Source of the DNA: Desulfosarcina ovata subsp. ovata
Lineage (GTDB): Bacteria > Desulfobacterota > Desulfobacteria > Desulfobacterales > Desulfosarcinaceae
Direction of reading: 5' to 3'
NCBI RefSeq assembly: GCF_009689005.1
Contig: NZ_AP021879.1
Location: 3,844,001 to 3,908,000, forward strand
Length of the DNA stretch: 64,000 nt
Positions 1 through 64,000 of the stretch are shown piece after piece. Position 1 is the first letter of the stretch; each line of letters opens with the position of its first letter. The position numbers and the translations under genes are program-made. The notes beneath the pieces were generated by a model, which was not told the origin of the DNA, searched no databases, and saw nothing but the letters and a program-made list of their open reading frames with translations.

Positions 1-175
1 GGGCACGCAGCCGCGCTGGCGCATCGCCGCCCAACTCCGCGCACCATGTGGTCTCGTCGGCTGCCGCCAGCCCCTGGAACAAGCTCGGCGTCATCCATTT
101 TTCGAGAAGCAGCCAGCCGCCGAGGTTGACTCCGCGCAGGCAGGCCCTTGGGGGTACCGTTCCCTGATTTGGCAT
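1..175 (-). CDS. Glycoside hydrolase family 5-type protein, N-terminal fragment
   Basis: The reverse strand from an ATG at 175 reads open to the window edge for 58 codons. The residues include [20 protein letters not shown], which closely resembles the conserved N-terminal beta-strand segment of GH5 endo/exo-beta-glucanase-like proteins ([20 protein letters not shown] type), followed by a D-E-T stretch also usual there. A GGAAG lies a few bases upstream of the ATG. Only the N-terminus is present, so the catalytic glutamates cannot be inspected and the substrate (a beta-glucan by family) is inference. No signal peptide is visible in the first residues, which suggests a cytoplasmic enzyme or a different start. 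Confidence 0.72.
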   Translation of the reverse strand, partial: [58 protein letters not shown]

Positions 176-218
176 AATCGCTTCCGTACAATTTGGTCTC
201 GTAAAAAGTCGCCGTTCA

Positions 219-363
219 GACGGATTCGTAAAAAGCCCGAGATCAAGGCTTGCGAATCCTGAGAATACCGCTATCGTGGGTGCCGTAGGCAGCGTACTGA
301 GCGTACTCCGCAGTGACGAAGGATGAAGCGTAACGCCGATATCGGGTTTTTTACGAATCCGTC
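219..363. repeat. Palindromic element with CAAGGC/AACGCC motifs, copy 1
   Basis: Outer arms GACGGATTCGTAAAAAGCCC (from 219) and the complementary GGGTTTTTTACGAATCCGTC (to 363) pair almost perfectly. CAAGGC sits at 244-249 and AACGCC at 332-337, 82 nt apart. Short inner arms ATCCT and AGGAT are also complementary. It lies between two divergently oriented genes. A truncated relative with the same outer arm and a shared GTCACTGCGGAGTACGC segment is at 16049-16111. Confidence 0.8.
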
Positions 364-408
364 ACTTTTTGTTTGAATAACACAGGTCGCCGGGTCGTAT
401 CAATAAAA

Positions 409-467
409 TGCGAGGCTCTTGATTTTTGTTTGTGGTCGAATACAATGGTTCATAGCCGGGCCTCGCA
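409..467. promoter_or_regulatory. Inverted repeat upstream of the PAS-LuxR gene
   Basis: TGCGAGGC (409-416) and GCCTCGCA (460-467) form a perfect 8-bp inverted repeat with a 43-nt spacer, about 75 bases before the ATG at 540. It could be an operator or leader hairpin. No clear -35/-10 pair was identified. Confidence 0.25.
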
Positions 468-539
468 AATATAACATATGAATGGCCCGGCGGGGTTTGG
501 GATCTTTTTTCGCGTTCATTCGTTCAGAATACACCTGCG

Positions 540-1475
540 ATGGAAGAGAACACCTTGATTCCTTTTGATAAAGAAGCTCACCAGAAAAATAATGAACCCC
601 AGCTGAATGCTATCTTGGAAGGGAACCCCATTCCGACGTTTGTGGTTAACACAGCCGGGCGCATCACGCATTGGAACCATGCCTGTGAACTGCTCACCAA
701 TGTTCTTCAGGCGGAGATTATCGGCACGGATAAACATCGGGTCCTTTTTTATAACGAATATCGCGAGGTGCTGGCCGATTTCATTGCCAGGGGGGCCAGC
801 GAGGCTGAGCTGTCAATTCGCCATGATGGCAAATACAGGCGGTCTGCATTGATTCAGGGTGGGTACGAGGGCGAAGCCTTTTTCCCAAAAATAGGGGACA
901 ACGGGAAATGGCTTTTTTACACGGCCGCGCCGGTGAAGGACCGGTATGGTAAGATTGTGGGCGCCATCGAAACCATTCAGGACACCACCAGACAAAAAGA
1001 GATGATCCGCGCGCTGGAAGAGCATAAGAATGAACTGAACGAAAAAAGCAACTACCTGGAAAAGGTCAATCTGGCGCTGAAAGCGGCTCTCGATAATCGC
1101 GAAATTGAAAAACGGGCGGTGGAGGTGCATCTATTGGCCAATTTGAAACGGCTCGTGTTTCCTTATCTCGATGCGTTGGGCAAATGTAAAGTCGGTATGG
1201 ATGCCCGCGCCTACGTGAATATCATCAACACCAATCTCAGCGATATCGTTTCCCGGATTTCCACAACCGTTATTTCCAAATACATTAATTTCACCCCTGC
1301 TGAAATTCGCGTCGCCGATTTTATCCGCGAGGGGAAAAACACAAAAGAGATCGCCGAATTGCTCGGAGTTTCTCCCAGCTCGGTGAAATGGCATCGCAAA
1401 AACATTCGTAAAAAACTGGAGCTGACCAACAAGGCGTTGAATCTTTACACCTACCTGAACTCCTTGGGCGAGTGA
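540..1475 (+). CDS. PAS-domain LuxR-family transcriptional regulator
   Basis: This 311-residue protein has a PAS sensory domain at about residues 20-150, a helical coiled-coil-like linker at about 150-185 (long Glu/Lys-rich stretch), and a C-terminal LuxR-type helix-turn-helix at about 250-305. The last contains the characteristic segments LTPAEIRVADFI-like, KEIAELLGVS and SSVKWHRKNIRKKL. By family it is a one-component regulator that senses a small ligand or redox state in the cytoplasm and binds DNA; ligand and targets cannot be read from the sequence. No TM segments are seen. No convincing Shine-Dalgarno precedes the ATG at 540. The next gene downstream is a chemoreceptor on the same strand, 200 bases away. 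Confidence 0.85.
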   Translation: MEENTLIPFDKEAHQKNNEPQLNAILEGNPIPTFVVNTAGRITHWNHACELLTNVLQAEIIGTDKHRVLFYNEYREVLADFIARGASEAELSIRHDGKYRRSALIQGGYEGEAFFPKIGDNGKWLFYTAAPVKDRYGKIVGAIETIQDTTRQKEMIRALEEHKNELNEKSNYLEKVNLALKAALDNREIEKRAVEVHLLANLKRLVFPYLDALGKCKVGMDARAYVNIINTNLSDIVSRISTTVISKYINFTPAEIRVADFIREGKNTKEIAELLGVSPSSVKWHRKNIRKKLELTNKALNLYTYLNSLGE

Positions 1476-1672
1476 CCACATCCATGGGGTGGTTTTAATA
1501 AGGGGGTGTTTCGCCCCCCCCCTTCCCAATCCCTAATTCATCATCAAGCATCTTGATCACGCCGTCGATAATCAAGGTTACATAGCTTAACCATGGCGAC
1601 ATCGAGGCCTTTTCGGCAGCGGTGCCATGTTATTGCTCTAAGCCCCATCCATCCACTAACCGAGGAGTAAAA

Positions 1673-3676
1673 ATGAAATTCAACTTGCATTCAATCGCTT
1701 CCAAACTAATTATCGGCGGCCTTGCTGCCGTGCTGATTCCGCTGATTATCGTGGGGTATCTGTCGTATTCGAAAGCCCAGACCGCGTTGATGGATATATC
1801 AAAAGTGCAAGCCGAAGGCATCGCATCGGACCTGGCCCGCATGACCCGCAACATTCTTGAAACGGAAATGACCAAGGCGGCATCCATGGCTTCCCAGCGG
1901 CGGGTGATCAATCTGGCCACCTCGGTAAAAGCGTATGGAGTTGATGCCTCCGCGGACCAGGTGAAAGACACGTTCGAGGCCATCAAAAATCAGTTCTCGA
2001 GGATGGGCAGTCATTATCAGGGGGTTTTTATCGCTGATGCCAACGGCAAAATCTATGATGGTGTGCTGGATAATGGGAATACCTACAAAGGGATCGATAT
2101 TTCCAACAGCGAATATTTCCAGAGAGCGAAGCAAAACGGCAATGTGGTTGTCAGCGAAATGACAATTTCCAAAGCCACCGGCAAACCGATCATCACGGCT
2201 TGTGCGGCCATCAAATCCGAACAGGGAACGTTTTTGGGTGTTTTGGCAACCGTCATCAAGGCCGAATATTTCACCGATCTGGTCGCCAACCGGAAGGTCG
2301 GAGAAACCGGTTATGGTTTTATGAGTAACTCAAAAAGCCTGTGTATCGCTCATCCCAAGGCCGAGAACATTCTTAAAACTGATTTTTCCACAATTAAAGA
2401 AATGAATGTTATCAATAAAAAAATGATTGCTGGTGAAACCGGCGTGGAGGAATACGTTTTCAATGGGATTCACAAGATTGCCGGGTTTGCCCCCGTGAGC
2501 ATCAATGGCTGGTCCATCAGCGCCACCCAAGACCAAGATGAGTTTCTGGCTTCCGCCCATAGCATCCGCAACACCAATATCATCATCATGCTTGTGGCTG
2601 GCCTCATCGTCGCCGTGGTGGTCTTTTTTTCCGCCCGGGCCATCGTCAGGCCCATCAATGCCGCCGTGGCCGGCCTCAAGGATATCGCCCAGGGCGAAGG
2701 CGACCTGACCATGCGCCTCCAGGTGAGCAGCCGCGACGAGGTGGGCGAACTGGCCAAATGGTTCAACGTATTCATCGAAAAACTGCAGGGCATCATCAAG
2801 GATATTGCCGGTGGAGTCGAGACACTCTCCTCCTCCTCCACGGAACTATCCGCCATCTCCGAGCAGATGACCCAGGGCATCGACACCGTGACGGACAAAT
2901 CCAACACCGTCTCCGCCGCCGCCGAAGAGATGAGCGCCAATATGAACAACGTGGCCGCGGCCATGGAACAGTCGGCCACCAACACCAACATGGTGGCCAC
3001 CGCCGCCGAGCAGATGTCCGCCACCATCGGCGAAATCGCCCAAAACGCCGAAAAGGCCCGCAGCATCTCCGACGATGCCGCCCACAAGGCCACCAGCGCG
3101 TCCACCAACATGGATCAGTTGGGTGGGGCAGCCAACTCCATCGGCAAGGTGATCGAGACCATCACCGACATTTCCGAGCAGGTCAACCTCCTGGCCCTGA
3201 ATGCCACCATCGAGGCGGCCCGGGCCGGTGAAGCCGGTAAGGGGTTTGCCGTGGTGGCCAACGAGATCAAGGAACTGGCCAAGCAGACCGCCGCCGCCAC
3301 CCAGGATATCAAGGAGAAGATCGAGGCCATCCAGGGCACCACCACCACCACGGTGGACCAGATTTCCGCAATCACCAAGGTGATTCAGGACGTCAACGAT
3401 GTCGTGGCCACCATCGCCACGGCCGTCGAGGAACAATCGGCGGCGACCAATGATATCGCCACCAATGTTGGCCAGGCATCCCAGGGCATCCAGGAGGTTA
3501 ACGAAAACGTCAATCAAAGTTCTTCCGTAGCCGGCGAGATTTCCCAGGACATTGCCGGGGTCAGCGTATCCATGAACGAGATGTCCACCAGCAGCAGCCA
3601 GGTTCATTTGAGCGCCCAGGAACTTTCCAAGCTAAGCGAAAGCCTCAAGGGGATGGTCGATCAGTTCAAGGTGTGA
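1673..3676 (+). CDS. Methyl-accepting chemotaxis protein
   Basis: A 667-residue transmembrane chemoreceptor. The start at 1673 is chosen over an upstream in-frame ATG (1622) because GAGGAG lies 5 bases before it and the N-terminus then begins with the TM helix (about residues 10-30). A periplasmic Cache-type sensor region follows (about 35-290), then a second TM helix (about 298-322), a HAMP domain (with [20 protein letters not shown]) and a long cytoplasmic signalling coiled coil. The coil tip carries the conserved CheA/CheW-contacting hairpin ([19 protein letters not shown]). No C-terminal NWETF-like CheR/CheB tether is present. It ends three bases from the convergent stop of a histidine kinase. 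Confidence 0.93.
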
Positions 3677-3679
3677 TGT

Positions 3680-5911
3680 TTAGGCGATTGGCGGATCAAG
3701 AATGGTCCGAATTTTGATGGCCAGGTCTTTCAGGGAAAACGGTTTTTGGATAAAGTTGACCCCTTCGGCCAGAATGCCGCGGTGGACGATAATATTGGCC
3801 GTGTACCCGGACATGAAAAGATGTTTCACGTGTGGACAGGTTTTTTGAAGATGTTCAGCCAATTCCTTGCCGTTCATCTCCGGCATAACGACATCGGTAA
3901 TAATCAGGCGAATGGCCGTGCAGTTTTCCTCGGCCAGTTTAATGGCTTCACTGGGAGTGGCTGCGGATAAAATGGTGTAACCCAGTTGCCGGAGAATCAT
4001 CACGACCATTTCATGGACCGTTGGATCGTCTTCCACGATGAGGATGGTTTCCCCTTGGCTTTGGGGAAGGTCGTCACCCTCAGGCCGGGTGATTTTTTTC
4101 ATGGTGCCGCAGGAATGATATGGGATATAGATATTGAACGTCGTTCCGATACCCGGCTCGCTGTACAGTTTAATGAATCCATCGTTTTGTTTGACGATGC
4201 CGTAAATGGTGGAAAGGCCCAGGCCGGTCCCCCGGCCCAACCCCTTGGTGGTAAAGAACGGTTCAAAAATATGCGCTGCTACCTCCTGATCGATGCCGCA
4301 GCCGTTGTCGCTGACCGTCAGCTGGACATAGTTGCCGGGAGCGCAGTCGATATACGATGCGCTGGTTTTTGCATCAAAAGTGACAGAACCGGTTTTGATG
4401 GTAATCGTGCCGACATCGGCGATCGCATCTTTGGCGTTGATACAGAGGTTGGCCAGAATTTGATCAAGCTGGCCAGGGTCCATTTTTATCGGGCAGGGGG
4501 CGTTTGCCGGCAGCCAGACCAGTTTGATGTTTTCCCCGATCAGACGGCGGAGCATTTTTAGCAAACTGTCGACCGAGGCATTGAGATTGAATGACACCGG
4601 TGCCACCGCCTGTTTGCGGGCAAAGGCCAGCAACTGGCGGGTAAGGACGGCGGAGCGCTGGGCCGCATCGAGAATTCCGGAGAAATTTTTTCGTATCGGA
4701 TCGTCAGCGTCAATTTTGCTCAGGGCCAGTTCGGCATATCCGATGATGGCGCCCAACATATTGTTGAAATCATGCGCCACGCCTCCCGCGAGAACCCCAA
4801 CGGCCTCCAGTTTCTGGGACTGGAGCAGTTGCTCCTGAATTTTCTGGTGCTCGACCTCGGCCTGTTTGTGGTCGGTAATGTCCAGGAAACTGACCAGGAT
4901 GCTGTTTTCAATGGCGCTGGCGCCGGCCAACATGGTTCGCTCCCTGCCATCTTTGCACATCAAATTGTATTCAACGGGTTCCACGAGGGTGTTGTTCTTC
5001 AGTTCATTGTCATCCGCTGTTTGCCAAGCCGCCATTACCGATTGCCGATAATCGGGATCCGGATAGGCCAGTTCCCACCATGTTCCTTCCATTGACAGCT
5101 CTTCGAGGGTGTAACCGATAATATTCTTGAACTGATCGTTTATCTCCACGATTCTCTCATATTGGTTAACAATCATCATCGGCATCGGCGCCATCATGAA
5201 CAGTTTGCGGAATCGCATTTCACTTTGCTGCAAGGCGGTTTCGGCATCTTGTCGTCCTTTCATGACCAGCAAACCGCGCCAGGCAAGATACCCGCTGAGA
5301 AGTGCCACGATCGCCAGAACTCCCAGACCGACAAAGGTAAGATCGCGGGTCAGCGCATCGATATCCTGTCTAGCATCATCGTAGTAAAGACCGGAGCCGA
5401 TGACCCATCCCCAGGGTTCGAAAAGGGAAAGATAGGCCATTTTTGGACGGCTTTTTACCGCGTCCTGCCGTTCTTTCCACTGGTATTCGATGAATCCGTT
5501 TTTTTGGAGATTGACCTGGCGTACAATTCCAGCAATCAGGCGTTTGACTTGCTGATCGGTTAGCGTGTCGAAATCGCGGCCAACCAGATCCGGACGGGTT
5601 GGATGCATGTGCACGCGTCCCGAAAGATCGTTGACCCAAAAATAATTGTTCATCTCGACGCCGTAACGGAATGACCGGATTCTTCGTAAAGCCCTGCTTT
5701 GAGCTTCCGCCAAATCGATCACGCCACTGTCCACATCCGATTGATAGGTTGCCAGAAGATATTCGATGGAGCGAACCAATTCCCGCACGGTTTCGCGTTT
5801 GTTTACCATGATGGTGGATTCCATCCGCGGAAGAATGAAGAAAAAAACGGTAATGCCAAACAAAGCGACGCTGAGAAAGGCGGGAAAGGCGAACTCTATG
5901 AATTTTCGCAA
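3680..5911 (-). CDS. Cache-PAS hybrid sensor histidine kinase with receiver domain
   Basis: A 743-residue hybrid kinase. The order is: N-terminal TM helix (about 8-28); periplasmic single-Cache sensor (about 35-185, with YFWVND and a MHP-containing segment typical of sCache_2); second TM (about 190-215); PAS (about 232-345); HisKA with phospho-acceptor His in GGVAHDFNNMLG (about residue 380); HATPase_c with N-box, DNGCGI and GRGTGLGLS boxes; and a C-terminal receiver domain with phospho-acceptor Asp in LIITDVVMPEMNG. It belongs to the NtrB-like HDFNN class. No cognate DNA-binding regulator is adjacent. It is convergent with the chemoreceptor, with only 3 bases between the stop codons and no terminator visible. 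Confidence 0.92.
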   Translation of the reverse strand: MRKFIEFAFPAFLSVALFGITVFFFILPRMESTIMVNKRETVRELVRSIEYLLATYQSDVDSGVIDLAEAQSRALRRIRSFRYGVEMNNYFWVNDLSGRVHMHPTRPDLVGRDFDTLTDQQVKRLIAGIVRQVNLQKNGFIEYQWKERQDAVKSRPKMAYLSLFEPWGWVIGSGLYYDDARQDIDALTRDLTFVGLGVLAIVALLSGYLAWRGLLVMKGRQDAETALQQSEMRFRKLFMMAPMPMMIVNQYERIVEINDQFKNIIGYTLEELSMEGTWWELAYPDPDYRQSVMAAWQTADDNELKNNTLVEPVEYNLMCKDGRERTMLAGASAIENSILVSFLDITDHKQAEVEHQKIQEQLLQSQKLEAVGVLAGGVAHDFNNMLGAIIGYAELALSKIDADDPIRKNFSGILDAAQRSAVLTRQLLAFARKQAVAPVSFNLNASVDSLLKMLRRLIGENIKLVWLPANAPCPIKMDPGQLDQILANLCINAKDAIADVGTITIKTGSVTFDAKTSASYIDCAPGNYVQLTVSDNGCGIDQEVAAHIFEPFFTTKGLGRGTGLGLSTIYGIVKQNDGFIKLYSEPGIGTTFNIYIPYHSCGTMKKITRPEGDDLPQSQGETILIVEDDPTVHEMVVMILRQLGYTILSAATPSEAIKLAEENCTAIRLIITDVVMPEMNGKELAEHLQKTCPHVKHLFMSGYTANIIVHRGILAEGVNFIQKPFSLKDLAIKIRTILDPPIA

Positions 5912-6176
5912 GGTATTATCCCTATTCGGTCGTGTTATGCAAAATACATCAGTGGCAGATGCAACGCAGACAGGCTGGTGAATGGCACATCACGGAAAAC
6001 ATTCCGATGGCCCGTGATATTCATACTGATTTCCTGAATTAAGTTCAAGCCAATCGTAAAATGCCACAGAATTTTTATATCCAATGCCGCTGTGATAAAA
6101 GATCTTTGAGGCAAATTGTCAAAACCCAACTTGACCTGCGCCTTCGACTATCCTAATTTAAACTGTTTGATCTGGG

Positions 6177-7064
6177 ATGTTTCTGTGTGGAGGAACGGTG
6201 GGCGGCTTTCAGGACTTGTTACAATTCATTTTTGCGGGAATCACCAACGGTGCCATCTATGCCCTGATTGCCCTGGGGTTCTGCGTGGTTCACAATACGA
6301 TCGGGATTGTCAATTTCGCCCAGGTGGACTTTGTTTCCCTGGGCGGCATGTTTCTGTTCAGCGGGCTTTTCTGGAGCGGACTGCCCATGGTCGTTGCCCT
6401 GCCCCTGGCCGTGGGGGCCGTGGTCGCCGTCGGTATCGCCGTGGAGCGGCTGGGTATCCGGCCCTCACGCTCCCAGAACCATCTGGTGCTGATTTTTCTG
6501 ACCATCGGCATCTCCATTGTACTGCGCGGGATCATGAAACTGGTGTGGGGCAAGAACCGCATGGCCGTACCGCCCCTGGTCGACGACATTCCCTTTCGCA
6601 TTGCCGGTGCCGCCATTTTGCCCCAGGCCGTTGCGATTCTGATGATTACCGCCCTGGTAATCGTACTTCTCGTCTTTTTCTTCCACCGTACACGCCTGGG
6701 CCTGGCCATGCGCGCCGTGGCCTCCAACCAGACGGCGGCCATGGTCGTGGGGATTCCCGTGGGTCGCGTCAAGGCGGCCAGTTTCGCCCTGGCCGGCGGT
6801 TTGGGCGGACTGGCCGGCGTGCTGATCACCCCCATTACCACATTGAGTTACGATGTCGGCGTACTCCTTGGGCTGAAGGGGTTTGCCGCTGCCATTTTGG
6901 GCGGGTTCGGTTCTTTTCCGGGCGCCATCCTTGGCGGGGTGGGGCTGGGATTGCTCGAGTCCCTGTCGGCCGGCTACTGGAGCAGCGATTATAAGGACGT
7001 GGCGGCGTTTGTGGTTCTTCTCCTGGTGCTGTTCATCCGGCCAAAGGGGCTGATGGGAAAATGA
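6177..7064 (+). CDS. livH: Branched-chain amino-acid-type ABC transporter permease LivH
   Basis: A very hydrophobic 295-residue inner-membrane permease of the LivH class (about 8 TM helices), with the characteristic N-terminus (GITNGAIYALIALGFCVVHNT) and the EAA-like region near GLAMRAVASNQTAAMVVGI. It forms the membrane channel of a HAAT-family importer with LivM and the two ATPases. The start is uncertain: ATG 6177 lacks a good ribosome site, while GTG 6198 follows GGAGG by 4 bases and would give a protein starting MGGFQDL. It overlaps livM by 4 bases, so they are cotranslated. The gene context (a fused aryl-CoA ligase) suggests that an aromatic or other organic acid is a possible substrate (inference). 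Confidence 0.92.
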   Translation: MFLCGGTVGGFQDLLQFIFAGITNGAIYALIALGFCVVHNTIGIVNFAQVDFVSLGGMFLFSGLFWSGLPMVVALPLAVGAVVAVGIAVERLGIRPSRSQNHLVLIFLTIGISIVLRGIMKLVWGKNRMAVPPLVDDIPFRIAGAAILPQAVAILMITALVIVLLVFFFHRTRLGLAMRAVASNQTAAMVVGIPVGRVKAASFALAGGLGGLAGVLITPITTLSYDVGVLLGLKGFAAAILGGFGSFPGAILGGVGLGLLESLSAGYWSSDYKDVAAFVVLLLVLFIRPKGLMGK

Positions 7065-8053
7065 TGACGACCCGAGACAAACTGTTTTATTTTCTTTACC
7101 TGCACCGGACGGGGCTGACCGTGTTCGGCATTTCCCTATTGCTTCTGGTCTGGCCGCTGGTGGAACGTAACCCCTATAACCTTGGTCTTTCCAACTTGAT
7201 CGCCATCTATGCCCTGGTGGTGCTGGGGCTTAACCTGTTTATCGGTTATACCGGACAGATCAGCCTGGGGCATGCCGCCTTTTTCGCCATCGGCGCCTAC
7301 GGCTCGGCCATTGGAACGACCACCTTCGGGCTGCCGGTCTGGCCGGTGATGGTCGCCGTGGCCCTGGCGACCGCCCTGGTGGCCCTGGCGGTGGGCCTCC
7401 CGGCCCTGAAACTCAGCGGGCACTACCTGGCCATGGCCACCCTGGGATTCAACATCGTCGTCTACACCATCCTGGTGCAGTGGGACGTGGTTACCGGCGG
7501 CCCCAGCGGTTTTGCCGGCATCCCCTATCTTGCCATCGGCCCGCTGGTGTTTGACAATGAAGTCCGTTTTCACTACCTGGTGTGGACCTTTGCCATGCTG
7601 GCCCTGCTGCTTTGCCTCAACCTGGTGCGCAGCGGTGTGGGCCGTGGCCTGGCGGCCCTGGCCGAAGACGAGACCGCGGCAGCCGCCCTGGGGGTGGACA
7701 TCCGGCGCGCCAAGATAAAGGTGTTTGTGCTCTCGGCCGTCCTGGCCGCCCTGGCCGGCAGCCTCTTCGCCCATTGCTATGCCTTCGTCAGCCCGGATTC
7801 CTTCGGTATTTTCGTTTCCGTAGATTTCGTCATCATGGTCGTGGTGGGGGGGATGGGATCCATCTGGGGAACCCTTTTCGGCACGGCCCTGATCACCCTG
7901 TTGCCCGAGTGGATCGAGAGCCTGGAGTCGTTCAAGGATATCCTTCACGGCCTGATTCTGGTGCTGATCCTGCTGTTTTTGCCCCAGGGGCTGGTAACGG
8001 GAATTGTGGACGCGATACGCACGCGCATCGCGGTGGGGCGCCACCATGCTTGA
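7061..8053 (+). CDS. livM: Branched-chain amino-acid-type ABC transporter permease LivM
   Basis: A 330-residue hydrophobic permease of the LivM class with about 8-10 TM helices. It carries the usual LNLFIGYTGQISLGHAAFFA segment (about 53-73) and the cytoplasmic loop AEDETAAAALGVDIRRAKIKVF that contacts the ATPases. It partners LivH in the membrane. The ATG overlaps the livH stop (ATGA-type coupling) and its own end overlaps livG by 8 bases, so the operon is tightly coupled. The substrate cannot be told from the permease. Confidence 0.93.
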   Translation: MMTTRDKLFYFLYLHRTGLTVFGISLLLLVWPLVERNPYNLGLSNLIAIYALVVLGLNLFIGYTGQISLGHAAFFAIGAYGSAIGTTTFGLPVWPVMVAVALATALVALAVGLPALKLSGHYLAMATLGFNIVVYTILVQWDVVTGGPSGFAGIPYLAIGPLVFDNEVRFHYLVWTFAMLALLLCLNLVRSGVGRGLAALAEDETAAAALGVDIRRAKIKVFVLSAVLAALAGSLFAHCYAFVSPDSFGIFVSVDFVIMVVVGGMGSIWGTLFGTALITLLPEWIESLESFKDILHGLILVLILLFLPQGLVTGIVDAIRTRIAVGRHHA

Positions 8054-8810
8054 GCTGACCCGCGTGAGCAAATGGTTCGGAGGACTGCCGGCCCTGCAGG
8101 CGGTTTCTTTCCGCCTCGACCCGGGCCGCGTGACCGCCCTGATCGGTCCCAACGGTGCCGGCAAGTCCACTTTGATCAACTGCGTCAGTGGGGTGGACCG
8201 GGCCGGGGAGGGCGCCATCCGGCTGGACGGGCGATCCATCGCGACCCTGCCGGCCCATCAGATTGCCGCCCTGGGCATTGCCCGCACCTTCCAGAACCTG
8301 AAGCTGTTCGACCGGCTGAGCGTGCTGGACAACGTGCTGGCCGGCTTGACTGTGACCGCCGAACGCTCCTTTATCCGCTCCATGCTGCGCCTGCCGACCC
8401 TGCGCCACCAAGAGCGCCGGTTACGCCTGCGCGGGCTGCAGGCCCTGGACGATTTCGGTCTGACCGAAAAATCCGCCTGGCCGGCAGGGGCCCTTGCTTA
8501 CGGGGAGAAAAAACGCGTGGAGATGGCACGGGCCTTTGTGAGTGATCCCCGGCTGGTGCTGCTGGATGAACCGGTGGCCGGGCTGAACACCATCGAGACC
8601 GCCCGCATTGCCCGCCACATCCGGCGGCAGCGCAGTGCCGGGCACACCATGCTGCTGGTGGAACACGATATGGAACTGGTCATGGATGTGGCCGACCATG
8701 TGGTCGTGCTGGACAGCGGGCGTTGCATCGCCAGTGGCCCGCCGGCCGCCATCCGCAGCAACCCCCTGGTTCTGGAGGCCTATCTGGGCCGCATGGAGGC
8801 GACGGCCTGA
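8046..8810 (+). CDS. livG: ABC transporter ATP-binding protein LivG
   Basis: A 254-residue cytoplasmic ATPase of the LivG class. Walker A is GPNGAGKST (about residues 37-45), the Q-loop region is ARTFQNLKLF, the signature-like motif is YGEKKRVEMARA and Walker B is LVLLDEP, followed by the LivG-typical VAGLN. The start at 8046 gives MLELTRVSKWFGG, the normal N-terminus; an in-frame ATG at 8004 lies inside livM and would add 14 unrelated residues. The signature reads YGEKK rather than LSGGQ, which is usual in LivG proteins. Confidence 0.94.
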   Translation: MLELTRVSKWFGGLPALQAVSFRLDPGRVTALIGPNGAGKSTLINCVSGVDRAGEGAIRLDGRSIATLPAHQIAALGIARTFQNLKLFDRLSVLDNVLAGLTVTAERSFIRSMLRLPTLRHQERRLRLRGLQALDDFGLTEKSAWPAGALAYGEKKRVEMARAFVSDPRLVLLDEPVAGLNTIETARIARHIRRQRSAGHTMLLVEHDMELVMDVADHVVVLDSGRCIASGPPAAIRSNPLVLEAYLGRMEATA

Positions 8811-8811
8811 A

Positions 8812-10917
8812 ATGACGCCCTCCCCCCTTCTCGCCATCGAACAGTTGACTGCCCATTACGGCGCAGCCCAGGCGCTTTTTGGTGTTGATCTGAATGTCGT
8901 CGCCGGGGAGACCGTCGCCCTGGTGGGGGCCAACGGGGCGGGCAAGACCACCCTGTTGAAGTGCATCATGGGGCTCATGCCCGCCTCCGGGGGCCAGATG
9001 CGGCTTGACGGCCAGGTTATCCCCAAGGCGTCGCCGGCACGCATGGTACGCCAGGGGCTGGCCTTGACCCCCGAGGGCCGGGAGGTCTTTCCTCACCTCT
9101 CCGTGGCCGAAAACCTGGAACTGGGCACGGCGGCACTGAGAATCGGCCGCCGCGAAACAACCCGGCGCATGCAGTCGATCTATGACCGGTTCGTCCGTCT
9201 GGCCGAGCGCAGGGACCAGGTCGCCGGCACGCTTTCCGGAGGCGAACAGCAGATGCTGGCCATGGGCCGTGCCCTGATGGCCAAACCCAGGCTTCTGCTG
9301 CTCGATGAACCCAGCCTCGGGCTGGCCCCGCTGATCACCGACGAAATTTTTGACATTATCCATCACCTGTCGCGCTCCGGCGTGACCATTTTGCTGGTGG
9401 AGCAGAATGCCGCCAGGGCACTTTCCGCCTCTCACCGGGCCTTTTTGATGGCCGGCGGGCGGATTGTCCAGAAGGGGCGCAGCAAGTCGCTTCTGGTCGA
9501 CCCTGCCCTGCGCGCCGCCTTCCTGGGCGCCGCCAGCGAAGAGAACCCCGCGGCCAGCCGGCTGGGCGCCGCCGGCCTGACCAACATCCGCTTGGAGAAA
9601 CCCGATATGCACAACCAGACATTCATGCCCGATTTCGCCGATCAAGCCGCCTTGGCGGCTCACCAGCTCAAAGGATTGCAGTGGACCGTGCGCCACGCCT
9701 ATGAAGGTTCGAGTTTTTACCGTCAGCGCATGGACGCGGCCGGCGTCACGCCGGATGCCATCCGCTCGCTGGACGACCTGCGGCGGCTACCCTTTACCAC
9801 GGCCCAGGACCTGCGCGACGGGTATCCGTTCCCCTTGCGGGCCGTTCCCTTTGAGCAGATCGTGCGCATTCACGCCAGTTCCGGCACCACCGGCAAACGC
9901 AAGATCCTTGGCTACACGCAAAAGGATTTGGACGACTGGATTCATTTTTTTGCCCGCTGTTACGAAATGGCCGGCGTCACGCCCCTGGACCGGGTGCAGG
10001 TCGCCGTGGGCTACGGTATCTGGACGGCCGGCATGGGCTTCCAGCTGGGCTGCGAGAAATTGGGCGCTATGGCCGTACCGGTGGGGCCTGGTAATGTGGA
10101 CATGCACCTGCAGTTCATGGAGGACGTGCGCTCGACGGTTTTCTGCTGCACCGCCTCCATGGCCCTGCTCATGGCCGAGGAGATCCACCGTCGCGGCATC
10201 GCCGACCGGATCCATATCCGCAAGATCATTTACGGCTCCGAGCGCAGTTCCCGCTCCATGCGCCGTAAAATTTCCGAACTTTTCGGCGGGGCCGAACTTT
10301 TCGACATCACCGGGCTGACCGAACTCTACGGCCCCGGTGCCGGCATCGAATGCCCGGACCACGACTGCATCCACTACTGGGGCGACTACTATATTCTGGA
10401 GATCATCGATCCGGAGACCATGCAGCCGGTCCCCGACGGCGAGTGGGGTGAGATGGTGGTGACCACCCTCAGTAAGGAGGCGGCTCCGCTGATCCGCTAC
10501 CGCACCCGGGACATCACCCGCATCATTCCCGGCCCGTGCACCTGCGGCTCGATCCTGCCCCGCCACTCGCGCATTAAGGGCCGCAGTGACGATACGATCA
10601 AATTCAGAGGGGTGAACATCTACCCCTCGACCATCGATACGATTCTTTCGGCCATCCCGGGACTGGGCTCGGAATACCAGATGCATTTGACCCGCGACGG
10701 TGATTCGGGAAAGGATTTCATGCGTCTGGTGATCGAGCGGGGGCAGGGGGTGGATGCCGGCCGCAGTGCCGAACTGATCCATGAAATCGGCTACCAGGTC
10801 AAGAAACAGCTGCTGGTCAGTGTCGATGCGGAACTAACCGATTACGGCACGCTGCCACGCACCGAGCGCAAGAGCCAACGGGTATTCGATACGCGGATTA
10901 CGGATGAAATCGTATAG
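8812..10917 (+). CDS. LivF ATPase fused in frame to a phenylacetate-CoA-ligase-like protein
   Basis: One open frame of 701 residues runs through two normally separate proteins. Residues 1-240 are a LivF ATPase (Walker A GANGAGKTT, signature LSGGEQQ, Walker B LLLLDEP, then SLGLAP). A linker of about 25 residues follows, then from Met266 (ATG at 9607) an adenylate-forming ligase of the PaaK type with ASSGTTGKRK, ITGLTELYGPG, YRTRDI and GRSDDTIKFRGVNIYP motifs. The ligase part is 436 residues, the usual PaaK length. A GGAG sits 9 bases before ATG 9607, so separate ligase can also be made. A TGA in frame 2 at 9578 means a one-base indel would give two ordinary genes. Expected reaction: activation of an aryl or arylacetic acid to its CoA thioester with ATP, directly after uptake. 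Confidence 0.85.
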   Translation: MTPSPLLAIEQLTAHYGAAQALFGVDLNVVAGETVALVGANGAGKTTLLKCIMGLMPASGGQMRLDGQVIPKASPARMVRQGLALTPEGREVFPHLSVAENLELGTAALRIGRRETTRRMQSIYDRFVRLAERRDQVAGTLSGGEQQMLAMGRALMAKPRLLLLDEPSLGLAPLITDEIFDIIHHLSRSGVTILLVEQNAARALSASHRAFLMAGGRIVQKGRSKSLLVDPALRAAFLGAASEENPAASRLGAAGLTNIRLEKPDMHNQTFMPDFADQAALAAHQLKGLQWTVRHAYEGSSFYRQRMDAAGVTPDAIRSLDDLRRLPFTTAQDLRDGYPFPLRAVPFEQIVRIHASSGTTGKRKILGYTQKDLDDWIHFFARCYEMAGVTPLDRVQVAVGYGIWTAGMGFQLGCEKLGAMAVPVGPGNVDMHLQFMEDVRSTVFCCTASMALLMAEEIHRRGIADRIHIRKIIYGSERSSRSMRRKISELFGGAELFDITGLTELYGPGAGIECPDHDCIHYWGDYYILEIIDPETMQPVPDGEWGEMVVTTLSKEAAPLIRYRTRDITRIIPGPCTCGSILPRHSRIKGRSDDTIKFRGVNIYPSTIDTILSAIPGLGSEYQMHLTRDGDSGKDFMRLVIERGQGVDAGRSAELIHEIGYQVKKQLLVSVDAELTDYGTLPRTERKSQRVFDTRITDEIV

Positions 10918-10963
10918 GTTTTTTGGTCAACAACGGCATGAAACAGGAGAAGGAGGAGAAACG

Positions 10964-12136
10964 ATGAGAGGAATCGGGAAACTGACGGCGGCGGTAGCCG
11001 TCGCATTGATGCTGATGGCCGGGGGCAGTGCTGATGCAAAAGAGACGATCAAGATCGGTGCGTTTTTCGACGTGTCCGGACCGGCGGCGGTGATCGGCAC
11101 GCCCACCAAGCTGGTGGCCGACATGGTGGTCGATAAAATCAACGCTGCCGGGGGGGTAAACGGCAAACCCATCGAACTGATCGTCGGCGACACCGAGGGC
11201 GATCCGGCCAAGGCGGTCAACATCGCCAAGAAGTTTATCTACAAGGACAAGGTCGCCGCCATTATCGGACCCACCCGCACCGGCACCGGCATGGCCGTCA
11301 AGAAGATCATTCATGCCGGCAAGGTACCGGCGTTTATGACCGTGGGCGGCGACCCGGTGATCATGGGCGGCGAAAAACTGGGCCCATTTGACTGGGTCTT
11401 CAAATCTCCCCAGCGGTCCTCGGTGGCAGCCAAGCGGCTGTTTATGTACCTGAAGGAGAAGGGCCTGACCAAAATCGCCCTTTTGACCGCATCCGACGGA
11501 TTCGGCAAGGACGGTTCCCGGTGGCTGGACAAACTGGCGCCCGAGTTCGGTATCGAGATTGCTGCCAAGGAAGGCTTCAATCCCAAGGACACCGACATGA
11601 CCACCCAACTGACCAACGCCAAGAACGCCGCCCCCCAGGCAATTGTGGTCTGGACCATCGGTCCGGCCGGTGCCATCGTTTCCAAAAACCGCGCCCAGCT
11701 AGGTATCGACATCCCGCTCTTCCAGTGTCACGGCCAGCCGGATCCGACCTATATCAAACTGGCCGGCAGTGCCTCGGAAGGCGACCGCATGCCGGCCACC
11801 AAGCTGATGGTGGCCGATGAACTGCCTGACAGCGATGTGCAGAAACCGGTCATCCAGGAGTTCGTGCGACTCTACACCGAGCAGTACCATTACGACAAAC
11901 AGTTCCCCATCAACACCCATTCCGGCTATGCCTGGGATGCCATCATGATCGTGGCCGAGGCCATGAAAAAGGCCGGCAGCGATGCCGAAGCCCTGCGCCG
12001 TGCCATCGAGCAGACAAACGGTTATGTGGGCGTCTCCGGCGTCTACACCCTTACGCCGGAAGATCACAACGGCCTGGATGTGGATTCCATGGTGATCGTT
12101 GCGGTCAAGGACGGAAAGTTTGTCATGGCCCCATAG
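10964..12136 (+). CDS. livK: Periplasmic substrate-binding protein of the LivK/HAAT family
   Basis: A 390-residue type I periplasmic binding protein (peripla_BP_6 fold). A signal peptide occupies about residues 1-24 (MRGIGKL, hydrophobic AVAVALMLMAGG, cleavage near ADA), and the mature protein begins with KETIKIGAFFDVSGPAAVIG, the family's first strand. AAGGAGGAG precedes ATG 10964 by a few bases, so this start is preferred over an in-frame ATG at 10904 inside the upstream gene. Placed last in the liv-like operon, it supplies substrate specificity. Its linkage to a PaaK-like ligase suggests an aromatic acid ligand, which the sequence alone does not prove. Confidence 0.93.
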   Translation: MRGIGKLTAAVAVALMLMAGGSADAKETIKIGAFFDVSGPAAVIGTPTKLVADMVVDKINAAGGVNGKPIELIVGDTEGDPAKAVNIAKKFIYKDKVAAIIGPTRTGTGMAVKKIIHAGKVPAFMTVGGDPVIMGGEKLGPFDWVFKSPQRSSVAAKRLFMYLKEKGLTKIALLTASDGFGKDGSRWLDKLAPEFGIEIAAKEGFNPKDTDMTTQLTNAKNAAPQAIVVWTIGPAGAIVSKNRAQLGIDIPLFQCHGQPDPTYIKLAGSASEGDRMPATKLMVADELPDSDVQKPVIQEFVRLYTEQYHYDKQFPINTHSGYAWDAIMIVAEAMKKAGSDAEALRRAIEQTNGYVGVSGVYTLTPEDHNGLDVDSMVIVAVKDGKFVMAP

Positions 12137-12164
12137 CCGCTTTTCCAAAGGCGGAGCAATACAT

Positions 12165-12223
12165 CCGACGCCGGTTCCAGTGCCTGGACCTTGTCCATCC
12201 GCCGGACGGAAACCCGGCGTCGG
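12165..12223 (+). terminator. Possible terminator after livK
   Basis: CCGACGCCGG (12165-12174) and CCGGCGTCGG (12214-12223) form a perfect 10-bp stem with a 39-nt loop, followed by TTGTCGTTTTC. It lies 30 bases after the livK stop. The loop is long and the T-run broken, so termination is only likely. Confidence 0.45.
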
Positions 12224-12327
12224 TTGTCGTTTTCATCCGGCACCGACGAACTTGGGTTCCATTTGACTTTTCAATAAGAAGACGGCACTATAACAGACAA
12301 CCGACAACCCATTTACAGGTCAACGCC

Positions 12328-12534
12328 ATGGACAAACGAAATTCGCCCCTAACCAGCAAAACACTTACCCCCCGCCTGATCAGGAAAGGGGATGCGCCGC
12401 CCTGCCTGAAGAAAGGCCCCCAGTGTCGCGGCTGCTTTGGCTGGCAGAATATGATCCACGCTGCCGAAACCAACCCGTCATGGCGCAAATATCCCCTGTG
12501 CTGCGAGATCACGGGGTTGACCATCGTCTACTAG
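12328..12534 (+). CDS. Small cysteine-containing ORF, unrecognised
   Basis: A 68-codon ORF beginning ATGGACAAACG. The product is basic in its first half and has four cysteines in two clusters (CRGC after a first Cys, then CC near the C-terminus), plus several Trp and Pro. I do not recognise it. There is no strong Shine-Dalgarno (only AGGT about 10 bases upstream). A TTGACT is found at about 12264, but no well-spaced -10 follows it. It sits alone between two convergent transport operons. It may be a real small protein or chance. Confidence 0.3.
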   Translation: MDKRNSPLTSKTLTPRLIRKGDAPPCLKKGPQCRGCFGWQNMIHAAETNPSWRKYPLCCEITGLTIVY

Positions 12535-12610
12535 ATAGCTCCTTGCGCAACCAACATCTTTGCAAGATATTTGCTGACGAAATACCGCCCATCAATTCAC
12601 CTGTTTCCGA

Positions 12611-13522
12611 TTATGACACCCGTTGGGGGTTTTGCTGAAGTCTCTTCTCGAAGCGCTCCACGAGAAGCCCGCAGGTCAGGCAGACGATGAAGTAGATGAC
12701 CAGGATGGTAAGCCAGACCTCGAATGTGAGAAATGTGGCCGCCATCAGCTCGGTCCCCTGAAAGGTGAGTTCCTGGATGGAGATCACCGAGACGATGGCC
12801 GAATCCTTGATCGTGGAGATGAACTGCCCGGCCAGGGGAGGCAGTATCCGTCGAAAGGCCTGGGGAAGGATGATGTAACGGAGCTGCTGGCCGCGGCTGA
12901 ATCCCAGGCCGGCGGAAGCCTCCCACTGGCCCCTGTCGATGGACTGGATGCCGGCGCGGATGATTTCGGTGATGTACGCGCCCTCGTAGATGGCCAGGGC
13001 CAGTACCCCGGAAACAAAGGCCGGTGCCCGCGATGGCTCGCCGGCGACAAAGCGCAGGAGGCCGCTTGCGGCGGTGTTTTCGCCCATGGTCGCCGGACCG
13101 ATGCCCACGGCCGGCAGGATTCGGTCGCCGATAAAGTAGTAGAAGATGAAGATCCACACCAGCACCGGAATGTTGCGGATCAGGGCCACGTATCCGCTGC
13201 CGATCATGCGCCGGTAGAGGCTGCAGCTGGTGCGGAAAAGACCCATGACCACCCCCATGATCAGGGCCAGTGCGGTCGCCCAAAAGCTCAGCCGCAGGGT
13301 GACCAGCAGCCCCTGGAAGATCAACCCGGGCACCCATTGGTCGCTGGTTTTATCGAATCGCAGCAGATATTGGGGAATGGCCTGCCAGTTCCAGTGGTAG
13401 TCGGCGGTAACCAGCGCCTGGTAGAGCAGCCAGGCCCCCACGGCTCCGATTCCCAACAGCAGGATCAGGTCCGTGGGGGTGGCCTTTATGGGCTTGTCGA
13501 TCACTGGAGCTGGGATTCCCAA
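12611..13522 (-). CDS. Polar amino acid ABC transporter permease (second)
   Basis: A 303-residue permease of the HisM/GlnP (His/Glu/Gln/Arg/opine) family. It has an extended N-terminus with one TM helix (about 18-38), then the binding-protein-dependent transport domain with about five TMs. The EAA-like loop IQSIDRGQWEASAGLGFSRG and the downstream ILPQAFRRILPPLAGQFI are typical. It translocates a polar amino acid together with the partner permease at 14398-15219. The start overlaps the 3' end of the binding-protein gene by about 20 bases, indicating cotranscription. No ATPase gene follows; about 75 bases remain to the next ORF. Confidence 0.9.
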   Translation of the reverse strand: MGIPAPVIDKPIKATPTDLILLLGIGAVGAWLLYQALVTADYHWNWQAIPQYLLRFDKTSDQWVPGLIFQGLLVTLRLSFWATALALIMGVVMGLFRTSCSLYRRMIGSGYVALIRNIPVLVWIFIFYYFIGDRILPAVGIGPATMGENTAASGLLRFVAGEPSRAPAFVSGVLALAIYEGAYITEIIRAGIQSIDRGQWEASAGLGFSRGQQLRYIILPQAFRRILPPLAGQFISTIKDSAIVSVISIQELTFQGTELMAATFLTFEVWLTILVIYFIVCLTCGLLVERFEKRLQQNPQRVS

Positions 13523-14325
13523 TCCCTGGTTTCAAACCAGTAGGCCTTGCGTTCCTTCAACCAGCCTTCGGCCGTCACGTAGCCGATCCAGTTGTTGAAA
13601 TAGTTGAGCGTGTCCACATCGCCCTTGCGTACGGCGAAACCGATGGGTTCCCGGGTGAAAGTCCCCTGGAGGGGCAGAAACAGTTTGTCCGGGTTCTTGA
13701 TCGCCTGGAAGGCCGGTGTCGGGGCCGAACCGACCACGGCATGGACGCGGCCGTTAAGCACCTCCTGGTAGGCCTGGGCTTCATCGTCAAACATGCGGAT
13801 TTCCGCCTTGGGCAGGTACTTCTTGGTGGCTGTGACCGCCGTGGAGCCCAGCCTCGCGGCGATGATGATGCCGGGTTGGTTGAATGCCTCGAGTCCCATC
13901 ATGCCGTCGGCCATTTTTTTGCTGGCCACCATGGACATGCCCGTGAAGTCGTACGGGTCGGTAAAATTGACCTTGAGGTTGCGGCTGGGCAGGATGCCCA
14001 TGCCGCCGATAATCACATCGAATTTGCCGGTAAGCAGCGCCGGGATGATGCCCGACCACTTGGTGGGGACGAACTCCACCTTGACGCCCATGTCCTTGGC
14101 CAGCCGGGTGGCCACGTCGATCTCGAAACCGATCAGCTTGCCGGTTTTGTCCTTCATGGCCCAGGGGACGAAGGTGGACATGCCCACCCGCAGCACCCCA
14201 CTTTGAATCACCTGCTCGACGACGCTATCCTGGGTGTCGGCGGCCAGGGCCCCGGGCGCACCGGCAATGGAGAAGACCAGGGCCGATAAAAATATGATGC
14301 GGAACAAACGGGTTGCGATTTTCAT
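13501..14325 (-). CDS. Periplasmic polar amino acid-binding protein (family 3)
   Basis: A 274-residue type II binding protein (SBP_bac_3). The signal peptide is about residues 1-28 (MKIATRLFRIIFLSALVFSI, cleavage near ALA-AD). Typical elements include GVLRVGMSTFVPW, GKLIGFEIDVATRLAKDMGVKVEFV and GKFDVIIGGMGI. The start at 14325 is preferred over an in-frame ATG at 14394 because AGGAGCC lies just upstream and it begins with the signal peptide. It delivers substrate to the two flanking permeases. Ligand identity cannot be assigned from these motifs. Confidence 0.92.
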   Translation of the reverse strand: MKIATRLFRIIFLSALVFSIAGAPGALAADTQDSVVEQVIQSGVLRVGMSTFVPWAMKDKTGKLIGFEIDVATRLAKDMGVKVEFVPTKWSGIIPALLTGKFDVIIGGMGILPSRNLKVNFTDPYDFTGMSMVASKKMADGMMGLEAFNQPGIIIAARLGSTAVTATKKYLPKAEIRMFDDEAQAYQEVLNGRVHAVVGSAPTPAFQAIKNPDKLFLPLQGTFTREPIGFAVRKGDVDTLNYFNNWIGYVTAEGWLKERKAYWFETRDWESQLQ

Positions 14326-14397
14326 GTACAGGCTCCTTTCCTGAAATATAATGGTTGAAACAGTCGATTGCCTGCCATCCCAATCTTTCTTCATGGC

Positions 14398-15219
14398 TCA
14401 GGTGGCCATGGCCAGCCGCTTCTCCATCATCCGGGTGATCAGGGAGAGGGATAGGGTCAGCATCAGGTAGATGGCGGCGATGGTAAACCACAGCTCGAAC
14501 ACCAGATAGGTTTCGGCGATAATTTCCTGCCCTTTCATGGTCAGGTCGTAGATGGCGATGGTACTTACCAGGGCCGAATCCTTGATCAGGGAGACCGCCT
14601 GGCTGACCAGTGGTGGCGTCATGTGACGCAGGGCCTGGGGCAGGACCACATGGCGGTAGATGCGGTACCGGCCGAGTCCGATGCTTTCGGCAGCCTCCCA
14701 CTGCCCCCGGGGCACGGCCAGAATGCCGGCGCGAATGATTTCCGAGGCATAGGCGCCCTCGAAGAGGCTCAGAGCCAATACGGCCGAGGCAAACCGGCTC
14801 AACCCGACCAGGGGTGAAAAAACAAAATAGATGAAGAACAGTTGTACCAGAAGCGGGGTGTTGCGGATCAGTTCCAGGTAGGCCCTTGCCACGACCCGGG
14901 CGGTAAACGATCCGGAGAGGCGGCAGATCGCCGTCACCAGACCGATCAGGCTGGAGAGGAGCAGCGATACACCGGACACCTGAAGGGTAACCATCAGCCC
15001 CCGGAGCAGGGGGCCGGCCACAAGATGGCCTTCCGACACGCTGTACAGATACCGCGGCACCCGGTACCACTGCCAGTTGTAGCCCAACTCCGCCCCCCCG
15101 GCAAAAACCAGCCCGGCCAGCAGACCGGCGGTCACCACGACCTTCAGCCAATCAATAATATGCCTTTTTGTGTCGGCAGGCGCACTACCGCCGGATATCA
15201 GGGGATCACACGTGTTCAT
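14398..15219 (-). CDS. Polar amino acid ABC transporter permease (first)
   Basis: A 273-residue permease of the HisQ/GlnP family, first gene of a three-gene minus-strand operon. It has an N-terminal TM (about 22-45) and the BPD_transp_1 domain with the loop ILAVPRGQWEAAESIGLGRYR followed by VLPQALRHMTPP. It pairs with the permease at 12611-13522. Two different permeases and one binding protein are encoded but no ATP-binding protein, so the energy-coupling subunit must be elsewhere or shared. An inverted repeat at 15400-15430 lies about 180 bases upstream. Confidence 0.9.
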   Translation of the reverse strand: MNTCDPLISGGSAPADTKRHIIDWLKVVVTAGLLAGLVFAGGAELGYNWQWYRVPRYLYSVSEGHLVAGPLLRGLMVTLQVSGVSLLLSSLIGLVTAICRLSGSFTARVVARAYLELIRNTPLLVQLFFIYFVFSPLVGLSRFASAVLALSLFEGAYASEIIRAGILAVPRGQWEAAESIGLGRYRIYRHVVLPQALRHMTPPLVSQAVSLIKDSALVSTIAIYDLTMKGQEIIAETYLVFELWFTIAAIYLMLTLSLSLITRMMEKRLAMAT

Positions 15220-15690
15220 GAAAAAAGGTTCGCCTCAATGCTGTGGAACGGCCGAATCCGCCCTGGCGCTGCCGCAAGGTGGAAATGAAAACCCCGATCT
15301 GATTTCCAGTAAAGATGGGCCATTTTTAAAAAATTGCAAGTTTTTGCCGGGGAGGGCATCGCTTATCCCTGGCCGAACAGGGTGCCTTGATGATGGTGTT
15401 TCATGTATTATTATGTAAATGATACATGAACGTATCGAAATAATGAATCCGGACACCCGGCGTGGGTTGCGCACGTTGACCGGCAGACGTTGATGGGGAA
15501 TGGGAACGCCATGCTGGATTAATTGCAACCAATTGAAAAATAGTTGATTTTTTCCAGTTCAAACGGATGGTGACCGGCAGACCGAAAAATGGCATGCATC
15601 TGGCTATGAGTAAGGGCAGCCGGACATTTCGGATAACCATCCGTTTACCCGGCCCGATGCCGGAGAACCAAAACCATCTGGAGCCGTACA
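15220..15690. promoter_or_regulatory. Intergenic region with inverted repeat (candidate operator)
   Basis: This 471-base gap separates the minus-strand amino-acid transporter from a plus-strand gene. TTCATGTAT (15400-15408) and ATACATGAA (15422-15430) form a perfect 9-bp inverted repeat with a 13-nt AT-rich spacer, the size expected for a dimeric repressor site. No gene is evident; short ORFs here lack ribosome sites. Confidence 0.4.
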
Positions 15691-16050
15691 ATGATGAATA
15701 TCGATGAAATCAAAGGCAACAGGGACCTGGTCAATTCCATTGACTGGGACATGACCCCGGAAGAGGCGGTTCGACTCTATCTCGAGTGGGGGAACAACTG
15801 GGCCCGGGGAAATTACGTGATCCGATCAAAGGATGATGTGTCTCACTATTTCGTGATCAATACGTGGAAAGACGAACCGGTCATCTATTTTATCCGCCGC
15901 AACAGTGACGAGGCCGTGGAACTCGCCAAAATCGATCTGCCGTCCGATCTGAAAAAACAATATCTTCACCGTCAGGGGCGGCATAAGGGGGTGTGGGCCC
16001 TTGATCGTGAGGTCAAGCAGTGGCTGAAAAAGAAACTTAATGCAAATTGA
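15691..16050 (+). CDS. Small conserved protein, DVU0772-like
   Basis: A 119-residue soluble protein. Its N-terminus (NRDLVNSIDWDMTPEEAVRL, then YLEWGNNW) resembles what I recall as the DVU0772 family of sulfate reducers; this assignment is from memory. Visible features are a Trp-rich central part (WGNNW, NTWKDEP), a predicted alpha/beta core and a basic Lys-rich C-terminus. There are no cysteines, signal peptide or TM helix. ATG 15691 is preceded by TGGAG about 8 bases upstream; ATG 15694 is an alternative. Function is unknown. A terminator hairpin follows at 16130. Confidence 0.75.
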   Translation: MMNIDEIKGNRDLVNSIDWDMTPEEAVRLYLEWGNNWARGNYVIRSKDDVSHYFVINTWKDEPVIYFIRRNSDEAVELAKIDLPSDLKKQYLHRQGRHKGVWALDREVKQWLKKKLNAN

Positions 16051-16111
16051 CGGATTCGTAAAAAGCCCGATATCGGCGCCTGCGCGTATCCTTCGTCACT
16101 GCGGAGTACGC
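16049..16111. repeat. Truncated palindromic element related to 219-363
   Basis: Starts at the stop codon of the preceding gene with GACGGATTCGTAAAAAGCCC, identical to the outer arm of the 219-363 element. It continues with GATATCGG and the shared TATCCTTCGTCACTGCGGAG (reverse complement of the element's interior). It breaks off after GTACGCT; the other half, including the partner arm, is missing. Confidence 0.7.
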
Positions 16112-16129
16112 TTCTCTCCTCCCATACAG

Positions 16130-16173
16130 CCGGGCCATTTCGACCAATTGTCGGAATGGCCCGGTTTTTATTT
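16130..16173 (+). terminator. Rho-independent terminator
   Basis: CCGGGCCATTTCGAC (16130-16144) pairs with GTCGGAATGGCCCGG (16150-16164) with one mismatch and a 5-nt loop, and is followed by TTTTTATTT. It would end the 15691-16050 transcript and may also act for the convergent DUF2892 gene. Confidence 0.8.
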
Positions 16174-16199
16174 GAGACGTCTTTTTTCTGAAGCCGCGG

Positions 16200-16403
16200 T
16201 TAGTCAAAGGCCTTACCCGGTTTCACGCCCACGCTTTTCAGAATTTTTGCCAGCGGACAGAATCCGGTAAAGCTGGCCTGAAGAATGTTGGCGCCCACAA
16301 AGGCGGTAAACCATAACCAATAGATACTGTGAATTTGAGACAGCAGCAGGGAGATCAGAATCATGCACCCTGCAAAAGCAAGAACAACGCGGTCAATATT
16401 CAT
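16200..16403 (-). CDS. DUF2892 (YgaP-like) small membrane protein
   Basis: A 67-residue membrane protein with two TM helices (about 6-24 and 28-48) and the C-terminal [15 protein letters not shown] segment, which is typical of the DUF2892 family found alone or as the tail of YgaP rhodaneses. The single Cys lies in the family's GxCP motif. It is transcribed on its own; AGGAGG-like sequence (CCTCCT on the plus strand at about 16411) lies just upstream of the start. Molecular role is unknown; in YgaP the equivalent domain is a membrane anchor. Confidence 0.85.
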
Positions 16404-16690
16404 AGCAAACCTCCTCTGGTTGATTATTTCTTTTTTCTATAGAGATGATTGCCGTCGAGGTGTTACATCTTTTTGGGGCGCCGGTCACTATTTCAAGAAA
16501 AGCCACGCCTGAAAAAACCAATGGCATATGGGTTTCTTTTTTAGTATGTTAATACCCACAGGCGATGGCCTGAGGTTTGCTTTCCGCACATGAAGGGAAC
16601 AAGGGGTACGGAAACGTTATGTCCGCCGTACTCCGCCCGCTGATTTGTTCTTATTTTATCGATTACCATTTTTTACATCAAGGGGGGAAA

Positions 16691-17152
16691 ATGAATTTCA
16701 ATTCTTTTGAGGAGATTCTTGATTTTGCCATCGAAAGGGAAAAACAGGCGGCCAACTTTTATCAGAAGCTGGTGGACGGTGAAACGTTTCCTGCATCCAA
16801 ACAGACGCTTTCCGAATTTGTTGAAGAGGAGAAAAAACATCAGCGCCTCCTTGAGGAGTTCAAGAGTGGCAACCGTACCGTGGTGGAATATAAATATGAG
16901 TGGATTCCGGACATCAAGCGCAGCGACTACATCGTCGATATGCAATACGAATCGGGCATGGACTTTGCCGAAATTCTCAGGCTGGCCATGAAACGCGAGG
17001 AAAAGGCACTACGGCTATACAACGCCCTGGCCACCAAGACGGACAACGCCGACTGTATCAAGCTGTTCAAGCTGCTGGCCCAGGAAGAGGCCAAACATAA
17101 GCAGACGTTCGAAACCCTTTATGATGATCACATGGCCAAGCTGGGGGACTGA
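16691..17152 (+). CDS. Ferritin-like (rubrerythrin-type) diiron protein
   Basis: A 153-residue four-helix-bundle protein of the ferritin-like/rubrerythrin superfamily, without a C-terminal rubredoxin domain. Metal-ligand motifs are visible as ExxxxxxFY (EREKQAANFYQ), EExxH (EEEKKHQRLL), a second ExxxxxxLY (KREEKALRLYN) and QEEAKHKQTF. ATG 16691 is selected because AGGGGGGAA precedes it; an upstream in-frame ATG at 16577 would add 38 unrelated residues. By family it may handle peroxide or iron in the cytoplasm. It is followed within 30 bases by a ZIP transporter, suggesting cotranscription and a metal-homeostasis role. Confidence 0.88.
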   Translation: MNFNSFEEILDFAIEREKQAANFYQKLVDGETFPASKQTLSEFVEEEKKHQRLLEEFKSGNRTVVEYKYEWIPDIKRSDYIVDMQYESGMDFAEILRLAMKREEKALRLYNALATKTDNADCIKLFKLLAQEEAKHKQTFETLYDDHMAKLGD

Positions 17153-17180
17153 TCCTCTCTGGACCCATTGAGCGGAAGGG

Positions 17181-17999
17181 ATGCTCATGATTGACTTCAT
17201 TGGCCAGTTCAACCCCGTGGTTCAGGCGCTGTTGGCGACATTGTTTACCTGGGGACTGACCGCTCTGGGTGCCGGTGTGGTGATTTTTACCAAACAGGTC
17301 GATCCCCGATTGATGGATGTCTCGCTGGGATTTGCCGGTGGGGTCATGATTGCCGCCAGCTTCTGGTCCCTGCTGGCACCGGCCATCACCATGGCCGAAG
17401 AGGCAGGCATGATCCCCTGGGTGCCGGCCGCCATCGGATTCGTGGGCGGGGCCCTATTCATGCGGCTGATCGATGCGCTGCTGCCCCATCTGCACCTGCG
17501 CCTGCCGACCAGTGAGGCTGAGGGACCGAAAACATCCTGGCGGCGTTCAACCCTATTGGTCTTGGCGATTACTCTGCACAATATCCCCGAAGGGCTGGCC
17601 GTGGGAGTGGCTTTCGGTGCCGTTGCCTCGGGTATCGGCACGGCGACCATCGGTGCGGCGATCGCCCTTGGCATCGGTATCGGCCTGCAGAATTTTCCCG
17701 AGGGCATGGCGGTATCATTGCCGTTGCGGCGGGAAGGGATTTCCCGCAGCAAAGCCCTGTGGTATGGCCAGTTGTCGGGGATGGTGGAACCGGTGGCCGG
17801 TGTGGTGGGGGCGGCTGCCGTCATTTATTTTTACCCCATCCTTCCTTTTGCCCTGGCGTTTGCCGCCGGCGCCATGATTTTCGTGGTCATCGAGGAGGTG
17901 ATCCCCGAATCCCAGCGGGGCAACAATGGTGATATCTCCAGTATCGGCACGGTCCTGGGGTTCACCGCGATGATGATTCTGGATGTGGCCCTGGGGTGA
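17181..17999 (+). CDS. ZIP-family divalent metal transporter
   Basis: A 272-residue inner-membrane protein with about eight TM helices. Both ZIP signature helices are present: HNIPEGLAVGVAFG (TM4) and NFPEGMAVSLPL (TM5), whose His/Asn/Pro-Glu residues line the metal site. Length and lack of a His-rich loop resemble the GufA-like bacterial ZIP group. It would import or exchange Zn2+/Fe2+-type ions. GGAAGGG precedes ATG 17181; ATG 17187 is equally possible. It is flanked by a ferritin-like gene and a UspA gene on the same strand. Confidence 0.9.
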   Translation: MLMIDFIGQFNPVVQALLATLFTWGLTALGAGVVIFTKQVDPRLMDVSLGFAGGVMIAASFWSLLAPAITMAEEAGMIPWVPAAIGFVGGALFMRLIDALLPHLHLRLPTSEAEGPKTSWRRSTLLVLAITLHNIPEGLAVGVAFGAVASGIGTATIGAAIALGIGIGLQNFPEGMAVSLPLRREGISRSKALWYGQLSGMVEPVAGVVGAAAVIYFYPILPFALAFAAGAMIFVVIEEVIPESQRGNNGDISSIGTVLGFTAMMILDVALG

Positions 18000-18024
18000 T
18001 CTTACATCAATCAGGAGAAATACC

Positions 18025-18519
18025 ATGCTGCCTCAAATCAAAAATATCCTTTACGCCACCGATCTGTCGGAAAATGCGCGCTATGCATACAAGTACGCTG
18101 CCAGCCTGGCCCAGCAGTACGGTGCGCAGATCACCATTTTGCATGTGATCGAAAAAATCTCCACCGAAACCTTCCTGCAGATTCAAGGTTATCTGGGAGA
18201 GGACCGCTGGAAAGAGCTAGAGGAGGAGAAACAGGCCGACTTCGTGAAGAAAATCAGGGGGCGGTTGAGCAATTTCTGTGACGAGATCAGCAGCGAGATG
18301 GATGCCTGCACCTTTCAGGTGGAAAAAATTCTCGTCAAAGAGGGCATTGCCGCAGACGAAATCCTTCAGCAGGCCGAACTCAACGATGCCGACGTAATCG
18401 TCATGGGAACTCGCGGATACGGCATGTTCAAGGACGCGCTCATGGGCGGGACGGCCCGGCGGGTGGTTCGCCGAAGCACCACCCCGGTAATGGTCATCCG
18501 GCTCCCAGAAGGAGAGTAG
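18025..18519 (+). CDS. Universal stress protein (UspA family)
   Basis: A 164-residue cytoplasmic protein with the Usp fold. The N-terminus is KNILYATDLSENARYAYKYA and the C-terminal ATP-binding motif G-x2-G-x9-G-(S/T) reads GTRGYGMFKDALMGGTARRV, so it probably binds ATP. A 30-residue helical insertion rich in Glu/Lys sits near the middle. The start at 18025 follows CAGGAG by 8 bases. It is 25 bases after the ZIP gene and probably cotranscribed. Confidence 0.92.
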   Translation: MLPQIKNILYATDLSENARYAYKYAASLAQQYGAQITILHVIEKISTETFLQIQGYLGEDRWKELEEEKQADFVKKIRGRLSNFCDEISSEMDACTFQVEKILVKEGIAADEILQQAELNDADVIVMGTRGYGMFKDALMGGTARRVVRRSTTPVMVIRLPEGE

Positions 18520-18532
18520 ACGCGTTATACCG

Positions 18533-18570
18533 GCCACTTGCTTGTTTTCGCAAAGGGGTTGGCCGTTTTA
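18533..18570. terminator. Possible bidirectional terminator
   Basis: CGGCCA (18534-18539) pairs with TGGCCG (about 18560-18565), flanked by TTTTAAA on one side, between the convergent uspA and yddG-like genes. The stem is short with an imperfect interior. Confidence 0.35.
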
Positions 18571-19506
18571 AACGGACTGGTCCCGAATCGACCGCATGCA
18601 GATGGCGGCTCCGATAATGGTCAGGGCGCAGGATACCCATAGCACCGATCCCGGGATGACTTTCAGGTAGAAACAGCTCACCACTGTGGAAATCAACGGC
18701 AGAAACATCGATAACACACCGAGAAAAACGATCTTTCCGCCTTGGGCCGCCAGGGTCCACAGGGCATACGCCATCAGCCACGGGAACAGCGACAGGTAGA
18801 GTAGTTCCATGAATGCCTGGGAAGACCAGGTCGACACCTCGTGGAAAAAGGGTTTTGCGGCCAGCAGGATGCCCCCCGATATAAGGAAGACCGGTGGGAC
18901 GATCAGATGGCCGTCTGACAGATCCGACCGCTCGGTCCACTGCTTGTTCAGGACCGAGTAAAGCCCCCAGGAGATTGCCGCACCCAGGGACAGCAGATAG
19001 GGGACAGGGCTGGCGCTCATTTCCGCCAGGAAAGCCGACCAGGAGAGCGAGGCATTCTGGATGACGGCCAGATAGGCACCGGCGATGGAGATGATCAGTC
19101 CCAGTGACAGGGGGAGAATCCGGGCCCGCCTTTTAAGGATGATGACGCTGAACACCAGAATCATGGCTGACCACATATAGTTGATCAGGCCCACGCCGAG
19201 AACCTGCAGACGGTTGGCAGCCAGGCCGATGGCCAAGTACAGGGCGATGTTATAGAAAACAAAAAGCCCGCCGCAACCGAGGACATACCCACGCGGCAAC
19301 CTCCGCAGGGCGTCGATTCTGTTCCGGCTGAGGGAAATGTAGGCGATCCCGATGATGCCGCCAAGGGCATACGAATAGCTGGCCGAGGTAAACGTGCCCA
19401 CCTGTTCGGAGAGTGTGCGCGTTACCGCCACGGTGGTGCTCCACAAAATCAACGCCAATAGTCCAAACAGCGACCGTTGCCACTGGTCGCGTGAATCGTG
19501 TCCCAT
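18568..19506 (-). CDS. yddG: DMT/EamA-family exporter, YddG-like
   Basis: A 312-residue membrane protein with ten predicted TM helices arranged as two EamA repeats. The N-terminal LFGLLALILWSTTVAVTRTL and the mid-region GLINYMWSAMILVFSVI match the YddG aromatic amino acid exporter pattern (LWSTMVGLIRG, VGMVNYLWPSL). By family it exports aromatic amino acids or related compounds across the inner membrane. The start at 19506 is preferred (AAGGATAAGT immediately upstream) over an ATG at 19542. It is divergent from the thioesterase gene, with which it shares a 61-base promoter region. Confidence 0.85.
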   Translation of the reverse strand: MGHDSRDQWQRSLFGLLALILWSTTVAVTRTLSEQVGTFTSASYSYALGGIIGIAYISLSRNRIDALRRLPRGYVLGCGGLFVFYNIALYLAIGLAANRLQVLGVGLINYMWSAMILVFSVIILKRRARILPLSLGLIISIAGAYLAVIQNASLSWSAFLAEMSASPVPYLLSLGAAISWGLYSVLNKQWTERSDLSDGHLIVPPVFLISGGILLAAKPFFHEVSTWSSQAFMELLYLSLFPWLMAYALWTLAAQGGKIVFLGVLSMFLPLISTVVSCFYLKVIPGSVLWVSCALTIIGAAICMRSIRDQSV

Positions 19507-19567
19507 ACTTATCCTTATATCATAGAGGCTCAAAATTTCCACTCATCAACCATTGAAGGAAAAAAGA

Positions 19568-20098
19568 ATGCACGAAACATCGTCCAACAACCCGGATTTG
19601 GGATCAAAAAGTGTCGAATATAGTCGCGTGATCATGGCACATATGCTATTGCCCCAAGACGCCAACTCTGCAGGCATCGCGCATGGCGGTGTGGTCATGA
19701 AACACATTGATAATGCCGGTGGTGTGGTGGCCATCCGCCATACTCGAGGGAATTGCGTTACCGCCTCTATTGACCGGCTCGATTTTCACAACCCGGCCTT
19801 TATCGGCAACCTGCTGACCCTCAAGGCCAGTTTGAACATGGTGGGCAGCACCTCCATGGAAGTTGGGGTTAGAGTAGAAACAGAGGACCTGAGAACCGGC
19901 GAAGTTCGTCATACCGCATCGGCGTATTTAACGTTTGTAGCGCTTGACGAAAACTTCCGTCCCAGACAAGTGCCACCGCTACTATTGGAAACAGAAGAGG
20001 ACAAGCGGCGCAACCGCCAGGCTCAAGACCGCCGCCGCGTTCGTTTGGCGGAGAAAACCAAGGAAAAGTCTTGCGCTAGTGATCCGGACGCTTGTTGA
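19568..20098 (+). CDS. Acyl-CoA thioesterase (hotdog fold, YciA/ACOT type)
   Basis: A 176-residue single-hotdog thioesterase. The catalytic region is visible as ANSAGIAHGGVVMKHIDNAG (Asn and the HGG loop, Asp of the second helix), followed by ASIDRLDFHNPAFIGNLLTL and the later TASAYLTFVALD strand. Such cytoplasmic enzymes hydrolyse medium- or long-chain acyl-CoA. The C-terminal 30 residues are Arg/Lys-rich and may contact nucleic acid or be disordered. The start at 19568 is chosen because AAGGA lies 7 bases before it. A strong terminator follows at 20146. Confidence 0.92.
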   Translation: MHETSSNNPDLGSKSVEYSRVIMAHMLLPQDANSAGIAHGGVVMKHIDNAGGVVAIRHTRGNCVTASIDRLDFHNPAFIGNLLTLKASLNMVGSTSMEVGVRVETEDLRTGEVRHTASAYLTFVALDENFRPRQVPPLLLETEEDKRRNRQAQDRRRVRLAEKTKEKSCASDPDAC

Positions 20099-20145
20099 TT
20101 CCTTCCGCCATCTATATCCAGAGGAAATCGTAAAATCTAACAACA

Positions 20146-20172
20146 AAAGGCCGTCCAAATTGGACGGCCTTT
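20146..20172. terminator. Rho-independent terminator, bidirectional
   Basis: AAAGGCCGTCCA (20146-20157) and TGGACGGCCTTT (20161-20172) form a perfect 12-bp stem with an AAT loop and A/T tails on both sides. It serves the thioesterase gene and could serve the convergent AhpF-like gene. Confidence 0.9.
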
Positions 20173-20264
20173 CAATTTTCAGGGCTGGTATCCCTTACTC
20201 ATGGCTACCTGGCGGTAACGAACGCTCCTGGGCGTCAGCTGCGTTTCCGTGGAGGTTTGTGCGT

Positions 20265-21875
20265 TCATGCTTTTTTCCAGTACGGGTTGATGATGTCCTC
20301 GAATACCGCCAGGGCCGCTTCGGACCCGTAACCGGCTGCAGTAACGATCTGCTTGGATCCGCCGGTCACATCGCCGGCCACATAGATTCCGGGAATGTTG
20401 GTGCGGAACTCGTTGTGCTTGATATAGCCGTCCTCGGTCATCTCCAGCCCTACTTTGCGGGCCAGATCAACGGTCGGGTCGTAGCCGATGGCCAGAAAAA
20501 CGCCGTCGGCCGCTTCGGTGGCGGTTTCGCCGGTGGTGTTGTCCAGCAGTTTCACGCCGGTGACACGGTTGTCACCGAGTACTTCCTTGACTTCGGTGTT
20601 GTAGCGGACGGGGATCCCGTTGTCGTTCAACTGATGGGTGAGCACCTCCTGGGCCTTGAGACGGTCACGACGATGGACCAGGGTGACGTCCACGCCCATG
20701 TTGTGCAGGTGCAGGGCCTCGGTCACGGCGCTGTTGCCTCCGCCGACCATGAAGACCCGCTTGCCCCGGAAGAGCGGCCCGTCGCAGGTGGCGCAGTAGC
20801 TCACCCCCCGGCCGGAGAACTTGGCTTCGCCGGGAACGCCCAGATTGCGGTGGGACGCACCGGTGGCCAGGAGCACGGCCTGGGTCTTGAACTTGCGGCG
20901 GGAGGTCTGCACGATATGCGGTTGTCCCGGAATGATGTCGACCACCGCTTCGCCGGGAAAAATATCCACATACTCCAGGGCGTGGGTGACCATGATGTCC
21001 ACCAGGGTCTTGCCGCCCACCTGTTTCATGCCGGGATAGTTTTCCACCACCGGGGTGAGAGCCACCTGGCCGCCCAGCACGCCCTTTTCCACGACTACGG
21101 ATTTGAGGCCGCTGCGGGCCGCGTAGATGCCTGCGGTCAGCCCGGCCGGACCGCCGCCGATGATTACCAACTGGCACTCCACTTCATCCGCATCGCTTTC
21201 GGGGATAAAGACCGTCTGCTGGGTCATCTTGTCCAGGGAGGAGACGAACAACTCCTCTGTCTGGGCCCCCAGGGCGATGAGCATGTCGTTGGCAAAGGCC
21301 TGGGGCACGGAGTGGGCGCCGTACTGATCGGCCAGATCCGTGTTAGCCTGGGTGTCGATGATTTCCAGGGAGACGGTATCGGGCTTGGCCACGGCCGTTT
21401 TTAGGGCGTTTAAGGCCTGCTGAGGGCAGTAAGGGCACGAGGCGCTGACGAACACCTTGACGTGACGGGGCTGATCGATCTTTTTCAGCACTTCCATGGC
21501 GGCCTCGTTGAGGTCACTTTTTCCCGTGCCGATGCGCAGGAGAACTTCAAGAAAGATGCGGCCCTCTTCTCCCAGCGGCGCACCCAGCCAGCGGATATTG
21601 TATCGATCGGGATCGAAAACCAGGGTCGGAGAATTCTCGACCCCCATCTCCTTTGCCTTGTCATGGCCAAGATCGAATTCGCGCAGGACAATTTTATCGG
21701 TCAATTGCCGAAAAAAGCGCAGCGCCTGACGAGCGGCATCGTTGAACACGTCATTCTTGCCGTCCTGGGTGAACAGGAAGATGGGGATTTCATGTTTGAG
21801 CCCACTTAATATGCGGCCAAGTTCCATCTGGACCTGCTGCATCTGGGCCTCGTTCATCTCGTTTTGCTGATTCAT
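20265..21875 (-). CDS. AhpF-like thioredoxin reductase with N-terminal glutaredoxin-like domains
   Basis: A 536-residue flavoprotein. Residues about 20-215 form tandem thioredoxin-fold domains as in AhpF or protein disulfide oxidoreductases; the second has the active-site CPYC (SASCPYCPQQAL). Residues about 225-530 are a thioredoxin-reductase module with FAD motif GGGPAGLTAGIYA, redox-active CATC, NAD(P) motif GGGNSAVTEAL and C-terminal GIYVAGDVTGG. It should pass electrons from NAD(P)H through FAD and CATC to its own CPYC and on to a peroxiredoxin or other thiol partner. No peroxiredoxin (AhpC) is adjacent. AAGGAG lies before ATG 21875. The rubredoxin-DUF2231 gene is 12 bases upstream in the same operon. 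Confidence 0.92.
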   Translation of the reverse strand: MNQQNEMNEAQMQQVQMELGRILSGLKHEIPIFLFTQDGKNDVFNDAARQALRFFRQLTDKIVLREFDLGHDKAKEMGVENSPTLVFDPDRYNIRWLGAPLGEEGRIFLEVLLRIGTGKSDLNEAAMEVLKKIDQPRHVKVFVSASCPYCPQQALNALKTAVAKPDTVSLEIIDTQANTDLADQYGAHSVPQAFANDMLIALGAQTEELFVSSLDKMTQQTVFIPESDADEVECQLVIIGGGPAGLTAGIYAARSGLKSVVVEKGVLGGQVALTPVVENYPGMKQVGGKTLVDIMVTHALEYVDIFPGEAVVDIIPGQPHIVQTSRRKFKTQAVLLATGASHRNLGVPGEAKFSGRGVSYCATCDGPLFRGKRVFMVGGGNSAVTEALHLHNMGVDVTLVHRRDRLKAQEVLTHQLNDNGIPVRYNTEVKEVLGDNRVTGVKLLDNTTGETATEAADGVFLAIGYDPTVDLARKVGLEMTEDGYIKHNEFRTNIPGIYVAGDVTGGSKQIVTAAGYGSEAALAVFEDIINPYWKKA

Positions 21876-21887
21876 GGCTGAATCTCC

Positions 21888-22583
21888 TTATTCTCTGAAA
21901 ACCAACTTGCCACCGTACCATCCGGCGGTTGCCGCTGCTCCCAGCATGATAAGATTGATCACGAAAAAGGCAACCCGGGCCGACTGCGGGGTGGTGATGA
22001 CCGCCGGGTTGACCAGGAGCCAGATGAAAAGGAGCCAGGCGGTCACGGTGACGGTGAGGCCGCAGGCGATTTTTACCGAGAAGACATTGGTCATGGCGCC
22101 GCCAAAGCGGTTCTGCCAATCGACCCAACCGGAGAAGAGAACCAGCGGCATGGCCAGGGCCACCACCCCGAGGTTGAAGATCGCTGCAGTGGCCATGCCC
22201 TTGAGGTTGAAGATGGCCGCCAGGAAAATGAACAGAACCACAACCGGCAGTAACCCGTTGGGAATATGCACGCTGATGGGGTGACCGTGGTACCGCGTCA
22301 TCATTTCGAACAACTGGCGGTAACGGGAATCCTTGAACGGGGATTCCGGTTCCGGCACCGTTTCGGCAGGCGCTTCGCTTTCCACTGCCGGCGCCTCGCT
22401 TTCCATTTCAGGCGCTTCTTCCGGGACGGTTTCCGCTGCGGCCGCCGGTTCGGGTGCCGATGCTTCCTCTGGCTCGCTGATATCGATGAAACGGCTTTTG
22501 GGCGCCCCGCAGACCGGGCATTTATCAGGGGGTTCATCACCGGTGTGGATGTAACCGCAGACCGTGCATTTCCATTTCTTCAT
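21888..22583 (-). CDS. Rubredoxin-like domain fused to DUF2231-like membrane domain
   Basis: A 231-residue protein. Residues 1-35 hold a rubredoxin-type iron site with two CxxC pairs (WKCTVCGYIHTG and CPVCGAPKSRF). Residues about 38-85 are a low-complexity Pro/Ala/Glu linker. Residues about 100-231 contain four TM helices of DUF2231 type (HPISVHIPNGLLP at the start). The membrane part probably binds heme or another cofactor in relatives, which is not proven. The arrangement suggests electron transfer between a cytoplasmic rubredoxin head and a membrane cofactor. It is cotranscribed with the AhpF-like gene downstream and probably with citrate synthase upstream (36-base gap). Confidence 0.85.
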   Translation of the reverse strand: MKKWKCTVCGYIHTGDEPPDKCPVCGAPKSRFIDISEPEEASAPEPAAAAETVPEEAPEMESEAPAVESEAPAETVPEPESPFKDSRYRQLFEMMTRYHGHPISVHIPNGLLPVVVLFIFLAAIFNLKGMATAAIFNLGVVALAMPLVLFSGWVDWQNRFGGAMTNVFSVKIACGLTVTVTAWLLFIWLLVNPAVITTPQSARVAFFVINLIMLGAAATAGWYGGKLVFRE

Positions 22584-22619
22584 TTTCGGTACGGCTCCTC
22601 GCTTTCGGGTTGAGAACGG

Positions 22620-23807
22620 TTATTCGGGTTTTCGTTCGTTTAAGGGGACGAAGGCGCATTCATCGGGTCCACAATAATCGCCGATATAGTCGGATTCGGG
22701 GCGGTACAGGGTGGGTTTGGCCTCGGCACCGCCGAACTGCTCCTCGATCACATGGGCGCACCAACCGGCAATGCGTGAGATGGCGAAGATCGGCGTGAAC
22801 AGATCCACGGCGATTCCCATGTAGTAGTAGAGCGAGGCACTGTAAAAATCGACATTGACGAAAATATCCTTGCCCTTTCTTTGTTTGAAGGCCGCTTTGC
22901 CTTTGACCTCCAGCGCTTTGGACAGATCGTACCAGCGGGTATCGCCGGAACGCTGGCCCAGGGCCAGGGACATGGGGGCCAGGATGTGGGCCCGGGGATC
23001 GTCCACCTGATAGACGGCATGGCCCAGGCCCATGATCACGCCGCCGGTATCGAGAATGTTGGCGATATAATCATCCACCTTGTCCACATCGCCGATAGCG
23101 AGCAGCATCTGCATCACCCGTGTGTTGGCCCCGCCGTGCAGGGGGCCGGAGAGGGATCCGACGCCGGCGGCCACCGCTGCATACATGTGGGCTTTGGTGG
23201 AGGCCACCTCGCGGGCGGCAAAGGTGGACGCGTTGAAGGAGTGCTCGGCATGCAATACCAAGGCGGCATCCATGAAGCCGGTCAGTTCGTCGTCGGGGGC
23301 TTCACCGCTGAGCATGTGGAGAAGGTTGGCCGCCTGGCTGAGCGCGGGATCGGGATCAATGGGCGCCTTGCCGTTGCGGATGCGATCCCAGGCCGCGACG
23401 ATGGTGGGGAATTTGGCAATCAGGCGGATGGCCATCCGGCCGGCACTGTCGATGTCGAAGTTGCGGATATCAGGGTCGTAATTGGCCAGCATGGGGACAG
23501 TTGCCTGAAGGACGTCCATGGGAAGTGCATCTTTGGGCATCCCCTGCATGGCCGTGAGAATTGCAGCCGGTATGGCCCGTTGATCGGCGATCTGCCGGCG
23601 GATGGCGGCCAGTTCGCCCTGATCGGGCAAACGTTCGAACAGCAGCAGATGGACCACCTCTTCGAAGGTCGCTTTTCCGGCCAGATCCTTGACCAGGTAG
23701 CCCCGGTAGATCAGTTTCCCCTTGGCACCATCGACATCACTGACCTTGGTGCTGGCAATGGTGACCCCCCTTAAGCCGGTGTTGAGAACGGGTTTGCATG
23801 CTTCCAT
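22620..23807 (-). CDS. gltA: Citrate (or 2-methylcitrate) synthase, Si type
   Basis: A 395-residue citrate synthase family protein. It has the three catalytic regions: GPLHGGANTRVMQML (His), MGLGHAVYQVDDPRA (His) and NVDFYSASLYYYMGI (Asp). The N-terminal GLRGVTIASTKVSDVDGAKG and KLIYRGYLVKDLA are typical of the short bacterial type. The reaction is acetyl-CoA (or propionyl-CoA) plus oxaloacetate to (methyl)citrate; the two activities cannot be separated by eye. Many sulfate reducers use the unrelated Re-citrate synthase, so a Si-type enzyme here is informative. It is the likely first gene of the minus-strand operon with the rubredoxin-DUF2231 and AhpF-like genes. Confidence 0.92.
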   Translation of the reverse strand: MEACKPVLNTGLRGVTIASTKVSDVDGAKGKLIYRGYLVKDLAGKATFEEVVHLLLFERLPDQGELAAIRRQIADQRAIPAAILTAMQGMPKDALPMDVLQATVPMLANYDPDIRNFDIDSAGRMAIRLIAKFPTIVAAWDRIRNGKAPIDPDPALSQAANLLHMLSGEAPDDELTGFMDAALVLHAEHSFNASTFAAREVASTKAHMYAAVAAGVGSLSGPLHGGANTRVMQMLLAIGDVDKVDDYIANILDTGGVIMGLGHAVYQVDDPRAHILAPMSLALGQRSGDTRWYDLSKALEVKGKAAFKQRKGKDIFVNVDFYSASLYYYMGIAVDLFTPIFAISRIAGWCAHVIEEQFGGAEAKPTLYRPESDYIGDYCGPDECAFVPLNERKPE

Positions 23808-24187
23808 AGACTACCTCGTTTAAGTTCTGGATTGAAAAAATCGTTTTGGATGGTTGGCACAGATGTTTTTGTATTTGGAATACAAATTACATGCCACGAA
23901 TTATGCCGGCCAAGGGTGCCGCTTATTTCAGGGCATGGTTGAACCGCTTATTCAAAAAACCGGGCGGTCAGCCGAATCCGATCGATCAACAAAAAACCGT
24001 TGTGGTAAGAACGCATAAACGGACCATGCCATCACGAATGGTTTTGTCGATAGCGGCTCCTCCGAGTCAGGCTACGGGGAGGGGATATCCATTTTGAATA
24101 ATGGTATTCTTTTTCGTCTCATCTGTTTCGTGAGACATAAATGTATCGCAAAACAAACGGCAGGCAGGAATGAAATTAGGGTTCCGG
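23808..24187. other. Intergenic region, nothing recognised
   Basis: This 380-base gap separates citrate synthase from the Fur-family gene (both minus strand). It is relatively AT-rich at both ends and must carry the citrate synthase promoter, but I could not identify a well-spaced -35/-10 pair or operator. A short plus-strand ORF here (83 codons) has no ribosome site and no recognisable product. Confidence 0.4.
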
Positions 24188-24622
24188 TCAGCTTGCAGCC
24201 TGCTGTTGCTCGTGTTTCCGTGAGCATTCCGGGCACAGCCCGGTGAATTCCAGGTTGTGGCCGATGATTTCAAACACCGTTGTGCCGTAAAGATCGTCTT
24301 CGAGTTCGTTCATCGGAGCAATGGGGGCATCATCGACCCGGCCGCAGCCAATGCAGCGAATATGGTAGTGTTTTTTGGCATTTCCATCGTAGCGTTTCAT
24401 GGCTCCGGAAAGTTCCAGACGCTGAATTTCGCCCAGTTCGCAGAGAACGTCGAGGTTTCGATAAACCGTACCCAGGCTGATGCGCGGCAGGCGCTTGCGC
24501 ACGCGTTCATAAATTTCATCGGCGGCAGGATGATTGTTGTAACGGCGAATCTCTTCCAGAATCACCCGTCGCTGTCGGGTCATGCGTGTTTTTTTGTCGA
24601 TTTTCACGCCAACGTTCTCCAA
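24188..24622 (-). CDS. Fur-family transcriptional regulator (Fur/PerR-like)
   Basis: A 144-residue metalloregulator. The N-terminal winged helix contains TRQRRVILEEIRRYNNHPAA and SLGTVYRNLDVLCELG; the C-terminal dimerisation domain has the H-x-H-type regulatory site (KKHYHIRCIGCGRVDD) and a second CxxC (LCPECSRKHE) forming the structural Zn(Cys)4 site. Whether it senses iron (Fur), peroxide (PerR) or zinc cannot be decided; the short N-terminus and nearby peroxide/thiol genes make PerR plausible. It probably represses neighbouring redox or metal genes. It is followed upstream by a long repeat-rich region. Confidence 0.9.
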   Translation of the reverse strand: MENVGVKIDKKTRMTRQRRVILEEIRRYNNHPAADEIYERVRKRLPRISLGTVYRNLDVLCELGEIQRLELSGAMKRYDGNAKKHYHIRCIGCGRVDDAPIAPMNELEDDLYGTTVFEIIGHNLEFTGLCPECSRKHEQQQAAS

Positions 24623-24677
24623 TCGGTTGGGTCTGCCCTTTTCCTAAGCTGAAATCGAGCCCATGTCAAGAGGGAGC

Positions 24678-25075
24678 GGGGCACCACGCAGGGTGACCGC
24701 ATTTGGATTGATTTTTGTTTTTTCGCGGGCATGGCCCGCTCCTACGCGTGCCAATCGTTTGGTTCGACACCGTTTTTTGTAGGAGCTGGCCATGCCTGCG
24801 ACCGGATTTTTCTAATCCGGGCTCTAAATGCGGTTACCCTGGGGCACCACGGATAACCGCATTTGGATGTATTCTTGTTGGTGGCGTGATCGCAAACCCG
24901 TCGCCCTGATTCAATCAATGCCAAATGGTAAAATCCAAATGTCAATTGAAGGATCGGATCGATTATGAATGGATAGCATACCACCATTTGGCATTTTTCA
25001 TTGGATATTTGACATTCTTAACCCGTCGCTACCGGGTAAAAAGAGCAACAAAGAGTTATATGCGGTTACCCTGGG
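24678..25075. repeat. Tandem nested palindromic repeats (REP/MITE-like)
   Basis: Two consecutive modules each begin with GGGGCACCACG (24678, 24840) followed by ACCGCATTTGGAT and end with the complementary ATGCGGTTACCCTG (24825-24840 and 25059-25075). Module 1 contains a REP-like inverted pair, TCGCGGGCATGGCCCGCTCC (24722 on) against GTAGGAGCTGGCCATGCC (24778 on), with two mismatches over 23 nt. Module 2 contains a segment starting TGCCAAATGGTAAAATCC (about 24918-25003) that recurs in reverse orientation at 62095-62190. No gene is encoded in 24623-25334. Confidence 0.75.
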
Positions 25076-25334
25076 TTACCGATTGCCGCTGCCTGCCTAC
25101 CCGGATGGCGTAGGCCGAATGATTCACGGCTTGCAGAACCTAAAAAAACATGGCAACATGCCTTTTAATTGTTATTTGATATTCCGAGCACCACGCCCAA
25201 GCATTTGAAACCCGATCCATATAAAATCCGTTGCGCTGCCGGCCCGGTATGCGTTTTGCTTAAATTCTGGTGCCCATCACCACACGACAAACTTGATGTT
25301 GTTCGGGTCACGGCCGGCCAGTGCTATAGTGCTT

Positions 25335-25421
25335 AAGATAATGTTTTTGGCAAGGCCAGAGGGAGGAAGCTGTATCAATCATACCGCGACGACCGATAAC
25401 GCCGCCCAAAAACATTATCTT
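25335..25421. repeat. Palindromic element with CAAGGC/AACGCC motifs, copy 2
   Basis: AAGATAATGTTTTTGG (25335-25350) and CCAAAAACATTATCTT (25406-25421) are perfect 16-bp arms. They directly enclose CAAGGC (25351-25356) and AACGCC (25398-25403), 41 nt apart. The interior matches, in reverse complement, the interior of the element at 43696-43799 with only about six differences over 57 nt, although most of the arms differ. It lies 80 bases before nqrA, in its probable leader. Confidence 0.85.
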
Positions 25422-25500
25422 GAATGCTATACTACCGCGAACGGTCAACGATCCGCACCTTTGTTAACGGCGCCCGGTGCGTCACAAGTAAGGCTGACGA

Positions 25501-26844
25501 ATGAACGCCATTCACCTGAAGAAAGGGTTTTCACCCAGGATTGCCGGCACTCCCGGTCGCCGGCTGCAAAAACTGGAAAAACCCCGCCATGTCGGCATGG
25601 TTCCCAAACAAATTCCTTTTATCAAACCCCGGTTGCTGGTGAAGGAAGGCGATGCGGTCCGTATTGGAACGCCCCTTTTTGAAGACAAACGCAACCCCCG
25701 CATTCGTTTCCTCTCTCCCGGTGGCGGAACGGTGACACGGATCGCTTTCGGCCCCCGGCGGGTGATCGAGGCGGTTGTGATCACCTTGGACGATGAGGAA
25801 TTCTCCGAGTCTTTTGACAAGCCGGCAACGGATCAACTGGCTACGGCATCCCGGGCAGAATGGGTGGAGTTGTTGCTGGCTGGGGGGATGTGGCCGTTTC
25901 TGCGGTCGCTGCCGTTCATGGATCTGGCCGATCCCGATTTCATCCCACCGGCCATCATCGTCCGCCTGGGCGACGACGAGCCGTTCGCCCCGGACCCAGT
26001 GGTTTACCTGGAGGGCCGGGAGGATGACTTTTCAAGCGGTATGGATCTGCTCGGCCGATTATGTGAGCGGGTGATTCTCAACCTCACCGGCGACGATTCG
26101 CTGAAGTCCCAGCTTTCCGGTCAGATGGAGATGCGGTGTTTTTCGGGACCCTATCCGTCGGGCAATCCGGCTGTCCAGCTTTACCGTACCAAAAAAGGCG
26201 CCGATGAGAACCGGGCCTGGTTTATCGACGGCCAGGCGGTGATCCTGTTGGGCCAATTCCTGCGCACCGGGCGCTATCCGTTGGAGCGTATCGTCACCGT
26301 GGGCGGGAGTTTGGCCCCCGAAGCGGGCCATCTCCTTGCCCGGGCCGGCGTTCCCCTGCGGATGCTCGCCGGCGGCGGCCCCCTGAAAAAAACGGCGGCG
26401 CGTTACATCGTGGGCGGGTTTTTTACCGGCTTTAGCGGCAGCGAGGACAGCTACCTGAGTTTTTATCAAAACGCCCTGAACCTGATTGATGACGGCGACC
26501 GGGAAGAGCCCTTTGCCTTCATCCGTCCGGGTGCCGACAAGCCCAGCTACTCCACCGCCTTTCTTTCCGCCCTGCGCAAAAAGCCGTTTCCCATGGACTG
26601 CAGCCAACACGGCGAACAGCGGGCCTGCGTCAACTGCGGTACCTGTGCCCGGATTTGCCCGGTGGACATCCTGCCCCAGTTCACCATGAAATGCCTGGTG
26701 GCTGACGAGGTGGAGGAGGCCCTGGCCCATGGACTGCTGGACTGTGCCGAATGCGGGCTGTGCACCTACGCCTGCCCGTCCAAGATTGAGTTGTGTGAGG
26801 TGCTTCGTTCGGCCAAAGCGCAATATTACAAAGAGATTGCTTAG
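25501..26844 (+). CDS. nqrA: Na+-translocating NADH:quinone reductase subunit A with two 4Fe-4S motifs
   Basis: A 447-residue NqrA. The N-terminus (HLKKGFSPRIAGTPGRRLQ, VPKQIPFIKPRLLVKEGDAV, FLSPGGGTVTRIAFGPRR) and the NADH-binding-like middle region are typical NqrA. Unlike the Vibrio protein, its C-terminus keeps two complete ferredoxin motifs: C376xxC379xxC382xxxC386P and C415xxC418xxC421xxxC425P, as in RnfC. It would sit on the cytoplasmic face and bind quinone, with an extra electron-entry or relay function possible. It is the first gene of nqrABCDEF; the palindromic element at 25335-25421 lies upstream. AAGG precedes ATG 25501. Confidence 0.93.
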   Translation: MNAIHLKKGFSPRIAGTPGRRLQKLEKPRHVGMVPKQIPFIKPRLLVKEGDAVRIGTPLFEDKRNPRIRFLSPGGGTVTRIAFGPRRVIEAVVITLDDEEFSESFDKPATDQLATASRAEWVELLLAGGMWPFLRSLPFMDLADPDFIPPAIIVRLGDDEPFAPDPVVYLEGREDDFSSGMDLLGRLCERVILNLTGDDSLKSQLSGQMEMRCFSGPYPSGNPAVQLYRTKKGADENRAWFIDGQAVILLGQFLRTGRYPLERIVTVGGSLAPEAGHLLARAGVPLRMLAGGGPLKKTAARYIVGGFFTGFSGSEDSYLSFYQNALNLIDDGDREEPFAFIRPGADKPSYSTAFLSALRKKPFPMDCSQHGEQRACVNCGTCARICPVDILPQFTMKCLVADEVEEALAHGLLDCAECGLCTYACPSKIELCEVLRSAKAQYYKEIA

Positions 26845-26859
26845 GTAAATGACAACACC

Positions 26860-28053
26860 ATGAAAATCCTCAAACAGCTGTTCAATGCCACCCGGTCCCA
26901 CTTTGAAACCGGTGGCAAACTCGCAAAATTGCATCCCCTCTTCGATGCCATCGAGACCGTGGCCTTTGCGCCGGCGCTGCCCACCCGGGCCGACACCCAT
27001 GTGCGCGACAGCCTGGATCTCAAGCGTTTTATGACCTTCGTGATCATTGCCCTGCTGCCCCCTTTTTTCTACGGCATTTACAACACCGGCTACCAGGCCG
27101 GTGTGGCGTCGGGACAGACGCCGGGAATTATCGCGGCCAGCCTGGCCGGTGCCTGGGTGGTGCTGCCCATGCTGATGGTCTCTTACGGCGTGGGGCTGTT
27201 CTGGGAAATCCTCTTCGCGTCGGTACGCGGACACAAGATCAGCGAAGGGTTTCTGGTCACGGGCCTGCTGTTTCCCATGACCCTGCCGCCGACCATTCCG
27301 CTGTGGCAGGTGGCCGTCGGCATCAGCTTCGGCGTGGTGATCGGCAAGGAGATCTTCGGCGGGACCGGCCGCAATATCCTTAACCCGGCCCTGACCGGCC
27401 GCGCCTTTCTCTTTTTTGCCTATCCGGTCAACATGTCCGGTGACCGGGTCTGGACCGCGGTCCAACAGACCGGTCAGCAGGCCGTGGATGCGGTAACCGC
27501 CGCCACGCCGTTGGCCCTGTCTCCCCTGGCCGCTTCCGGAGAGACGGTGACGCGCATTCTGGCCGATGCCGGCTACACCTTCCAGCGGCTTTTTGTGGGC
27601 AATCTGCCGGGCAGCGTCGGCGAGACCTCGACCCTGATGATTCTGGCCGGAGCCATTTTTCTGCTGGTCACCGGTGTGGCCAACTACCGGATCATGCTTG
27701 GCGGCGTGCTGGGCGTGCTGGCCGTGGCCTACCCCGGCTATCTGCTCAACCTCTCCTCCGGTGGCGAGACGGCGCGCCTGTTCTCCGTGCATCCGGCCTG
27801 GCACCTGGTCATGGGAAGCTTCGCCTTCGGTATCGTTTATATGGCCACGGATCCGGTGTCGGCACCGGGCATGAACCTGTCGCGATGGATCTACGGTTTT
27901 ATCATCGGCGCACTGACCGTAATGATCCGGGTGTTCAACCCGGCCTATCCGGAAGGGACCATGCTGGCCATCTTGTTCATGAATATCTTTGCCCCGCTGA
28001 TCGACCACTTCGTTATCAAGGCGCGGCTGAGCAAAAGGGTGCCCAATGTCTGA
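26860..28053 (+). CDS. nqrB: Na+-translocating NADH:quinone reductase subunit B
   Basis: A 397-residue integral membrane subunit with about ten TM helices. Family features: an N-terminal cytoplasmic helix with FETGGKLAKLHPLFDAIE, the GTGRNILNPALTGRAFLFFAYP stretch, and the covalent-FMN threonine region DAVTAATPL (about residue 215), where the usual S/D-G-A-T becomes T-A-A-T. It also has GSFAFGIVYMATDPVS. It forms the Na+ path with NqrD/E and carries FMN (and riboflavin in relatives). It overlaps nqrC by 8 bases and follows nqrA by 15. Confidence 0.94.
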   Translation: MKILKQLFNATRSHFETGGKLAKLHPLFDAIETVAFAPALPTRADTHVRDSLDLKRFMTFVIIALLPPFFYGIYNTGYQAGVASGQTPGIIAASLAGAWVVLPMLMVSYGVGLFWEILFASVRGHKISEGFLVTGLLFPMTLPPTIPLWQVAVGISFGVVIGKEIFGGTGRNILNPALTGRAFLFFAYPVNMSGDRVWTAVQQTGQQAVDAVTAATPLALSPLAASGETVTRILADAGYTFQRLFVGNLPGSVGETSTLMILAGAIFLLVTGVANYRIMLGGVLGVLAVAYPGYLLNLSSGGETARLFSVHPAWHLVMGSFAFGIVYMATDPVSAPGMNLSRWIYGFIIGALTVMIRVFNPAYPEGTMLAILFMNIFAPLIDHFVIKARLSKRVPNV

Positions 28054-28756
28054 TCAATTGAAATCCATCGTTTTTACCGCCGTCATTGCCCTGGTGTGCA
28101 GCCTGCTGCTGACCGGTGCGGCCAGCGGCCTCAAGGCGCGCAAACTGCGCAACGTGGCCGTGGACCGGCAGAAAAACATATTGAAGAGCGTGGGGCTGGT
28201 CAAGGCCGACCAAAAACCGTCCGCGGCTACGATCGAAGCCCTTTACCATGCGAATATTCGCTGTTACGCCATGGCCGGGACCGGACAGATCCTGGCGGCG
28301 CATGCGGACACAGCGGGCCTTCCGGTGTGCTTCTACGTCAAGCAGGACAAACCGGAAGCCTACATTTTGCCGGTTGATTCGCGCGGGCTGTGGGGCAAGA
28401 TCCACGGCTACATGGCCCTTGAAAACGATGGCAAAACCGTGGCCGGTTTCTCCGTATACAGCCACAACGAAACGCCGGGACTAGGGGGAGAAATCGAAAA
28501 GCCGTGGTTCCAGAAAAACTTTGTGGGCAAGAAAATCGTCGATGAGCGCGGGAATTTCGTTTCCGTAGGCATTGCCAAGGGCAAGGTGGCCGAGGTGATC
28601 GCCAAGGACCGCCAGAACAACTATGTGGACGGGATTTCCGGGGCCTCGCTGACCGGTAAATTTCTCACCGGCGGTCTGAAAGAGGTACTGCAGGAGTATG
28701 AACCGCTCTCCAAAGAGTTCAGGGCGGGCGCGGTATCGCTGCCCGCGGGAAGTTGA
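28046..28756 (+). CDS. nqrC: Na+-translocating NADH:quinone reductase subunit C
   Basis: A 236-residue subunit with an N-terminal TM helix (about 7-27) and a periplasmic FMN-binding domain. The flavinylation motif for ApbE is DGISGASLTGK (about residues 192-202), with the acceptor Thr in SGASLT. GLGGEIEKPWFQKNFVGK is the other family landmark. Electrons pass from the NqrD/E iron centre through this FMN to NqrB. The ATG overlaps the nqrB end. No apbE gene is present in the window, so the flavin transferase must be encoded elsewhere. Confidence 0.94.
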   Translation: MSDQLKSIVFTAVIALVCSLLLTGAASGLKARKLRNVAVDRQKNILKSVGLVKADQKPSAATIEALYHANIRCYAMAGTGQILAAHADTAGLPVCFYVKQDKPEAYILPVDSRGLWGKIHGYMALENDGKTVAGFSVYSHNETPGLGGEIEKPWFQKNFVGKKIVDERGNFVSVGIAKGKVAEVIAKDRQNNYVDGISGASLTGKFLTGGLKEVLQEYEPLSKEFRAGAVSLPAGS

Positions 28757-28808
28757 GCGCAACGGGAGAGAATCGCATCAATAGCCAATTAAAGGTGAAC
28801 AGTTTGCC

Positions 28809-29426
28809 ATGAAACTGACCCAATCCCCCACATTTAAAGCTTTTTCAGAGCCGATCGTGAAAAACAACCCGGTCTTTATTCAAAGTCTGGGAATTTGCTC
28901 GGCCCTGGCCGTTACCGTGCAGCTCAAGACTGCCCTGGTCATGGCGCTGGCCATGACCCTGGTCACCGCTTTTTCCAGCCTGACCATTTCCGCCATGCGC
29001 AAAGTGATTCCGCGCAATGTGCGCATGATCGTGGAGCTTTCCGTGATCGCCTCACTGGTGATTCTGGCCGACGAGGTGTTGCGGGCCTTTTTTTACGATA
29101 TCAGCAAGCAGCTTTCGGTTTTCGTCGGTCTGATCATTACCAACTGCATCGTCATGGGCCGCGCAGAGACGTATGCCCTGGGCAACCCGCCGCTGCGATC
29201 CTTTATGGACGGCCTGGGCAATGGTGCCGGCTACGGGTCGGTGCTGGTTACCGTGGCCTTTATCCGTGAACTGCTGGGTGCCGGCAAGCTTTTCGGTTTT
29301 GCCGTTGTGCCGCAGGCCTTTTACGATTTCGGCTATATGAACATGGGATTCATGCAGCTGGCGCCCGCTGCCTTCATCATCATCGGGCTGCTGGTGTGGC
29401 TGCAGAAGACGCTGATGAAGGGTTAG
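28809..29426 (+). CDS. nqrD: Na+-translocating NADH:quinone reductase subunit D
   Basis: A 205-residue membrane protein with six TM helices. Homologous features are [17 protein letters not shown] (cysteine of the intramembrane iron site), then [17 protein letters not shown] (second cysteine) and [16 protein letters not shown]. With NqrE it holds the 2Fe-2S or Fe site buried in the membrane. It lies in the nqr operon 52 bases after nqrC; AAAGGTGAAC provides the ribosome site. Confidence 0.95.
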
Positions 29427-29472
29427 GGGTATATACGAACAAACGGCCAATAACGGCCGGGAAGTGGCGAAT

Positions 29473-30081
29473 ATGGAAAACCTGATCGGATTATTTCTGA
29501 ATTCCGTGTTTGTGGGCAACATCCTGCTCTCCTACTTTCTGGGGATGTGCTCTTTTGTGGCGGTTTCCAAAAACATGGATACGGCCATCGGCCTGGGCTT
29601 TGCCGTGGTTTTCGTGCTCTCCATCACCGCACCGGTGAATTGGCTGGTTTTCCAGTACCTGCTCTCTCCCGGGGCGTTGCGCTGGGCCGGGCTGGAAGGC
29701 GTTGACCTGAGCTTTCTCAAATTTATTACCTTTATTGCCGTGATCGCCGCCATTGTCCAGATGGTAGAAATGGTCATCGACCGCTATTCACCGGTGCTGT
29801 ACAATGCCCTGGGCGTATTTTTGCCCCTGATCGCGGTCAACTGCGCCATCCTGGGGGCATCCCTTTTCATGGTGGAGCGCAACTACACCTTCATCGAAAC
29901 CATGGTCTTCGGGGTCGGTTCCGGGGTCGGCTGGCTCATGGCGATTGTTTCCATGGCAGCCATCCGCATCAAAATGCGCTACGCCAATGTGCCCAGGGGG
30001 CTGGAAGGCTTTGGCATCACCATGATCGTCACCGGGCTGATGGCCATGGGCTTTATGCTCTTTTCGGGCATCACGCTGTAA
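29473..30081 (+). CDS. nqrE: Na+-translocating NADH:quinone reductase subunit E
   Basis: A 202-residue membrane protein with six TM helices, inverted-topology partner of NqrD. Landmarks: [24 protein letters not shown] (first cysteine), [15 protein letters not shown] (second cysteine) and [17 protein letters not shown] 29473 is used rather than GTG 29464 because it begins MENLIGLF, the usual family N-terminus, and follows GGGAAG. It contributes the intramembrane iron centre of the pump. Confidence 0.94.
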
Positions 30082-30094
30082 TAAGGAGTCTGTT

Positions 30095-31321
30095 TTGATA
30101 TACATCGCCGGAACCACTGTATTTCTTGCGGTGATCCTGATCCTGGTGGGACTGCTGCTCTTTGTGGAGGGCAAGGTGGTCCAGAAAGGAAACAACCGGA
30201 TCATCATCAACGATGACGAAAATAAAAGCATCGATGCGCCGGCCGGTAAAACACTGCTTTCGGCCCTGTCGGCCAACGGGATTTTCATCCCTTCGGGCTG
30301 CGGCGGCGGTGGTGCCTGCGGAATGTGCAAGTGCAAAGTGGTGGCGGGTTCCCGAGGACCGCTACCCACCGAACTGGCCCACCTTTCCCGAAAAGAGCGC
30401 CAGGACGACATTCGTCTGGCCTGCCAGATGAAAGTCAAAGAAGATCTGCGGATCCGGATCCCCGATGAGATTTTTGCGGTCAAGAAATACACGGCCACGG
30501 TGGTGTCCAATGAAAACGTGGCCACCTTTATCAAGGATCTGATTCTTGAGCTGGATGGTGGCGAACACCTGAATTTTACTGCCGGGGCGTATATCCAGAT
30601 CGATATCCCGGAATATGAAATCCCCTTTGAGCATTTCCGCATCCGGGTGGCCGAGCGCTATCGCCCCGACTGGGACCGGTTCAACCTGTGGGGCCTGCGG
30701 GGCAAGAACCTGGAGCCCGTGTTCCGGGCATACTCATTGGCCAATCCACCGGCTGAACCGTCCCGGCTGCGTTTTACCATCCGCATCGCCACGCCGCCGC
30801 CGGGGACCAAAGACCTGCCGCCAGGGACCGGTTCCACCTACATTTTTGATCTTAAACCCGGAGACAAGGTGACCTTGAGCGGCCCCTTCGGCGAGTTTGC
30901 CGTAAAAGAGGCCTCGAACCGCGAGATGTGCTTTGTGGGCGGTGGTGCCGGCATGGCCCCCCTGCGCAGCCAGATTCTCGATCAACTCGAACGGCTCAAA
31001 ACCCAACGGACCCTCTCCTTCTGGTACGGTGCCCGATCCCGATTGGAACTTTTTTTCGATGAGGAATTCAAGGGGCTGGCGGAGAAATACCCCAATTTTT
31101 CCTACCATGTGGCCCTGTCGAATCCCCTGCCCGAGGACCACTGGGAGGGGCTGACCGGCTATATTCATCAGCAGCTTCACGATACCTATCTGGCCGACCA
31201 CAAGGACCCCACCGAGATCGAGTACTACCTGTGCGGACCGCCGATGATGGTTTCCGCCGTGGAAGCCATGCTGGATGACCTGGGCGTGGAGCCGGAAGTG
31301 ATTGCCTACGACAAGTTTTGA
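30095..31321 (+). CDS. nqrF: Na+-translocating NADH:quinone reductase subunit F
   Basis: A 408-residue NADH-oxidising subunit. It has an N-terminal TM helix (about 3-24); a 2Fe-2S ferredoxin domain with CGGGGACGMCKC and a distal LACQ cysteine; an FAD domain with RAYSLANPP; and an NADH-binding domain with FVGGGAGMAPLRSQI and YYLCGPPMM. The start is TTG at 30095, fixed by AAGGAG 6 bases upstream and by the N-terminal TM helix; no ATG fits. It passes electrons from NADH via FAD to 2Fe-2S and then to NqrD/E. It is the last gene of the nqr operon. Confidence 0.95.
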   Translation: MIYIAGTTVFLAVILILVGLLLFVEGKVVQKGNNRIIINDDENKSIDAPAGKTLLSALSANGIFIPSGCGGGGACGMCKCKVVAGSRGPLPTELAHLSRKERQDDIRLACQMKVKEDLRIRIPDEIFAVKKYTATVVSNENVATFIKDLILELDGGEHLNFTAGAYIQIDIPEYEIPFEHFRIRVAERYRPDWDRFNLWGLRGKNLEPVFRAYSLANPPAEPSRLRFTIRIATPPPGTKDLPPGTGSTYIFDLKPGDKVTLSGPFGEFAVKEASNREMCFVGGGAGMAPLRSQILDQLERLKTQRTLSFWYGARSRLELFFDEEFKGLAEKYPNFSYHVALSNPLPEDHWEGLTGYIHQQLHDTYLADHKDPTEIEYYLCGPPMMVSAVEAMLDDLGVEPEVIAYDKF

Positions 31322-31403
31322 AATTTCCGCTCAGCGGAAGACAGGCGGAGAATCGCGGTAAGCGACGGTTTGAAACGTTTGTCCAAGACGAGGTATCAAC
31401 AAT

Positions 31404-31449
31404 GCGGCCGGTATCTGTCAGGGGAAGCCCCATGGCAGATACCGGCCGC
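31404..31449. terminator. Long perfect hairpin between convergent genes
   Basis: GCGGCCGGTATCTG (31404-31417) and CAGATACCGGCCGC (31436-31449) are a perfect 14-bp inverted repeat enclosing a small inner hairpin GGGG-AAG-CCCC. It lies between nqrF (plus) and the FTR gene (minus). No T-run follows on either strand, so it may act as a Rho-independent-like attenuator, an mRNA 3' protector or a protein site. Confidence 0.5.
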
Positions 31450-31482
31450 GTTGGTTTGTGTGGGAATCCGCGGGATGGCCTT

Positions 31483-31818
31483 CTACAGACCCATCTTTTC
31501 CGGCGGGCGCCGTTCGGGGACGTACTCCCGGTCAATGGTGCCGTCGTTCCACGCCTTGGAAACATAGAGATTGCAATAGCAGGAGCCGAATTCGGCCACA
31601 TCAGGCTCGCGGTATTCACAGGGGCAGATGATGTCCCGATCGCTTTCCCGGTCGCCGGAGGCCAGCCGGCAGGGACAGGCCATGTAACCGTAACGGTCTT
31701 TGTTGATCAGCAGGGCCTCCAGAAGTTCCATGACCCGCTGGTGGTCGTCACTGAAATAATATCCCTTGGCCTCGTGTATCTTTTTTAGTTTTCCATAAAG
31801 TTCGGTGGCATCCATCAC
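31483..31818 (-). CDS. Ferredoxin:thioredoxin reductase catalytic subunit
   Basis: A 111-residue FTR beta-type protein. It shows the family cysteine pattern CPCR, CPCEY and CYCNLY for a 4Fe-4S cluster next to a redox-active disulfide (residues about 53-90). The third motif is CYC rather than the plant CHC, so the cluster-proximal histidine is replaced, as in several anaerobes. No FTR alpha subunit is present, which is normal outside phototrophs. It would reduce thioredoxin- or glutaredoxin-like partners with ferredoxin electrons. It overlaps the upstream glutaredoxin-like gene by 4 bases, which points to that protein as its partner. Confidence 0.92.
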   Translation of the reverse strand: MMDATELYGKLKKIHEAKGYYFSDDHQRVMELLEALLINKDRYGYMACPCRLASGDRESDRDIICPCEYREPDVAEFGSCYCNLYVSKAWNDGTIDREYVPERRPPEKMGL

Positions 31819-32069
31819 AGTCCCAGCGCCTCCTTGATTTTGTCTTCCTTGTAGCCGACGATGACGTCATCCCCGATAACCACAGTAGGAAAAGAGCATC
31901 GCGGGTTAAATTTCTTTACGTCCTCAAGAATGGCCTTGCGTTCGTCACCATCCAGAAGATCCACATCCACAAATTCGTATTTTACCGTACATTCATCCAA
32001 AAGTCGTTTGGTGGATTTACAATGGCTACAGGTGCTCAGTGAGAATACCTTTACCGGTTTATCTGTCAT
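31815..32069 (-). CDS. Glutaredoxin/NrdH-like redoxin
   Basis: An 84-residue thioredoxin-fold protein. The active site is CSHC (LSTCSHCKSTKRLLDE), with a downstream cis-Pro motif FPTVVIGD and a C-terminal GYKEDKIKEAL helix. It is probably a cytoplasmic thiol carrier reduced by the adjacent FTR (overlap ATGA-type, cotranscribed). The CSHC motif differs from the CPYC/CVQC of classical glutaredoxin and NrdH. AAGGAATTC precedes the start. Confidence 0.9.
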   Translation of the reverse strand: MTDKPVKVFSLSTCSHCKSTKRLLDECTVKYEFVDVDLLDGDERKAILEDVKKFNPRCSFPTVVIGDDVIVGYKEDKIKEALGL

Positions 32070-32235
32070 GATGAATTCCTTTCAACATTAATGGTCGGGG
32101 TATTGCCCCGGTTGTGTCCGTCATGGATATGGGCGTGAAGCCTATACCTTAAAGGGCTGCCGATAGTCGGTCAAGGAAAATCATTTTGGGCCATAACGGG
32201 TCATTTAAATTTTTAACACTAAGCAAAAAGAGTGC

Positions 32236-32264
32236 TTGACAGGCTTTAATAAATTTTTTATTAA
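32236..32264 (+). promoter_or_regulatory. Probable sigma70-type promoter of cooS
   Basis: TTGACA (32236-32241), 17-nt spacer, TATTAA (32259-32264). The CO dehydrogenase ATG is at 32444, leaving a leader of about 170 bases. A perfect inverted repeat overlaps the spacer and -10. Confidence 0.6.
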
Positions 32265-32290
32265 AAACAGTAATCATTCCTATTAGGAAT
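32245..32290. promoter_or_regulatory. Two palindromes at the cooS promoter (candidate operators)
   Basis: TTTAATAAA (32245-32253) and TTTATTAAA (32257-32265) form a perfect 9-bp inverted repeat covering the -10 region. Just downstream, ATTCCTA-T-TAGGAAT (32276-32290) is a perfect 7-bp inverted repeat. Both positions suit repression or CO/redox-dependent control. Confidence 0.5.
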
Positions 32291-32443
32291 TAATCAGAAT
32301 CCAGATATCGCCATTAGTCGCCCGGGTTTCGATTTTTTCCATGCAGTATCCATGCAAATGGAGATCAATTTGTGTCGCTCATCAAACATACCGCAATAAC
32401 CACCACCAACCACCCCGTATAATCTTTCCAAGAAGGAGGGAAC

Positions 32444-34417
32444 ATGGTCGAGAAGAAAGTCGGAACAGCAAAAAAAGAGATCGAAATAAAGGATTTGACG
32501 ATATGCAAAACGACGCAGCAAATGCTTGAAAAAGCCCGTCGTGATGGTGTCGAAACAGCGTTTGACCGTGCCGCCAACATGAAAGCATGCCCCATCGGCG
32601 CCGATTCAGCGTGCTGCAAACACTGTTCCATGGGGCCTTGCCGGCTGAATGCAAAAGATCCATATGGAAAGGTCGGCGTCTGCGGGGCCACCATTGATAC
32701 GATCCAGGCCCGTAATTTTGCCCGGATGGTGGCATCCGGTGCCGCTGCCCATACCGACCATGGTATGGCCATGGTCGATCTCTTCCGTGAGGTGGTTACC
32801 GGACACATCAAGGAATACCGGATTAAGGATGTCGGGAAACTGATCAGTGTCGCCCAATCGATCGGTATTGAAACCGAGGACCGCAGTGTCGAGGAAATTG
32901 CCACCGATCTCTACAAAGAGTTGGAACGGACCTACACCCAGGTGGAAGGAGAAATTCCCTTTGCCAAGCGTGTGCCGGAGAAGACCCTGGAGACCTGGCG
33001 AAAGCTGGGCATTGTTCCCAGGGGGTCCATGCGGGAAATTATGGAGCTGATGCACCGGACGCACATTGGTGTTGATCAACATTATGAAAACATCACCAAA
33101 CAGAGCAGCCGAACGGCCCTGGCGGATGGCTGGGGCGGGTCCATGGTGGCCACGGAGATTTCCGACATCCTTTTCGGTACTCCCACCCCAATTGCGGTGG
33201 ATGTTAACATGGGTGTCCTTAAAGAGGATCATGTCAATGTGATTATTCATGGTCACGAGCCCAATATGTTCGAATCCATGCTGGTCTCGGTGAATGAACC
33301 CACCCTTGTCCAGGCGGCCAAGGACGCTGGTGCCCAGGGCATCAACCTCGTGGGGATGTGTTGCTCCGGTGCTGAAATGATGTCCCGCCACGGAATCCCC
33401 CATGCGGGAAATTTCATGTCAACGGAGGCGATTTTGGTAACCGGAGCGGTGGATGTCATGTGTGTGGATATCCAGTGCATCAAGCAAGGGCTGGTGAGTG
33501 TGGCCGACTGTTATCAGACGCCGCTGATTACCACCAACACACGGGCCCACATTGAGGGTGCCACACATATTGAATTTGACGACCATGATCCCCAAAAATG
33601 CACGGATGAGGTGGTCATCAAAGCGATCACCCGTTTTAAAAACCGAACGGCAGCAATTGAGATTCCCGATATCAAAAATACGGGAATTCACGGGTTCTCC
33701 CATGAGTATATCAATTATATGCTGGGGGGATCGTTCAGGGGGTCCTATACGCCATTGAACGATAATATCATCAATGGTCGCATTCGTGGCGTGGCCGGGG
33801 TCGTGGGTTGCACCAACCCGCGGATCAAACAGGATTGGGCCCATGTGGAACTGGTTAAGGAACTCATCAAAAATGATGTCCTTGTGCTTCAGACCGGATG
33901 TTCCCAGATTTCCCTGGCAAAAGAGGGGTTTTTGACACCGGAAGCGGCGTATCTGGCCGGCCCGGGGTTGAAGGAGGTCTGCGAGACGGTTGGTATGCCG
34001 CCGGTACTGGGAATGGGCTCCTGCGTGGACAACAGCCGGATCCTTATCGCTGCTTCAGAAATGGTCCGGGTGGGCGGACTGGGCACGAGCATCGCCGATT
34101 TACCAGTAGTCGGTGCCGCTCCGGAATGGATGAGCGAAAAAGCCATATCCATTGGACATTACTTTGTCGCCTCGGGTCTTTATACCGTGTTCGGGGTCAC
34201 TTTCCCCATTGTCAAGGAGACCAAGTTCCACAAGCTACTGTTCGACGGGCTGGAGAAGCAAGGCCTGGGCAAGTGGGGGTTCAGCGCCGATCCGTATGAG
34301 ATGGCCCGCATGATGATCGCCCATATCGATAAGAAGCGCAAGGAACTGGGCATTGACAAGGCCAGGGACCGTGTGCTCATGGATATGTCCGACCGGCGGG
34401 ATATCGACGCCGCCTGA
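32444..34417 (+). CDS. cooS: Anaerobic Ni-Fe carbon monoxide dehydrogenase catalytic subunit
   Basis: A 657-residue CooS. Near the N-terminus the B/D-cluster cysteines are seen as CPIGADSACCKHCSMGPCRL and GVCGAT. C-cluster ligands appear in order: His in VIIHGHEP, Cys in GMCCSGAEM, Cys in VDIQCIKQG, Cys in VVGCTNPR, Cys in LQTGCSQ and Cys in LGMGSCVDNSR; the catalytic His/Lys region lies near the C-terminus (GHYFVASGLYT). Reaction: CO + H2O to CO2 with two electrons, usually to ferredoxin, in the cytoplasm. AAGGAGGG precedes the ATG. No cooC (Ni insertion), cooF or acetyl-CoA synthase gene is adjacent, so it is a monocistronic CODH with a strong terminator. Confidence 0.96.
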   Translation: MVEKKVGTAKKEIEIKDLTICKTTQQMLEKARRDGVETAFDRAANMKACPIGADSACCKHCSMGPCRLNAKDPYGKVGVCGATIDTIQARNFARMVASGAAAHTDHGMAMVDLFREVVTGHIKEYRIKDVGKLISVAQSIGIETEDRSVEEIATDLYKELERTYTQVEGEIPFAKRVPEKTLETWRKLGIVPRGSMREIMELMHRTHIGVDQHYENITKQSSRTALADGWGGSMVATEISDILFGTPTPIAVDVNMGVLKEDHVNVIIHGHEPNMFESMLVSVNEPTLVQAAKDAGAQGINLVGMCCSGAEMMSRHGIPHAGNFMSTEAILVTGAVDVMCVDIQCIKQGLVSVADCYQTPLITTNTRAHIEGATHIEFDDHDPQKCTDEVVIKAITRFKNRTAAIEIPDIKNTGIHGFSHEYINYMLGGSFRGSYTPLNDNIINGRIRGVAGVVGCTNPRIKQDWAHVELVKELIKNDVLVLQTGCSQISLAKEGFLTPEAAYLAGPGLKEVCETVGMPPVLGMGSCVDNSRILIAASEMVRVGGLGTSIADLPVVGAAPEWMSEKAISIGHYFVASGLYTVFGVTFPIVKETKFHKLLFDGLEKQGLGKWGFSADPYEMARMMIAHIDKKRKELGIDKARDRVLMDMSDRRDIDAA

Positions 34418-34446
34418 TTGTATCATTACACCGGAATTAAAAAGGA

Positions 34447-34480
34447 AAAGGGGCTCGCTTGCGAGCCCCTTTTTGTTTTT
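34447..34480 (+). terminator. Rho-independent terminator of cooS
   Basis: AAAAGGGGCTCGC (34447-34459), TT loop, GCGAGCCCCTTTT (34462-34474), then TGTTTTTC. It is a perfect 13-bp stem lying between cooS and the convergent regulator gene. Confidence 0.92.
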
Positions 34481-34499
34481 CGAACAAATCCCGATACGC

Positions 34500-35849
<1,350 letters not shown>

Positions 35850-36146
35850 TTTCGCTCTAAATTCACTTGAAGAATGGGGGTGTCGAGACGGAGCCCGATC
35901 TGCGATCGGGTAACCTCTAATGAGCGAACGTAAGATAACATCATTATTTGAAATGTTCAACCTTAATGGAAGGGCGTCAGGTGGCGGTGCGGCTGGGCTG
36001 CGGGTTTTATATAATTGGAGGACATCGGCAAACCATGCGGAACTTTGGAAAGCGATACATGGAAACGCTGGACGGCGTCCATGCGAGACACAAAAACCAA
36101 ATCGTAAGTATCTATTGCATTGATTAATATGATTGATGGTTTGGTG

Positions 36147-36175
36147 TTGACATTATTGCATACGATCGCTACATC
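36147..36175 (+). promoter_or_regulatory. Possible promoter of the HdrA-Flx operon
   Basis: TTGACA (36147-36152), 17-nt spacer, TACATC (36170-36175). It would give a leader of about 350 bases before ATG 36536. The -10 matches only 4 of 6 positions. Confidence 0.4.
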
Positions 36176-36251
36176 TAAACTTCTTAATCCGTATTTTCCA
36201 CGATTCATTACCCAATAAATGTGCATGTTCACATTGACTCGCCAAATAGGC

Positions 36252-36303
36252 TTTACCTGAGAGACTGATCGCTGGCTGCCCGGGATGGCAGGCTCACGGT
36301 AAA
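36252..36303 (+). ncRNA. Structured leader element upstream of the HdrA operon
   Basis: TTTACCTGAG (36252-36261) pairs with CTCACGGTAAA (36293-36303) with one bulged base, and CTGCC (36276-36280) with GGCAG (36287-36291) forms an inner hairpin. It lies in the 520-base gap before the operon (35961-36535), downstream of the candidate promoter. I cannot match it to a known riboswitch class; it may be a leader hairpin only. Confidence 0.35.
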
Positions 36304-36535
36304 GCAATTGCTCGGGAATCCTTGTCCGTCAAGGTTTCCTCCATCCATTCCTGCCGTTTTCCAATCTTTTTTCAGTCAACCGGCGTGATCCATGTCTCGA
36401 TTGTTGCATCGCCTGTGGGGGGCATGGCGGATTCGCGTTTGATGGACGCGGGATCGGCTTGGCCTCACGCCCCATAAGAAAGGGATGCCTATCTATCGTT
36501 ATTCGTGCATCTTACGCACGGTCAGGAGAGAGACA

Positions 36536-39500
36536 ATGACAAAAAACGCCATTGGTTCCGTGTTGGTCGTTGGTGGGGGCATCGCCGGGATGCAAAGTGC
36601 CCTGGATCTGGCGAACTCGGGTTACTATGTTTACCTGCTCGAAAAATCGCCTGCCATCGGGGGGGTGATGGCCCAGTTGGACAAAACCTTCCCCACCAAC
36701 GACTGCGCCATGTGTATCATGAGCCCCATTCTGGTGGAAGTCGGCCGGCATGTGAACATCGAATTGATTACCTATGCGGATCTGGAACGTATTGACGGCG
36801 GTCCGGGGAATTTCCGGGTGGTCATCGATAAGCACGCTGGATACATCGATACCGATCAGTGCACCGGTTGCGGCGACTGTTCCCAGGCCTGTCCGGTGGA
36901 GTTGCCGGATGCATACAATCTGGGACTGGTCAGCCGCAAAGCCACCTACAAGCAGTATGCCCAGGCCATCCCCATCAACTACACCATCCAGAAAACCGAC
37001 AAGGCGCCCTGCCGCCTGGCCTGTCCGGCGGGGATCAACGTGCAGGGGTACGTGCAGATGGTCGGCCAGGGCAAGTATGCCGAGGCCCTGAAGATCATCA
37101 TGGATGACCTGCCCCTGCCCGGTGTGCTGGGACGCATCTGCCCCCACGGCTGCGAGGACGCCTGCCGGCGTTGCGAGGTGGATCAGCCGGTGGCCATCCG
37201 CGAGCTCAAACGCCTGGCCGCCGACCAGGTCGATCCGCGCACCATCGAGATCCCCATGGCAGAAAAGCGCGAGGAACGTGTGGCCATCATCGGCAGCGGC
37301 CCGGCCGGCCTGAGTGCGGCCTATCACCTGGCCCGCCGGGGCATTTTGAGCACGATCTACGAGGCCCTGCCCAAGGCCGGCGGCATGCTGCGGGTGGGCA
37401 TTCCGGATCACCGCCTGCCGCCGGCGATCCTGGACCAGGAGATCGAAATCATCACCAACATGGGTGTGGAGCTTAAGACCAATACGCCCCTGGACGGCGA
37501 CCTGACCGTGGACAGTCTTTTCGATCAGGGGTTCAAGGCGGTCTACCTGGCCCTGGGCGCCCACAAGGGCATCACCCTGGGGGTTCCCGGCGAAAAGACC
37601 GCGGGCGTACGCCAGGGGGTGGATTTCCTGCGCGAGGTCAACCTCACCGGCAAGGCACCGGTGGGCAAGCATGTGGCCATCGTCGGCGGCGGCAACGTGG
37701 CCATTGACGTGGCCCGCTCGGCCGTGCGCCTGGGCGCCGAGACAGTACAGATCATCTACCGCCGGACCCGTGCCGAGATGCCGGCCTGGGAAGAAGAGAT
37801 CCAGGCCGCCGAGACCGAAGGGACCGAGATCACCTATCTTGCCGCTCCCCAGGAGATTCTTTCCGAAAACGGCAAGGTGACCGGCCTGCGCTGCATCCGC
37901 ATGGAACTGGGCGAGCCGGACGCATCAAACCGCCGCCGTCCGGTACCGGTACCGGGCAGCGAATACGACCTTGAGATCGACCAGCTGATTCCGGCCATCG
38001 GCCAGCGGCCGGACCTCTCCTCCATCGAGGATGTGGACGGCGTGGGATTCACCCGCTGGAGCACCACGGAAGTGGACCCGGTGACCTATGCCACCGGCCG
38101 GCCGGGCGTGTTTGCCGGCGGCGACCTGCAGAGCGGTCCCTGGGTGGCCATCGGCGCCATTGCCGCGGGCAAGGAGGCGGCCGAATCCATCGAGCGCTAC
38201 CTGGACGGTGCGGACATGGCCGCCGGCCGCGAGCCCATCGAGCGGTCCGAGCCGGTCTACCGTCCGGTGCCCGAGGGCGAGCCAATTGCAGCAAGGGTCA
38301 AGCCGCGCGAGCTGGAACCCGCGGCGCGCAAGGGCAACTTCAACGAAGTGGAACTGGGCATCACCCCCGAAGCCGGCCAGGCCGAGGCCGCGCGCTGCCT
38401 GAACTGCGGCTATTGCTGCGAGTGCTACCAGTGTGTCGAGGCCTGCGGCGCCGGCGCCGTGACCCTTGCCACCCACCAAATGCAGGACCGGCAGATCGAG
38501 CTTAGCGTCGGGTCGGTGATCCTTTCTCCCGGTTTTACCCCCTATGACCCGTCCGGGCTGGATTTCCTCGGTTATGGCAAAAATCCCAATGTAATGAGTT
38601 CCATTGAGTTCGAGCGCATCCTGGCCGCGTCCGGCCCCACCACCGGGCACCTGGTGCGGATGTCCGACCACCGGGAACCCAAGAAGATCGCCTGGCTGCA
38701 ATGCGTGGGGTCACGGGACCAGAACCGTTGTGACAATCCCTACTGCTCGTCGGTCTGCTGCATGTATGCCATCAAGGAGGCGGTGATCGCCAAGGAGCAT
38801 TCGGCCCAGCCCCTGGACTGCGCCATCTTCTACATGGACATGCGTACCCATGGAAAGGATTTCGAACGGGCCTACAACGATGCCAAGGGCAAACACGGCA
38901 TCCGTTTCATCCGCAGCCGGATTCACACCGTAGAAACCGTGCCGGGTACGGACGACGTTTTCGTGCGCTACGTGCTGGACGACGGTCAGACGATGGAAGA
39001 GCAATTCGACATGCTGATCCTTTCGGTGGGCCTGGAAATCTCCAAAGACCTGGTCGATCTGGCCAAACGGCTCGACATCTCGCTGACGCCGGGGAATTTC
39101 TGTGCCACCTCCAGCTTTTCGCCGGTGGAGACCTCAAGGCCCGGCGTTTTCGTTTGCGGCGCCTTTCAGGGGCCGCGCGACATCCCCCAGAGCGTGGTCG
39201 ATGCCAGTGCGGCGGCGGTGGCGGCCGGCGAACTGCTCAGCGATGCCAAGTTTACCCTTACCAAGACGCGCGAGGTGGTGCCCCAGATCAACGTGGCCGG
39301 GGAACGTCCGCGGGTGGGGGTGTTTGTCTGCCATTGCGGGATCAACATCGGTGGCATCGTGGATGTTCCGGGGGTCAGGGATTATGCGGCCACGCTGCCC
39401 TATGTGGATTACGTGGCCGATAACCTGTACACCTGCTCCCAGGACACCCAGGATATCATGACCCAGATTATTAGTGAGAAGAATCTCAACCGGGTCGTCG

Positions 39501-40990
39501 TGGCGGCCTGTACGCCCAAGACCCACGAGCCCCTGTTTCAGGAGACCCTGATCAACGCGGGGCTCAACAAATACCTCTTCGAATTCGTCAATATCCGCAA
39601 CCACGATTCCTGGGTCCATCGCAACAATCCGGATCTGGCCACGGCCAAGGCCAAGGACCTGGTGGGCATGGCCATCGCCAAGGTTGTCCTGATGGAACCG
39701 TTGGAGGAGGCCGAGCTCACCATCGGCCAGTCGGCCATGGTCGTCGGTGGCGGTATCTCCGGTATGGCCGCGGCCTTGAGCCTGGCCAACCAGGGGTATG
39801 AGACCCACATCGTGGAACAGACTGGTGGGCTCGGCGGACAGGCCCTGAATCTTTTCCGCACCGCCGATGGGGAAGACATCGGCGCCCGGCTGCGCCAGAT
39901 GGTGGCCGATGTGGAGCAGAACGATAACATTCGCGTGCATTATCATTCGACCTTGAGCACGGTTGACGGCTTTGTCGGCAGCTTTGTTTCTACCCTGACC
40001 ACCGGCGACACAGAAACCGCGATCGATCATGGGGTCACGGTCATCGCCACCGGTGCCCTGCCTCTGGTTCCCAATGAATACAGTTACGGCAGCAGTCCGA
40101 AAATCCTCACCAGTCTGGAGCTGGATCGCCGCTTCATCGAAAAGGACCCGGCCCTGGATGCCATGAATACGGCGGTCTTCATCCAGTGCGTGGGCTCGCG
40201 GGAGACCGAGCGCCCTTACTGCAGCCGGGTCTGCTGCACCCATTCCATCGACAGCGCCCTTTTGCTCAAGGCACGCAATCCCGATATGGACGTATTTATC
40301 CTCTACCGTGACATCCGGACCTATGGGGAACGGGAGTATTTATACAAGGAGGCTCGCGAAAAGGGGATCATCTTCATTCGCTATCAGGTCGATGACAAAC
40401 CGGTGGTCATGGTGGATGGGGATACGGTCAGCGTGACGATCAAGGATCATGTGCTGGGCCGTCCCATTGAAATCGAAACTGACCTGCTGACCCTGGCCAC
40501 GGCCATCGTGCCGCCCAGCAACGACGCCCTGGCCCGGTTCTTCAAGATTCCGGTCAACGACGACGGCTTCTTCGTGGAAAAACACGCCAAGCTCGGCCCG
40601 TCGGAATTCGCCACCGATGGCGTGTTTCTGTGCGGTCTGGCCCACTATCCGAAACCCATTGACGAGGCCATTGCCCAGGGCAAGGCCGCGGCGTCACGGG
40701 CCACCACCCTGTTGGCCCAGCAGAAAATCAACACCAACGGTCAGATCGCCAAAACCGATCCGATGCTTTGCAGCGCTTGCGGGGTCTGCGTTTCCATCTG
40801 CCCCTATTCGGCACCCTCGTTTATCGACGCCGAGGCGCGCATGCATGCGGGCAAGGCCCAGATCAACCCCGTCTTGTGCAAGGGATGCGGTCTTTGCGTG
40901 GCCGCATGCCGGTCCGGGGCCATCCACCTGAAAGGTTTCGACAACGAACAGATTTTTGCGCAGATATTTGAACTCAACGAAGCAGTCTAA
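36536..40990 (+). CDS. HdrA-GltD-HdrA fusion flavoprotein (heterodisulfide reductase A-like)
   Basis: A 1484-residue iron-sulfur flavoprotein with three FAD/NAD modules. Residues 1-145 are the first part of HdrA (GGGIAG at 13-18, Cys-rich DCAMC, ferredoxin motif CTGCGDCSQACP at 109-120). About 155-600 is an inserted GltD/NfnB-like unit (CRLACPAGINVQGYVQ, CPHGCEDACRRCE, GSGPAGLSAAYH, second Rossmann GGGNVAIDVA). About 620-925 finishes HdrA 1 (CCECYQCVEAC, QCVGSRD). About 930-1484 is a second HdrA with CHCGINIGG, GGGISGMAAAL, QCVGSRE and two C-terminal 4Fe-4S sites (CSACGVCVSICP, CKGCGLCVAACR). AGGAGAG supports ATG 36536. It is probably an electron-bifurcating hub in the cytoplasm and the first gene of an operon with flxD, C, B and A homologues. 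Confidence 0.93.
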   Translation: MTKNAIGSVLVVGGGIAGMQSALDLANSGYYVYLLEKSPAIGGVMAQLDKTFPTNDCAMCIMSPILVEVGRHVNIELITYADLERIDGGPGNFRVVIDKHAGYIDTDQCTGCGDCSQACPVELPDAYNLGLVSRKATYKQYAQAIPINYTIQKTDKAPCRLACPAGINVQGYVQMVGQGKYAEALKIIMDDLPLPGVLGRICPHGCEDACRRCEVDQPVAIRELKRLAADQVDPRTIEIPMAEKREERVAIIGSGPAGLSAAYHLARRGILSTIYEALPKAGGMLRVGIPDHRLPPAILDQEIEIITNMGVELKTNTPLDGDLTVDSLFDQGFKAVYLALGAHKGITLGVPGEKTAGVRQGVDFLREVNLTGKAPVGKHVAIVGGGNVAIDVARSAVRLGAETVQIIYRRTRAEMPAWEEEIQAAETEGTEITYLAAPQEILSENGKVTGLRCIRMELGEPDASNRRRPVPVPGSEYDLEIDQLIPAIGQRPDLSSIEDVDGVGFTRWSTTEVDPVTYATGRPGVFAGGDLQSGPWVAIGAIAAGKEAAESIERYLDGADMAAGREPIERSEPVYRPVPEGEPIAARVKPRELEPAARKGNFNEVELGITPEAGQAEAARCLNCGYCCECYQCVEACGAGAVTLATHQMQDRQIELSVGSVILSPGFTPYDPSGLDFLGYGKNPNVMSSIEFERILAASGPTTGHLVRMSDHREPKKIAWLQCVGSRDQNRCDNPYCSSVCCMYAIKEAVIAKEHSAQPLDCAIFYMDMRTHGKDFERAYNDAKGKHGIRFIRSRIHTVETVPGTDDVFVRYVLDDGQTMEEQFDMLILSVGLEISKDLVDLAKRLDISLTPGNFCATSSFSPVETSRPGVFVCGAFQGPRDIPQSVVDASAAAVAAGELLSDAKFTLTKTREVVPQINVAGERPRVGVFVCHCGINIGGIVDVPGVRDYAATLPYVDYVADNLYTCSQDTQDIMTQIISEKNLNRVVVAACTPKTHEPLFQETLINAGLNKYLFEFVNIRNHDSWVHRNNPDLATAKAKDLVGMAIAKVVLMEPLEEAELTIGQSAMVVGGGISGMAAALSLANQGYETHIVEQTGGLGGQALNLFRTADGEDIGARLRQMVADVEQNDNIRVHYHSTLSTVDGFVGSFVSTLTTGDTETAIDHGVTVIATGALPLVPNEYSYGSSPKILTSLELDRRFIEKDPALDAMNTAVFIQCVGSRETERPYCSRVCCTHSIDSALLLKARNPDMDVFILYRDIRTYGEREYLYKEAREKGIIFIRYQVDDKPVVMVDGDTVSVTIKDHVLGRPIEIETDLLTLATAIVPPSNDALARFFKIPVNDDGFFVEKHAKLGPSEFATDGVFLCGLAHYPKPIDEAIAQGKAAASRATTLLAQQKINTNGQIAKTDPMLCSACGVCVSICPYSAPSFIDAEARMHAGKAQINPVLCKGCGLCVAACRSGAIHLKGFDNEQIFAQIFELNEAV

Positions 40991-41018
40991 AACTCGTATT
41001 TCAATTGGGAGAAAGACG

Positions 41019-41456
41019 ATGAACAATAATTCTTGGGAACCCAAAATCGTGAGTTTTTTTTGTAACTGGTGCACCTATGGTGCCGCGGACCTGGCCGGCG
41101 TGAGCCGCTTCGAGCATCCCCCCAACACGCGCGTCATCCGTGTTCCCTGCTCCGGACGGGTCAGCCCCAAATTTATCCTGGCCGCGTTCATGAACGGGGC
41201 CGACGGGGTGTGGGTGTCCGGTTGTCATCCGGGGGACTGCCATTACATTGAGGGGAACCTGTACGCCAGGCGGCGGTTTACCCTTCTGAAAAATCAGCTG
41301 GAATACATGGGGGTGGAACCCGGGCGGCTGCATTTTTCCTGGATTTCGTCGGCCGAGGCGTCAAAGTATGTTCAGGTGATCACCGAGGTGATCGACGCGG
41401 TAAAGGCCCTGGGTCCAAACACCCGTTTTGTCAAACACCAGGCGAAGGTAGCGTGA
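41019..41456 (+). CDS. MvhD/FlxD-like 2Fe-2S electron-transfer protein
   Basis: A 145-residue protein of the MvhD family, which carries a 2Fe-2S cluster and docks an electron source onto HdrA. Conserved cysteines are seen in FFCNWCTYGAAD, RVPCSGRVSP and SGCHPGDCHYIEGN. GGGAGAAAG precedes ATG 41019, 28 bases after the HdrA gene. In FlxABCD-HdrABC systems of Desulfovibrio the FlxD subunit is this protein. Here it should link the FlxABC NAD(P)H side to the HdrA fusion. Confidence 0.94.
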   Translation: MNNNSWEPKIVSFFCNWCTYGAADLAGVSRFEHPPNTRVIRVPCSGRVSPKFILAAFMNGADGVWVSGCHPGDCHYIEGNLYARRRFTLLKNQLEYMGVEPGRLHFSWISSAEASKYVQVITEVIDAVKALGPNTRFVKHQAKVA

Positions 41457-41457
41457 T

Positions 41458-42405
41458 ATGTCCGGATACACAGAGAAGATGAGGGAGATCGCCGGCCGGC
41501 TGCTGGGCGACTGCAGTGTCCAGATGGTCATCGGATTCCGCAAGGGGACCCTGCCCATGATGAACGAGCCGTGCTTCGTCACCAACCCCGAACAGGTCCC
41601 GTCGCTGGTCTGGGACAGCAACTGCGGGATCAACCTGGCCAACTACCTGACCAATCGAAAAGAGAAAATCGCCGTTTTCGCCAAGGGGTGCGATTCGCGC
41701 AACATCGTCAACCACATTGTCGAGAACAAGATCAAACGCGATCAGCTGCACATCGTCGGCGTGCCCTGCACGGGGATGATCGACAAGCGCAAGATCACCG
41801 GCATGGTGAACGGTGAGATCCTGGAGACCACCGAGACCGAAGACACCATCAAGGTGCGCACGGCGGAAGCGGAGACGCTTTTCGACAAACGCGAGGTGCT
41901 GCAGCAGAACTGCGCCCTGTGCATTCACCGCAACCCGGTGATCTTTGATGAGATGGTCGCCGATCCGGTGGCCGAGCAGACCGACATCGACCGCTACGCG
42001 GACGTCCGCAAAATCGAGGAGATGGATTCCAAGGAGAAGTGGCAGTTTTTCGATGACCTGCTCTCGCCGTGCATCCGCTGCTACGCCTGTCGCAACGCCT
42101 GCCCGCTGTGCTACTGTCCGACCTGTTTCGTGGACGAATCCAAACCCCAGTGGGTGGGCAAGGGCCAGGATCCCATCGATGTGCGGACCTTCCATTTTTT
42201 GCGGGCCTACCACTGCGCCGGGCGCTGCACCGATTGCGGGGCCTGCCAGCGGGCCTGCCCGGTGGGCATCGACATGCGGCTGTTGACCCGCAAACTGGAA
42301 AAGGACTGCCAGGAGCAGTTCGGCTGGGAGGCCGGGCTCTCCCTGGATCAGCGTCCGGCCCTGGATGTGTACCAAACCAATGATCCGGAGGCTTTTATAA
42401 AATAG
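41458..42405 (+). CDS. FlxC-like iron-sulfur protein (FrhB/FdhB-like plus two 4Fe-4S)
   Basis: A 315-residue cytoplasmic electron carrier. The N-terminal two-thirds resembles the FrhB/FdhB-like domain (VIGFRKGTLPMMNEPCFVT, FAKGCDSRNIVNHIV, GVPCTGMID). The C-terminal third has a clustered CxxCxxCxxxCPLCYCPTCF motif and a second ferredoxin motif, CTDCGACQRACPVGIDM. It follows the MvhD-like gene with 1 base between stop and ATG. Its TAG stop (42403-42405) is at the same time the first three bases of a palindromic element. By context it is the FlxC subunit relaying electrons between FlxA/FlxB and FlxD. Confidence 0.88.
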   Translation: MSGYTEKMREIAGRLLGDCSVQMVIGFRKGTLPMMNEPCFVTNPEQVPSLVWDSNCGINLANYLTNRKEKIAVFAKGCDSRNIVNHIVENKIKRDQLHIVGVPCTGMIDKRKITGMVNGEILETTETEDTIKVRTAEAETLFDKREVLQQNCALCIHRNPVIFDEMVADPVAEQTDIDRYADVRKIEEMDSKEKWQFFDDLLSPCIRCYACRNACPLCYCPTCFVDESKPQWVGKGQDPIDVRTFHFLRAYHCAGRCTDCGACQRACPVGIDMRLLTRKLEKDCQEQFGWEAGLSLDQRPALDVYQTNDPEAFIK

Positions 42406-42550
42406 TGCCCGTCCTGAAACGGCATCTTGCACCCGCCTTCGGCGTTGGGGGGCGCATCCGAATCCTCGAAATATTACATATATTCCTCCGGTTCGAATAC
42501 GCCGCCCGCCTTGAACGCGGGCGCAATCTACCATTTCAGGGCAGGCACTA
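42403..42550. repeat. Palindromic element with CAAGGC/AACGCC motifs, copy 3 (reverse)
   Basis: Outer arms TAGTGCCCGTCCTGAAACGG (42403 on) and CCATTTCAGGGCAGGCACTA (to 42550) pair at 18 of 20 positions. In reverse orientation it carries GGCGTT (42441-42446) and GCCTTG (42508-42513), 61 nt apart. Inner arms GGCGCATCCGAA and TTCGAATACGCC pair with two wobble-type changes. The outer arm resembles that of the element at 50436-50580. It lies between flxC and flxB. Confidence 0.85.
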
Positions 42551-42631
42551 TCGCTCATCCGGTAATCAAATGAAGGATAATGCCGGGCGGGCGTTCTCAT
42601 GCCCACAACTTTTTTGCAAAGGGTAAATGCT

Positions 42632-43696
42632 ATGACGCTGCTTACTATCGACAAACAAAACTGGACGCAAGGATTGGCGGCTGCGGCGGATCATTACCGG
42701 CTGTTCGGGCCGGTCAAGGAGAAGGACCAGCACCGGTTCAAGGCGCTGGAAAAGGGCCAGCTCCCCGACCTGGACCTGGTGAACACCCGCCTGTCGCCCA
42801 AGGACCTGGTTTTTCCCCAGTCCGAAATCATGCTCACGTACTCGCTGGACGAATCCCGTGAGGACCACCATATCATGAAGGAGGCCCATACGGATCACGC
42901 TCCCCGGGCCGTGGTCGGCATGCGTCCCTGCGATGCCAGGGCAATTCAGTTGGTCAAGCTCAACTTCGACACGCCGGATGTCAAGGATCCCTACTGGCTG
43001 AAAGCCTATGAGGCCACCACCTTCATCGGCATGGCCTGCGATACGCCGCTGTCCACCTGTTTCTGCACCTCTGCCGGATGCGGTCCGTACAACGCGGAGG
43101 GCCTGGACATCCTCATGATGGACCGGGGCGGGACCTACCTGGCCAAGATTTTCACCGAAAAGGGCAAGGCCTTTGCCGATACGGCCGGATGGAACCAAGC
43201 CACCCCCGAGGCGGCCGAGGCGTTCGTGGCCGCCAAGGAAGCGGCCGAGGCGAAGATGGTCTCCACGATCAGTACGGACAACCTGGCCGACACCGACCTG
43301 CTTGACCTGCACGGGGCTCCGTTCTGGGATGACATCGCCTTTGCCTGCCTCAACTGCGGCACCTGCACCTTCACCTGTCCCACCTGCTGGTGCTTCGACA
43401 TCCAGGACGAGGTCCAGGGCAAATCCGGCGTGCGCATGAAAAACTGGGACAGCTGCATGTTTCCCATTTTCACCGTGCACACCACCGGCCACAATCCCCG
43501 GGACACCAAGACCCAGCGGGTGCGTCAGCGCTTCATGCACAAACTCAAGTACTTTGTGGACAAGTACCAGACCGGCATCATGTGCGTGGGCTGTGGACGG
43601 TGCGTGCGTCAGTGCCCGGTCAATATCGATATCCGCCGGGTGTGCGAGTTGATGAACAGTTTCAAGCCAGCCGACGCCTGCGTTGCGCAGGGATAA
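42632..43696 (+). CDS. FlxB-like iron-sulfur subunit (sulfhydrogenase beta/AsrA-like)
   Basis: A 354-residue 4Fe-4S dicluster protein of the HydB/AsrA family. Landmarks: GMRPCDARAIQLV, STCFCTSAGCGP, the ferredoxin motif CLNCGTCTFTCPTCWCFDI and a second, CVGCGRCVRQCPVNIDI, near the C-terminus. It forms the usual partner of a FlxA/HydG-type flavoprotein and carries electrons from NAD(P)H-reduced FAD. The start at 42632 follows AAAGGG by 8 bases; ATG 42599 is less likely. It is separated from flxC by 226 bases containing a palindromic element, an unusually large gap inside this operon. Confidence 0.93.
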   Translation: MTLLTIDKQNWTQGLAAAADHYRLFGPVKEKDQHRFKALEKGQLPDLDLVNTRLSPKDLVFPQSEIMLTYSLDESREDHHIMKEAHTDHAPRAVVGMRPCDARAIQLVKLNFDTPDVKDPYWLKAYEATTFIGMACDTPLSTCFCTSAGCGPYNAEGLDILMMDRGGTYLAKIFTEKGKAFADTAGWNQATPEAAEAFVAAKEAAEAKMVSTISTDNLADTDLLDLHGAPFWDDIAFACLNCGTCTFTCPTCWCFDIQDEVQGKSGVRMKNWDSCMFPIFTVHTTGHNPRDTKTQRVRQRFMHKLKYFVDKYQTGIMCVGCGRCVRQCPVNIDIRRVCELMNSFKPADACVAQG

Positions 43697-43799
43697 TCGG
43701 ATTCAAGAGAAGGGTACCGGCGGCGTTATCGGTCGTTGCGGTATGACCGATACAGCGTCCTCCATCTAGCCTTGCCGGGAAGCTTTTCTTGAAGCCGAT
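43696..43799. repeat. Palindromic element with CAAGGC/AACGCC motifs, copy 4 (reverse)
   Basis: Outer arms from 43696 (ATCGGATTCAAGAGAAGGG) and to 43799 (CTTTTCTTGAAGCCGAT) pair at about 20 of 25 positions. Reverse-oriented motifs GGCGTT (43722-43727) and GCCTTG (43769-43774) lie 41 nt apart. The interior is nearly identical to the reverse complement of 25351-25405, while most of the arms differ. It lies between flxB and flxA. Confidence 0.85.
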
Positions 43800-43840
43800 C
43801 GTTTTAGATACGATCTTAAATCCCATGGAGGGAAGAAACC

Positions 43841-44686
43841 GTGCAAAATCCATATTTACCCTATCCGGTCCGCATTGACGACATCACCGTCGAGGCCGAG
43901 GACAAAAGCCTGAAGACGTTCAAATTCGTCTTTTTGAACGAGGGCGACGAGGATCAATTCGCTTACCGGGCCGGCCAGTTCGCCGAACTCTCCATCCCCG
44001 GCAAGGGGGAAATCCCCATCGGCATCGCCTCCTCTCCCGTGGAAAAGGGATTCGTCAAATTCACCGTCAACCGCGCCGGCGTGGTTACCACCCACCTGCA
44101 CAACATGCGCGCGGGCGATCGCATGGGCCTCAGGGGACCCCTGGGCAATTGTTATCCCTGGGATCTTTTGGAGGGCAAAAACATCCTCATCGTGGGCGGT
44201 GGGTTCGCCTTCACCACCCTGCGGTCGTCGATTGTCTATATGCTCGATCCGGCCAACCGTTCCCGATTCGGCAATATCGACGTGGTTTACGGGGCCCGCA
44301 GCCCTGGCATGCTGCTCTACAAGGACGAACTGGTGGAATGGGAAAAACGTGACGACATCAACATGCACATCACCGTGGATGGCACCGACGATCCGGACTG
44401 GAAATACAACATCGGGTTCGTGCCGCCCATCACCGAGCAAAAAGCCCCTTCCGGCGGCGCGGACACCTATGCCATTGTGTGCGGCCCGCCGATCATGATC
44501 AAGTTCACCCAGCCGGTGCTGGAAAAGTTGGGCTACGACCATGACCATATCATCATGAGCCTGGAAAACCGTATGAAGTGCGGCTTCGGCATGTGCGGCC
44601 GCTGCGGTATCGGAAAGGAACTGGTCTGCAAGGACGGCCCCGTTTTCACCTTGAACCAGATTAATCGGACCCCGAGAGAGTACTGA
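43841..44686 (+). CDS. FlxA-like FAD/NAD(P)H oxidoreductase (sulfhydrogenase gamma/HydG-like)
   Basis: A 281-residue flavoprotein of the ferredoxin-NADP reductase/DHOD-PyrK type. FAD region YRAGQFAELSIPGKGE and GIASSP; NAD(P)-binding region ILIVGGGFAFTTLRSSI and IVCGPPIMIKF; C-terminal 2Fe-2S motif with CGFGMCGRCGIG and a distal cysteine (LVCKDGP). The start is GTG at 43841, set by GGAGGGA 8 bases upstream. It oxidises or reduces NAD(P)H and exchanges electrons with FlxB/FlxC. It is the last gene of the operon; there is no HdrB or HdrC gene beside it. Confidence 0.93.
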   Translation: MQNPYLPYPVRIDDITVEAEDKSLKTFKFVFLNEGDEDQFAYRAGQFAELSIPGKGEIPIGIASSPVEKGFVKFTVNRAGVVTTHLHNMRAGDRMGLRGPLGNCYPWDLLEGKNILIVGGGFAFTTLRSSIVYMLDPANRSRFGNIDVVYGARSPGMLLYKDELVEWEKRDDINMHITVDGTDDPDWKYNIGFVPPITEQKAPSGGADTYAIVCGPPIMIKFTQPVLEKLGYDHDHIIMSLENRMKCGFGMCGRCGIGKELVCKDGPVFTLNQINRTPREY

Positions 44687-44719
44687 TTCCCCTGCAATCC
44701 TGACGGGTCTGCTCCCCTT

Positions 44720-44880
44720 AGGATCGGGGATGAAATTAATTGAACGTAATTGCGCCGGGCTTGTGTTCGTCTTCAAGGCGCATCAAGGGTTGCATACCGG
44801 GAGTATGTGGCCGTTGATGCAACGCGGAAGACGGGCGCAAGAACAAGCAATTTCGTTTAATTAATAAAATTCCCGATCCT
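44720..44880. repeat. Palindromic element with CAAGGC/AACGCG motifs, copy 5
   Basis: Outer arms AGGATCGGG (44720-44728) and CCCGATCCT (44872-44880), with further pairing of ATTAATT and of GTCTTC with GAAGAC. CAAGGC (44774-44779) and AACGCG (44821-44826) are 41 nt apart; inner arms GCATCAA and TTGATGC pair perfectly. It fills the gap between flxA and the convergent DUF364 gene and could end both transcripts. Confidence 0.85.
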
Positions 44881-44882
44881 TA

Positions 44883-45629
44883 TCAGATCAGTTGGTAGAC
44901 TTTCCGACTGATGCCTTTCAGCGAGTGCGCACCACCGCCGTGGCGTACCTTTTTGAGGGTTTGGGGCAGGTCGGTAATGGCCGTGCCGGCCAGCATGTGG
45001 ACCGGCAGGTGACTGAAGGCGCCTGGCAGCATCGGTGTGCTGGGCCCCATGATGATGGTTTTCAGATCGGGTCCGGCATGGGAGAGAATCCGTTCGACGC
45101 TGTTGTTGATGATGCTGGTGCCGGTCAAGATCAGGACGTCGGCCCAACCGGCCAACTGACGGTAGAAGACCTTTTTGTCACCGATGCCGCGGTTGTCGTC
45201 GACCACCGACAGCGGAACCTGCCGGGATTCCAGAAAACGGACCAGCGGCGGGAAATAACCGACCATGGCAACCCGGGCACCGCTGAAGATGCCGAAATGA
45301 TCAAAGAGAATGGTATTGCCGGGGTCTTCCGGTAGGTTGAGGGCCGCGGGTTGGTTCAAGGCATTGATCAGGGCCATGGCCATGGTCCGCTCCATGGGGG
45401 CGGACGAAAGGATAGCCGGCAACAGATCGGCTGCCGGCCGGTCCTCAAAATCTTTCAGATCGAAATTGCCGGAGTTGCGACCGCTGAGGGCAACACCGGT
45501 GGCGGCGATGCCGATGCCGCCACCGGAAGTGGTCACTGCGGTAAAACCCAGGCCGATACAGACCTGGGTGACATGAACGGTTGCGGCCGATTTTGCGACG
45601 CAGTCAAACAGCTTCCGATTCAGCTCCAT
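44883..45629 (-). CDS. DUF364/DUF4213 domain protein (putative metal chelation)
   Basis: A 248-residue protein with two DUF364-type regions: an N-terminal enolase-like part (GLGFTAVTTSGGGIGIA) and a C-terminal Rossmann-like part (ILFDHFGIFSGARVAMVGYFPP, LTGTSIINNSVERIL, IMGPSTPMLPG). The family is proposed to bind heavy metals or small molecules; no reaction is established. The start at 45629 gives MELNRKLFD; an in-frame ATG at 45698 is possible. It is in a minus-strand cluster with a MoeA-like and an FmdE-like gene, which suggests a role in molybdenum or tungsten handling. Confidence 0.8.
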   Translation of the reverse strand: MELNRKLFDCVAKSAATVHVTQVCIGLGFTAVTTSGGGIGIAATGVALSGRNSGNFDLKDFEDRPAADLLPAILSSAPMERTMAMALINALNQPAALNLPEDPGNTILFDHFGIFSGARVAMVGYFPPLVRFLESRQVPLSVVDDNRGIGDKKVFYRQLAGWADVLILTGTSIINNSVERILSHAGPDLKTIIMGPSTPMLPGAFSHLPVHMLAGTAITDLPQTLKKVRHGGGAHSLKGISRKVYQLI

Positions 45630-45725
45630 AACGGACCCGTCTGAGATGGGACAAATTGCGCGCACACCGGTTCCCTGGTTGACTCGTGCGCCGGACAATG
45701 ATCAGCGGATTTGCCGATGGACCTG

Positions 45726-46793
45726 TCAGCTGGCTTTGCCCATGGGACAGGCCGGATAGCGGCACACCGGACACTCCAGACACATCCCCCCAACAGAAAA
45801 GCGAGCCAGGTCCCGGTCATCCAGCCGTTCACCGGCCAACAGACGGGGCAGGACCAGGTCGAACACCGTGGTCTTGTGGTGCAGGCCGCAGGCCGGAATA
45901 CCCACGATGGGCATATCTTGCTTGTAAGCGATCTGGAACATGGCGCCGGGCAGGACGGCGGCACCATAATAAAGGCTGTCGGCACCAGCCTTGCGGATAC
46001 CGTGGCGGGTGACATCATCCGGGTCGACGGACATGCCGCCGGTGGTGATGATCATCTCCGTATCTCCGGCGGCGAAACGACAGACCGTGTCGGCAATCTG
46101 ATCCACATCGTCGGGAAGGATCACCGTCTCCTCGAGGGTGGCCCCGAAGGCGGAGAGCTTGTCCTTGACGATGGCCTCGAAGCGGTCTTCGATGAGTCCC
46201 TCGTAAACTTCGTTGCCGGTGATGATCAGACGGATTTTTTTTCGATGGTAGGCCTTGACGCTGAAAATGGGACTGTGTTCACGGGCCAGGGCCACGGCCC
46301 GGTCAAGCACCGGCCGATCAATCACCAGGGGAATGGCCCGGGTGCCGGCCACGATCTGGCCTTTGGTGACGGGTACGTTGTTGTGCATGGAAGCGCACAT
46401 GACGTCGGGAATCAGGTTAAAGGCTTCCAGAGCCTCGACATTGATTTTCAGAAGCCCGGTATAGGCGGCCCGGAGCTGCAGTTTGCCCTCGTTGGGGGAA
46501 CCGCTGAATGTGACGCCGGGTCCGGCCAAGACGGCGGCCAATTCGGCCACGGCATCGTCTTCATGGACCTGGTCCGCATTGAGATCAAGAATATAAAGGT
46601 GCCGCTTGCCCAATCGCATGAGCCGGCAAACATCGGATTCTTCGACTTTATGCCCCCGCTTGAAAGAGGGCCCCTTGAATTCGCCGGGACGGACTTCGGT
46701 GATGTCATGGGCCAAGCGGGTGCCGATGGCCTCTTCAACCTTGATTTTGGTCATGCCGCCGTTTACTTGGCGGTTCTGATGGTTCTGGCACAT
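45726..46793 (-). CDS. MoeA/CinA-like molybdopterin-binding protein
   Basis: A 355-residue protein with the MoCF_biosynth fold. The molybdopterin-binding signature is visible as LIITGNEVYEGLIEDRF and MIITTGGMSVDPDDVTRHGI. It differs from true MoeA in the N-terminal region (GTRLAHDITEVRPGEFKGPS, FKRGHKV) and has a C-terminal cysteine cluster (GGMCLECPVCRYPACPMG) that could bind an Fe-S cluster or zinc. It may process or sense pterin cofactor. AAGGATATAGAC precedes ATG 46793. It is cotranscribed with an FmdE-like gene (31 bases upstream) and followed by DUF364. Confidence 0.88.
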   Translation of the reverse strand: MCQNHQNRQVNGGMTKIKVEEAIGTRLAHDITEVRPGEFKGPSFKRGHKVEESDVCRLMRLGKRHLYILDLNADQVHEDDAVAELAAVLAGPGVTFSGSPNEGKLQLRAAYTGLLKINVEALEAFNLIPDVMCASMHNNVPVTKGQIVAGTRAIPLVIDRPVLDRAVALAREHSPIFSVKAYHRKKIRLIITGNEVYEGLIEDRFEAIVKDKLSAFGATLEETVILPDDVDQIADTVCRFAAGDTEMIITTGGMSVDPDDVTRHGIRKAGADSLYYGAAVLPGAMFQIAYKQDMPIVGIPACGLHHKTTVFDLVLPRLLAGERLDDRDLARFSVGGMCLECPVCRYPACPMGKAS

Positions 46794-46824
46794 GTCTATA
46801 TCCTTATCTTAAACACTGGGTGGG

Positions 46825-47436
46825 TTAGGCGGTTTTCAGTTGCAGGTTCGGCTGCAGTGGCTCGTAATGGGCGCCGTATGCACAGGAACGGCAAAGCACC
46901 CTGCCGTTGAGCAAAACCTCTTTCTTGTCCCTAACCATGATTCCGCAGGACTCGCAACGGATTTTAAAGCGTGAGGGACCCGGCATGTCGTTAACGGGAA
47001 CGTCCACATGTACCGGCATGATGTTGAACAGCACATGATCGGGCATGTTTTTATAGCCCTCGAGCTGCTGCTGGCGGATATCGTCAATCCCCGGTGCATA
47101 CTCACAGGCAAGATCCCTGGATGACTCGGTGGAAACGATGCGATAGGCCACACCGGTTTCCAGGTTGACGAAAGTGGCCGCCATGATGCCGTTGTCCAGA
47201 AATTTCAGGGAGCGACGGCCCAGCTTGACCCCGGTCACATAGGCGATGGCATCGGTGGCACAGCGGTCGATCTCAACATAGACAACGAGCTTTTTGATCT
47301 GAGGCATCTGGCTGGGATTATCCAGACCGATAAGCTCGCATCCTAACATGGCCATGCGAACGCCCACTACCTGGCCGGGGCACAGATGCCCGTGGGCGCG
47401 TGCTGACCCTGCGAGCAAGGTTTCAAAACTTTCCAT
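46825..47436 (-). CDS. FmdE-family protein with zinc ribbon
   Basis: A 203-residue protein homologous to subunit E of tungsten/molybdenum formylmethanofuran dehydrogenase. Conserved features: ARAHGHLCPGQVVGVRMA, VEIDRCATDAIAYVTGVKLGRRSLKF and a C-terminal zinc ribbon, CESCG...CRSCAYG. In non-methanogens its job is unknown, but it commonly accompanies molybdopterin genes, as here. ATG 47436 is preceded by GGAGAACAAC, a better start than ATG 47448. It is the first gene of the FmdE-MoeA-DUF364 cluster. Confidence 0.9.
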   Translation of the reverse strand: MESFETLLAGSARAHGHLCPGQVVGVRMAMLGCELIGLDNPSQMPQIKKLVVYVEIDRCATDAIAYVTGVKLGRRSLKFLDNGIMAATFVNLETGVAYRIVSTESSRDLACEYAPGIDDIRQQQLEGYKNMPDHVLFNIMPVHVDVPVNDMPGPSRFKIRCESCGIMVRDKKEVLLNGRVLCRSCAYGAHYEPLQPNLQLKTA

Positions 47437-47663
47437 GTTGTTCTCCATGTTGTGGTTGTGTTTTCCCTATGGTTATTGTGTTCTGTTTAGCATAACCTTA
47501 CGGGAAAATAAAACCTTTTTTTACTGCCGTCAACGCTATAGAACATATGATCACCCGAAAAATTTGTACTTTTATAAGCGCTTCATTTCTGTCAGTATAA
47601 ACGACAATCGAATGGCACGGCTATTTTTTATTTCGTTATCGCTGATTGGTTTTGGAGGCGTTT

Positions 47664-49085
47664 TTGAAGACTGCGAACCCGTTGTGGAAATTTTTTTGTT
47701 CGGTCCAATTGACCATTGTCCTGCTGCTTTCCCTGGCGCTCACTTCGATTATCGGTACGGTGATCCCCCAGAACGAAAATCCCGATGCCTATTTGCATGC
47801 GTACGGCGCTTTCCGCTATCAATTGCTGGATGTGCTTGGGGTTCTGGACATGTACCATTCATGGTGGTTCCAGGGCTTGCTGGTGCTGCTGACCGTAAAC
47901 ATTGTGGTCTGCTCCATCGATCGCCTGCGGGCCGGCTGGAAACTGATTTTCAAGCGTCGCCCAACGGTAAACCCCGAACGGTTTGCCCGGCGCTCGGATG
48001 CCCGCACCGTGAACGACAAGCGGGACGTGGAGACACTGGTGAAAGCCTATGAACCGCTGGTGGCCAAGCGTTTCGCTCACTGTCAGGTCGTCCGGACCGG
48101 CGACTCGACCGCCATTTATGGGGAAAAAGGACGCCTTTCCCGCCTGGGGGTTTACATCGTTCATCTGAGCGTTATTTTTCTGCTCTTCGGTGGCCTGGTG
48201 GGGTCTTTTTTTGGTTTCGAAGCGTTCGTCAATATTCCCGAGGGAGAATCCATCGATACTGTCCGCCTTCGCAATACCGGTCAGCTTCACAAACTTGATT
48301 TTCAGATCCGTTGCGACGACTTCAGTTTGACGCTTTATGAAAATGGAGCTCCCAAAGAATATCGGTCCGCCCTGACCCTTCTGGAAAACGGAAAGCCGGT
48401 AAAAAAGAAGGATGTCATTGTCAACGCCCCCTTACGCTACCGGGGCATCAACATTTTCCAGTCCAGTTACGGCAAACTGCCTCCGGACCGAATGAATCGG
48501 TCCGTAATGCCGACGCCGGGACCGTCGGATCACTATACCCTCAGCTTCACTTCGAAAACATCGGGGATGAGTTACCACAAGACCGTCCAGGTGGGCACGC
48601 CGGTGGATCTTCCCGAGGGGTTGGGCCGGTTTCTGCTGATTTCCTATGAAGCCCAGGCGGATTTTCGCGGTATGGACGTGGGGGCCGCACTGAAGGGCAT
48701 CATCACTCCGGCCGAGGGCCAGCCGGTGGATGTGCTGCTTCCGTTGAAGTTTGCCAATTTCGACAAGATGCGCGGCGGCGATGTGGTGATCGCCGTGACC
48801 GGACAGCCCGGGGGTAGCAACTCTGCCCCGCCGCCTGCCGAAGCGCGCTACTATACCGGCCTGCAGGTGACCCGCGATCCGGGTGTCTGGCTGGTCTATT
48901 CCGGCTTCATCCTGATGATCGCCGGTTGTTTCGTGACCTTTTATCTGTCTCACCAGCAGGTGTGCATCGTTATTGAAAAACAAAATAAGAGCAGCCGGGT
49001 AATCCTGGCCGGCACCACCAACCGCAACAAACTGGCCATGCAAAATGGTATTGATAAAATGTTTACGGCCATGACCAATGCCTGA
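47664..49085 (+). CDS. resB: ResB/Ccs1-like cytochrome c biogenesis protein
   Basis: A 473-residue membrane protein of system II cytochrome c maturation. TM helices lie near residues 12-34, 58-78, about 160-185 and 415-440, with a large periplasmic domain between the last two. Landmarks include LLLSLALTSIIGTVIPQNE and GRLSRLGVYIVHLSVIFLLFGG. The start is TTG at 47664, set by GGAGG 5 bases upstream. With CcsA (next gene) it moves heme to the periplasm and ligates it to apocytochromes. It is the first gene of a three-gene plus-strand operon. Confidence 0.92.
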   Translation: MKTANPLWKFFCSVQLTIVLLLSLALTSIIGTVIPQNENPDAYLHAYGAFRYQLLDVLGVLDMYHSWWFQGLLVLLTVNIVVCSIDRLRAGWKLIFKRRPTVNPERFARRSDARTVNDKRDVETLVKAYEPLVAKRFAHCQVVRTGDSTAIYGEKGRLSRLGVYIVHLSVIFLLFGGLVGSFFGFEAFVNIPEGESIDTVRLRNTGQLHKLDFQIRCDDFSLTLYENGAPKEYRSALTLLENGKPVKKKDVIVNAPLRYRGINIFQSSYGKLPPDRMNRSVMPTPGPSDHYTLSFTSKTSGMSYHKTVQVGTPVDLPEGLGRFLLISYEAQADFRGMDVGAALKGIITPAEGQPVDVLLPLKFANFDKMRGGDVVIAVTGQPGGSNSAPPPAEARYYTGLQVTRDPGVWLVYSGFILMIAGCFVTFYLSHQQVCIVIEKQNKSSRVILAGTTNRNKLAMQNGIDKMFTAMTNA

Positions 49086-49124
49086 TTCGCCGGCCATTTG
49101 ACCCAAAGGAGTTCAACACCGCCA

Positions 49125-49964
49125 ATGAGCAGTTCACAGTTACTTTCCATCGCGACATTTGTTTTTGCCCTGGCCGCGTTTTGCTATATTGCGGCGCTGA
49201 TTTTCAAAAAACCGCGGTTGACGCAGCCGGCACGTTGGGTCGTGGTGGCCGCGGTCCTGATGACCACAGCAGGGATCCTGCTGCGCTGGGTGGAGTCCTA
49301 CCGGATGGGCATCGGACACGCACCGTTGTCCAACCTATATGAATCACTGGTCTTTTTTTCATGGACCGCCGGGTCGCTTTACCTGTTCATGGAATTTAAA
49401 TACAAAAACGCGCTGATTGGGGCTTTTGTCATGCCCATCACGTTTCTGGCCATGGCCTACGCCTCCATGTCTCCCAATATCAATGATCGCATCCAGCCCC
49501 TGGTGCCGGCCCTGAAGAGCAACTGGCTGATCGCCCATGTGGCCACCTGTTTTTTGGGCTATGCCGCCTTTGCCGTGGCGTTCGGCATGAGTATCATGTA
49601 TTTGATCAAATCCGGAAGTCCGGAAAAGCAAAATGGGGTCATCGGGCACATTCCCCGGATCGATGTGTTGGATGAACTCACCCACCGGATGGTGCTGTTC
49701 GGCTTCCTTTTTCTGACCGTCGGCATCATCACCGGCGCGGTATGGGCCAATTCAGCCTGGGGCACCTACTGGTCCTGGGACCCCAAAGAGACGTGGTCGC
49801 TGATTACCTGGTTTGTTTACGCCACCTTGCTGCACGCCCGACTGATGCGTGGCTGGCAGGGGAAACAGATCGCCTATCTTTCCATCCTGGGATTTGCCGC
49901 CGTGCTGTTCACCTACTTTGGCGTTAACCTGCTACCCGGACTGCACAGCTACGGAAAAGTATGA
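49125..49964 (+). CDS. ccsA: CcsA/ResC-type cytochrome c biogenesis heme lyase
   Basis: A 279-residue membrane protein with eight TM helices. It has the tryptophan-rich heme-handling WWD-type motif WGTYWSWDPKETWSLI (about residues 211-226) and conserved His residues on flanking helices (GHAPLSNLYES, LTHRMVLFGF, LLHARLM). It completes the system II heme lyase with ResB. ATG 49125 follows AAAGGAG at a slightly long distance. The stop overlaps the in-frame upstream ATG of the next gene, showing cotranscription. Confidence 0.93.
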   Translation: MSSSQLLSIATFVFALAAFCYIAALIFKKPRLTQPARWVVVAAVLMTTAGILLRWVESYRMGIGHAPLSNLYESLVFFSWTAGSLYLFMEFKYKNALIGAFVMPITFLAMAYASMSPNINDRIQPLVPALKSNWLIAHVATCFLGYAAFAVAFGMSIMYLIKSGSPEKQNGVIGHIPRIDVLDELTHRMVLFGFLFLTVGIITGAVWANSAWGTYWSWDPKETWSLITWFVYATLLHARLMRGWQGKQIAYLSILGFAAVLFTYFGVNLLPGLHSYGKV

Positions 49965-49975
49965 AAGGCGGAAAA

Positions 49976-50434
49976 ATGAAAATCATGCTGGATCCCCTGG
50001 ACAAAGCCATTCTCAACCGCATTCAGACCCGTTTTCCGCTTTCTCCGAGACCGTTTGCGGTCATTGCCGAAGAACTGGCAACCACTGAAAAGGAAGTGCT
50101 TGAACGGGTCGCCCGGCTTAAGGCGGATGGCATTATCCGGCGCATCGGCGGAAATTTCGTCCCCGGCAAGGTCGGGTTTGTGAGTACCCTGTGCGCGGCG
50201 CAAGTACCCGAAGCGAAACTGGAGTTGTTTGCCCGTGCGGTAAACACATTTCCCGGCGTGACCCATAATTATCTGCGGGATAATGCTTTCAATGTATGGT
50301 TTACTTTTATCGCCCCCTCCAAGACGATCATCACTGACCACCTGGCGCGAATTGCCAAGCGGACCGGGGTGACACGAATTCTCAACCTGCCGGCCACGCA
50401 TGTTTTTAAGATCAAGGCCAAATTCGATTTGTAG
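49976..50434 (+). CDS. Siroheme decarboxylase-like AsnC/Lrp-family protein (AhbA/AhbB)
   Basis: A 152-residue protein with an N-terminal AsnC-type HTH (LDPLDKAILNRIQTRFPLSPRPF) and a C-terminal RAM-like domain containing HNYLRDNAFNVWFTFIAP. This last pattern (His-Asn-Tyr ... N-x-WFT) is typical of AhbA/AhbB siroheme decarboxylases rather than amino-acid regulators. Those enzymes turn siroheme to didecarboxysiroheme in the alternative heme pathway of sulfate reducers. Only one of the two subunits is present. Coupling with ResB and CcsA makes a heme-supply role consistent. The start at 49976 is preceded by AGGCGGA; 49961 is an alternative. Confidence 0.82.
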   Translation: MKIMLDPLDKAILNRIQTRFPLSPRPFAVIAEELATTEKEVLERVARLKADGIIRRIGGNFVPGKVGFVSTLCAAQVPEAKLELFARAVNTFPGVTHNYLRDNAFNVWFTFIAPSKTIITDHLARIAKRTGVTRILNLPATHVFKIKAKFDL

Positions 50435-50435
50435 A

Positions 50436-50580
50436 TAGTGTCCATCCAGAAATAGGCAAATTTGGTTGAGATCAAGGCGCCCGAAAAATTTTACCACAGG
50501 CATATGGTTGATATTCCGAGGATAAAATTTTTCGCGCAACGCCGATATCGGGCAAATTGGTCATTTCTGGATGAACACTA
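50436..50580. repeat. Palindromic element with CAAGGC/AACGCC motifs, copy 6
   Basis: Outer arms TAGTGTCCATCCAGAAAT (50436 on) and ATTTCTGGATGAACACTA (to 50580) pair at nearly all positions. CAAGGC (50473-50478) and AACGCC (50538-50543) lie 59 nt apart; inner arms CGAAAAATTTTA and TAAAATTTTTCG are perfect. The outer arm resembles that of 42403-42550. It starts 1 base after the stop codon of the AhbA-like gene and lies before a convergent gene. Confidence 0.88.
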
Positions 50581-50646
50581 GATAACGGTGCCGCCCGGTT
50601 GCTCCGGGGGGATCGGCCGACAAGGCCAGGCGTAGCGGTGAAGCCC

Positions 50647-51051
50647 TTATGGCCGGTCGCTGAGAATACTTTCTATTTTTTCGGAGAGGTCGGCGATCTG
50701 GTAGGGTTTCTGGATGACCGATGACGGCGGCGTGTCGCCGAACTGGCTGATCACCTGATCCACTGCCAGCCCGCTGGCAATAATGACCGGTATTTCGGGC
50801 CTAAGTTCCCTCAGGCGGTTGAACGTGGCCTTACCGTCCATTACGGGCATGGTCAGGTCCAGCACGACACAGCCAATGGCTTCACCGTGCCTGGCGAATT
50901 CTTCCACGGCCTTTTCGCCGCTGAGTGCGGTAATTACATGATGGCCCAATCGCTGGAGAATGGCTTTGCCCACTTCCAGCACCATCTTCTCATCATCGAC
51001 CAGTAAAACCGTACGGCGCTTGGAAACATCGCCGTGGGCATCGTTATTCAT
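50647..51051 (-). CDS. Stand-alone response regulator (receiver domain only)
   Basis: A 134-residue single-domain receiver. Acidic pocket LLVDDEKMV, phospho-acceptor Asp in GCVVLDLTMPVMDGKATF, Thr/Ser region VIIASGLA and Lys in VIQKPYQIADL. There is no output domain, so it acts through a partner or in a phosphorelay. AAGGACAGTGTG precedes ATG 51051; the frame extends to 51096. No kinase is adjacent; orphan hybrid kinases elsewhere in the window are candidates. Confidence 0.9.
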   Translation of the reverse strand: MNNDAHGDVSKRRTVLLVDDEKMVLEVGKAILQRLGHHVITALSGEKAVEEFARHGEAIGCVVLDLTMPVMDGKATFNRLRELRPEIPVIIASGLAVDQVISQFGDTPPSSVIQKPYQIADLSEKIESILSDRP

Positions 51052-51216
51052 CACACTGTCCTTGTATTGATTTGGTGACCGATGGATTCTCCGCAACGGA
51101 TTGGAAAGGCCCAGCGCTTTTCAGCGACACCATCGTCAAATATCATAATAGTTTAAAAATTAAAGGATTTCAAATTTAAAATAATGATCTCACTATTATA
51201 AACCATAAGGTGCCGG

Positions 51217-51960
51217 CTATGTGAAAAAATTAAGATCGTAGAACACCGGCTTGCCTATCCGGATTCCATCCAGATCGATGTGGACATCATAGACCAGGAT
51301 CTCGACGCCGTTTTCGGCCGCCTCGCGCAGTTTCCGGCCGTAGTCGGGATCGATTCGGTCCTCAGGGGCGAAACGGTCGGCATCCATGCGTTGGACCAGA
51401 AAAAACATGGCGCAACGATATCCATCGGCAACCAGCCGCTGCAGTTCCATCAGATGTTTCTGCCCCCGGACGGTCACCGCATCGGGAAACGTGGCCAGGC
51501 CGTCGTTCACCAGCGTACAGTTCTTTACCTCCACATAACAGGGCCGGCGATCCGGCGACTCGAGGAAAATATCGATACGGGAGTTTTTGCCTGCTTTCAC
51601 CTCGCGCCGGACCGATGCATACCCGTCAAGTTCGGTGATCTGGCCGGCGGCAATGGCATGGGCGGTCAGGCGGTTGGGAATCTGGGTGTTGACGCCGACC
51701 AGGGAGGTTGGCATGTCGATCAGCTCCCAGGTGTACTTGAGTTTGCGCCGTGGGTTGTCGTGAAAAGAGAGGTAGACCCGGCGTCCGGGGTCGCAGCAGG
51801 CCTTCATGCTTCCCGAGTTGGGGCAGTGGGCGGTAACGATCCGCCCATCTTTCAGGCGAACATCGGCCAAAAATCGTTTGTAGCGTTTGATCAGTGTTCC
51901 TTCGATCAACGGCGGCCAGGCAATGGCGCCGCGCTCAATGGATGCTTCGGTGCCTGCCAC
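51217..51960 (-). CDS. sfsA: SfsA family DNA-binding/nuclease protein
   Basis: A 247-residue SfsA. Conserved elements: GTLIKRYKRFLADVRL, AHCPNSGSMKACC, NPRRKLKYTWELI, a nuclease-like core GKNSRIDIFLE...CYVEVKNCTLV, and FPDAVTVRGQKHLMEL. The start is GTG at 51960 because AAGGAG precedes it and it gives a near-normal length; the frame from 52005 would overlap the upstream gene. The family was first linked to sugar fermentation and binds DNA; a nuclease activity is proposed from the fold. It lies 19 bases after the YkgJ-type gene. Confidence 0.9.
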   Translation of the reverse strand: MAGTEASIERGAIAWPPLIEGTLIKRYKRFLADVRLKDGRIVTAHCPNSGSMKACCDPGRRVYLSFHDNPRRKLKYTWELIDMPTSLVGVNTQIPNRLTAHAIAAGQITELDGYASVRREVKAGKNSRIDIFLESPDRRPCYVEVKNCTLVNDGLATFPDAVTVRGQKHLMELQRLVADGYRCAMFFLVQRMDADRFAPEDRIDPDYGRKLREAAENGVEILVYDVHIDLDGIRIGKPVFYDLNFFT

Positions 51961-51979
51961 AGCACTCCTTTCCGTTGCT

Positions 51980-52414
51980 TCAGAAGATTTCTTGCGGCAT
52001 GCCATTGAAAAGAATGTTCAGGATATCGTCTTTGGAAAAGTAATCTCCGCTGCCGATCCCCGGACACGCTTTTTGGGTGGCCTTCCAATGGGTCTCGGAT
52101 CGCAGGTTGCGAAACCAGAAGGGAAAGGTGCGGCACTGGGTCGGGCGCACGGGGTAGACGCGACAGCCGTCCTCGAAAAAAAGACAGCGGCCGTCCTCTG
52201 TCTCATTGATCCGGTAGCCATCTTCCCAGGGCGTCAAATAGGTTTCGATCACCCGAGATACCGGCAGGCCCAGATACGCGGCAATCGCTGCGGTTTCCCT
52301 CGCATTGACGTGTACGATCCCCGGTGCCCCGGTGCAACACGTGCCGCACCGCCGGCAGGTGAAGCGAATGCCGGTATCGAAAAAATAGGGCCGTTGCGCC
52401 AGCCGATTCAACAT
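51980..52414 (-). CDS. YkgJ-family zinc/iron-chelating cysteine cluster protein
   Basis: A 144-residue protein with the YkgJ/CxxCxxCC pattern: FTCRRCGTCCTGAPG near residues 18-32, then CLFFEDGCRVYPVRPTQCRTFPFW, and a late Cys in KACPGIGSG. These eight or so cysteines probably bind a metal or Fe-S cluster. No reaction is established. It is the first gene of a two-gene minus-strand unit with sfsA. Confidence 0.9.
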   Translation of the reverse strand: MLNRLAQRPYFFDTGIRFTCRRCGTCCTGAPGIVHVNARETAAIAAYLGLPVSRVIETYLTPWEDGYRINETEDGRCLFFEDGCRVYPVRPTQCRTFPFWFRNLRSETHWKATQKACPGIGSGDYFSKDDILNILFNGMPQEIF

Positions 52415-52724
52415 TCACTCCCTGTTCCTTTAAGATCCGCCCGATAAATGAAGGGGCTTGCCTGCCGCGACTTTTACCAGAAGCCGCGCGGCAAAGTCAA
52501 ACCGGGTTGCCGCCATCCAGCTCTGACGCATGAATAAAAAGAATCAGGGGTTGGTCACGATTAGGGCCCCACTTTTCATCACCCGGCTAACGTCTTCACA
52601 CTTTTATGACCAAGATTTGCTCCTCAGACAATTGTCATGACATAATCTCAATTATGTCTGACCGTGGACTCCCATCTCTTCCAGGCTTGAGAGGCTGTTT
52701 CGCTTTGTTTTGGTACGGCTACTG
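52415..52724. other. Intergenic region at the insertion-element boundary, with inverted repeats
   Basis: This 310-base gap holds GACATAAT-CTCA-ATTATGTC (52639-52658, perfect 8-bp arms) and the palindrome GACAATTGTC (52627-52636). They lie 70-100 bases beyond the transposase stop and may mark the element end or a terminator. No gene is seen. Confidence 0.4.
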
Positions 52725-54251
52725 CTACACCAACCGAAGCTGAAAAGGGGCGGCCAGACGAATTTCCAGCCATTCATAATCCAACCAGGGGTTGGCTATG
52801 GTCTCGCGAATAAAGCGAATAAGGCCTCGCACGCCGGTATCTTTGACGACCTTGGCCAGCCGTTCCGAATAGCGAGCCAAAACGTTGAACATATGGCCCA
52901 GACGCATTAAATAGTGATATCCCTTCATGACATTCCAGTTATACGAAAAGCAGTGCTCATAGCGATATCCATGATGTTTTTCAACCAGGATACCGGTTTC
53001 GATGCCCCAGCGCGCGCGTGCGCCCAGATTGCACCGTTCGTGAAGATTAAACCGGTTCAACGGTTTGCTGGACAGCCACACGTGTCGGCTGCTTTTGTCC
53101 TCCAATTGCCCGGTTTGCGGGTTAACCTGTTGCCAGCGCTCTTGGCATTCGACGACGTGCAGGATTTGGCTTTTTTTATCGTTCGGACCAAACCGATAGT
53201 CGATACTGTTTACCCATTTGAACACCTGTTTTCTGTTGCCCCATCCCTGGCGGAAACGATTTTTTATCTCAAGTGCCGCAAGCGCTTCAAATTCACTCAT
53301 CACGCTGGGAAGGGATTTGTCTTTCAGGACGATCATGAACTGCCATTTATTTTTGCGGCAAACCTCTACCACGGGACCCTTGGCGTAAAGCCCATCGATT
53401 AACACCATGATTTTCAGCGCCGGAAAGGCCGACTTCAGGCGTTGGGCCAATCGGTAAAAGGCTTTAAGCTCGCAGTCCTGTTTATCATTGGCGGTGTCGC
53501 CTTCGGTGTAGCTTAACATTTCACTCATCAACGGAATAGTCATGCCATCGCGAAACGCCAGATTGGCCTCTAAAATATAGACATGGTATTGAAGGTGCTC
53601 CCCATCCGCTTGCGTAACGGTGCGCTGCAAACACTCCTCGGCCCAAATCCAGTCACGCTTAAATTTGCCGGTGCCATCGATCGCGATCGGATAGCACTCG
53701 TCAATCAAATAGCGCCGAAATTTCTTTTTCCGGATCAATTGCCGGATCAACTCAAGATGCAACTGTTCGATTTGATTGACGTCGATCACCGCCAGTAACC
53801 GTTTGAGCGTGTCATGATGGGGCAAACTTTCAAGCTCTGGGAAGAAAAACTGCAGATTCTGCCAAAACAGCGGCCGGGACATCTCCCGGTTGGCCTCGCG
53901 ACTAGAGCTCATCTGAAAAACAAACATCAGTATCCCATAGATCATCAGGGTCGACAGATTGTGCTTGATCTTTTTAGGATTTCTCGGGTCCTCGATTTTG
54001 GACAGTTGCTTAAGCAGCACAGGCATCTTGGCCCGAAAGATCCCTATTTTCTCGGCAACCGCCTCATTGCGGGCAGTGTACTCCTGCTCAATGCTTTCGT
54101 ATTTACACTTGCCGTTTGAAATCGTGGCATGTGATGGCGCCTTAAAGCCCTTGGCCTTTTCATCCTGACGCAATTTTTTCTGTGCATGTTTGCGCTGTTT
54201 GATTTGGGCTTTGATCTGCTCACGACTGGGTCTGCGGCTGGTTTTTTTCAT
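52725..54251 (-). CDS. DDE transposase
   Basis: A 508-residue transposase. A basic N-terminal region rich in Lys/Arg/Gln (about residues 1-45) precedes an IS4-like RNase H fold. Likely catalytic residues are Asp in PIAIDGTGKFK, Asp in VLIDGLYAKGPV and Glu in WGIETGILVEKHHGY. Other landmarks are SKIEDPRNPKKIKHNL and SEMLSYTEGDTANDKQDCE. I cannot assign an IS family with certainty. The frame is intact. The upstream DUF4338 gene is in the same transcript. Confidence 0.88.
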   Translation of the reverse strand: MKKTSRRPSREQIKAQIKQRKHAQKKLRQDEKAKGFKAPSHATISNGKCKYESIEQEYTARNEAVAEKIGIFRAKMPVLLKQLSKIEDPRNPKKIKHNLSTLMIYGILMFVFQMSSSREANREMSRPLFWQNLQFFFPELESLPHHDTLKRLLAVIDVNQIEQLHLELIRQLIRKKKFRRYLIDECYPIAIDGTGKFKRDWIWAEECLQRTVTQADGEHLQYHVYILEANLAFRDGMTIPLMSEMLSYTEGDTANDKQDCELKAFYRLAQRLKSAFPALKIMVLIDGLYAKGPVVEVCRKNKWQFMIVLKDKSLPSVMSEFEALAALEIKNRFRQGWGNRKQVFKWVNSIDYRFGPNDKKSQILHVVECQERWQQVNPQTGQLEDKSSRHVWLSSKPLNRFNLHERCNLGARARWGIETGILVEKHHGYRYEHCFSYNWNVMKGYHYLMRLGHMFNVLARYSERLAKVVKDTGVRGLIRFIRETIANPWLDYEWLEIRLAAPFQLRLV

Positions 54252-54254
54252 CCG

Positions 54255-55178
54255 TCAGCCCTCCCCTGAACATAACACTTGCCGAAAATTATCCGCCAGC
54301 GGATAAACAAAGATCTTTTTCGGACTGGTGGCGTAGCTTTGACCCTGTCGAATAAGCCCCATTCCGCGGGTCATGCCAAGATACCTAAAATTGGCCGCCC
54401 GGTAGCACGTCCCATCGAAATAGTGCGGATCGACAAAGGTTTCCAGCAAAACCGGCCGATAGCCCCAGCGCTCCTGCCAGTGCCGCCCCAACTCCCTGAT
54501 CGCCTTGCCCAATGCGCAGCTTGCCAAGTACCTGACCTTTACCCACGGAAAAATCAAATACCGCCCATTGTTGACAACAAATCCCAGGTTCCGCAGTCGC
54601 TCGTTGGTGCTCCAGCCGATCCATTGATCTCTCTTGATTAGCGCTTTGGCCGCTCCTGAAAACAGCATACACCCCAATAGCGTGCCTGCGCCTTCGACAA
54701 AATAGCGCAAATAACATCCAAATGGCTTCTTGTCCCCCAAGTAGTGGTAACGGCTCAGGTATTCATTAAAAAGCGCCTTATCTGCTTTGCCTTGTACGAC
54801 CCTGAGCCGGATCGGCCCGATATCCGAAAGCTTGCCCACGACTGGCTCTTGAGGCTGGATCCGATGGGATGCTATCGGCTGCTTGCCGCTTTTGCGGCCG
54901 CTATCGCGTTTAGCGGGCAATCGTATGCGCCCTTGCGCTTCCAAACGCTTGAGCAACTTCAGGCAGGCGTCCACTTTATTGCCGCCGGAAGCGGTGTGCC
55001 AGCCCAAATGCTCACATACCGTTTGGGCCAACTCCCACTGACTCAACCGCCAAAATGTCTCAACGGTTTCGCGAATTTGCGCAAGCTCCTCACTCTCAAT
55101 CTGCCGTCCACACTGGACTATCAAAGCGACCTCCTTTTCAAGTGTAGCGTCACGACTAGGATGCGTGCTTACAAACAT
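54255..55178 (-). CDS. DUF4338 protein (DruA-like)
   Basis: A 307-residue protein of the DUF4338 family, the family that includes DruA of the Druantia anti-phage system. Signature stretches: LFNEYLSRYHYLGDKKPFGCYL, CMLFSGAAKALIKRDQWIGWS, RLRNLGFVVNNGRYLIFPWV and LASCALGKAIRELGRHWQERWGY followed by ETFVDP and GTCYRAANF. None of the other Druantia genes (DruB-E, large helicase) is present. The immediate partner is a transposase, so here it more likely serves transposition than defence. Start at 55178 (a GATGCGTG region); GTG or later ATG starts are possible. Confidence 0.88.
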   Translation of the reverse strand: MFVSTHPSRDATLEKEVALIVQCGRQIESEELAQIRETVETFWRLSQWELAQTVCEHLGWHTASGGNKVDACLKLLKRLEAQGRIRLPAKRDSGRKSGKQPIASHRIQPQEPVVGKLSDIGPIRLRVVQGKADKALFNEYLSRYHYLGDKKPFGCYLRYFVEGAGTLLGCMLFSGAAKALIKRDQWIGWSTNERLRNLGFVVNNGRYLIFPWVKVRYLASCALGKAIRELGRHWQERWGYRPVLLETFVDPHYFDGTCYRAANFRYLGMTRGMGLIRQGQSYATSPKKIFVYPLADNFRQVLCSGEG

Positions 55179-55405
55179 CCTATGCTACCTCTACCAAAAG
55201 CCCGATCGCTTGTCTATAGCTATTTTGAGACAAACTTTTTTTGATGTCTGTCTATCTCGCTGGTATCAGTGGGTTTAAATAGTTATGCGTCAGTGCTGGC
55301 CGCCATCCGACAAATTTCCGGTGTCCACTGAAGTTGCGCACGAAAGGAGAATGCGATTGAATGCAGATTGGCTTCATCGGCCCGGTGCCAAACCGAAGCA
55401 TAAAA

Positions 55406-55438
55406 AAATGCGCCAGGCAATGCTCGCCCGGCGCATTT
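55406..55438 (-). terminator. Rho-independent terminator of the zraP-like gene
   Basis: AAATGCGCCAGGC (55406-55418) and GCCCGGCGCATTT (55426-55438) pair with one mismatch, followed on the minus strand by a T-run (AAAAAAA at 55402-55408 on the plus strand). It lies 22 bases beyond the zraP-like stop. Confidence 0.88.
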
Positions 55439-55459
55439 GGATCCAATCTGTTCTGGGTT

Positions 55460-55993
55460 TTATTGTTGGCAGTAACCAGGGCCATAGCCCATGCCGCTAC
55501 CGGGCCCCATGTTCGCGCCGTAGCCCATGCCACGTTGGTGGTACCCCCCGAACCGACCATGGTGGCCATTGCCGCGGCCATTTCCGAAAAATCCCCGGCC
55601 GGCATCAGGATTGATCTTGCGGATGGTCATGAAGTGAGCCAGACGTTTCTGGGCCAGGCCGGCGTTCAGTTTGGATACTTCCTCCTGCAATGCAGCGGCT
55701 CGTTTCTGGTCCGGGGTTTTCTTGGCGACTTCAGCGCGCAGTTCCAGCCGTTTGGCATAAAGATCCTGGCGCAGATTTTTGGTTGCATTGAAATAAGCCT
55801 GTCGCTCGTTATCCAGTTGCTCACGCTGTTCATCGGTCAGGTTGGCGTTGGGGCAGTTATATCCCCATCCGCTGCCCCGGTAGTCGCCGCTACGGGATCC
55901 CATGCCTTTGCCGGCAAAGGCGGTGCTTCCCATTGCAATAAAAGCCACGGTCATGACGCTGACAGCAATTGTACGAATCTTTCTGGTTTTCAT
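55460..55993 (-). CDS. zraP: ZraP-like periplasmic zinc-binding chaperone (Spy/CpxP superfamily)
   Basis: A 177-residue secreted protein. The signal peptide is about residues 1-27 (MKTRKIRTIAVSVMTVAFIA, cleavage after AFA). The mature protein has an NLTDEQREQLDNERQAYF helix and an LRQDLYAKRLELRAEVAKK helix of the LTxxQ superfamily. Its tail is Gly/His/Tyr-rich (GNGHHGRFGGYHQRG) with a final Cys (GYCQQ), suited to Zn binding. AAAGGACTG precedes ATG 55993. In E. coli ZraP is an octameric Zn-dependent periplasmic chaperone that also tunes ZraS. A sigma54 promoter lies at 56073-56088. The sensor and regulator are encoded divergently. Confidence 0.9.
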   Translation of the reverse strand: MKTRKIRTIAVSVMTVAFIAMGSTAFAGKGMGSRSGDYRGSGWGYNCPNANLTDEQREQLDNERQAYFNATKNLRQDLYAKRLELRAEVAKKTPDQKRAAALQEEVSKLNAGLAQKRLAHFMTIRKINPDAGRGFFGNGRGNGHHGRFGGYHQRGMGYGANMGPGSGMGYGPGYCQQ

Positions 55994-56072
55994 GATACAG
56001 TCCTTTCTTTGTGTAATGACATCGTTCTGGATTGATTGGCCCACATGTTGTTTCGCTTTGCCAATCCCTTTG

Positions 56073-56088
56073 AGCAAAGCAGATGCCA
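56073..56088 (-). promoter_or_regulatory. Sigma54 (-24/-12) promoter of zraP
   Basis: Read on the minus strand this is TGGCAT-CTGCT-TTGCT, matching TGGCAY-N5-TTGCW with exact spacing. It lies about 80 bases upstream of the zraP-like ATG. A sigma54 activator of the NtrC/ZraR type is encoded 2 kb away, in the divergent zraSR pair. Confidence 0.78.
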
Positions 56089-56288
56089 AATGCGGTTGCC
56101 TTTGTTTGAAAAACAGCGTAACCTGCTAAATCTATATACTAAAAAAGTATTCGAGGTTTTTCTATACCCCGATCGGGCATTGGATCGCCTGGAACCGCTT
56201 GGTTAGAAACGGACCAGGTTAAAAGGGCCGACCGGGTAAAAACGTACCAGATGGTTTTGCCTGGATTTTCCGATACCGGCAATGCGGC

Positions 56289-58090
56289 ATGCTGATTGGC
56301 TGTTTTATGAAATTCGGTAAGCTGGCAACCTTCTTGTATTCCACATTGAGGATGAGCAAAAACAACAAAAATAGGGTTCTTTTGTCCGGTTTTTCACCGT
56401 GGATCATTCTGGGGGCCGTGGCGGTTCTGCTGCCCATCGTGGCCATGATGACCATGGAGAACATCAACCGCCAGAAGCAGCAGAGTATCCGTCTGATGAC
56501 CGGAAAGGGGGCGGCGCTGATCCGCTCTTTCGAGGCCGGAACCCGGATGGGCATGCGCGGCGGGCACGGCAGTGGTTTTCAGCTCCAGCGCCTGCTGGTG
56601 GAAACGGCGGCCCAGGAGGATATCGACCATCTTGTGGTGGTCCGGCTTGACGGAACGGTGGTGGCCCACAGCCAGGGCGATCAGGTGGGATCGCGCTACG
56701 GAACCGAGTTGGACCTGGATTCCATTTTTGCGTCCGCTGAGCTGGGTTGGCGCCGGCAGGTTAACGAATCGGGCGAAACCGTTTTTGAAATCTACGAAAA
56801 ATTTGCCCCCCTGGCCAGAAGGCCGATGCGACCCATGCACAAATATATGATGAATATGGCGAGACGGTCCGGTGACGGGATGCAGGCCCCCCCCATGGTG
56901 ATTTTCGTGGGTTTTCATGCCGATGATTTGGATGCGGCTCGCGCGGCTGATATTCGGCACACCATTGTGATGGCCGTTGTGCTGCTGCTGGTGGGGTGTG
57001 CCGGCGTGCTGCTGCTTTTTCTGGCCCAGAACTATCGCGCCACCCGTACCTCCCTGGCTCAGGTTCAGGTATTTTCCGACAGTCTGGTTTCCCGGATTCC
57101 CATTGGTCTGATGGCCGTGGACCGGGAGGGTCGGATCACCACCCTCAATCCGGTGGCCGAATCGATCCTGGGGATGAAGGCGGACGAGGCCATCGGTCGC
57201 CAAGCCAATGCTGCCGTGCCCCAGGCACTGACCGCGATTTTGGACAGTCCCGCCGACATGGTGGAAGAGGAACTGCTCTGCCCGGTCGACGGTGACCGGC
57301 GCATTCCCATGGATGTGAGTGCGGCCGCCCTGAACGATGAAAACGGCGATCGCTTTGGCCAGGTGATCCTCTTCAAGGATCTGACGGAGATTCGGGCCCT
57401 GCAGCAGGAACTGGAAAAGAACCGCCGGTTGATCATGGTGGGACGCCTGGCTGCGGGCGTGGCCCACGAAATTCGCAACCCCTTGAGTTCAATCAAGGGG
57501 TTTGCCACCTATTTCAAGGAAAAGTACCGGGACAGTGACCGGGATCAGGAGATTGCCGGAATCATGATCCAGGAGGTCGACCGCCTTAACCGGGTGGTGG
57601 GCCAACTGCTGGAATTTTCCCGGCCCATCAAGCTGCACTTCCAGCACGTTCGCCTGGACGATTTTTTCAGGGACAGCTTCAGATTGGTCGAACGGCAATA
57701 CCAGGCTGCCGGTGTGGAAATGACCCTGGCACTCTCCGATGACAATCTTACCGCTGTCATGGATGCCGACAAGATGGGCCAGGTCCTGCTCAACCTTTAC
57801 CTCAATGCCCTGGACGCCATGGTCGCCGGCGGGCATCTGAGCGTGACGGTTTCCGGCCATGCCGACGGCGGCACGTGCATTCAGGTTCACGATAGCGGCG
57901 GCGGTATCGATCCCAAGGATCAGCCCCACATTTTCGAGCCCTACTTTTCAACGAAAAAGAGCGGTACCGGGCTGGGACTGGCCATTGTCCACAACATCAT
58001 CAAGGCCCACCGGGGAGATATCCTGGTGGACTGCCCGCCAGCCGGCGGAACGACGGTCGAGATCACCCTGCCGGCGGCAAAGGAGGCCTG

Positions 58091-58091
<1 letters not shown>
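56289..58091 (+). CDS. zraS: ZraS-like membrane sensor histidine kinase
   Basis: A sensor kinase of up to 600 residues. TM helix 1 is about residues 36-56 and TM2 about 222-245; the periplasmic domain between them includes a Met/Gly/His stretch (GMRGGHGSG) and PMRPMHKYMMNMARR, which may bind metal. A PAS domain follows (about 265-370), then HisKA with phospho-acceptor His in AAGVAHEIRNPLSS (about residue 392) and HATPase_c with DSGGGI and GTGLGLAI boxes. It overlaps the regulator gene (ATGA-type). The start is uncertain: 56289, 56307 and 56352 are all in frame, none with a strong ribosome site. Confidence 0.9.
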
Positions 58092-59458
<1,367 letters not shown>

Positions 59459-59632
59459 ATTCTACTTGCCTTTAGATGATGCTTGATTGCTTCTGGAAAA
59501 ATTAAAGTCACTTCCTCGCTTGCCGATATAGATCCCATCAGTCGGTGTGACATGTTCCGATTGTCAGATGGATTGATTCACTGGTGGACCGGCCGCCGGT
59601 GACTGGAAACGACCTGCCATGATCTGCGCAGC

Positions 59633-61747
59633 ATGGCTTTGCTGATGTCATCAAGAAACGGAACGCTTCGGATGCCTAGTGCAGCAACCATTCTTGAACT
59701 GGTCAAGAAAAACAAACGTCTGGAAGAGGAAAACAAACGTTTCCGAGCAGCCAGGGGATCCAATCGCGGGAGTGAAGAGCGGTTTCGGCTGATTTCCGAA
59801 ACCATCCACTTTGGCGTGTTCGAACTCGACCAAGAAGGCAGTTGCCTTTATGCCAATACCAGTTACCAGAAAATTTTCGGGCTCAGCCTGGCGGAGAGCC
59901 TGACCCGGGACTGGCGGGAACTGCTGCACGACGGTGACCGTGGGGCGGTTTTTGCAAACTGGGCGGCAGCACTTGAAAAGATGGCCACCTTTTCTATGGA
60001 TTGCCGCATCATCCGTCCCGACGGTACCCACCGATGGGTACATGTGCATTCGGAGCCGGTTTTCTCCGATGAGGGCGGTCGTTATACCGGTACGGTGGAG
60101 GATATCACCGACCGCAAACAGGCAGAGGAGGAACTGAAGAAGGCCAAAGAGACCGCCGAAAGTGCCAACATGGCCAAGAGTCAGTTCCTGGCCAACATGA
60201 GCCACGAGATTCGTACCCCCATGAACGGGGTCATCGGTTTTACCGACCTGCTCCTCGACACCGGACTCAGCGATGTGCAACTGGACTATACCCAAACCAT
60301 CAAACGCAGTGGTATCGCCCTCTTGTCGCTGATCAACGACATCCTCGATTTTTCCAAAATCGAGTCCGGGGAACTGGATTTTGAATCGATCGAATTCGAT
60401 CCCGAACTGCTGGCTTACGACGTTTGCGACCTGGTCCGTCCCAAGATCGGTACCCTTCCCGTGGAATTGCTCTGCCGGATTGACGACAACATGCCGGCCA
60501 TGGTTCAGGGGGACCCCTTAAGGTTTCGCCAGGTGGTCACCAACCTGTTGGGCAATGCGCCCAAGTTTACCGAGTCCGGTGAAATCGAACTGGCCCTCCT
60601 GGTGGATGAAGAGACTGACGACCAGGTCAAGCTGCACGCCATTATCCGGGATACGGGGATCGGCATCCCCGAAGACAAACTGACGGCGATCTTCGAACCC
60701 TTTCAGCAAGCCGACGGTTCCACCACCCGCAAGTACGGCGGAACCGGTTTGGGGCTGTCCATCTGCAAGCAGATTTCCAACCTGATGGGGGGCGACGTCT
60801 GGGTGGAAAGCCGGATCAGCGAGGGCAGCATCTTTCATTTTACCGCCTGGCTGGGAAAGTGCGCGGAAAAACAGGCTTCGCCGACGATGGTTCCGGTATC
60901 TCTCAAGGACGTTCGTGTTCTGGTGGCGGATGACAATGTCGCCAATGCGAAGATCCTCAAACAGGTGCTCGATGCCTCCGGTATGCAGACCACGCTGGTT
61001 TACCGGGGCGAGGATGTGCTGGCGACCCTGGAGGACGGCTTTGCCCGAGGCGTGCCCTTTGCGCTGTGCATTTCAGATATCCGTATGCCGGATATGGACG
61101 GGTTTGCCGTGGCCAGACAGATCCGGTCATCGTCGGCATCTTTTTCCAAAATTGCCCTGATCGCCCTTTCCGGTGCGCTGGAGCGTGATGCCCAGCGGTG
61201 CGAGAAGGCCGGTTTCAACGGGTTTCTGAGCAAACCGGCCCGCCGTGAAAAACTGCTTCAGATGATCGGCCGTGTGCTCTGCGACTACAGTCCGGATAAC
61301 GATTGCCAGCCTGAGCCACATGAGAAGATCCATACCCAGTATTCGGTCCGCGAGGACCTCAAACATTCCATTCGGATTCTGATGGCCGAAGACAATCCCG
61401 TTAACCAGAAGCTGGCCATGCTGATGCTGGGCAAGGCCGGCTACAAGGTCGAAGTGGCCAGCAACGGGATCGAAGCCGTAGAAAAATATACGGCTACGCC
61501 GGACGCCTTCGATCTCATCTTCATGGATGTCCAGATGCCGGAAATGGACGGCAAGGCGGCTACCCAGGTGATCCGCCAGAAAGGGTTCGATCAGGTTCCG
61601 ATCATTGCCATGACCGCCCATGCCATGAAGGGAGACCGCGAGATGTGTCTGGACGCAGGGATGAACGATTACATCACCAAACCCATCAAACGGGAAGCCG
61701 TGTTTGCGATTATCGAAAAGAACGTACTAAATAAGGAGAGAATATGA
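59633..61747 (+). CDS. PAS hybrid histidine kinase with two receiver domains
   Basis: A soluble hybrid kinase of about 704 residues. An N-terminal coiled coil ([13 protein letters not shown]) is followed by PAS/PAC (about 50-165), HisKA with His in [17 protein letters not shown] (about 192), HATPase_c (about 290-410) and two receiver domains (Asp in [12 protein letters not shown] and in [13 protein letters not shown]). The N-box reads [13 protein letters not shown], with Pro where most kinases have a small or polar residue. No TM helix is present. The start is uncertain (59633 or 59672). It overlaps an HPt gene by 4 bases, so a His-Asp-His relay is expected. Confidence 0.9.
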
Positions 61748-62067
61748 ATTTAGATATAAAGGCGCTGGCAGACGATATCGGTCTGGACGAGGCGGATTAC
61801 CGCGAGTTGGTGGAACTGTTCATGCAGACCGGTATGGCGGATTACAACCAGCTCAAGGCGGCACTGGACGAGGGGGACGCCGGGCAGGTGGCCCGCAGTG
61901 CGCATACGATCAGCGGTGCCTCCGGTAACCTGGGGCTCATGCAGGTCCACGAAGTGGCCAAACGGGTTGAACAGGCCGCCAACGAAAACCAGATGGCGGA
62001 TCTTCCCGCTGACGTGGCGACCCTTCGAGGATTCTTTGACGATATTGCCCGGATCGTTGCGGTGTGA
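61744..62067 (+). CDS. HPt phosphotransfer protein
   Basis: A 107-residue helical HPt domain. The phospho-acceptor His lies in RSAHTISGASGNLG (about residue 58), followed by the usual Leu/Glu-rich helix (EVAKRVEQAANENQ). It is translationally coupled to the hybrid kinase (ATGA overlap) and preceded by AAGGAGAG. It should accept phosphate from that kinase's receiver and pass it to a distant regulator; no output regulator is adjacent. Confidence 0.92.
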   Translation: MNLDIKALADDIGLDEADYRELVELFMQTGMADYNQLKAALDEGDAGQVARSAHTISGASGNLGLMQVHEVAKRVEQAANENQMADLPADVATLRGFFDDIARIVAV

Positions 62068-62094
62068 CCTTTCCCCCTACCTCAACGCAGCGCC

Positions 62095-62262
62095 TTTGAA
62101 TGCCAACTACCAAATGTCAAATGGTGGAATCCTGTCCAATTTGAATCGATCTTATCCTTCAATTGACATTCGGGTTCTGGCATTTGGCATTCATTTATCC
62201 AAAAACGAGGTTCGCCGATAACGCCATTAACCGAACTCCAACTCAAATGCGGTTTCCCTGTG
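62095..62262. repeat. Dispersed palindromic repeat related to 24918-25003 (inverted)
   Basis: Reverse complement of about 62097-62185 matches the 24918-25003 segment over about 85 nt; both share the stretch AATGTCAATTGAAGGAT and the AATGCCAAATG and CCACCATTTG ends. It is itself roughly palindromic. It ends with AAATGCGGTTTCCCTG (62246-62261), the boundary motif also seen at 24825 and 25059. It occupies the gap between the HPt gene and 62316. Confidence 0.75.
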
Positions 62263-62315
62263 GCCGCTTCATGCCTTTCTCGACAAACCTGCCGGGCCGA
62301 TGCTATAGTCGCCGG

Positions 62316-63233
62316 ATGATTCAGTATCCCCATGACCCGCTGAACGACCTTTTTCCCCGCCTGGTCAGTGCCCTGGAACACGGCGGGCGACTGACCCGTG
62401 CCATTCTTGACTATATCGGCGCGACCCTGTTCGACCCTTCCCCCCGCCGGCTGGCGGCCTTTTTGGCCGATGACGACGACAGCGAGCGGGACAGCCTTCT
62501 GGATCTGATTTTCTATCCGGACGAGGCCTTTCAGATCCATCTGGAACCGCTGTTGGCAGCATCTCCCGTTACCCCTGAGGATGAAGCGGCCCTGAAGCGC
62601 CGTCTGCTGGAACGAAAGATCCAGCTCACGATCCGCCTGCCCGACAAACGCCCATTGACCCATCTCGTCCTGCCCGTTTTTATCAAATCCCAGTACATCG
62701 AACGGTTGAAGCTCTCCTGGCAGTTGGATGGCCCCGTGGCTGCAGCCATCGCGTCCGGCGTCTCGCCCGCGCGGGTGCCCATGGTGCGGGTGCGACTGCG
62801 CAACAACGGCCTGCGTGTCCAAAAAAGGGGACGGCAGTTTTTATGCCGTTTTTTTGAGTGCATGCCTGACGACGAACCCGACTACCTGGCCTGCCTTGAC
62901 CTGGTGCTGCCGTTGCTGGAACGGGCCAGGGGGGATGCCGACTTTTACGACCCGTTGGTGAACCATAAACGGGAGCTTTTTCGCACTCTGCAGCAGGCCC
63001 GGCGTTTCGAGACCCTAATGCGCCAGTCCAACATGGAGATGCTGATGCTTCAGGGCGTCCGGGCGCCCCATGCCGACAGTGGCCAACTGCTGGAACAGAT
63101 GCGTCTGATCGATCGGATCTGTCTGGGGGTTTTCGGCCACACCGAGACCCTGCAACTGCCCATGGAAGAACCGCAGCGTGAGATTGCCGACCTGGACGAT
63201 ACCGGAGCCGTCATCCGCTCTTTATGGCGCTGA
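62316..63233 (+). CDS. Unrecognised conserved-looking protein
   Basis: A 305-residue soluble protein that I do not recognise. It is alpha-helical by composition, rich in Leu and Arg, with acidic patches (DDDDSERDS) and no signal peptide, TM helix or cysteine motif (only scattered cysteines). Start ATG 62316 is preceded by a weak GCCGG; the frame extends to 62163. The long open frame with GC-rich third positions supports coding. It lies between a repeat and lolA on the same strand, so it may be cotranscribed with lolA. Confidence 0.72.
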   Translation: MIQYPHDPLNDLFPRLVSALEHGGRLTRAILDYIGATLFDPSPRRLAAFLADDDDSERDSLLDLIFYPDEAFQIHLEPLLAASPVTPEDEAALKRRLLERKIQLTIRLPDKRPLTHLVLPVFIKSQYIERLKLSWQLDGPVAAAIASGVSPARVPMVRVRLRNNGLRVQKRGRQFLCRFFECMPDDEPDYLACLDLVLPLLERARGDADFYDPLVNHKRELFRTLQQARRFETLMRQSNMEMLMLQGVRAPHADSGQLLEQMRLIDRICLGVFGHTETLQLPMEEPQREIADLDDTGAVIRSLWR

Positions 63234-63344
63234 CCCGGTGCCGGGCGTATTTACAAACCCGATGAAATGGGATAGTCATTTCCACGCAGACGACCGATGC
63301 GGCGCTGTCGGCGCCGGTAGACGGACCGGAAAGGAAAGGGCGTT

Positions 63345-64000
63345 ATGAAACGCATTGCCATTGTTATTATGCTGTCCCTGTTTGCCGGGGTGATGATGGG
63401 CGGGCTGGCGCCGGCATCTGCGGTGACGGAGGCTGAAAAGACCATCGACACGATTATTGCCGGTGTTGAATCGCGTTACAATGTCACCGGATTTACTGCG
63501 GAATTCGACCAGGAGTCGATTCTCAAGGCCATGGCGGTGACCGATACGGCCTCCGGCCGATTGATGGTACGGCAACCGGGCAAAATGCGCTGGGAGTACC
63601 TCGTGCCGGAACCCCAGACCATTATCACCGACGGCCGTGACCTGTGGGTGTTCAGGCCGGAGGAGAACCAAGTGATGGTGGGCAAGGCGCCGGCTTTTTT
63701 TGGCGAGGGCAAGGGGGCCGGGTTTCTCTCCAACATCAAGACCGTTCGCAACAGTTTCCGGATTTCCCTGGAAACCGCAGACGATCCGGAATTTTACCGC
63801 CTGCGCATGGTTCCCGACAAGGCATCGGCAGATCTCATTGAGGTCAAACTGGATGTGGCCCGGGAAAGTTTTGACGTGGTTCGGATCATCACCGTCAATG
63901 TCTACGGGGATGAAACCCGGATCGAACTGAAAAATGTCGACTTCACCGCGACGCCATCCGAATCGTTATTCCGCTTCGAGGCGCCGGCGGGCGCCGACGT
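63345..64000 (+). CDS. lolA: LolA outer-membrane lipoprotein carrier protein, 3' truncated by window
   Basis: The frame opens at ATG 63345 (AAAGGAAAGG upstream) and stays open to the window edge, 218 codons. The signal peptide is about residues 1-26 (MKRIAIVIMLSLFAGVMMGG, cleavage after ASA). The mature part has the LolA pattern: NVTGFTAEFDQES, SGRLMVRQPGKMRWEYL and TIITDGRDLWVFRPEENQVMV. It is the periplasmic chaperone carrying lipoproteins from LolCDE to the outer membrane, which implies a diderm host. Only a few C-terminal residues can be missing, judged by usual length. Confidence 0.92.
   Translation, partial: MKRIAIVIMLSLFAGVMMGGLAPASAVTEAEKTIDTIIAGVESRYNVTGFTAEFDQESILKAMAVTDTASGRLMVRQPGKMRWEYLVPEPQTIITDGRDLWVFRPEENQVMVGKAPAFFGEGKGAGFLSNIKTVRNSFRISLETADDPEFYRLRMVPDKASADLIEVKLDVARESFDVVRIITVNVYGDETRIELKNVDFTATPSESLFRFEAPAGAD

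Follow-up and report, generated by a model that had tools for sequence, protein, structure and literature searches.

What does a very large flavoprotein in Desulfosarcina ovata subsp. ovata, whose first HdrA is interrupted by a GltD/NfnB-like unit and precedes a second HdrA, do for the cell, and which of its flavins could bifurcate electrons? We analysed a stretch of 64,000 nucleotides (hereafter the window; NZ_AP021879.1, positions 3,844,001 to 3,908,000). Our main reading, to which we give somewhat better than even chances, is that this protein is an HdrL: a pair of HdrA units in one chain that would work as a hub for electrons and carry, within its ferredoxin domain, an interchangeable NAD(P)H port. 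It rests, from sequence and structural model, on two HdrA units that complement each other, on three FAD motifs, on 37 Cys/Sec positions that are invariant in 100/100 HdrL homologues, and an insert resembling StnC.

The HdrL chain and its HdrA units

The open reading frame at 36536-40990 is free of internal stops; its earliest possible start is 36485, and the ATG at 36536 sits behind GGAGAG. Full-length copies are present in 25 of the 30 genomes of the family Desulfosarcinaceae (the narrowest spans among the matches listed are residues 131-1476, 117-1480, 83-1480 and 6-1424). They rule out an assembly fusion of separate genes, a possibility raised in the preliminary description of this locus: the giant chain is real and conserved. 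Its parts, all on the + strand, are:

36536..40990, +, hdrL, HdrA-1[NfnB]-HdrA-2, 1,484 aa (ORF, Pfam, NCBIfam, phmmer, conservation)
36536..36991, +, HdrA-1 first half, aa 1-152 (phmmer alignment to 5odc_A)
36992..38455, +, NfnB/GltD insert, aa ~153-640 (phmmer, alignments, VIA-align)
38414..39250, +, HdrA-1 second half, aa 627-905 (phmmer, conservation, fold match)
39302..40945, +, HdrA-2, aa 923-1470 (phmmer and conservation, sequence only)

Pfam and NCBIfam find Pyr_redox_2 in four stretches, Fer4_20 (155-232), 4Fe-4S domains and HdrA models, and phmmer breaks the HdrA similarity into four stretches around a GltD/NfnB block at ~155-633. The order of modules given in the preliminary description is thus borne out, with the borders of the inner unit corrected from ~155-600 to ~153-640. 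The three flavin modules it listed all have an intact GxGxxG motif, with glycines conserved in 98-100 out of 100 homologues (at the first motif, two rows are gaps). The AlphaFold model of residues 1-1190 has a mean pLDDT of 88.4 and a pTM of 0.79.

The first half of HdrA-1 carries a FAD motif, Cys60 and ferredoxin cluster motif 1 (C109, C112, C115, C119). Cys60 aligns with HdrA Cys197 (phmmer, 5odc_A), and of 100 homologues 58 have Cys at this position and 42 an in-frame TGA (Sec). The second half holds the second ferredoxin motif and a thioredoxin-reductase-like domain (C723, C737, C741, C742). Residues 1-905 without the insert superpose on 5odc_A (VIA-align, Z 36.7, 2.3 A, 426 residues), and the modelled HdrA-1 fold also matches 8rwn_A. 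HdrA-1 lacks an N-terminal cluster domain and a C-terminal ferredoxin; HdrA-2 has an N-terminal cluster domain (C932, C934, C967, C992), a FAD domain and a C-terminal two-cluster ferredoxin, but neither an inserted ferredoxin nor a Cys197-type ligand. The sequence pattern is complementary, with Cys60 in one unit and the N-terminal cluster domain in the other. In HdrA of the bifurcating type, Cys197 of the partner HdrA completes the cluster of that domain.

The features of a bifurcating-type HdrA are present: a FAD motif, the cluster of the thioredoxin-reductase domain and those of the ferredoxins. Some HdrA-like proteins do not bifurcate, nothing in this sequence demonstrates bifurcation, and a simple wire fits the clusters equally. 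Still, we think it unlikely that HdrL is a multi-port diaphorase equilibrating NADH, NADPH and ferredoxin: the cluster cysteines of the two HdrA units are conserved in 100/100 homologues and the FAD motifs in 98-100 of them, and such a wire would presumably squander the energy of ferredoxin.

The preliminary description could not place this exact order of modules, yet it fits HdrL, a type named in 2009 in Desulfobacterium autotrophicum, as described there (PMC2702500). HdrA is fused to a GltD-like unit in one large chain and mvhD lies downstream. HdrL1-HdrL3 of D. autotrophicum HRM2 are described as heterodisulfide reductase/glutamate synthase fusions followed by mvhD, two of the three with selenocysteine, and the type was called apparently unique to that genome (PMC2702500). 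Our genome searches rule out this uniqueness: HdrL is widespread in the bacterial phylum. The likeness to HdrL1-3, drawn by description only, lies in the fusion and mvhD; the window copy differs in its FlxCBA partners, the absence of dsrABC and a Cys where the genome's selenocysteine twin has Sec. Likened by description too is the HdrA of Desulfurivibrio dismutans AMeS2, with two NADH/FAD-binding domains, which is said to resemble HdrL and adjoins MvhD, beside fdhAB and Wood-Ljungdahl genes (PMC12142623). In the literature consulted, we found no report of a purified HdrL proven to hold an NfnB unit.

Operon and redox partners

The preliminary description was incomplete on two counts, the operon (MvhD-FlxCBA without HdrB) and the modules that are nearly the same in a twin operon. 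The neighbours of hdrL are:

32444..34417, +, Ni CO dehydrogenase catalytic subunit (TIGR01702, 590 bits, cut-off 478)
34500..35960, -, sigma-54-dependent PAS/AAA+ regulator, divergent
41019..41456, +, mvhD, FlpD family (PF02662, E 1.5e-51)
41458..42405, +, flxC-like, FdhB-type adapter with two 4Fe-4S motifs (C-terminal part matches FdhB chains)
42632..43696, +, flxB-like, sulfhydrogenase beta/AsrA family (matches below curated cut-offs)
43841..44686, +, flxA-like FAD/NAD(P) reductase, sulfhydrogenase gamma/AsrB/PyrK superfamily

The regulator adjoins hdrL in all three genomes where a Cys-type operon was observed, and the CO dehydrogenase gene is a neighbour in the same three. The AlphaFold model of the flxC product (pLDDT 89.3) has as its best Foldseek match 7bkb_E, the FdhB of an FDH-Hdr complex (TMq 0.75, rmsd 6.5, 19% identity), so that FlxC, as modelled, has the FdhB fold of such complexes. 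The flxB-like frame may begin at 42599. The flxA-like protein, encoded several genes downstream of hdrL, bears a DHODB-type Fe-S motif and belongs to one superfamily with NfnA, whose chains it matches (4ylf_A, E 4.6e-14; 5jca_S, E 8.3e-11). The Flx names denote family resemblance. FlxABCD-HdrABC of Desulfovibrio vulgaris, reportedly the work of Ramos in 2015, likewise sets FlxA/B/C/D(MvhD)-type subunits beside HdrA; unlike it, the window operon is without HdrB and HdrC, has a doubled HdrA and carries NfnB.

Other HdrL hubs adjoin genes for MetVF, formate dehydrogenase or hydrogenase, as in Moorella stamsii (L072), where the order is hdrC-hdrB-hdrL(1488 aa)-mvhD-metV-metF and the selector is of the NAD type. 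The purified MetFV-HdrABC-MvhD complex of Moorella thermoacetica is described as having NADH:benzyl viologen activity and an HdrA with two FAD (Mock 2014, via PMC5861303). Two FAD rather than three speaks against an NfnB insert in that HdrA, whose partner is MetFV whereas that of the window HdrL is Flx.

Could the electrons end on a disulfide? A dsrC gene follows flxA in 7/102 HdrL operons (L042, L052-L057), the Sec twin of this genome included; these DsrC keep both C-terminal cysteines (L042 copy, PF04358, E 7.7e-36), and a DsrC/sulfite role was proposed for HdrL1 from the order hdrL1-mvhD-dsrABC (Strittmatter 2009, PMC2702500). A hub from NADH/NADPH to DsrC, feeding sulfite reductase, is nonetheless improbable: dsrC is absent from the window's Cys-type operon and the orthologous operons of G022 and G023, and no similarity to HdrB (CCG motif) or HdrC was flagged within the 24-kb neighbourhood of the window gene. 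HdrB could act in trans. A CCG (HdrB-type) protein occurs in 28/102 HdrL operons, so disulfide reduction may persist in some members of the family.

The insert as a probable NADPH port

The NfnB insert falls between the two cluster motifs of HdrA-1's own inserted ferredoxin, and its end overlaps the second (C627-C637). It contains a FAD motif and an NADP-type Rossmann site (RR409-410), with C159, C163, C202, C206, C210, C621, C624 and K225 as candidate cluster ligands. By phmmer and VIA-align its nearest solved relatives, ahead of NfnB, are StnC of Sporomusa ovata StnABC and NfnABC (8oh5, 9bov, 9n5u). The VIA-align matches are 9bov_A (Z 51.2, 1.7 A, 475 residues) and 8oh5_C (Z 49.7, 1.7 A, 473 residues). 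It shares with StnC (8oh5) the GltD-type NADPH domain and seven Cys and a Lys at aligned positions, K225 being the counterpart of K170. StnC feeds a separate bifurcating module of the HydBC/NuoF type, whereas the module in HdrL is HdrA; the HdrL chain has no NuoG/FdhF-like extension, and no HydBC-type StnAB genes were found among the scanned neighbours.

The position of the Glu cluster ligand of bifurcating NfnB is Lys in 90, His in 10 and Glu in none of 100 HdrLs, and the genome's own NfnB homologue (L227), taken as a control, has Glu. The FAD of StnC, which has the same Lys, is reported as non-bifurcating (PMC10482914). Because Lys or His replaces Glu, as in StnC, we read the NfnB unit as probably an NADPH port and a bifurcating site there as improbable. 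The preliminary description had treated NfnB as a bifurcating unit, which would put two bifurcating centres, an HdrA FAD and the NfnB FAD, in each chain. The intact NfnB fold and FAD/NADP motifs would allow this, as would the flavin-capping Arg near FAD N5 (StnC R239), kept in 74/75 HdrLs, which does not separate the types; Chadwick 2022 (PMC9012536) suggests two sites for the HdrA-NfnB proteins of ANME-1. For HdrL the ligand swap in 100/100 and the ranking of StnC and NfnABC above NfnB argue against that suggestion and leave it little chance.

These ANME-1 proteins (HdrA9, 10 and 11) have a ~500-residue NfnB-like insert in the HdrA ferredoxin domain, the same domain as in HdrL, and NADPH is proposed as their carrier (PMC9012536). 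HdrA[NfnB] proteins of a single unit that start with the N-terminal domain were also found, two whole (L063, L068), two cut by contig ends (L064, L066) and one in the window genome (L008). Four HdrA-HdrA paralogues of the same genome lack the insert. The paralogues L004, L006 and L007, which we take to be BamE-type HdrA-HdrA fusions of class II benzoyl-CoA reductase, match HdrL in their two HdrA units and the order of these, without NfnB, and have neighbours resembling AOR and NuoF (PF01314, PF01512; L044 genes).

The RR selector is found in 28/28 Flx-linked HdrLs vs 52/72 of the others. A sign test on independent pairs gave a median p of 1 with at most one informative pair per pairing; the association may reflect shared descent.

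Twin operons and proposed working

The Cys-type operon of the window and its Sec twin are near-identical in two tracts:

36976..38476, +, aa ~146-646, 96% DNA identity to the Sec twin (flanks ~70%)
41386..44686, +, 96-98% DNA identity to the twin operon

The second covers the end of mvhD, flxC, flxB and flxA, with an intergenic interruption of ~220 nt. By module, DNA identity is 96.5-97.1% for NfnB and 97.2-98.7% for flxCBA vs 69-72% for HdrA and 72% for mvhD; at third codon positions it is 92-97% for NfnB/flxCBA vs 52-56% for HdrA/mvhD. The same mosaic occurs in two further genomes and another border in a fourth, while 12 of the 16 within-genome HdrL pairs are without it. NfnB trees pair the twins in G000 (100/99) and G023 (99/99), whereas the G022 twins, not resolved as a pair, group with G023. 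Core trees, in contrast, join copies of like Cys/Sec type (100/100). One could instead invoke strong purifying selection, since selection at nucleotide sites would act on the NfnB/flxCBA modules, or a one-time composite. Either in place of repeated gene conversion is very improbable: third positions of these modules are 91-100% identical vs 50-60% in adjacent HdrA, their within-genome twins (96.5-100%) exceed orthologues (82-87% for G000 vs the other two genomes, 93-96% for G022 vs G023), and the two sets of trees pair the copies differently.

The residue pair of NAD/NADP type (RR/LE) changes once on the NfnB tree of 100 HdrLs (twice when the tree is built without the RR/LE columns) and nine times on the core tree; a single RR/LE clade on the HdrA core tree is rejected (p-AU 7.75e-8, 46 rows). 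The NfnB port looks exchangeable. Gene conversion would homogenise the port and flxCBA between paralogous operons, with the HdrA core and MvhD keeping their own history.

In the HdrA-pair hub that we favour, NADPH would be oxidised or formed at the NfnB FAD, and single electrons would pass through the cluster pair of NfnB and then those of the inserted ferredoxin to reach an HdrA FAD, where any bifurcation or confurcation would take place, outside NfnB. MvhD and the C-terminal ferredoxin of HdrA-2 would shuttle electrons to or from FlxC-FlxB-FlxA, the side on which homology predicts the NADH site. The preliminary description was right to consider possible a link between NAD(P)H, ferredoxin and a third carrier within one chain. 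Our best guess is an HdrA-based, ferredoxin-linked NADH/NADPH transhydrogenase, whose likely net reaction here would be:

NADH + reduced ferredoxin + 2 NADP+ <-> NAD+ + oxidised ferredoxin + 2 NADPH

This is the Nfn/Stn reaction, and assigning it here leans on a predicted nucleotide specificity of FlxA. The genome also encodes a canonical NfnB with an adjacent NfnA/FlxA-like gene and may therefore not require a second transhydrogenase.

More tentatively, and at clearly less than even chances, HdrL-MvhD-FlxCBA may join NfnAB and StnABC as a third chassis, this one based on HdrA, for transhydrogenation between NADH and NADPH that depends on ferredoxin. The port would be a true cassette, with NfnB and flxCBA repeatedly converted together between Sec and Cys isozymes at domain borders, the HdrA/MvhD engine kept distinct, and NAD and NADP ports swapped several times between engines. 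If so, the same engine could be re-addressed to another nucleotide pool.

The kind of enzyme is already known; the new part is the evidence, drawn from sequence comparison, for an NADPH-handling part that is an exchangeable cassette copied between sister genes, the central electron-handling part being left untouched. If the NfnB unit is a non-bifurcating NADPH port, one kind of GltD part has come to serve two bifurcating engines that are unrelated, the HydBC type in Stn and HdrA here, and such enzymes would become readable from their ports. The gene-conversion mosaic would amount to a natural dissection in which HdrA and MvhD stay together and NfnB and FlxCBA are interchangeable, and a Cys/Sec pair at the Cys197-type ligand beside near-identical ports bears on the role of selenium in HdrA.

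Architecture and identity of HdrL

The open reading frame at 36536-40990 is uninterrupted and encodes a chain of 1484 residues. Scanning it for domains and aligning it with HdrA of solved structure bore out the preliminary description of an HdrA split by a GltD/NfnB-like unit and followed by a second HdrA:

HdrA-1, residues ~1-152 and 627-905: FAD motif, inserted ferredoxin and Cys60; lacks the N-terminal cluster domain and the C-terminal ferredoxin
NfnB/GltD insert: between both cluster motifs of the HdrA-1 ferredoxin
HdrA-2, residues 923-1470: N-terminal cluster domain and C-terminal ferredoxin; lacks the inserted ferredoxin and a Cys197 equivalent

Cys60 aligns with Cys197 of 5odc_A (position counted from the alignment). 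Both units, without the insert, recur in four HdrA-HdrA paralogues of the window genome (L004-L007). Chadwick 2022 (PMC9012536) gives a complementary pattern for fused HdrAs. HdrL is complementary in the same way, but its halves stand in reverse order compared with the HdrA3/4 of that paper.

The order of modules, which the preliminary description could not place, is known in kind. In Strittmatter 2009 (PMC2702500), HdrL is defined as a fusion of heterodisulfide reductase with glutamate synthase, with mvhD after each copy and selenocysteine in two of three. We file the window protein there by its match to this published description, not by sequence. A 2025 paper applies the name to a protein of Desulfurivibrio dismutans (PMC12142623).

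The window genome is a single 7.63-Mb contig, which besides hdrL encodes a twin at 79% and a relative at 52%. By our own row count, 25 of 30 family genomes have a full-length match; four of the remaining five have fragments or HdrA-HdrA matches and one has nothing. At the phylum level, matches with E 1e-280 or better occur in 195 of 395 genomes, a count that may include HdrA-HdrA fusions without NfnB; among the matches listed, the span covers at least about residues 131-1424. The full order occurs on named contigs of Moorella stamsii (L072), a Solibacteraceae bacterium (L074) and three Desulfobacterota/Deltaproteobacteria (L062, L069, L076), and copies in Thermincola (L065) and Candidatus Sulfotelmatobacter (L073) are truncated at contig ends. 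The full-length relatives in other genomes of the family and phylum rule out the assembly fusion envisaged earlier.

Other combinations of these modules were also seen. The window genome has a second kind of NfnB-bearing HdrA (L008, in L048, G000:C1:2894500-2914000), with the NTD first and a single unit, next to mvhD, a gene like fdhB, a further large protein of HdrA type and hdrC-/hdrB-like genes (CCG domain). Large chains in L078, L098, L106 and L123 join an NfnB unit to HdrA-like or ferredoxin pieces in other orders. The HdrA-HdrA fusions L004, L007 and L006 lie in or beside clusters with AOR-like and NuoF-like genes (L044, L045, L047). We take these fusions to be BamE-like and the clusters to resemble those of class II benzoyl-CoA reductase, and a role in aromatic degradation is therefore likely.

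We aligned 100 full-length HdrLs (98 distinct) from 108 chosen loci, having dropped L049 (no match at threshold), L044-L048 (not HdrL) and the truncated L065 and L073. The 80 phylum loci were hand-picked, largely from the top of the match list, and the counts describe a non-random sample; a stricter alignment start cut-off left 75 proteins, whose counts are given second below. Cys (or Sec) is invariant at 37 columns in all 100 proteins. From our tally of ligands, HdrL is expected to bind nine [4Fe-4S] clusters, and three FAD are expected as well. At position 60, 58 proteins have Cys and 42 an in-frame TGA (43 and 32 at the stricter cut-off), with no other residue, and in the twin (L002/L042) the TGA falls exactly there. 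The ligand that, judging from the alignment, should join both HdrA units thus varies between sulfur and selenium. Many of the MvhD partners, too, are probably selenoproteins, because in-frame stops align to Cys18 in 33 and to Cys69 in 28 matches (96 loci).

Nature of the NfnB insert

The solved structures nearest to the insert are 9bov, 9n5u and 8oh5. In the AlphaFold model (pLDDT 88.4, pTM 0.79), residues 154-642 match 9bov_A (475 residues superposed at 1.7 A), and residues 1-905 minus the insert match the HdrA 5odc_A (426 residues, 2.3 A). The Foldseek/VIA hits of the first model are mostly NfnB and HdrA-1 folds, and HdrA-2 is scarcely covered among them.

The unit is StnC-like. Kumar 2023 (PMC10482914) argues that the FAD of StnC is non-bifurcating and reports that Lys170 coordinates a nearby cluster where NfnB has Glu. 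The aligned HdrL residue is Lys in 90, His in 10 and Glu in none of the 100 proteins (Lys 67 and His 8 of the 75). Together with the reported behaviour of StnC, this argues against the NfnB unit as a bifurcating site, which the preliminary description implied, and against two bifurcation sites in HdrL. The capping arginine is common to StnC-like and NfnB types and does not discriminate. We also rejected the idea that HdrL substitutes for a missing NfnAB: the window genome's own NfnB homologue (L227) has Glu at the ligand position and adjoins a FlxA/NfnA-like gene.

Residues 409-410 lie where the second strand of the nucleotide-binding fold ends; they are RR in 80 proteins, LE in 19 and SR in one (57, 17 and one of the 75). 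Following the usual rule for folds of this type, we take RR to be the NADP type and LE the NAD type. RR is found in 28/28 HdrLs linked to Flx (FlxCBA) partners vs 52/72 others, with a Fisher p of 0.0007 that ignores descent and is not proof; independent-pairs tests gave no significant association of Flx with the NADP type or of Met (MetV/MetF) partners with the NAD type. The window HdrL is RR and has as operon-mate a FlxA that, going only by its family, should use NADH. The MetVF-linked relative in the same genome (L043) and M. stamsii L072 are LE. According to PMC5861303, the complex of Moorella thermoacetica uses NADH, which would be a parallel if its HdrA carries an NfnB unit.

Mosaic twins and apparent exchange of the insert

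The Sec operon lies ~940 kb from the window's Cys operon. DNA identity between them is 69% at the start of HdrA-1, 70% at its end, 72% in HdrA-2 and 72% in mvhD, vs 96.5-97.1% in NfnB, 98.7% in flxC and 97.2% in both flxB and flxA. Third codon positions are 92-97% identical in the near-identical parts vs 52-56% elsewhere. The twins of G022 have the same mosaic (97-98% vs 67-76%) and those of G023 a sharper one (99.6-100% vs 70-74%). Orthologues are uniform throughout, at 81-87% between the window genome and G022 or G023 and 91-96% between the latter two. In the window genome, G022 and G023, the NfnB tract covers residues 146-646, 146-650 and 140-650, respectively. The trees mostly bear this mosaic out. 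In that of the core, the HdrA parts without the insert, the three Cys copies form a group (100/100). The NfnB tree pairs the twins of the window genome (100/99) and of G023 (99/99), and places those of G022 beside G023, not resolved as a pair.

A mosaic occurs in four of 16 within-genome HdrL pairs (14 genomes); the other 12 have no such near-identical block. In the twins of G363 (L155/L170), HdrA-1 and NfnB are 99% and HdrA-2 60% identical, with the border at nt ~2820, between the HdrA units. Their partners differ: one lies beside Flx, the other beside formate dehydrogenase genes. Between flxC and flxB of the window, a 148-nt element (42403-42550) carries terminal inverted repeats that nearly match by eye (TAGTGCC...GGCACTA); the genome has one copy of it, and the lead was dropped.

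The wider sample shows a similar conflict. Nucleotide type needs one change on the NfnB tree (two without its own columns) vs nine on the core tree. The reverse holds for Sec/Cys (seven on the core tree vs 14 on the NfnB tree) and for partner type (six vs 12). Placing the 19 NAD-type rows as one clade on the core was rejected (p-AU 7.75e-8, 46 rows). These are quick trees that include long-branch rows, L043 being extreme in the NfnB tree. Neither the mosaic nor the conflict between trees had been expected, and our literature search, which covered gene conversion with heterodisulfide reductase, found no published report of either.

Operon partners and proposed reaction

We scored partners in same-strand runs at 102 HdrL loci. 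The counts are lower bounds owing to contig ends and to TGA-split mvhD, which breaks the run and leaves L059 and L143 scored as Flx-less though flxCBA is present. Labels come from BLAST to window-genome proteins, and the 10 reference or neighbour proteins checked by Pfam all fitted. We recovered mvhD in at least 79 runs, MetV/MetF in at least 42 (L058 is doubtful, its Met label being probably spurious), FlxC with FlxB/FlxA in at least 28 (L058 included), FlxC alone in eight, a CCG (HdrB-type) protein in at least 28 and dsrC in at least seven; 18 runs had no MetV/MetF, FlxC, dsrC or CCG protein. After FlxC come formate dehydrogenase pieces in L167 and L170 (sequences, with Pfam for L170); after mvhD come hydrogenase genes in L074 and L194 (sequences, with Pfam for L194). 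The predicted FlxC fold resembles that of FdhB in the FDH-Hdr complex (Foldseek). From this spectrum, HdrL therefore replaces HdrA in several known HdrA partnerships, with no CCG protein seen in 74 of the 102 runs.

In seven genomes, dsrC with both C-terminal cysteines directly follows flxA of the Sec-type operon (L042, 17180-17497; L052-L057), and in most of them YjbQ-like and nitrilase-like genes (named by eye) come next. A sigma-54 promoter scan was uninformative (25 matches vs 21 expected). Two further features were noted in the window:

25501-31321: nqrA-like, nqrB and nqrF (sodium-pumping NADH:quinone reductase), just upstream of the CO dehydrogenase gene
52728-54251 (-): transposase-like gene with a DDE_Tnp_1-associated domain

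A CO dehydrogenase gene adjoins all three Cys-type operons, which suggests, as a lead only, CO-derived ferredoxin as one possible input of HdrL. The architecture, conservation, folds and mosaic are shown by our data; the electron path, reaction and direction we infer as follows. The insert would be an NADPH port whose two clusters would connect it with the inserted ferredoxin and, from there, with an HdrA flavin, and MvhD-FlxCBA would form the NADH side. On this scheme, HdrL is predicted to catalyse an Nfn-type reaction.
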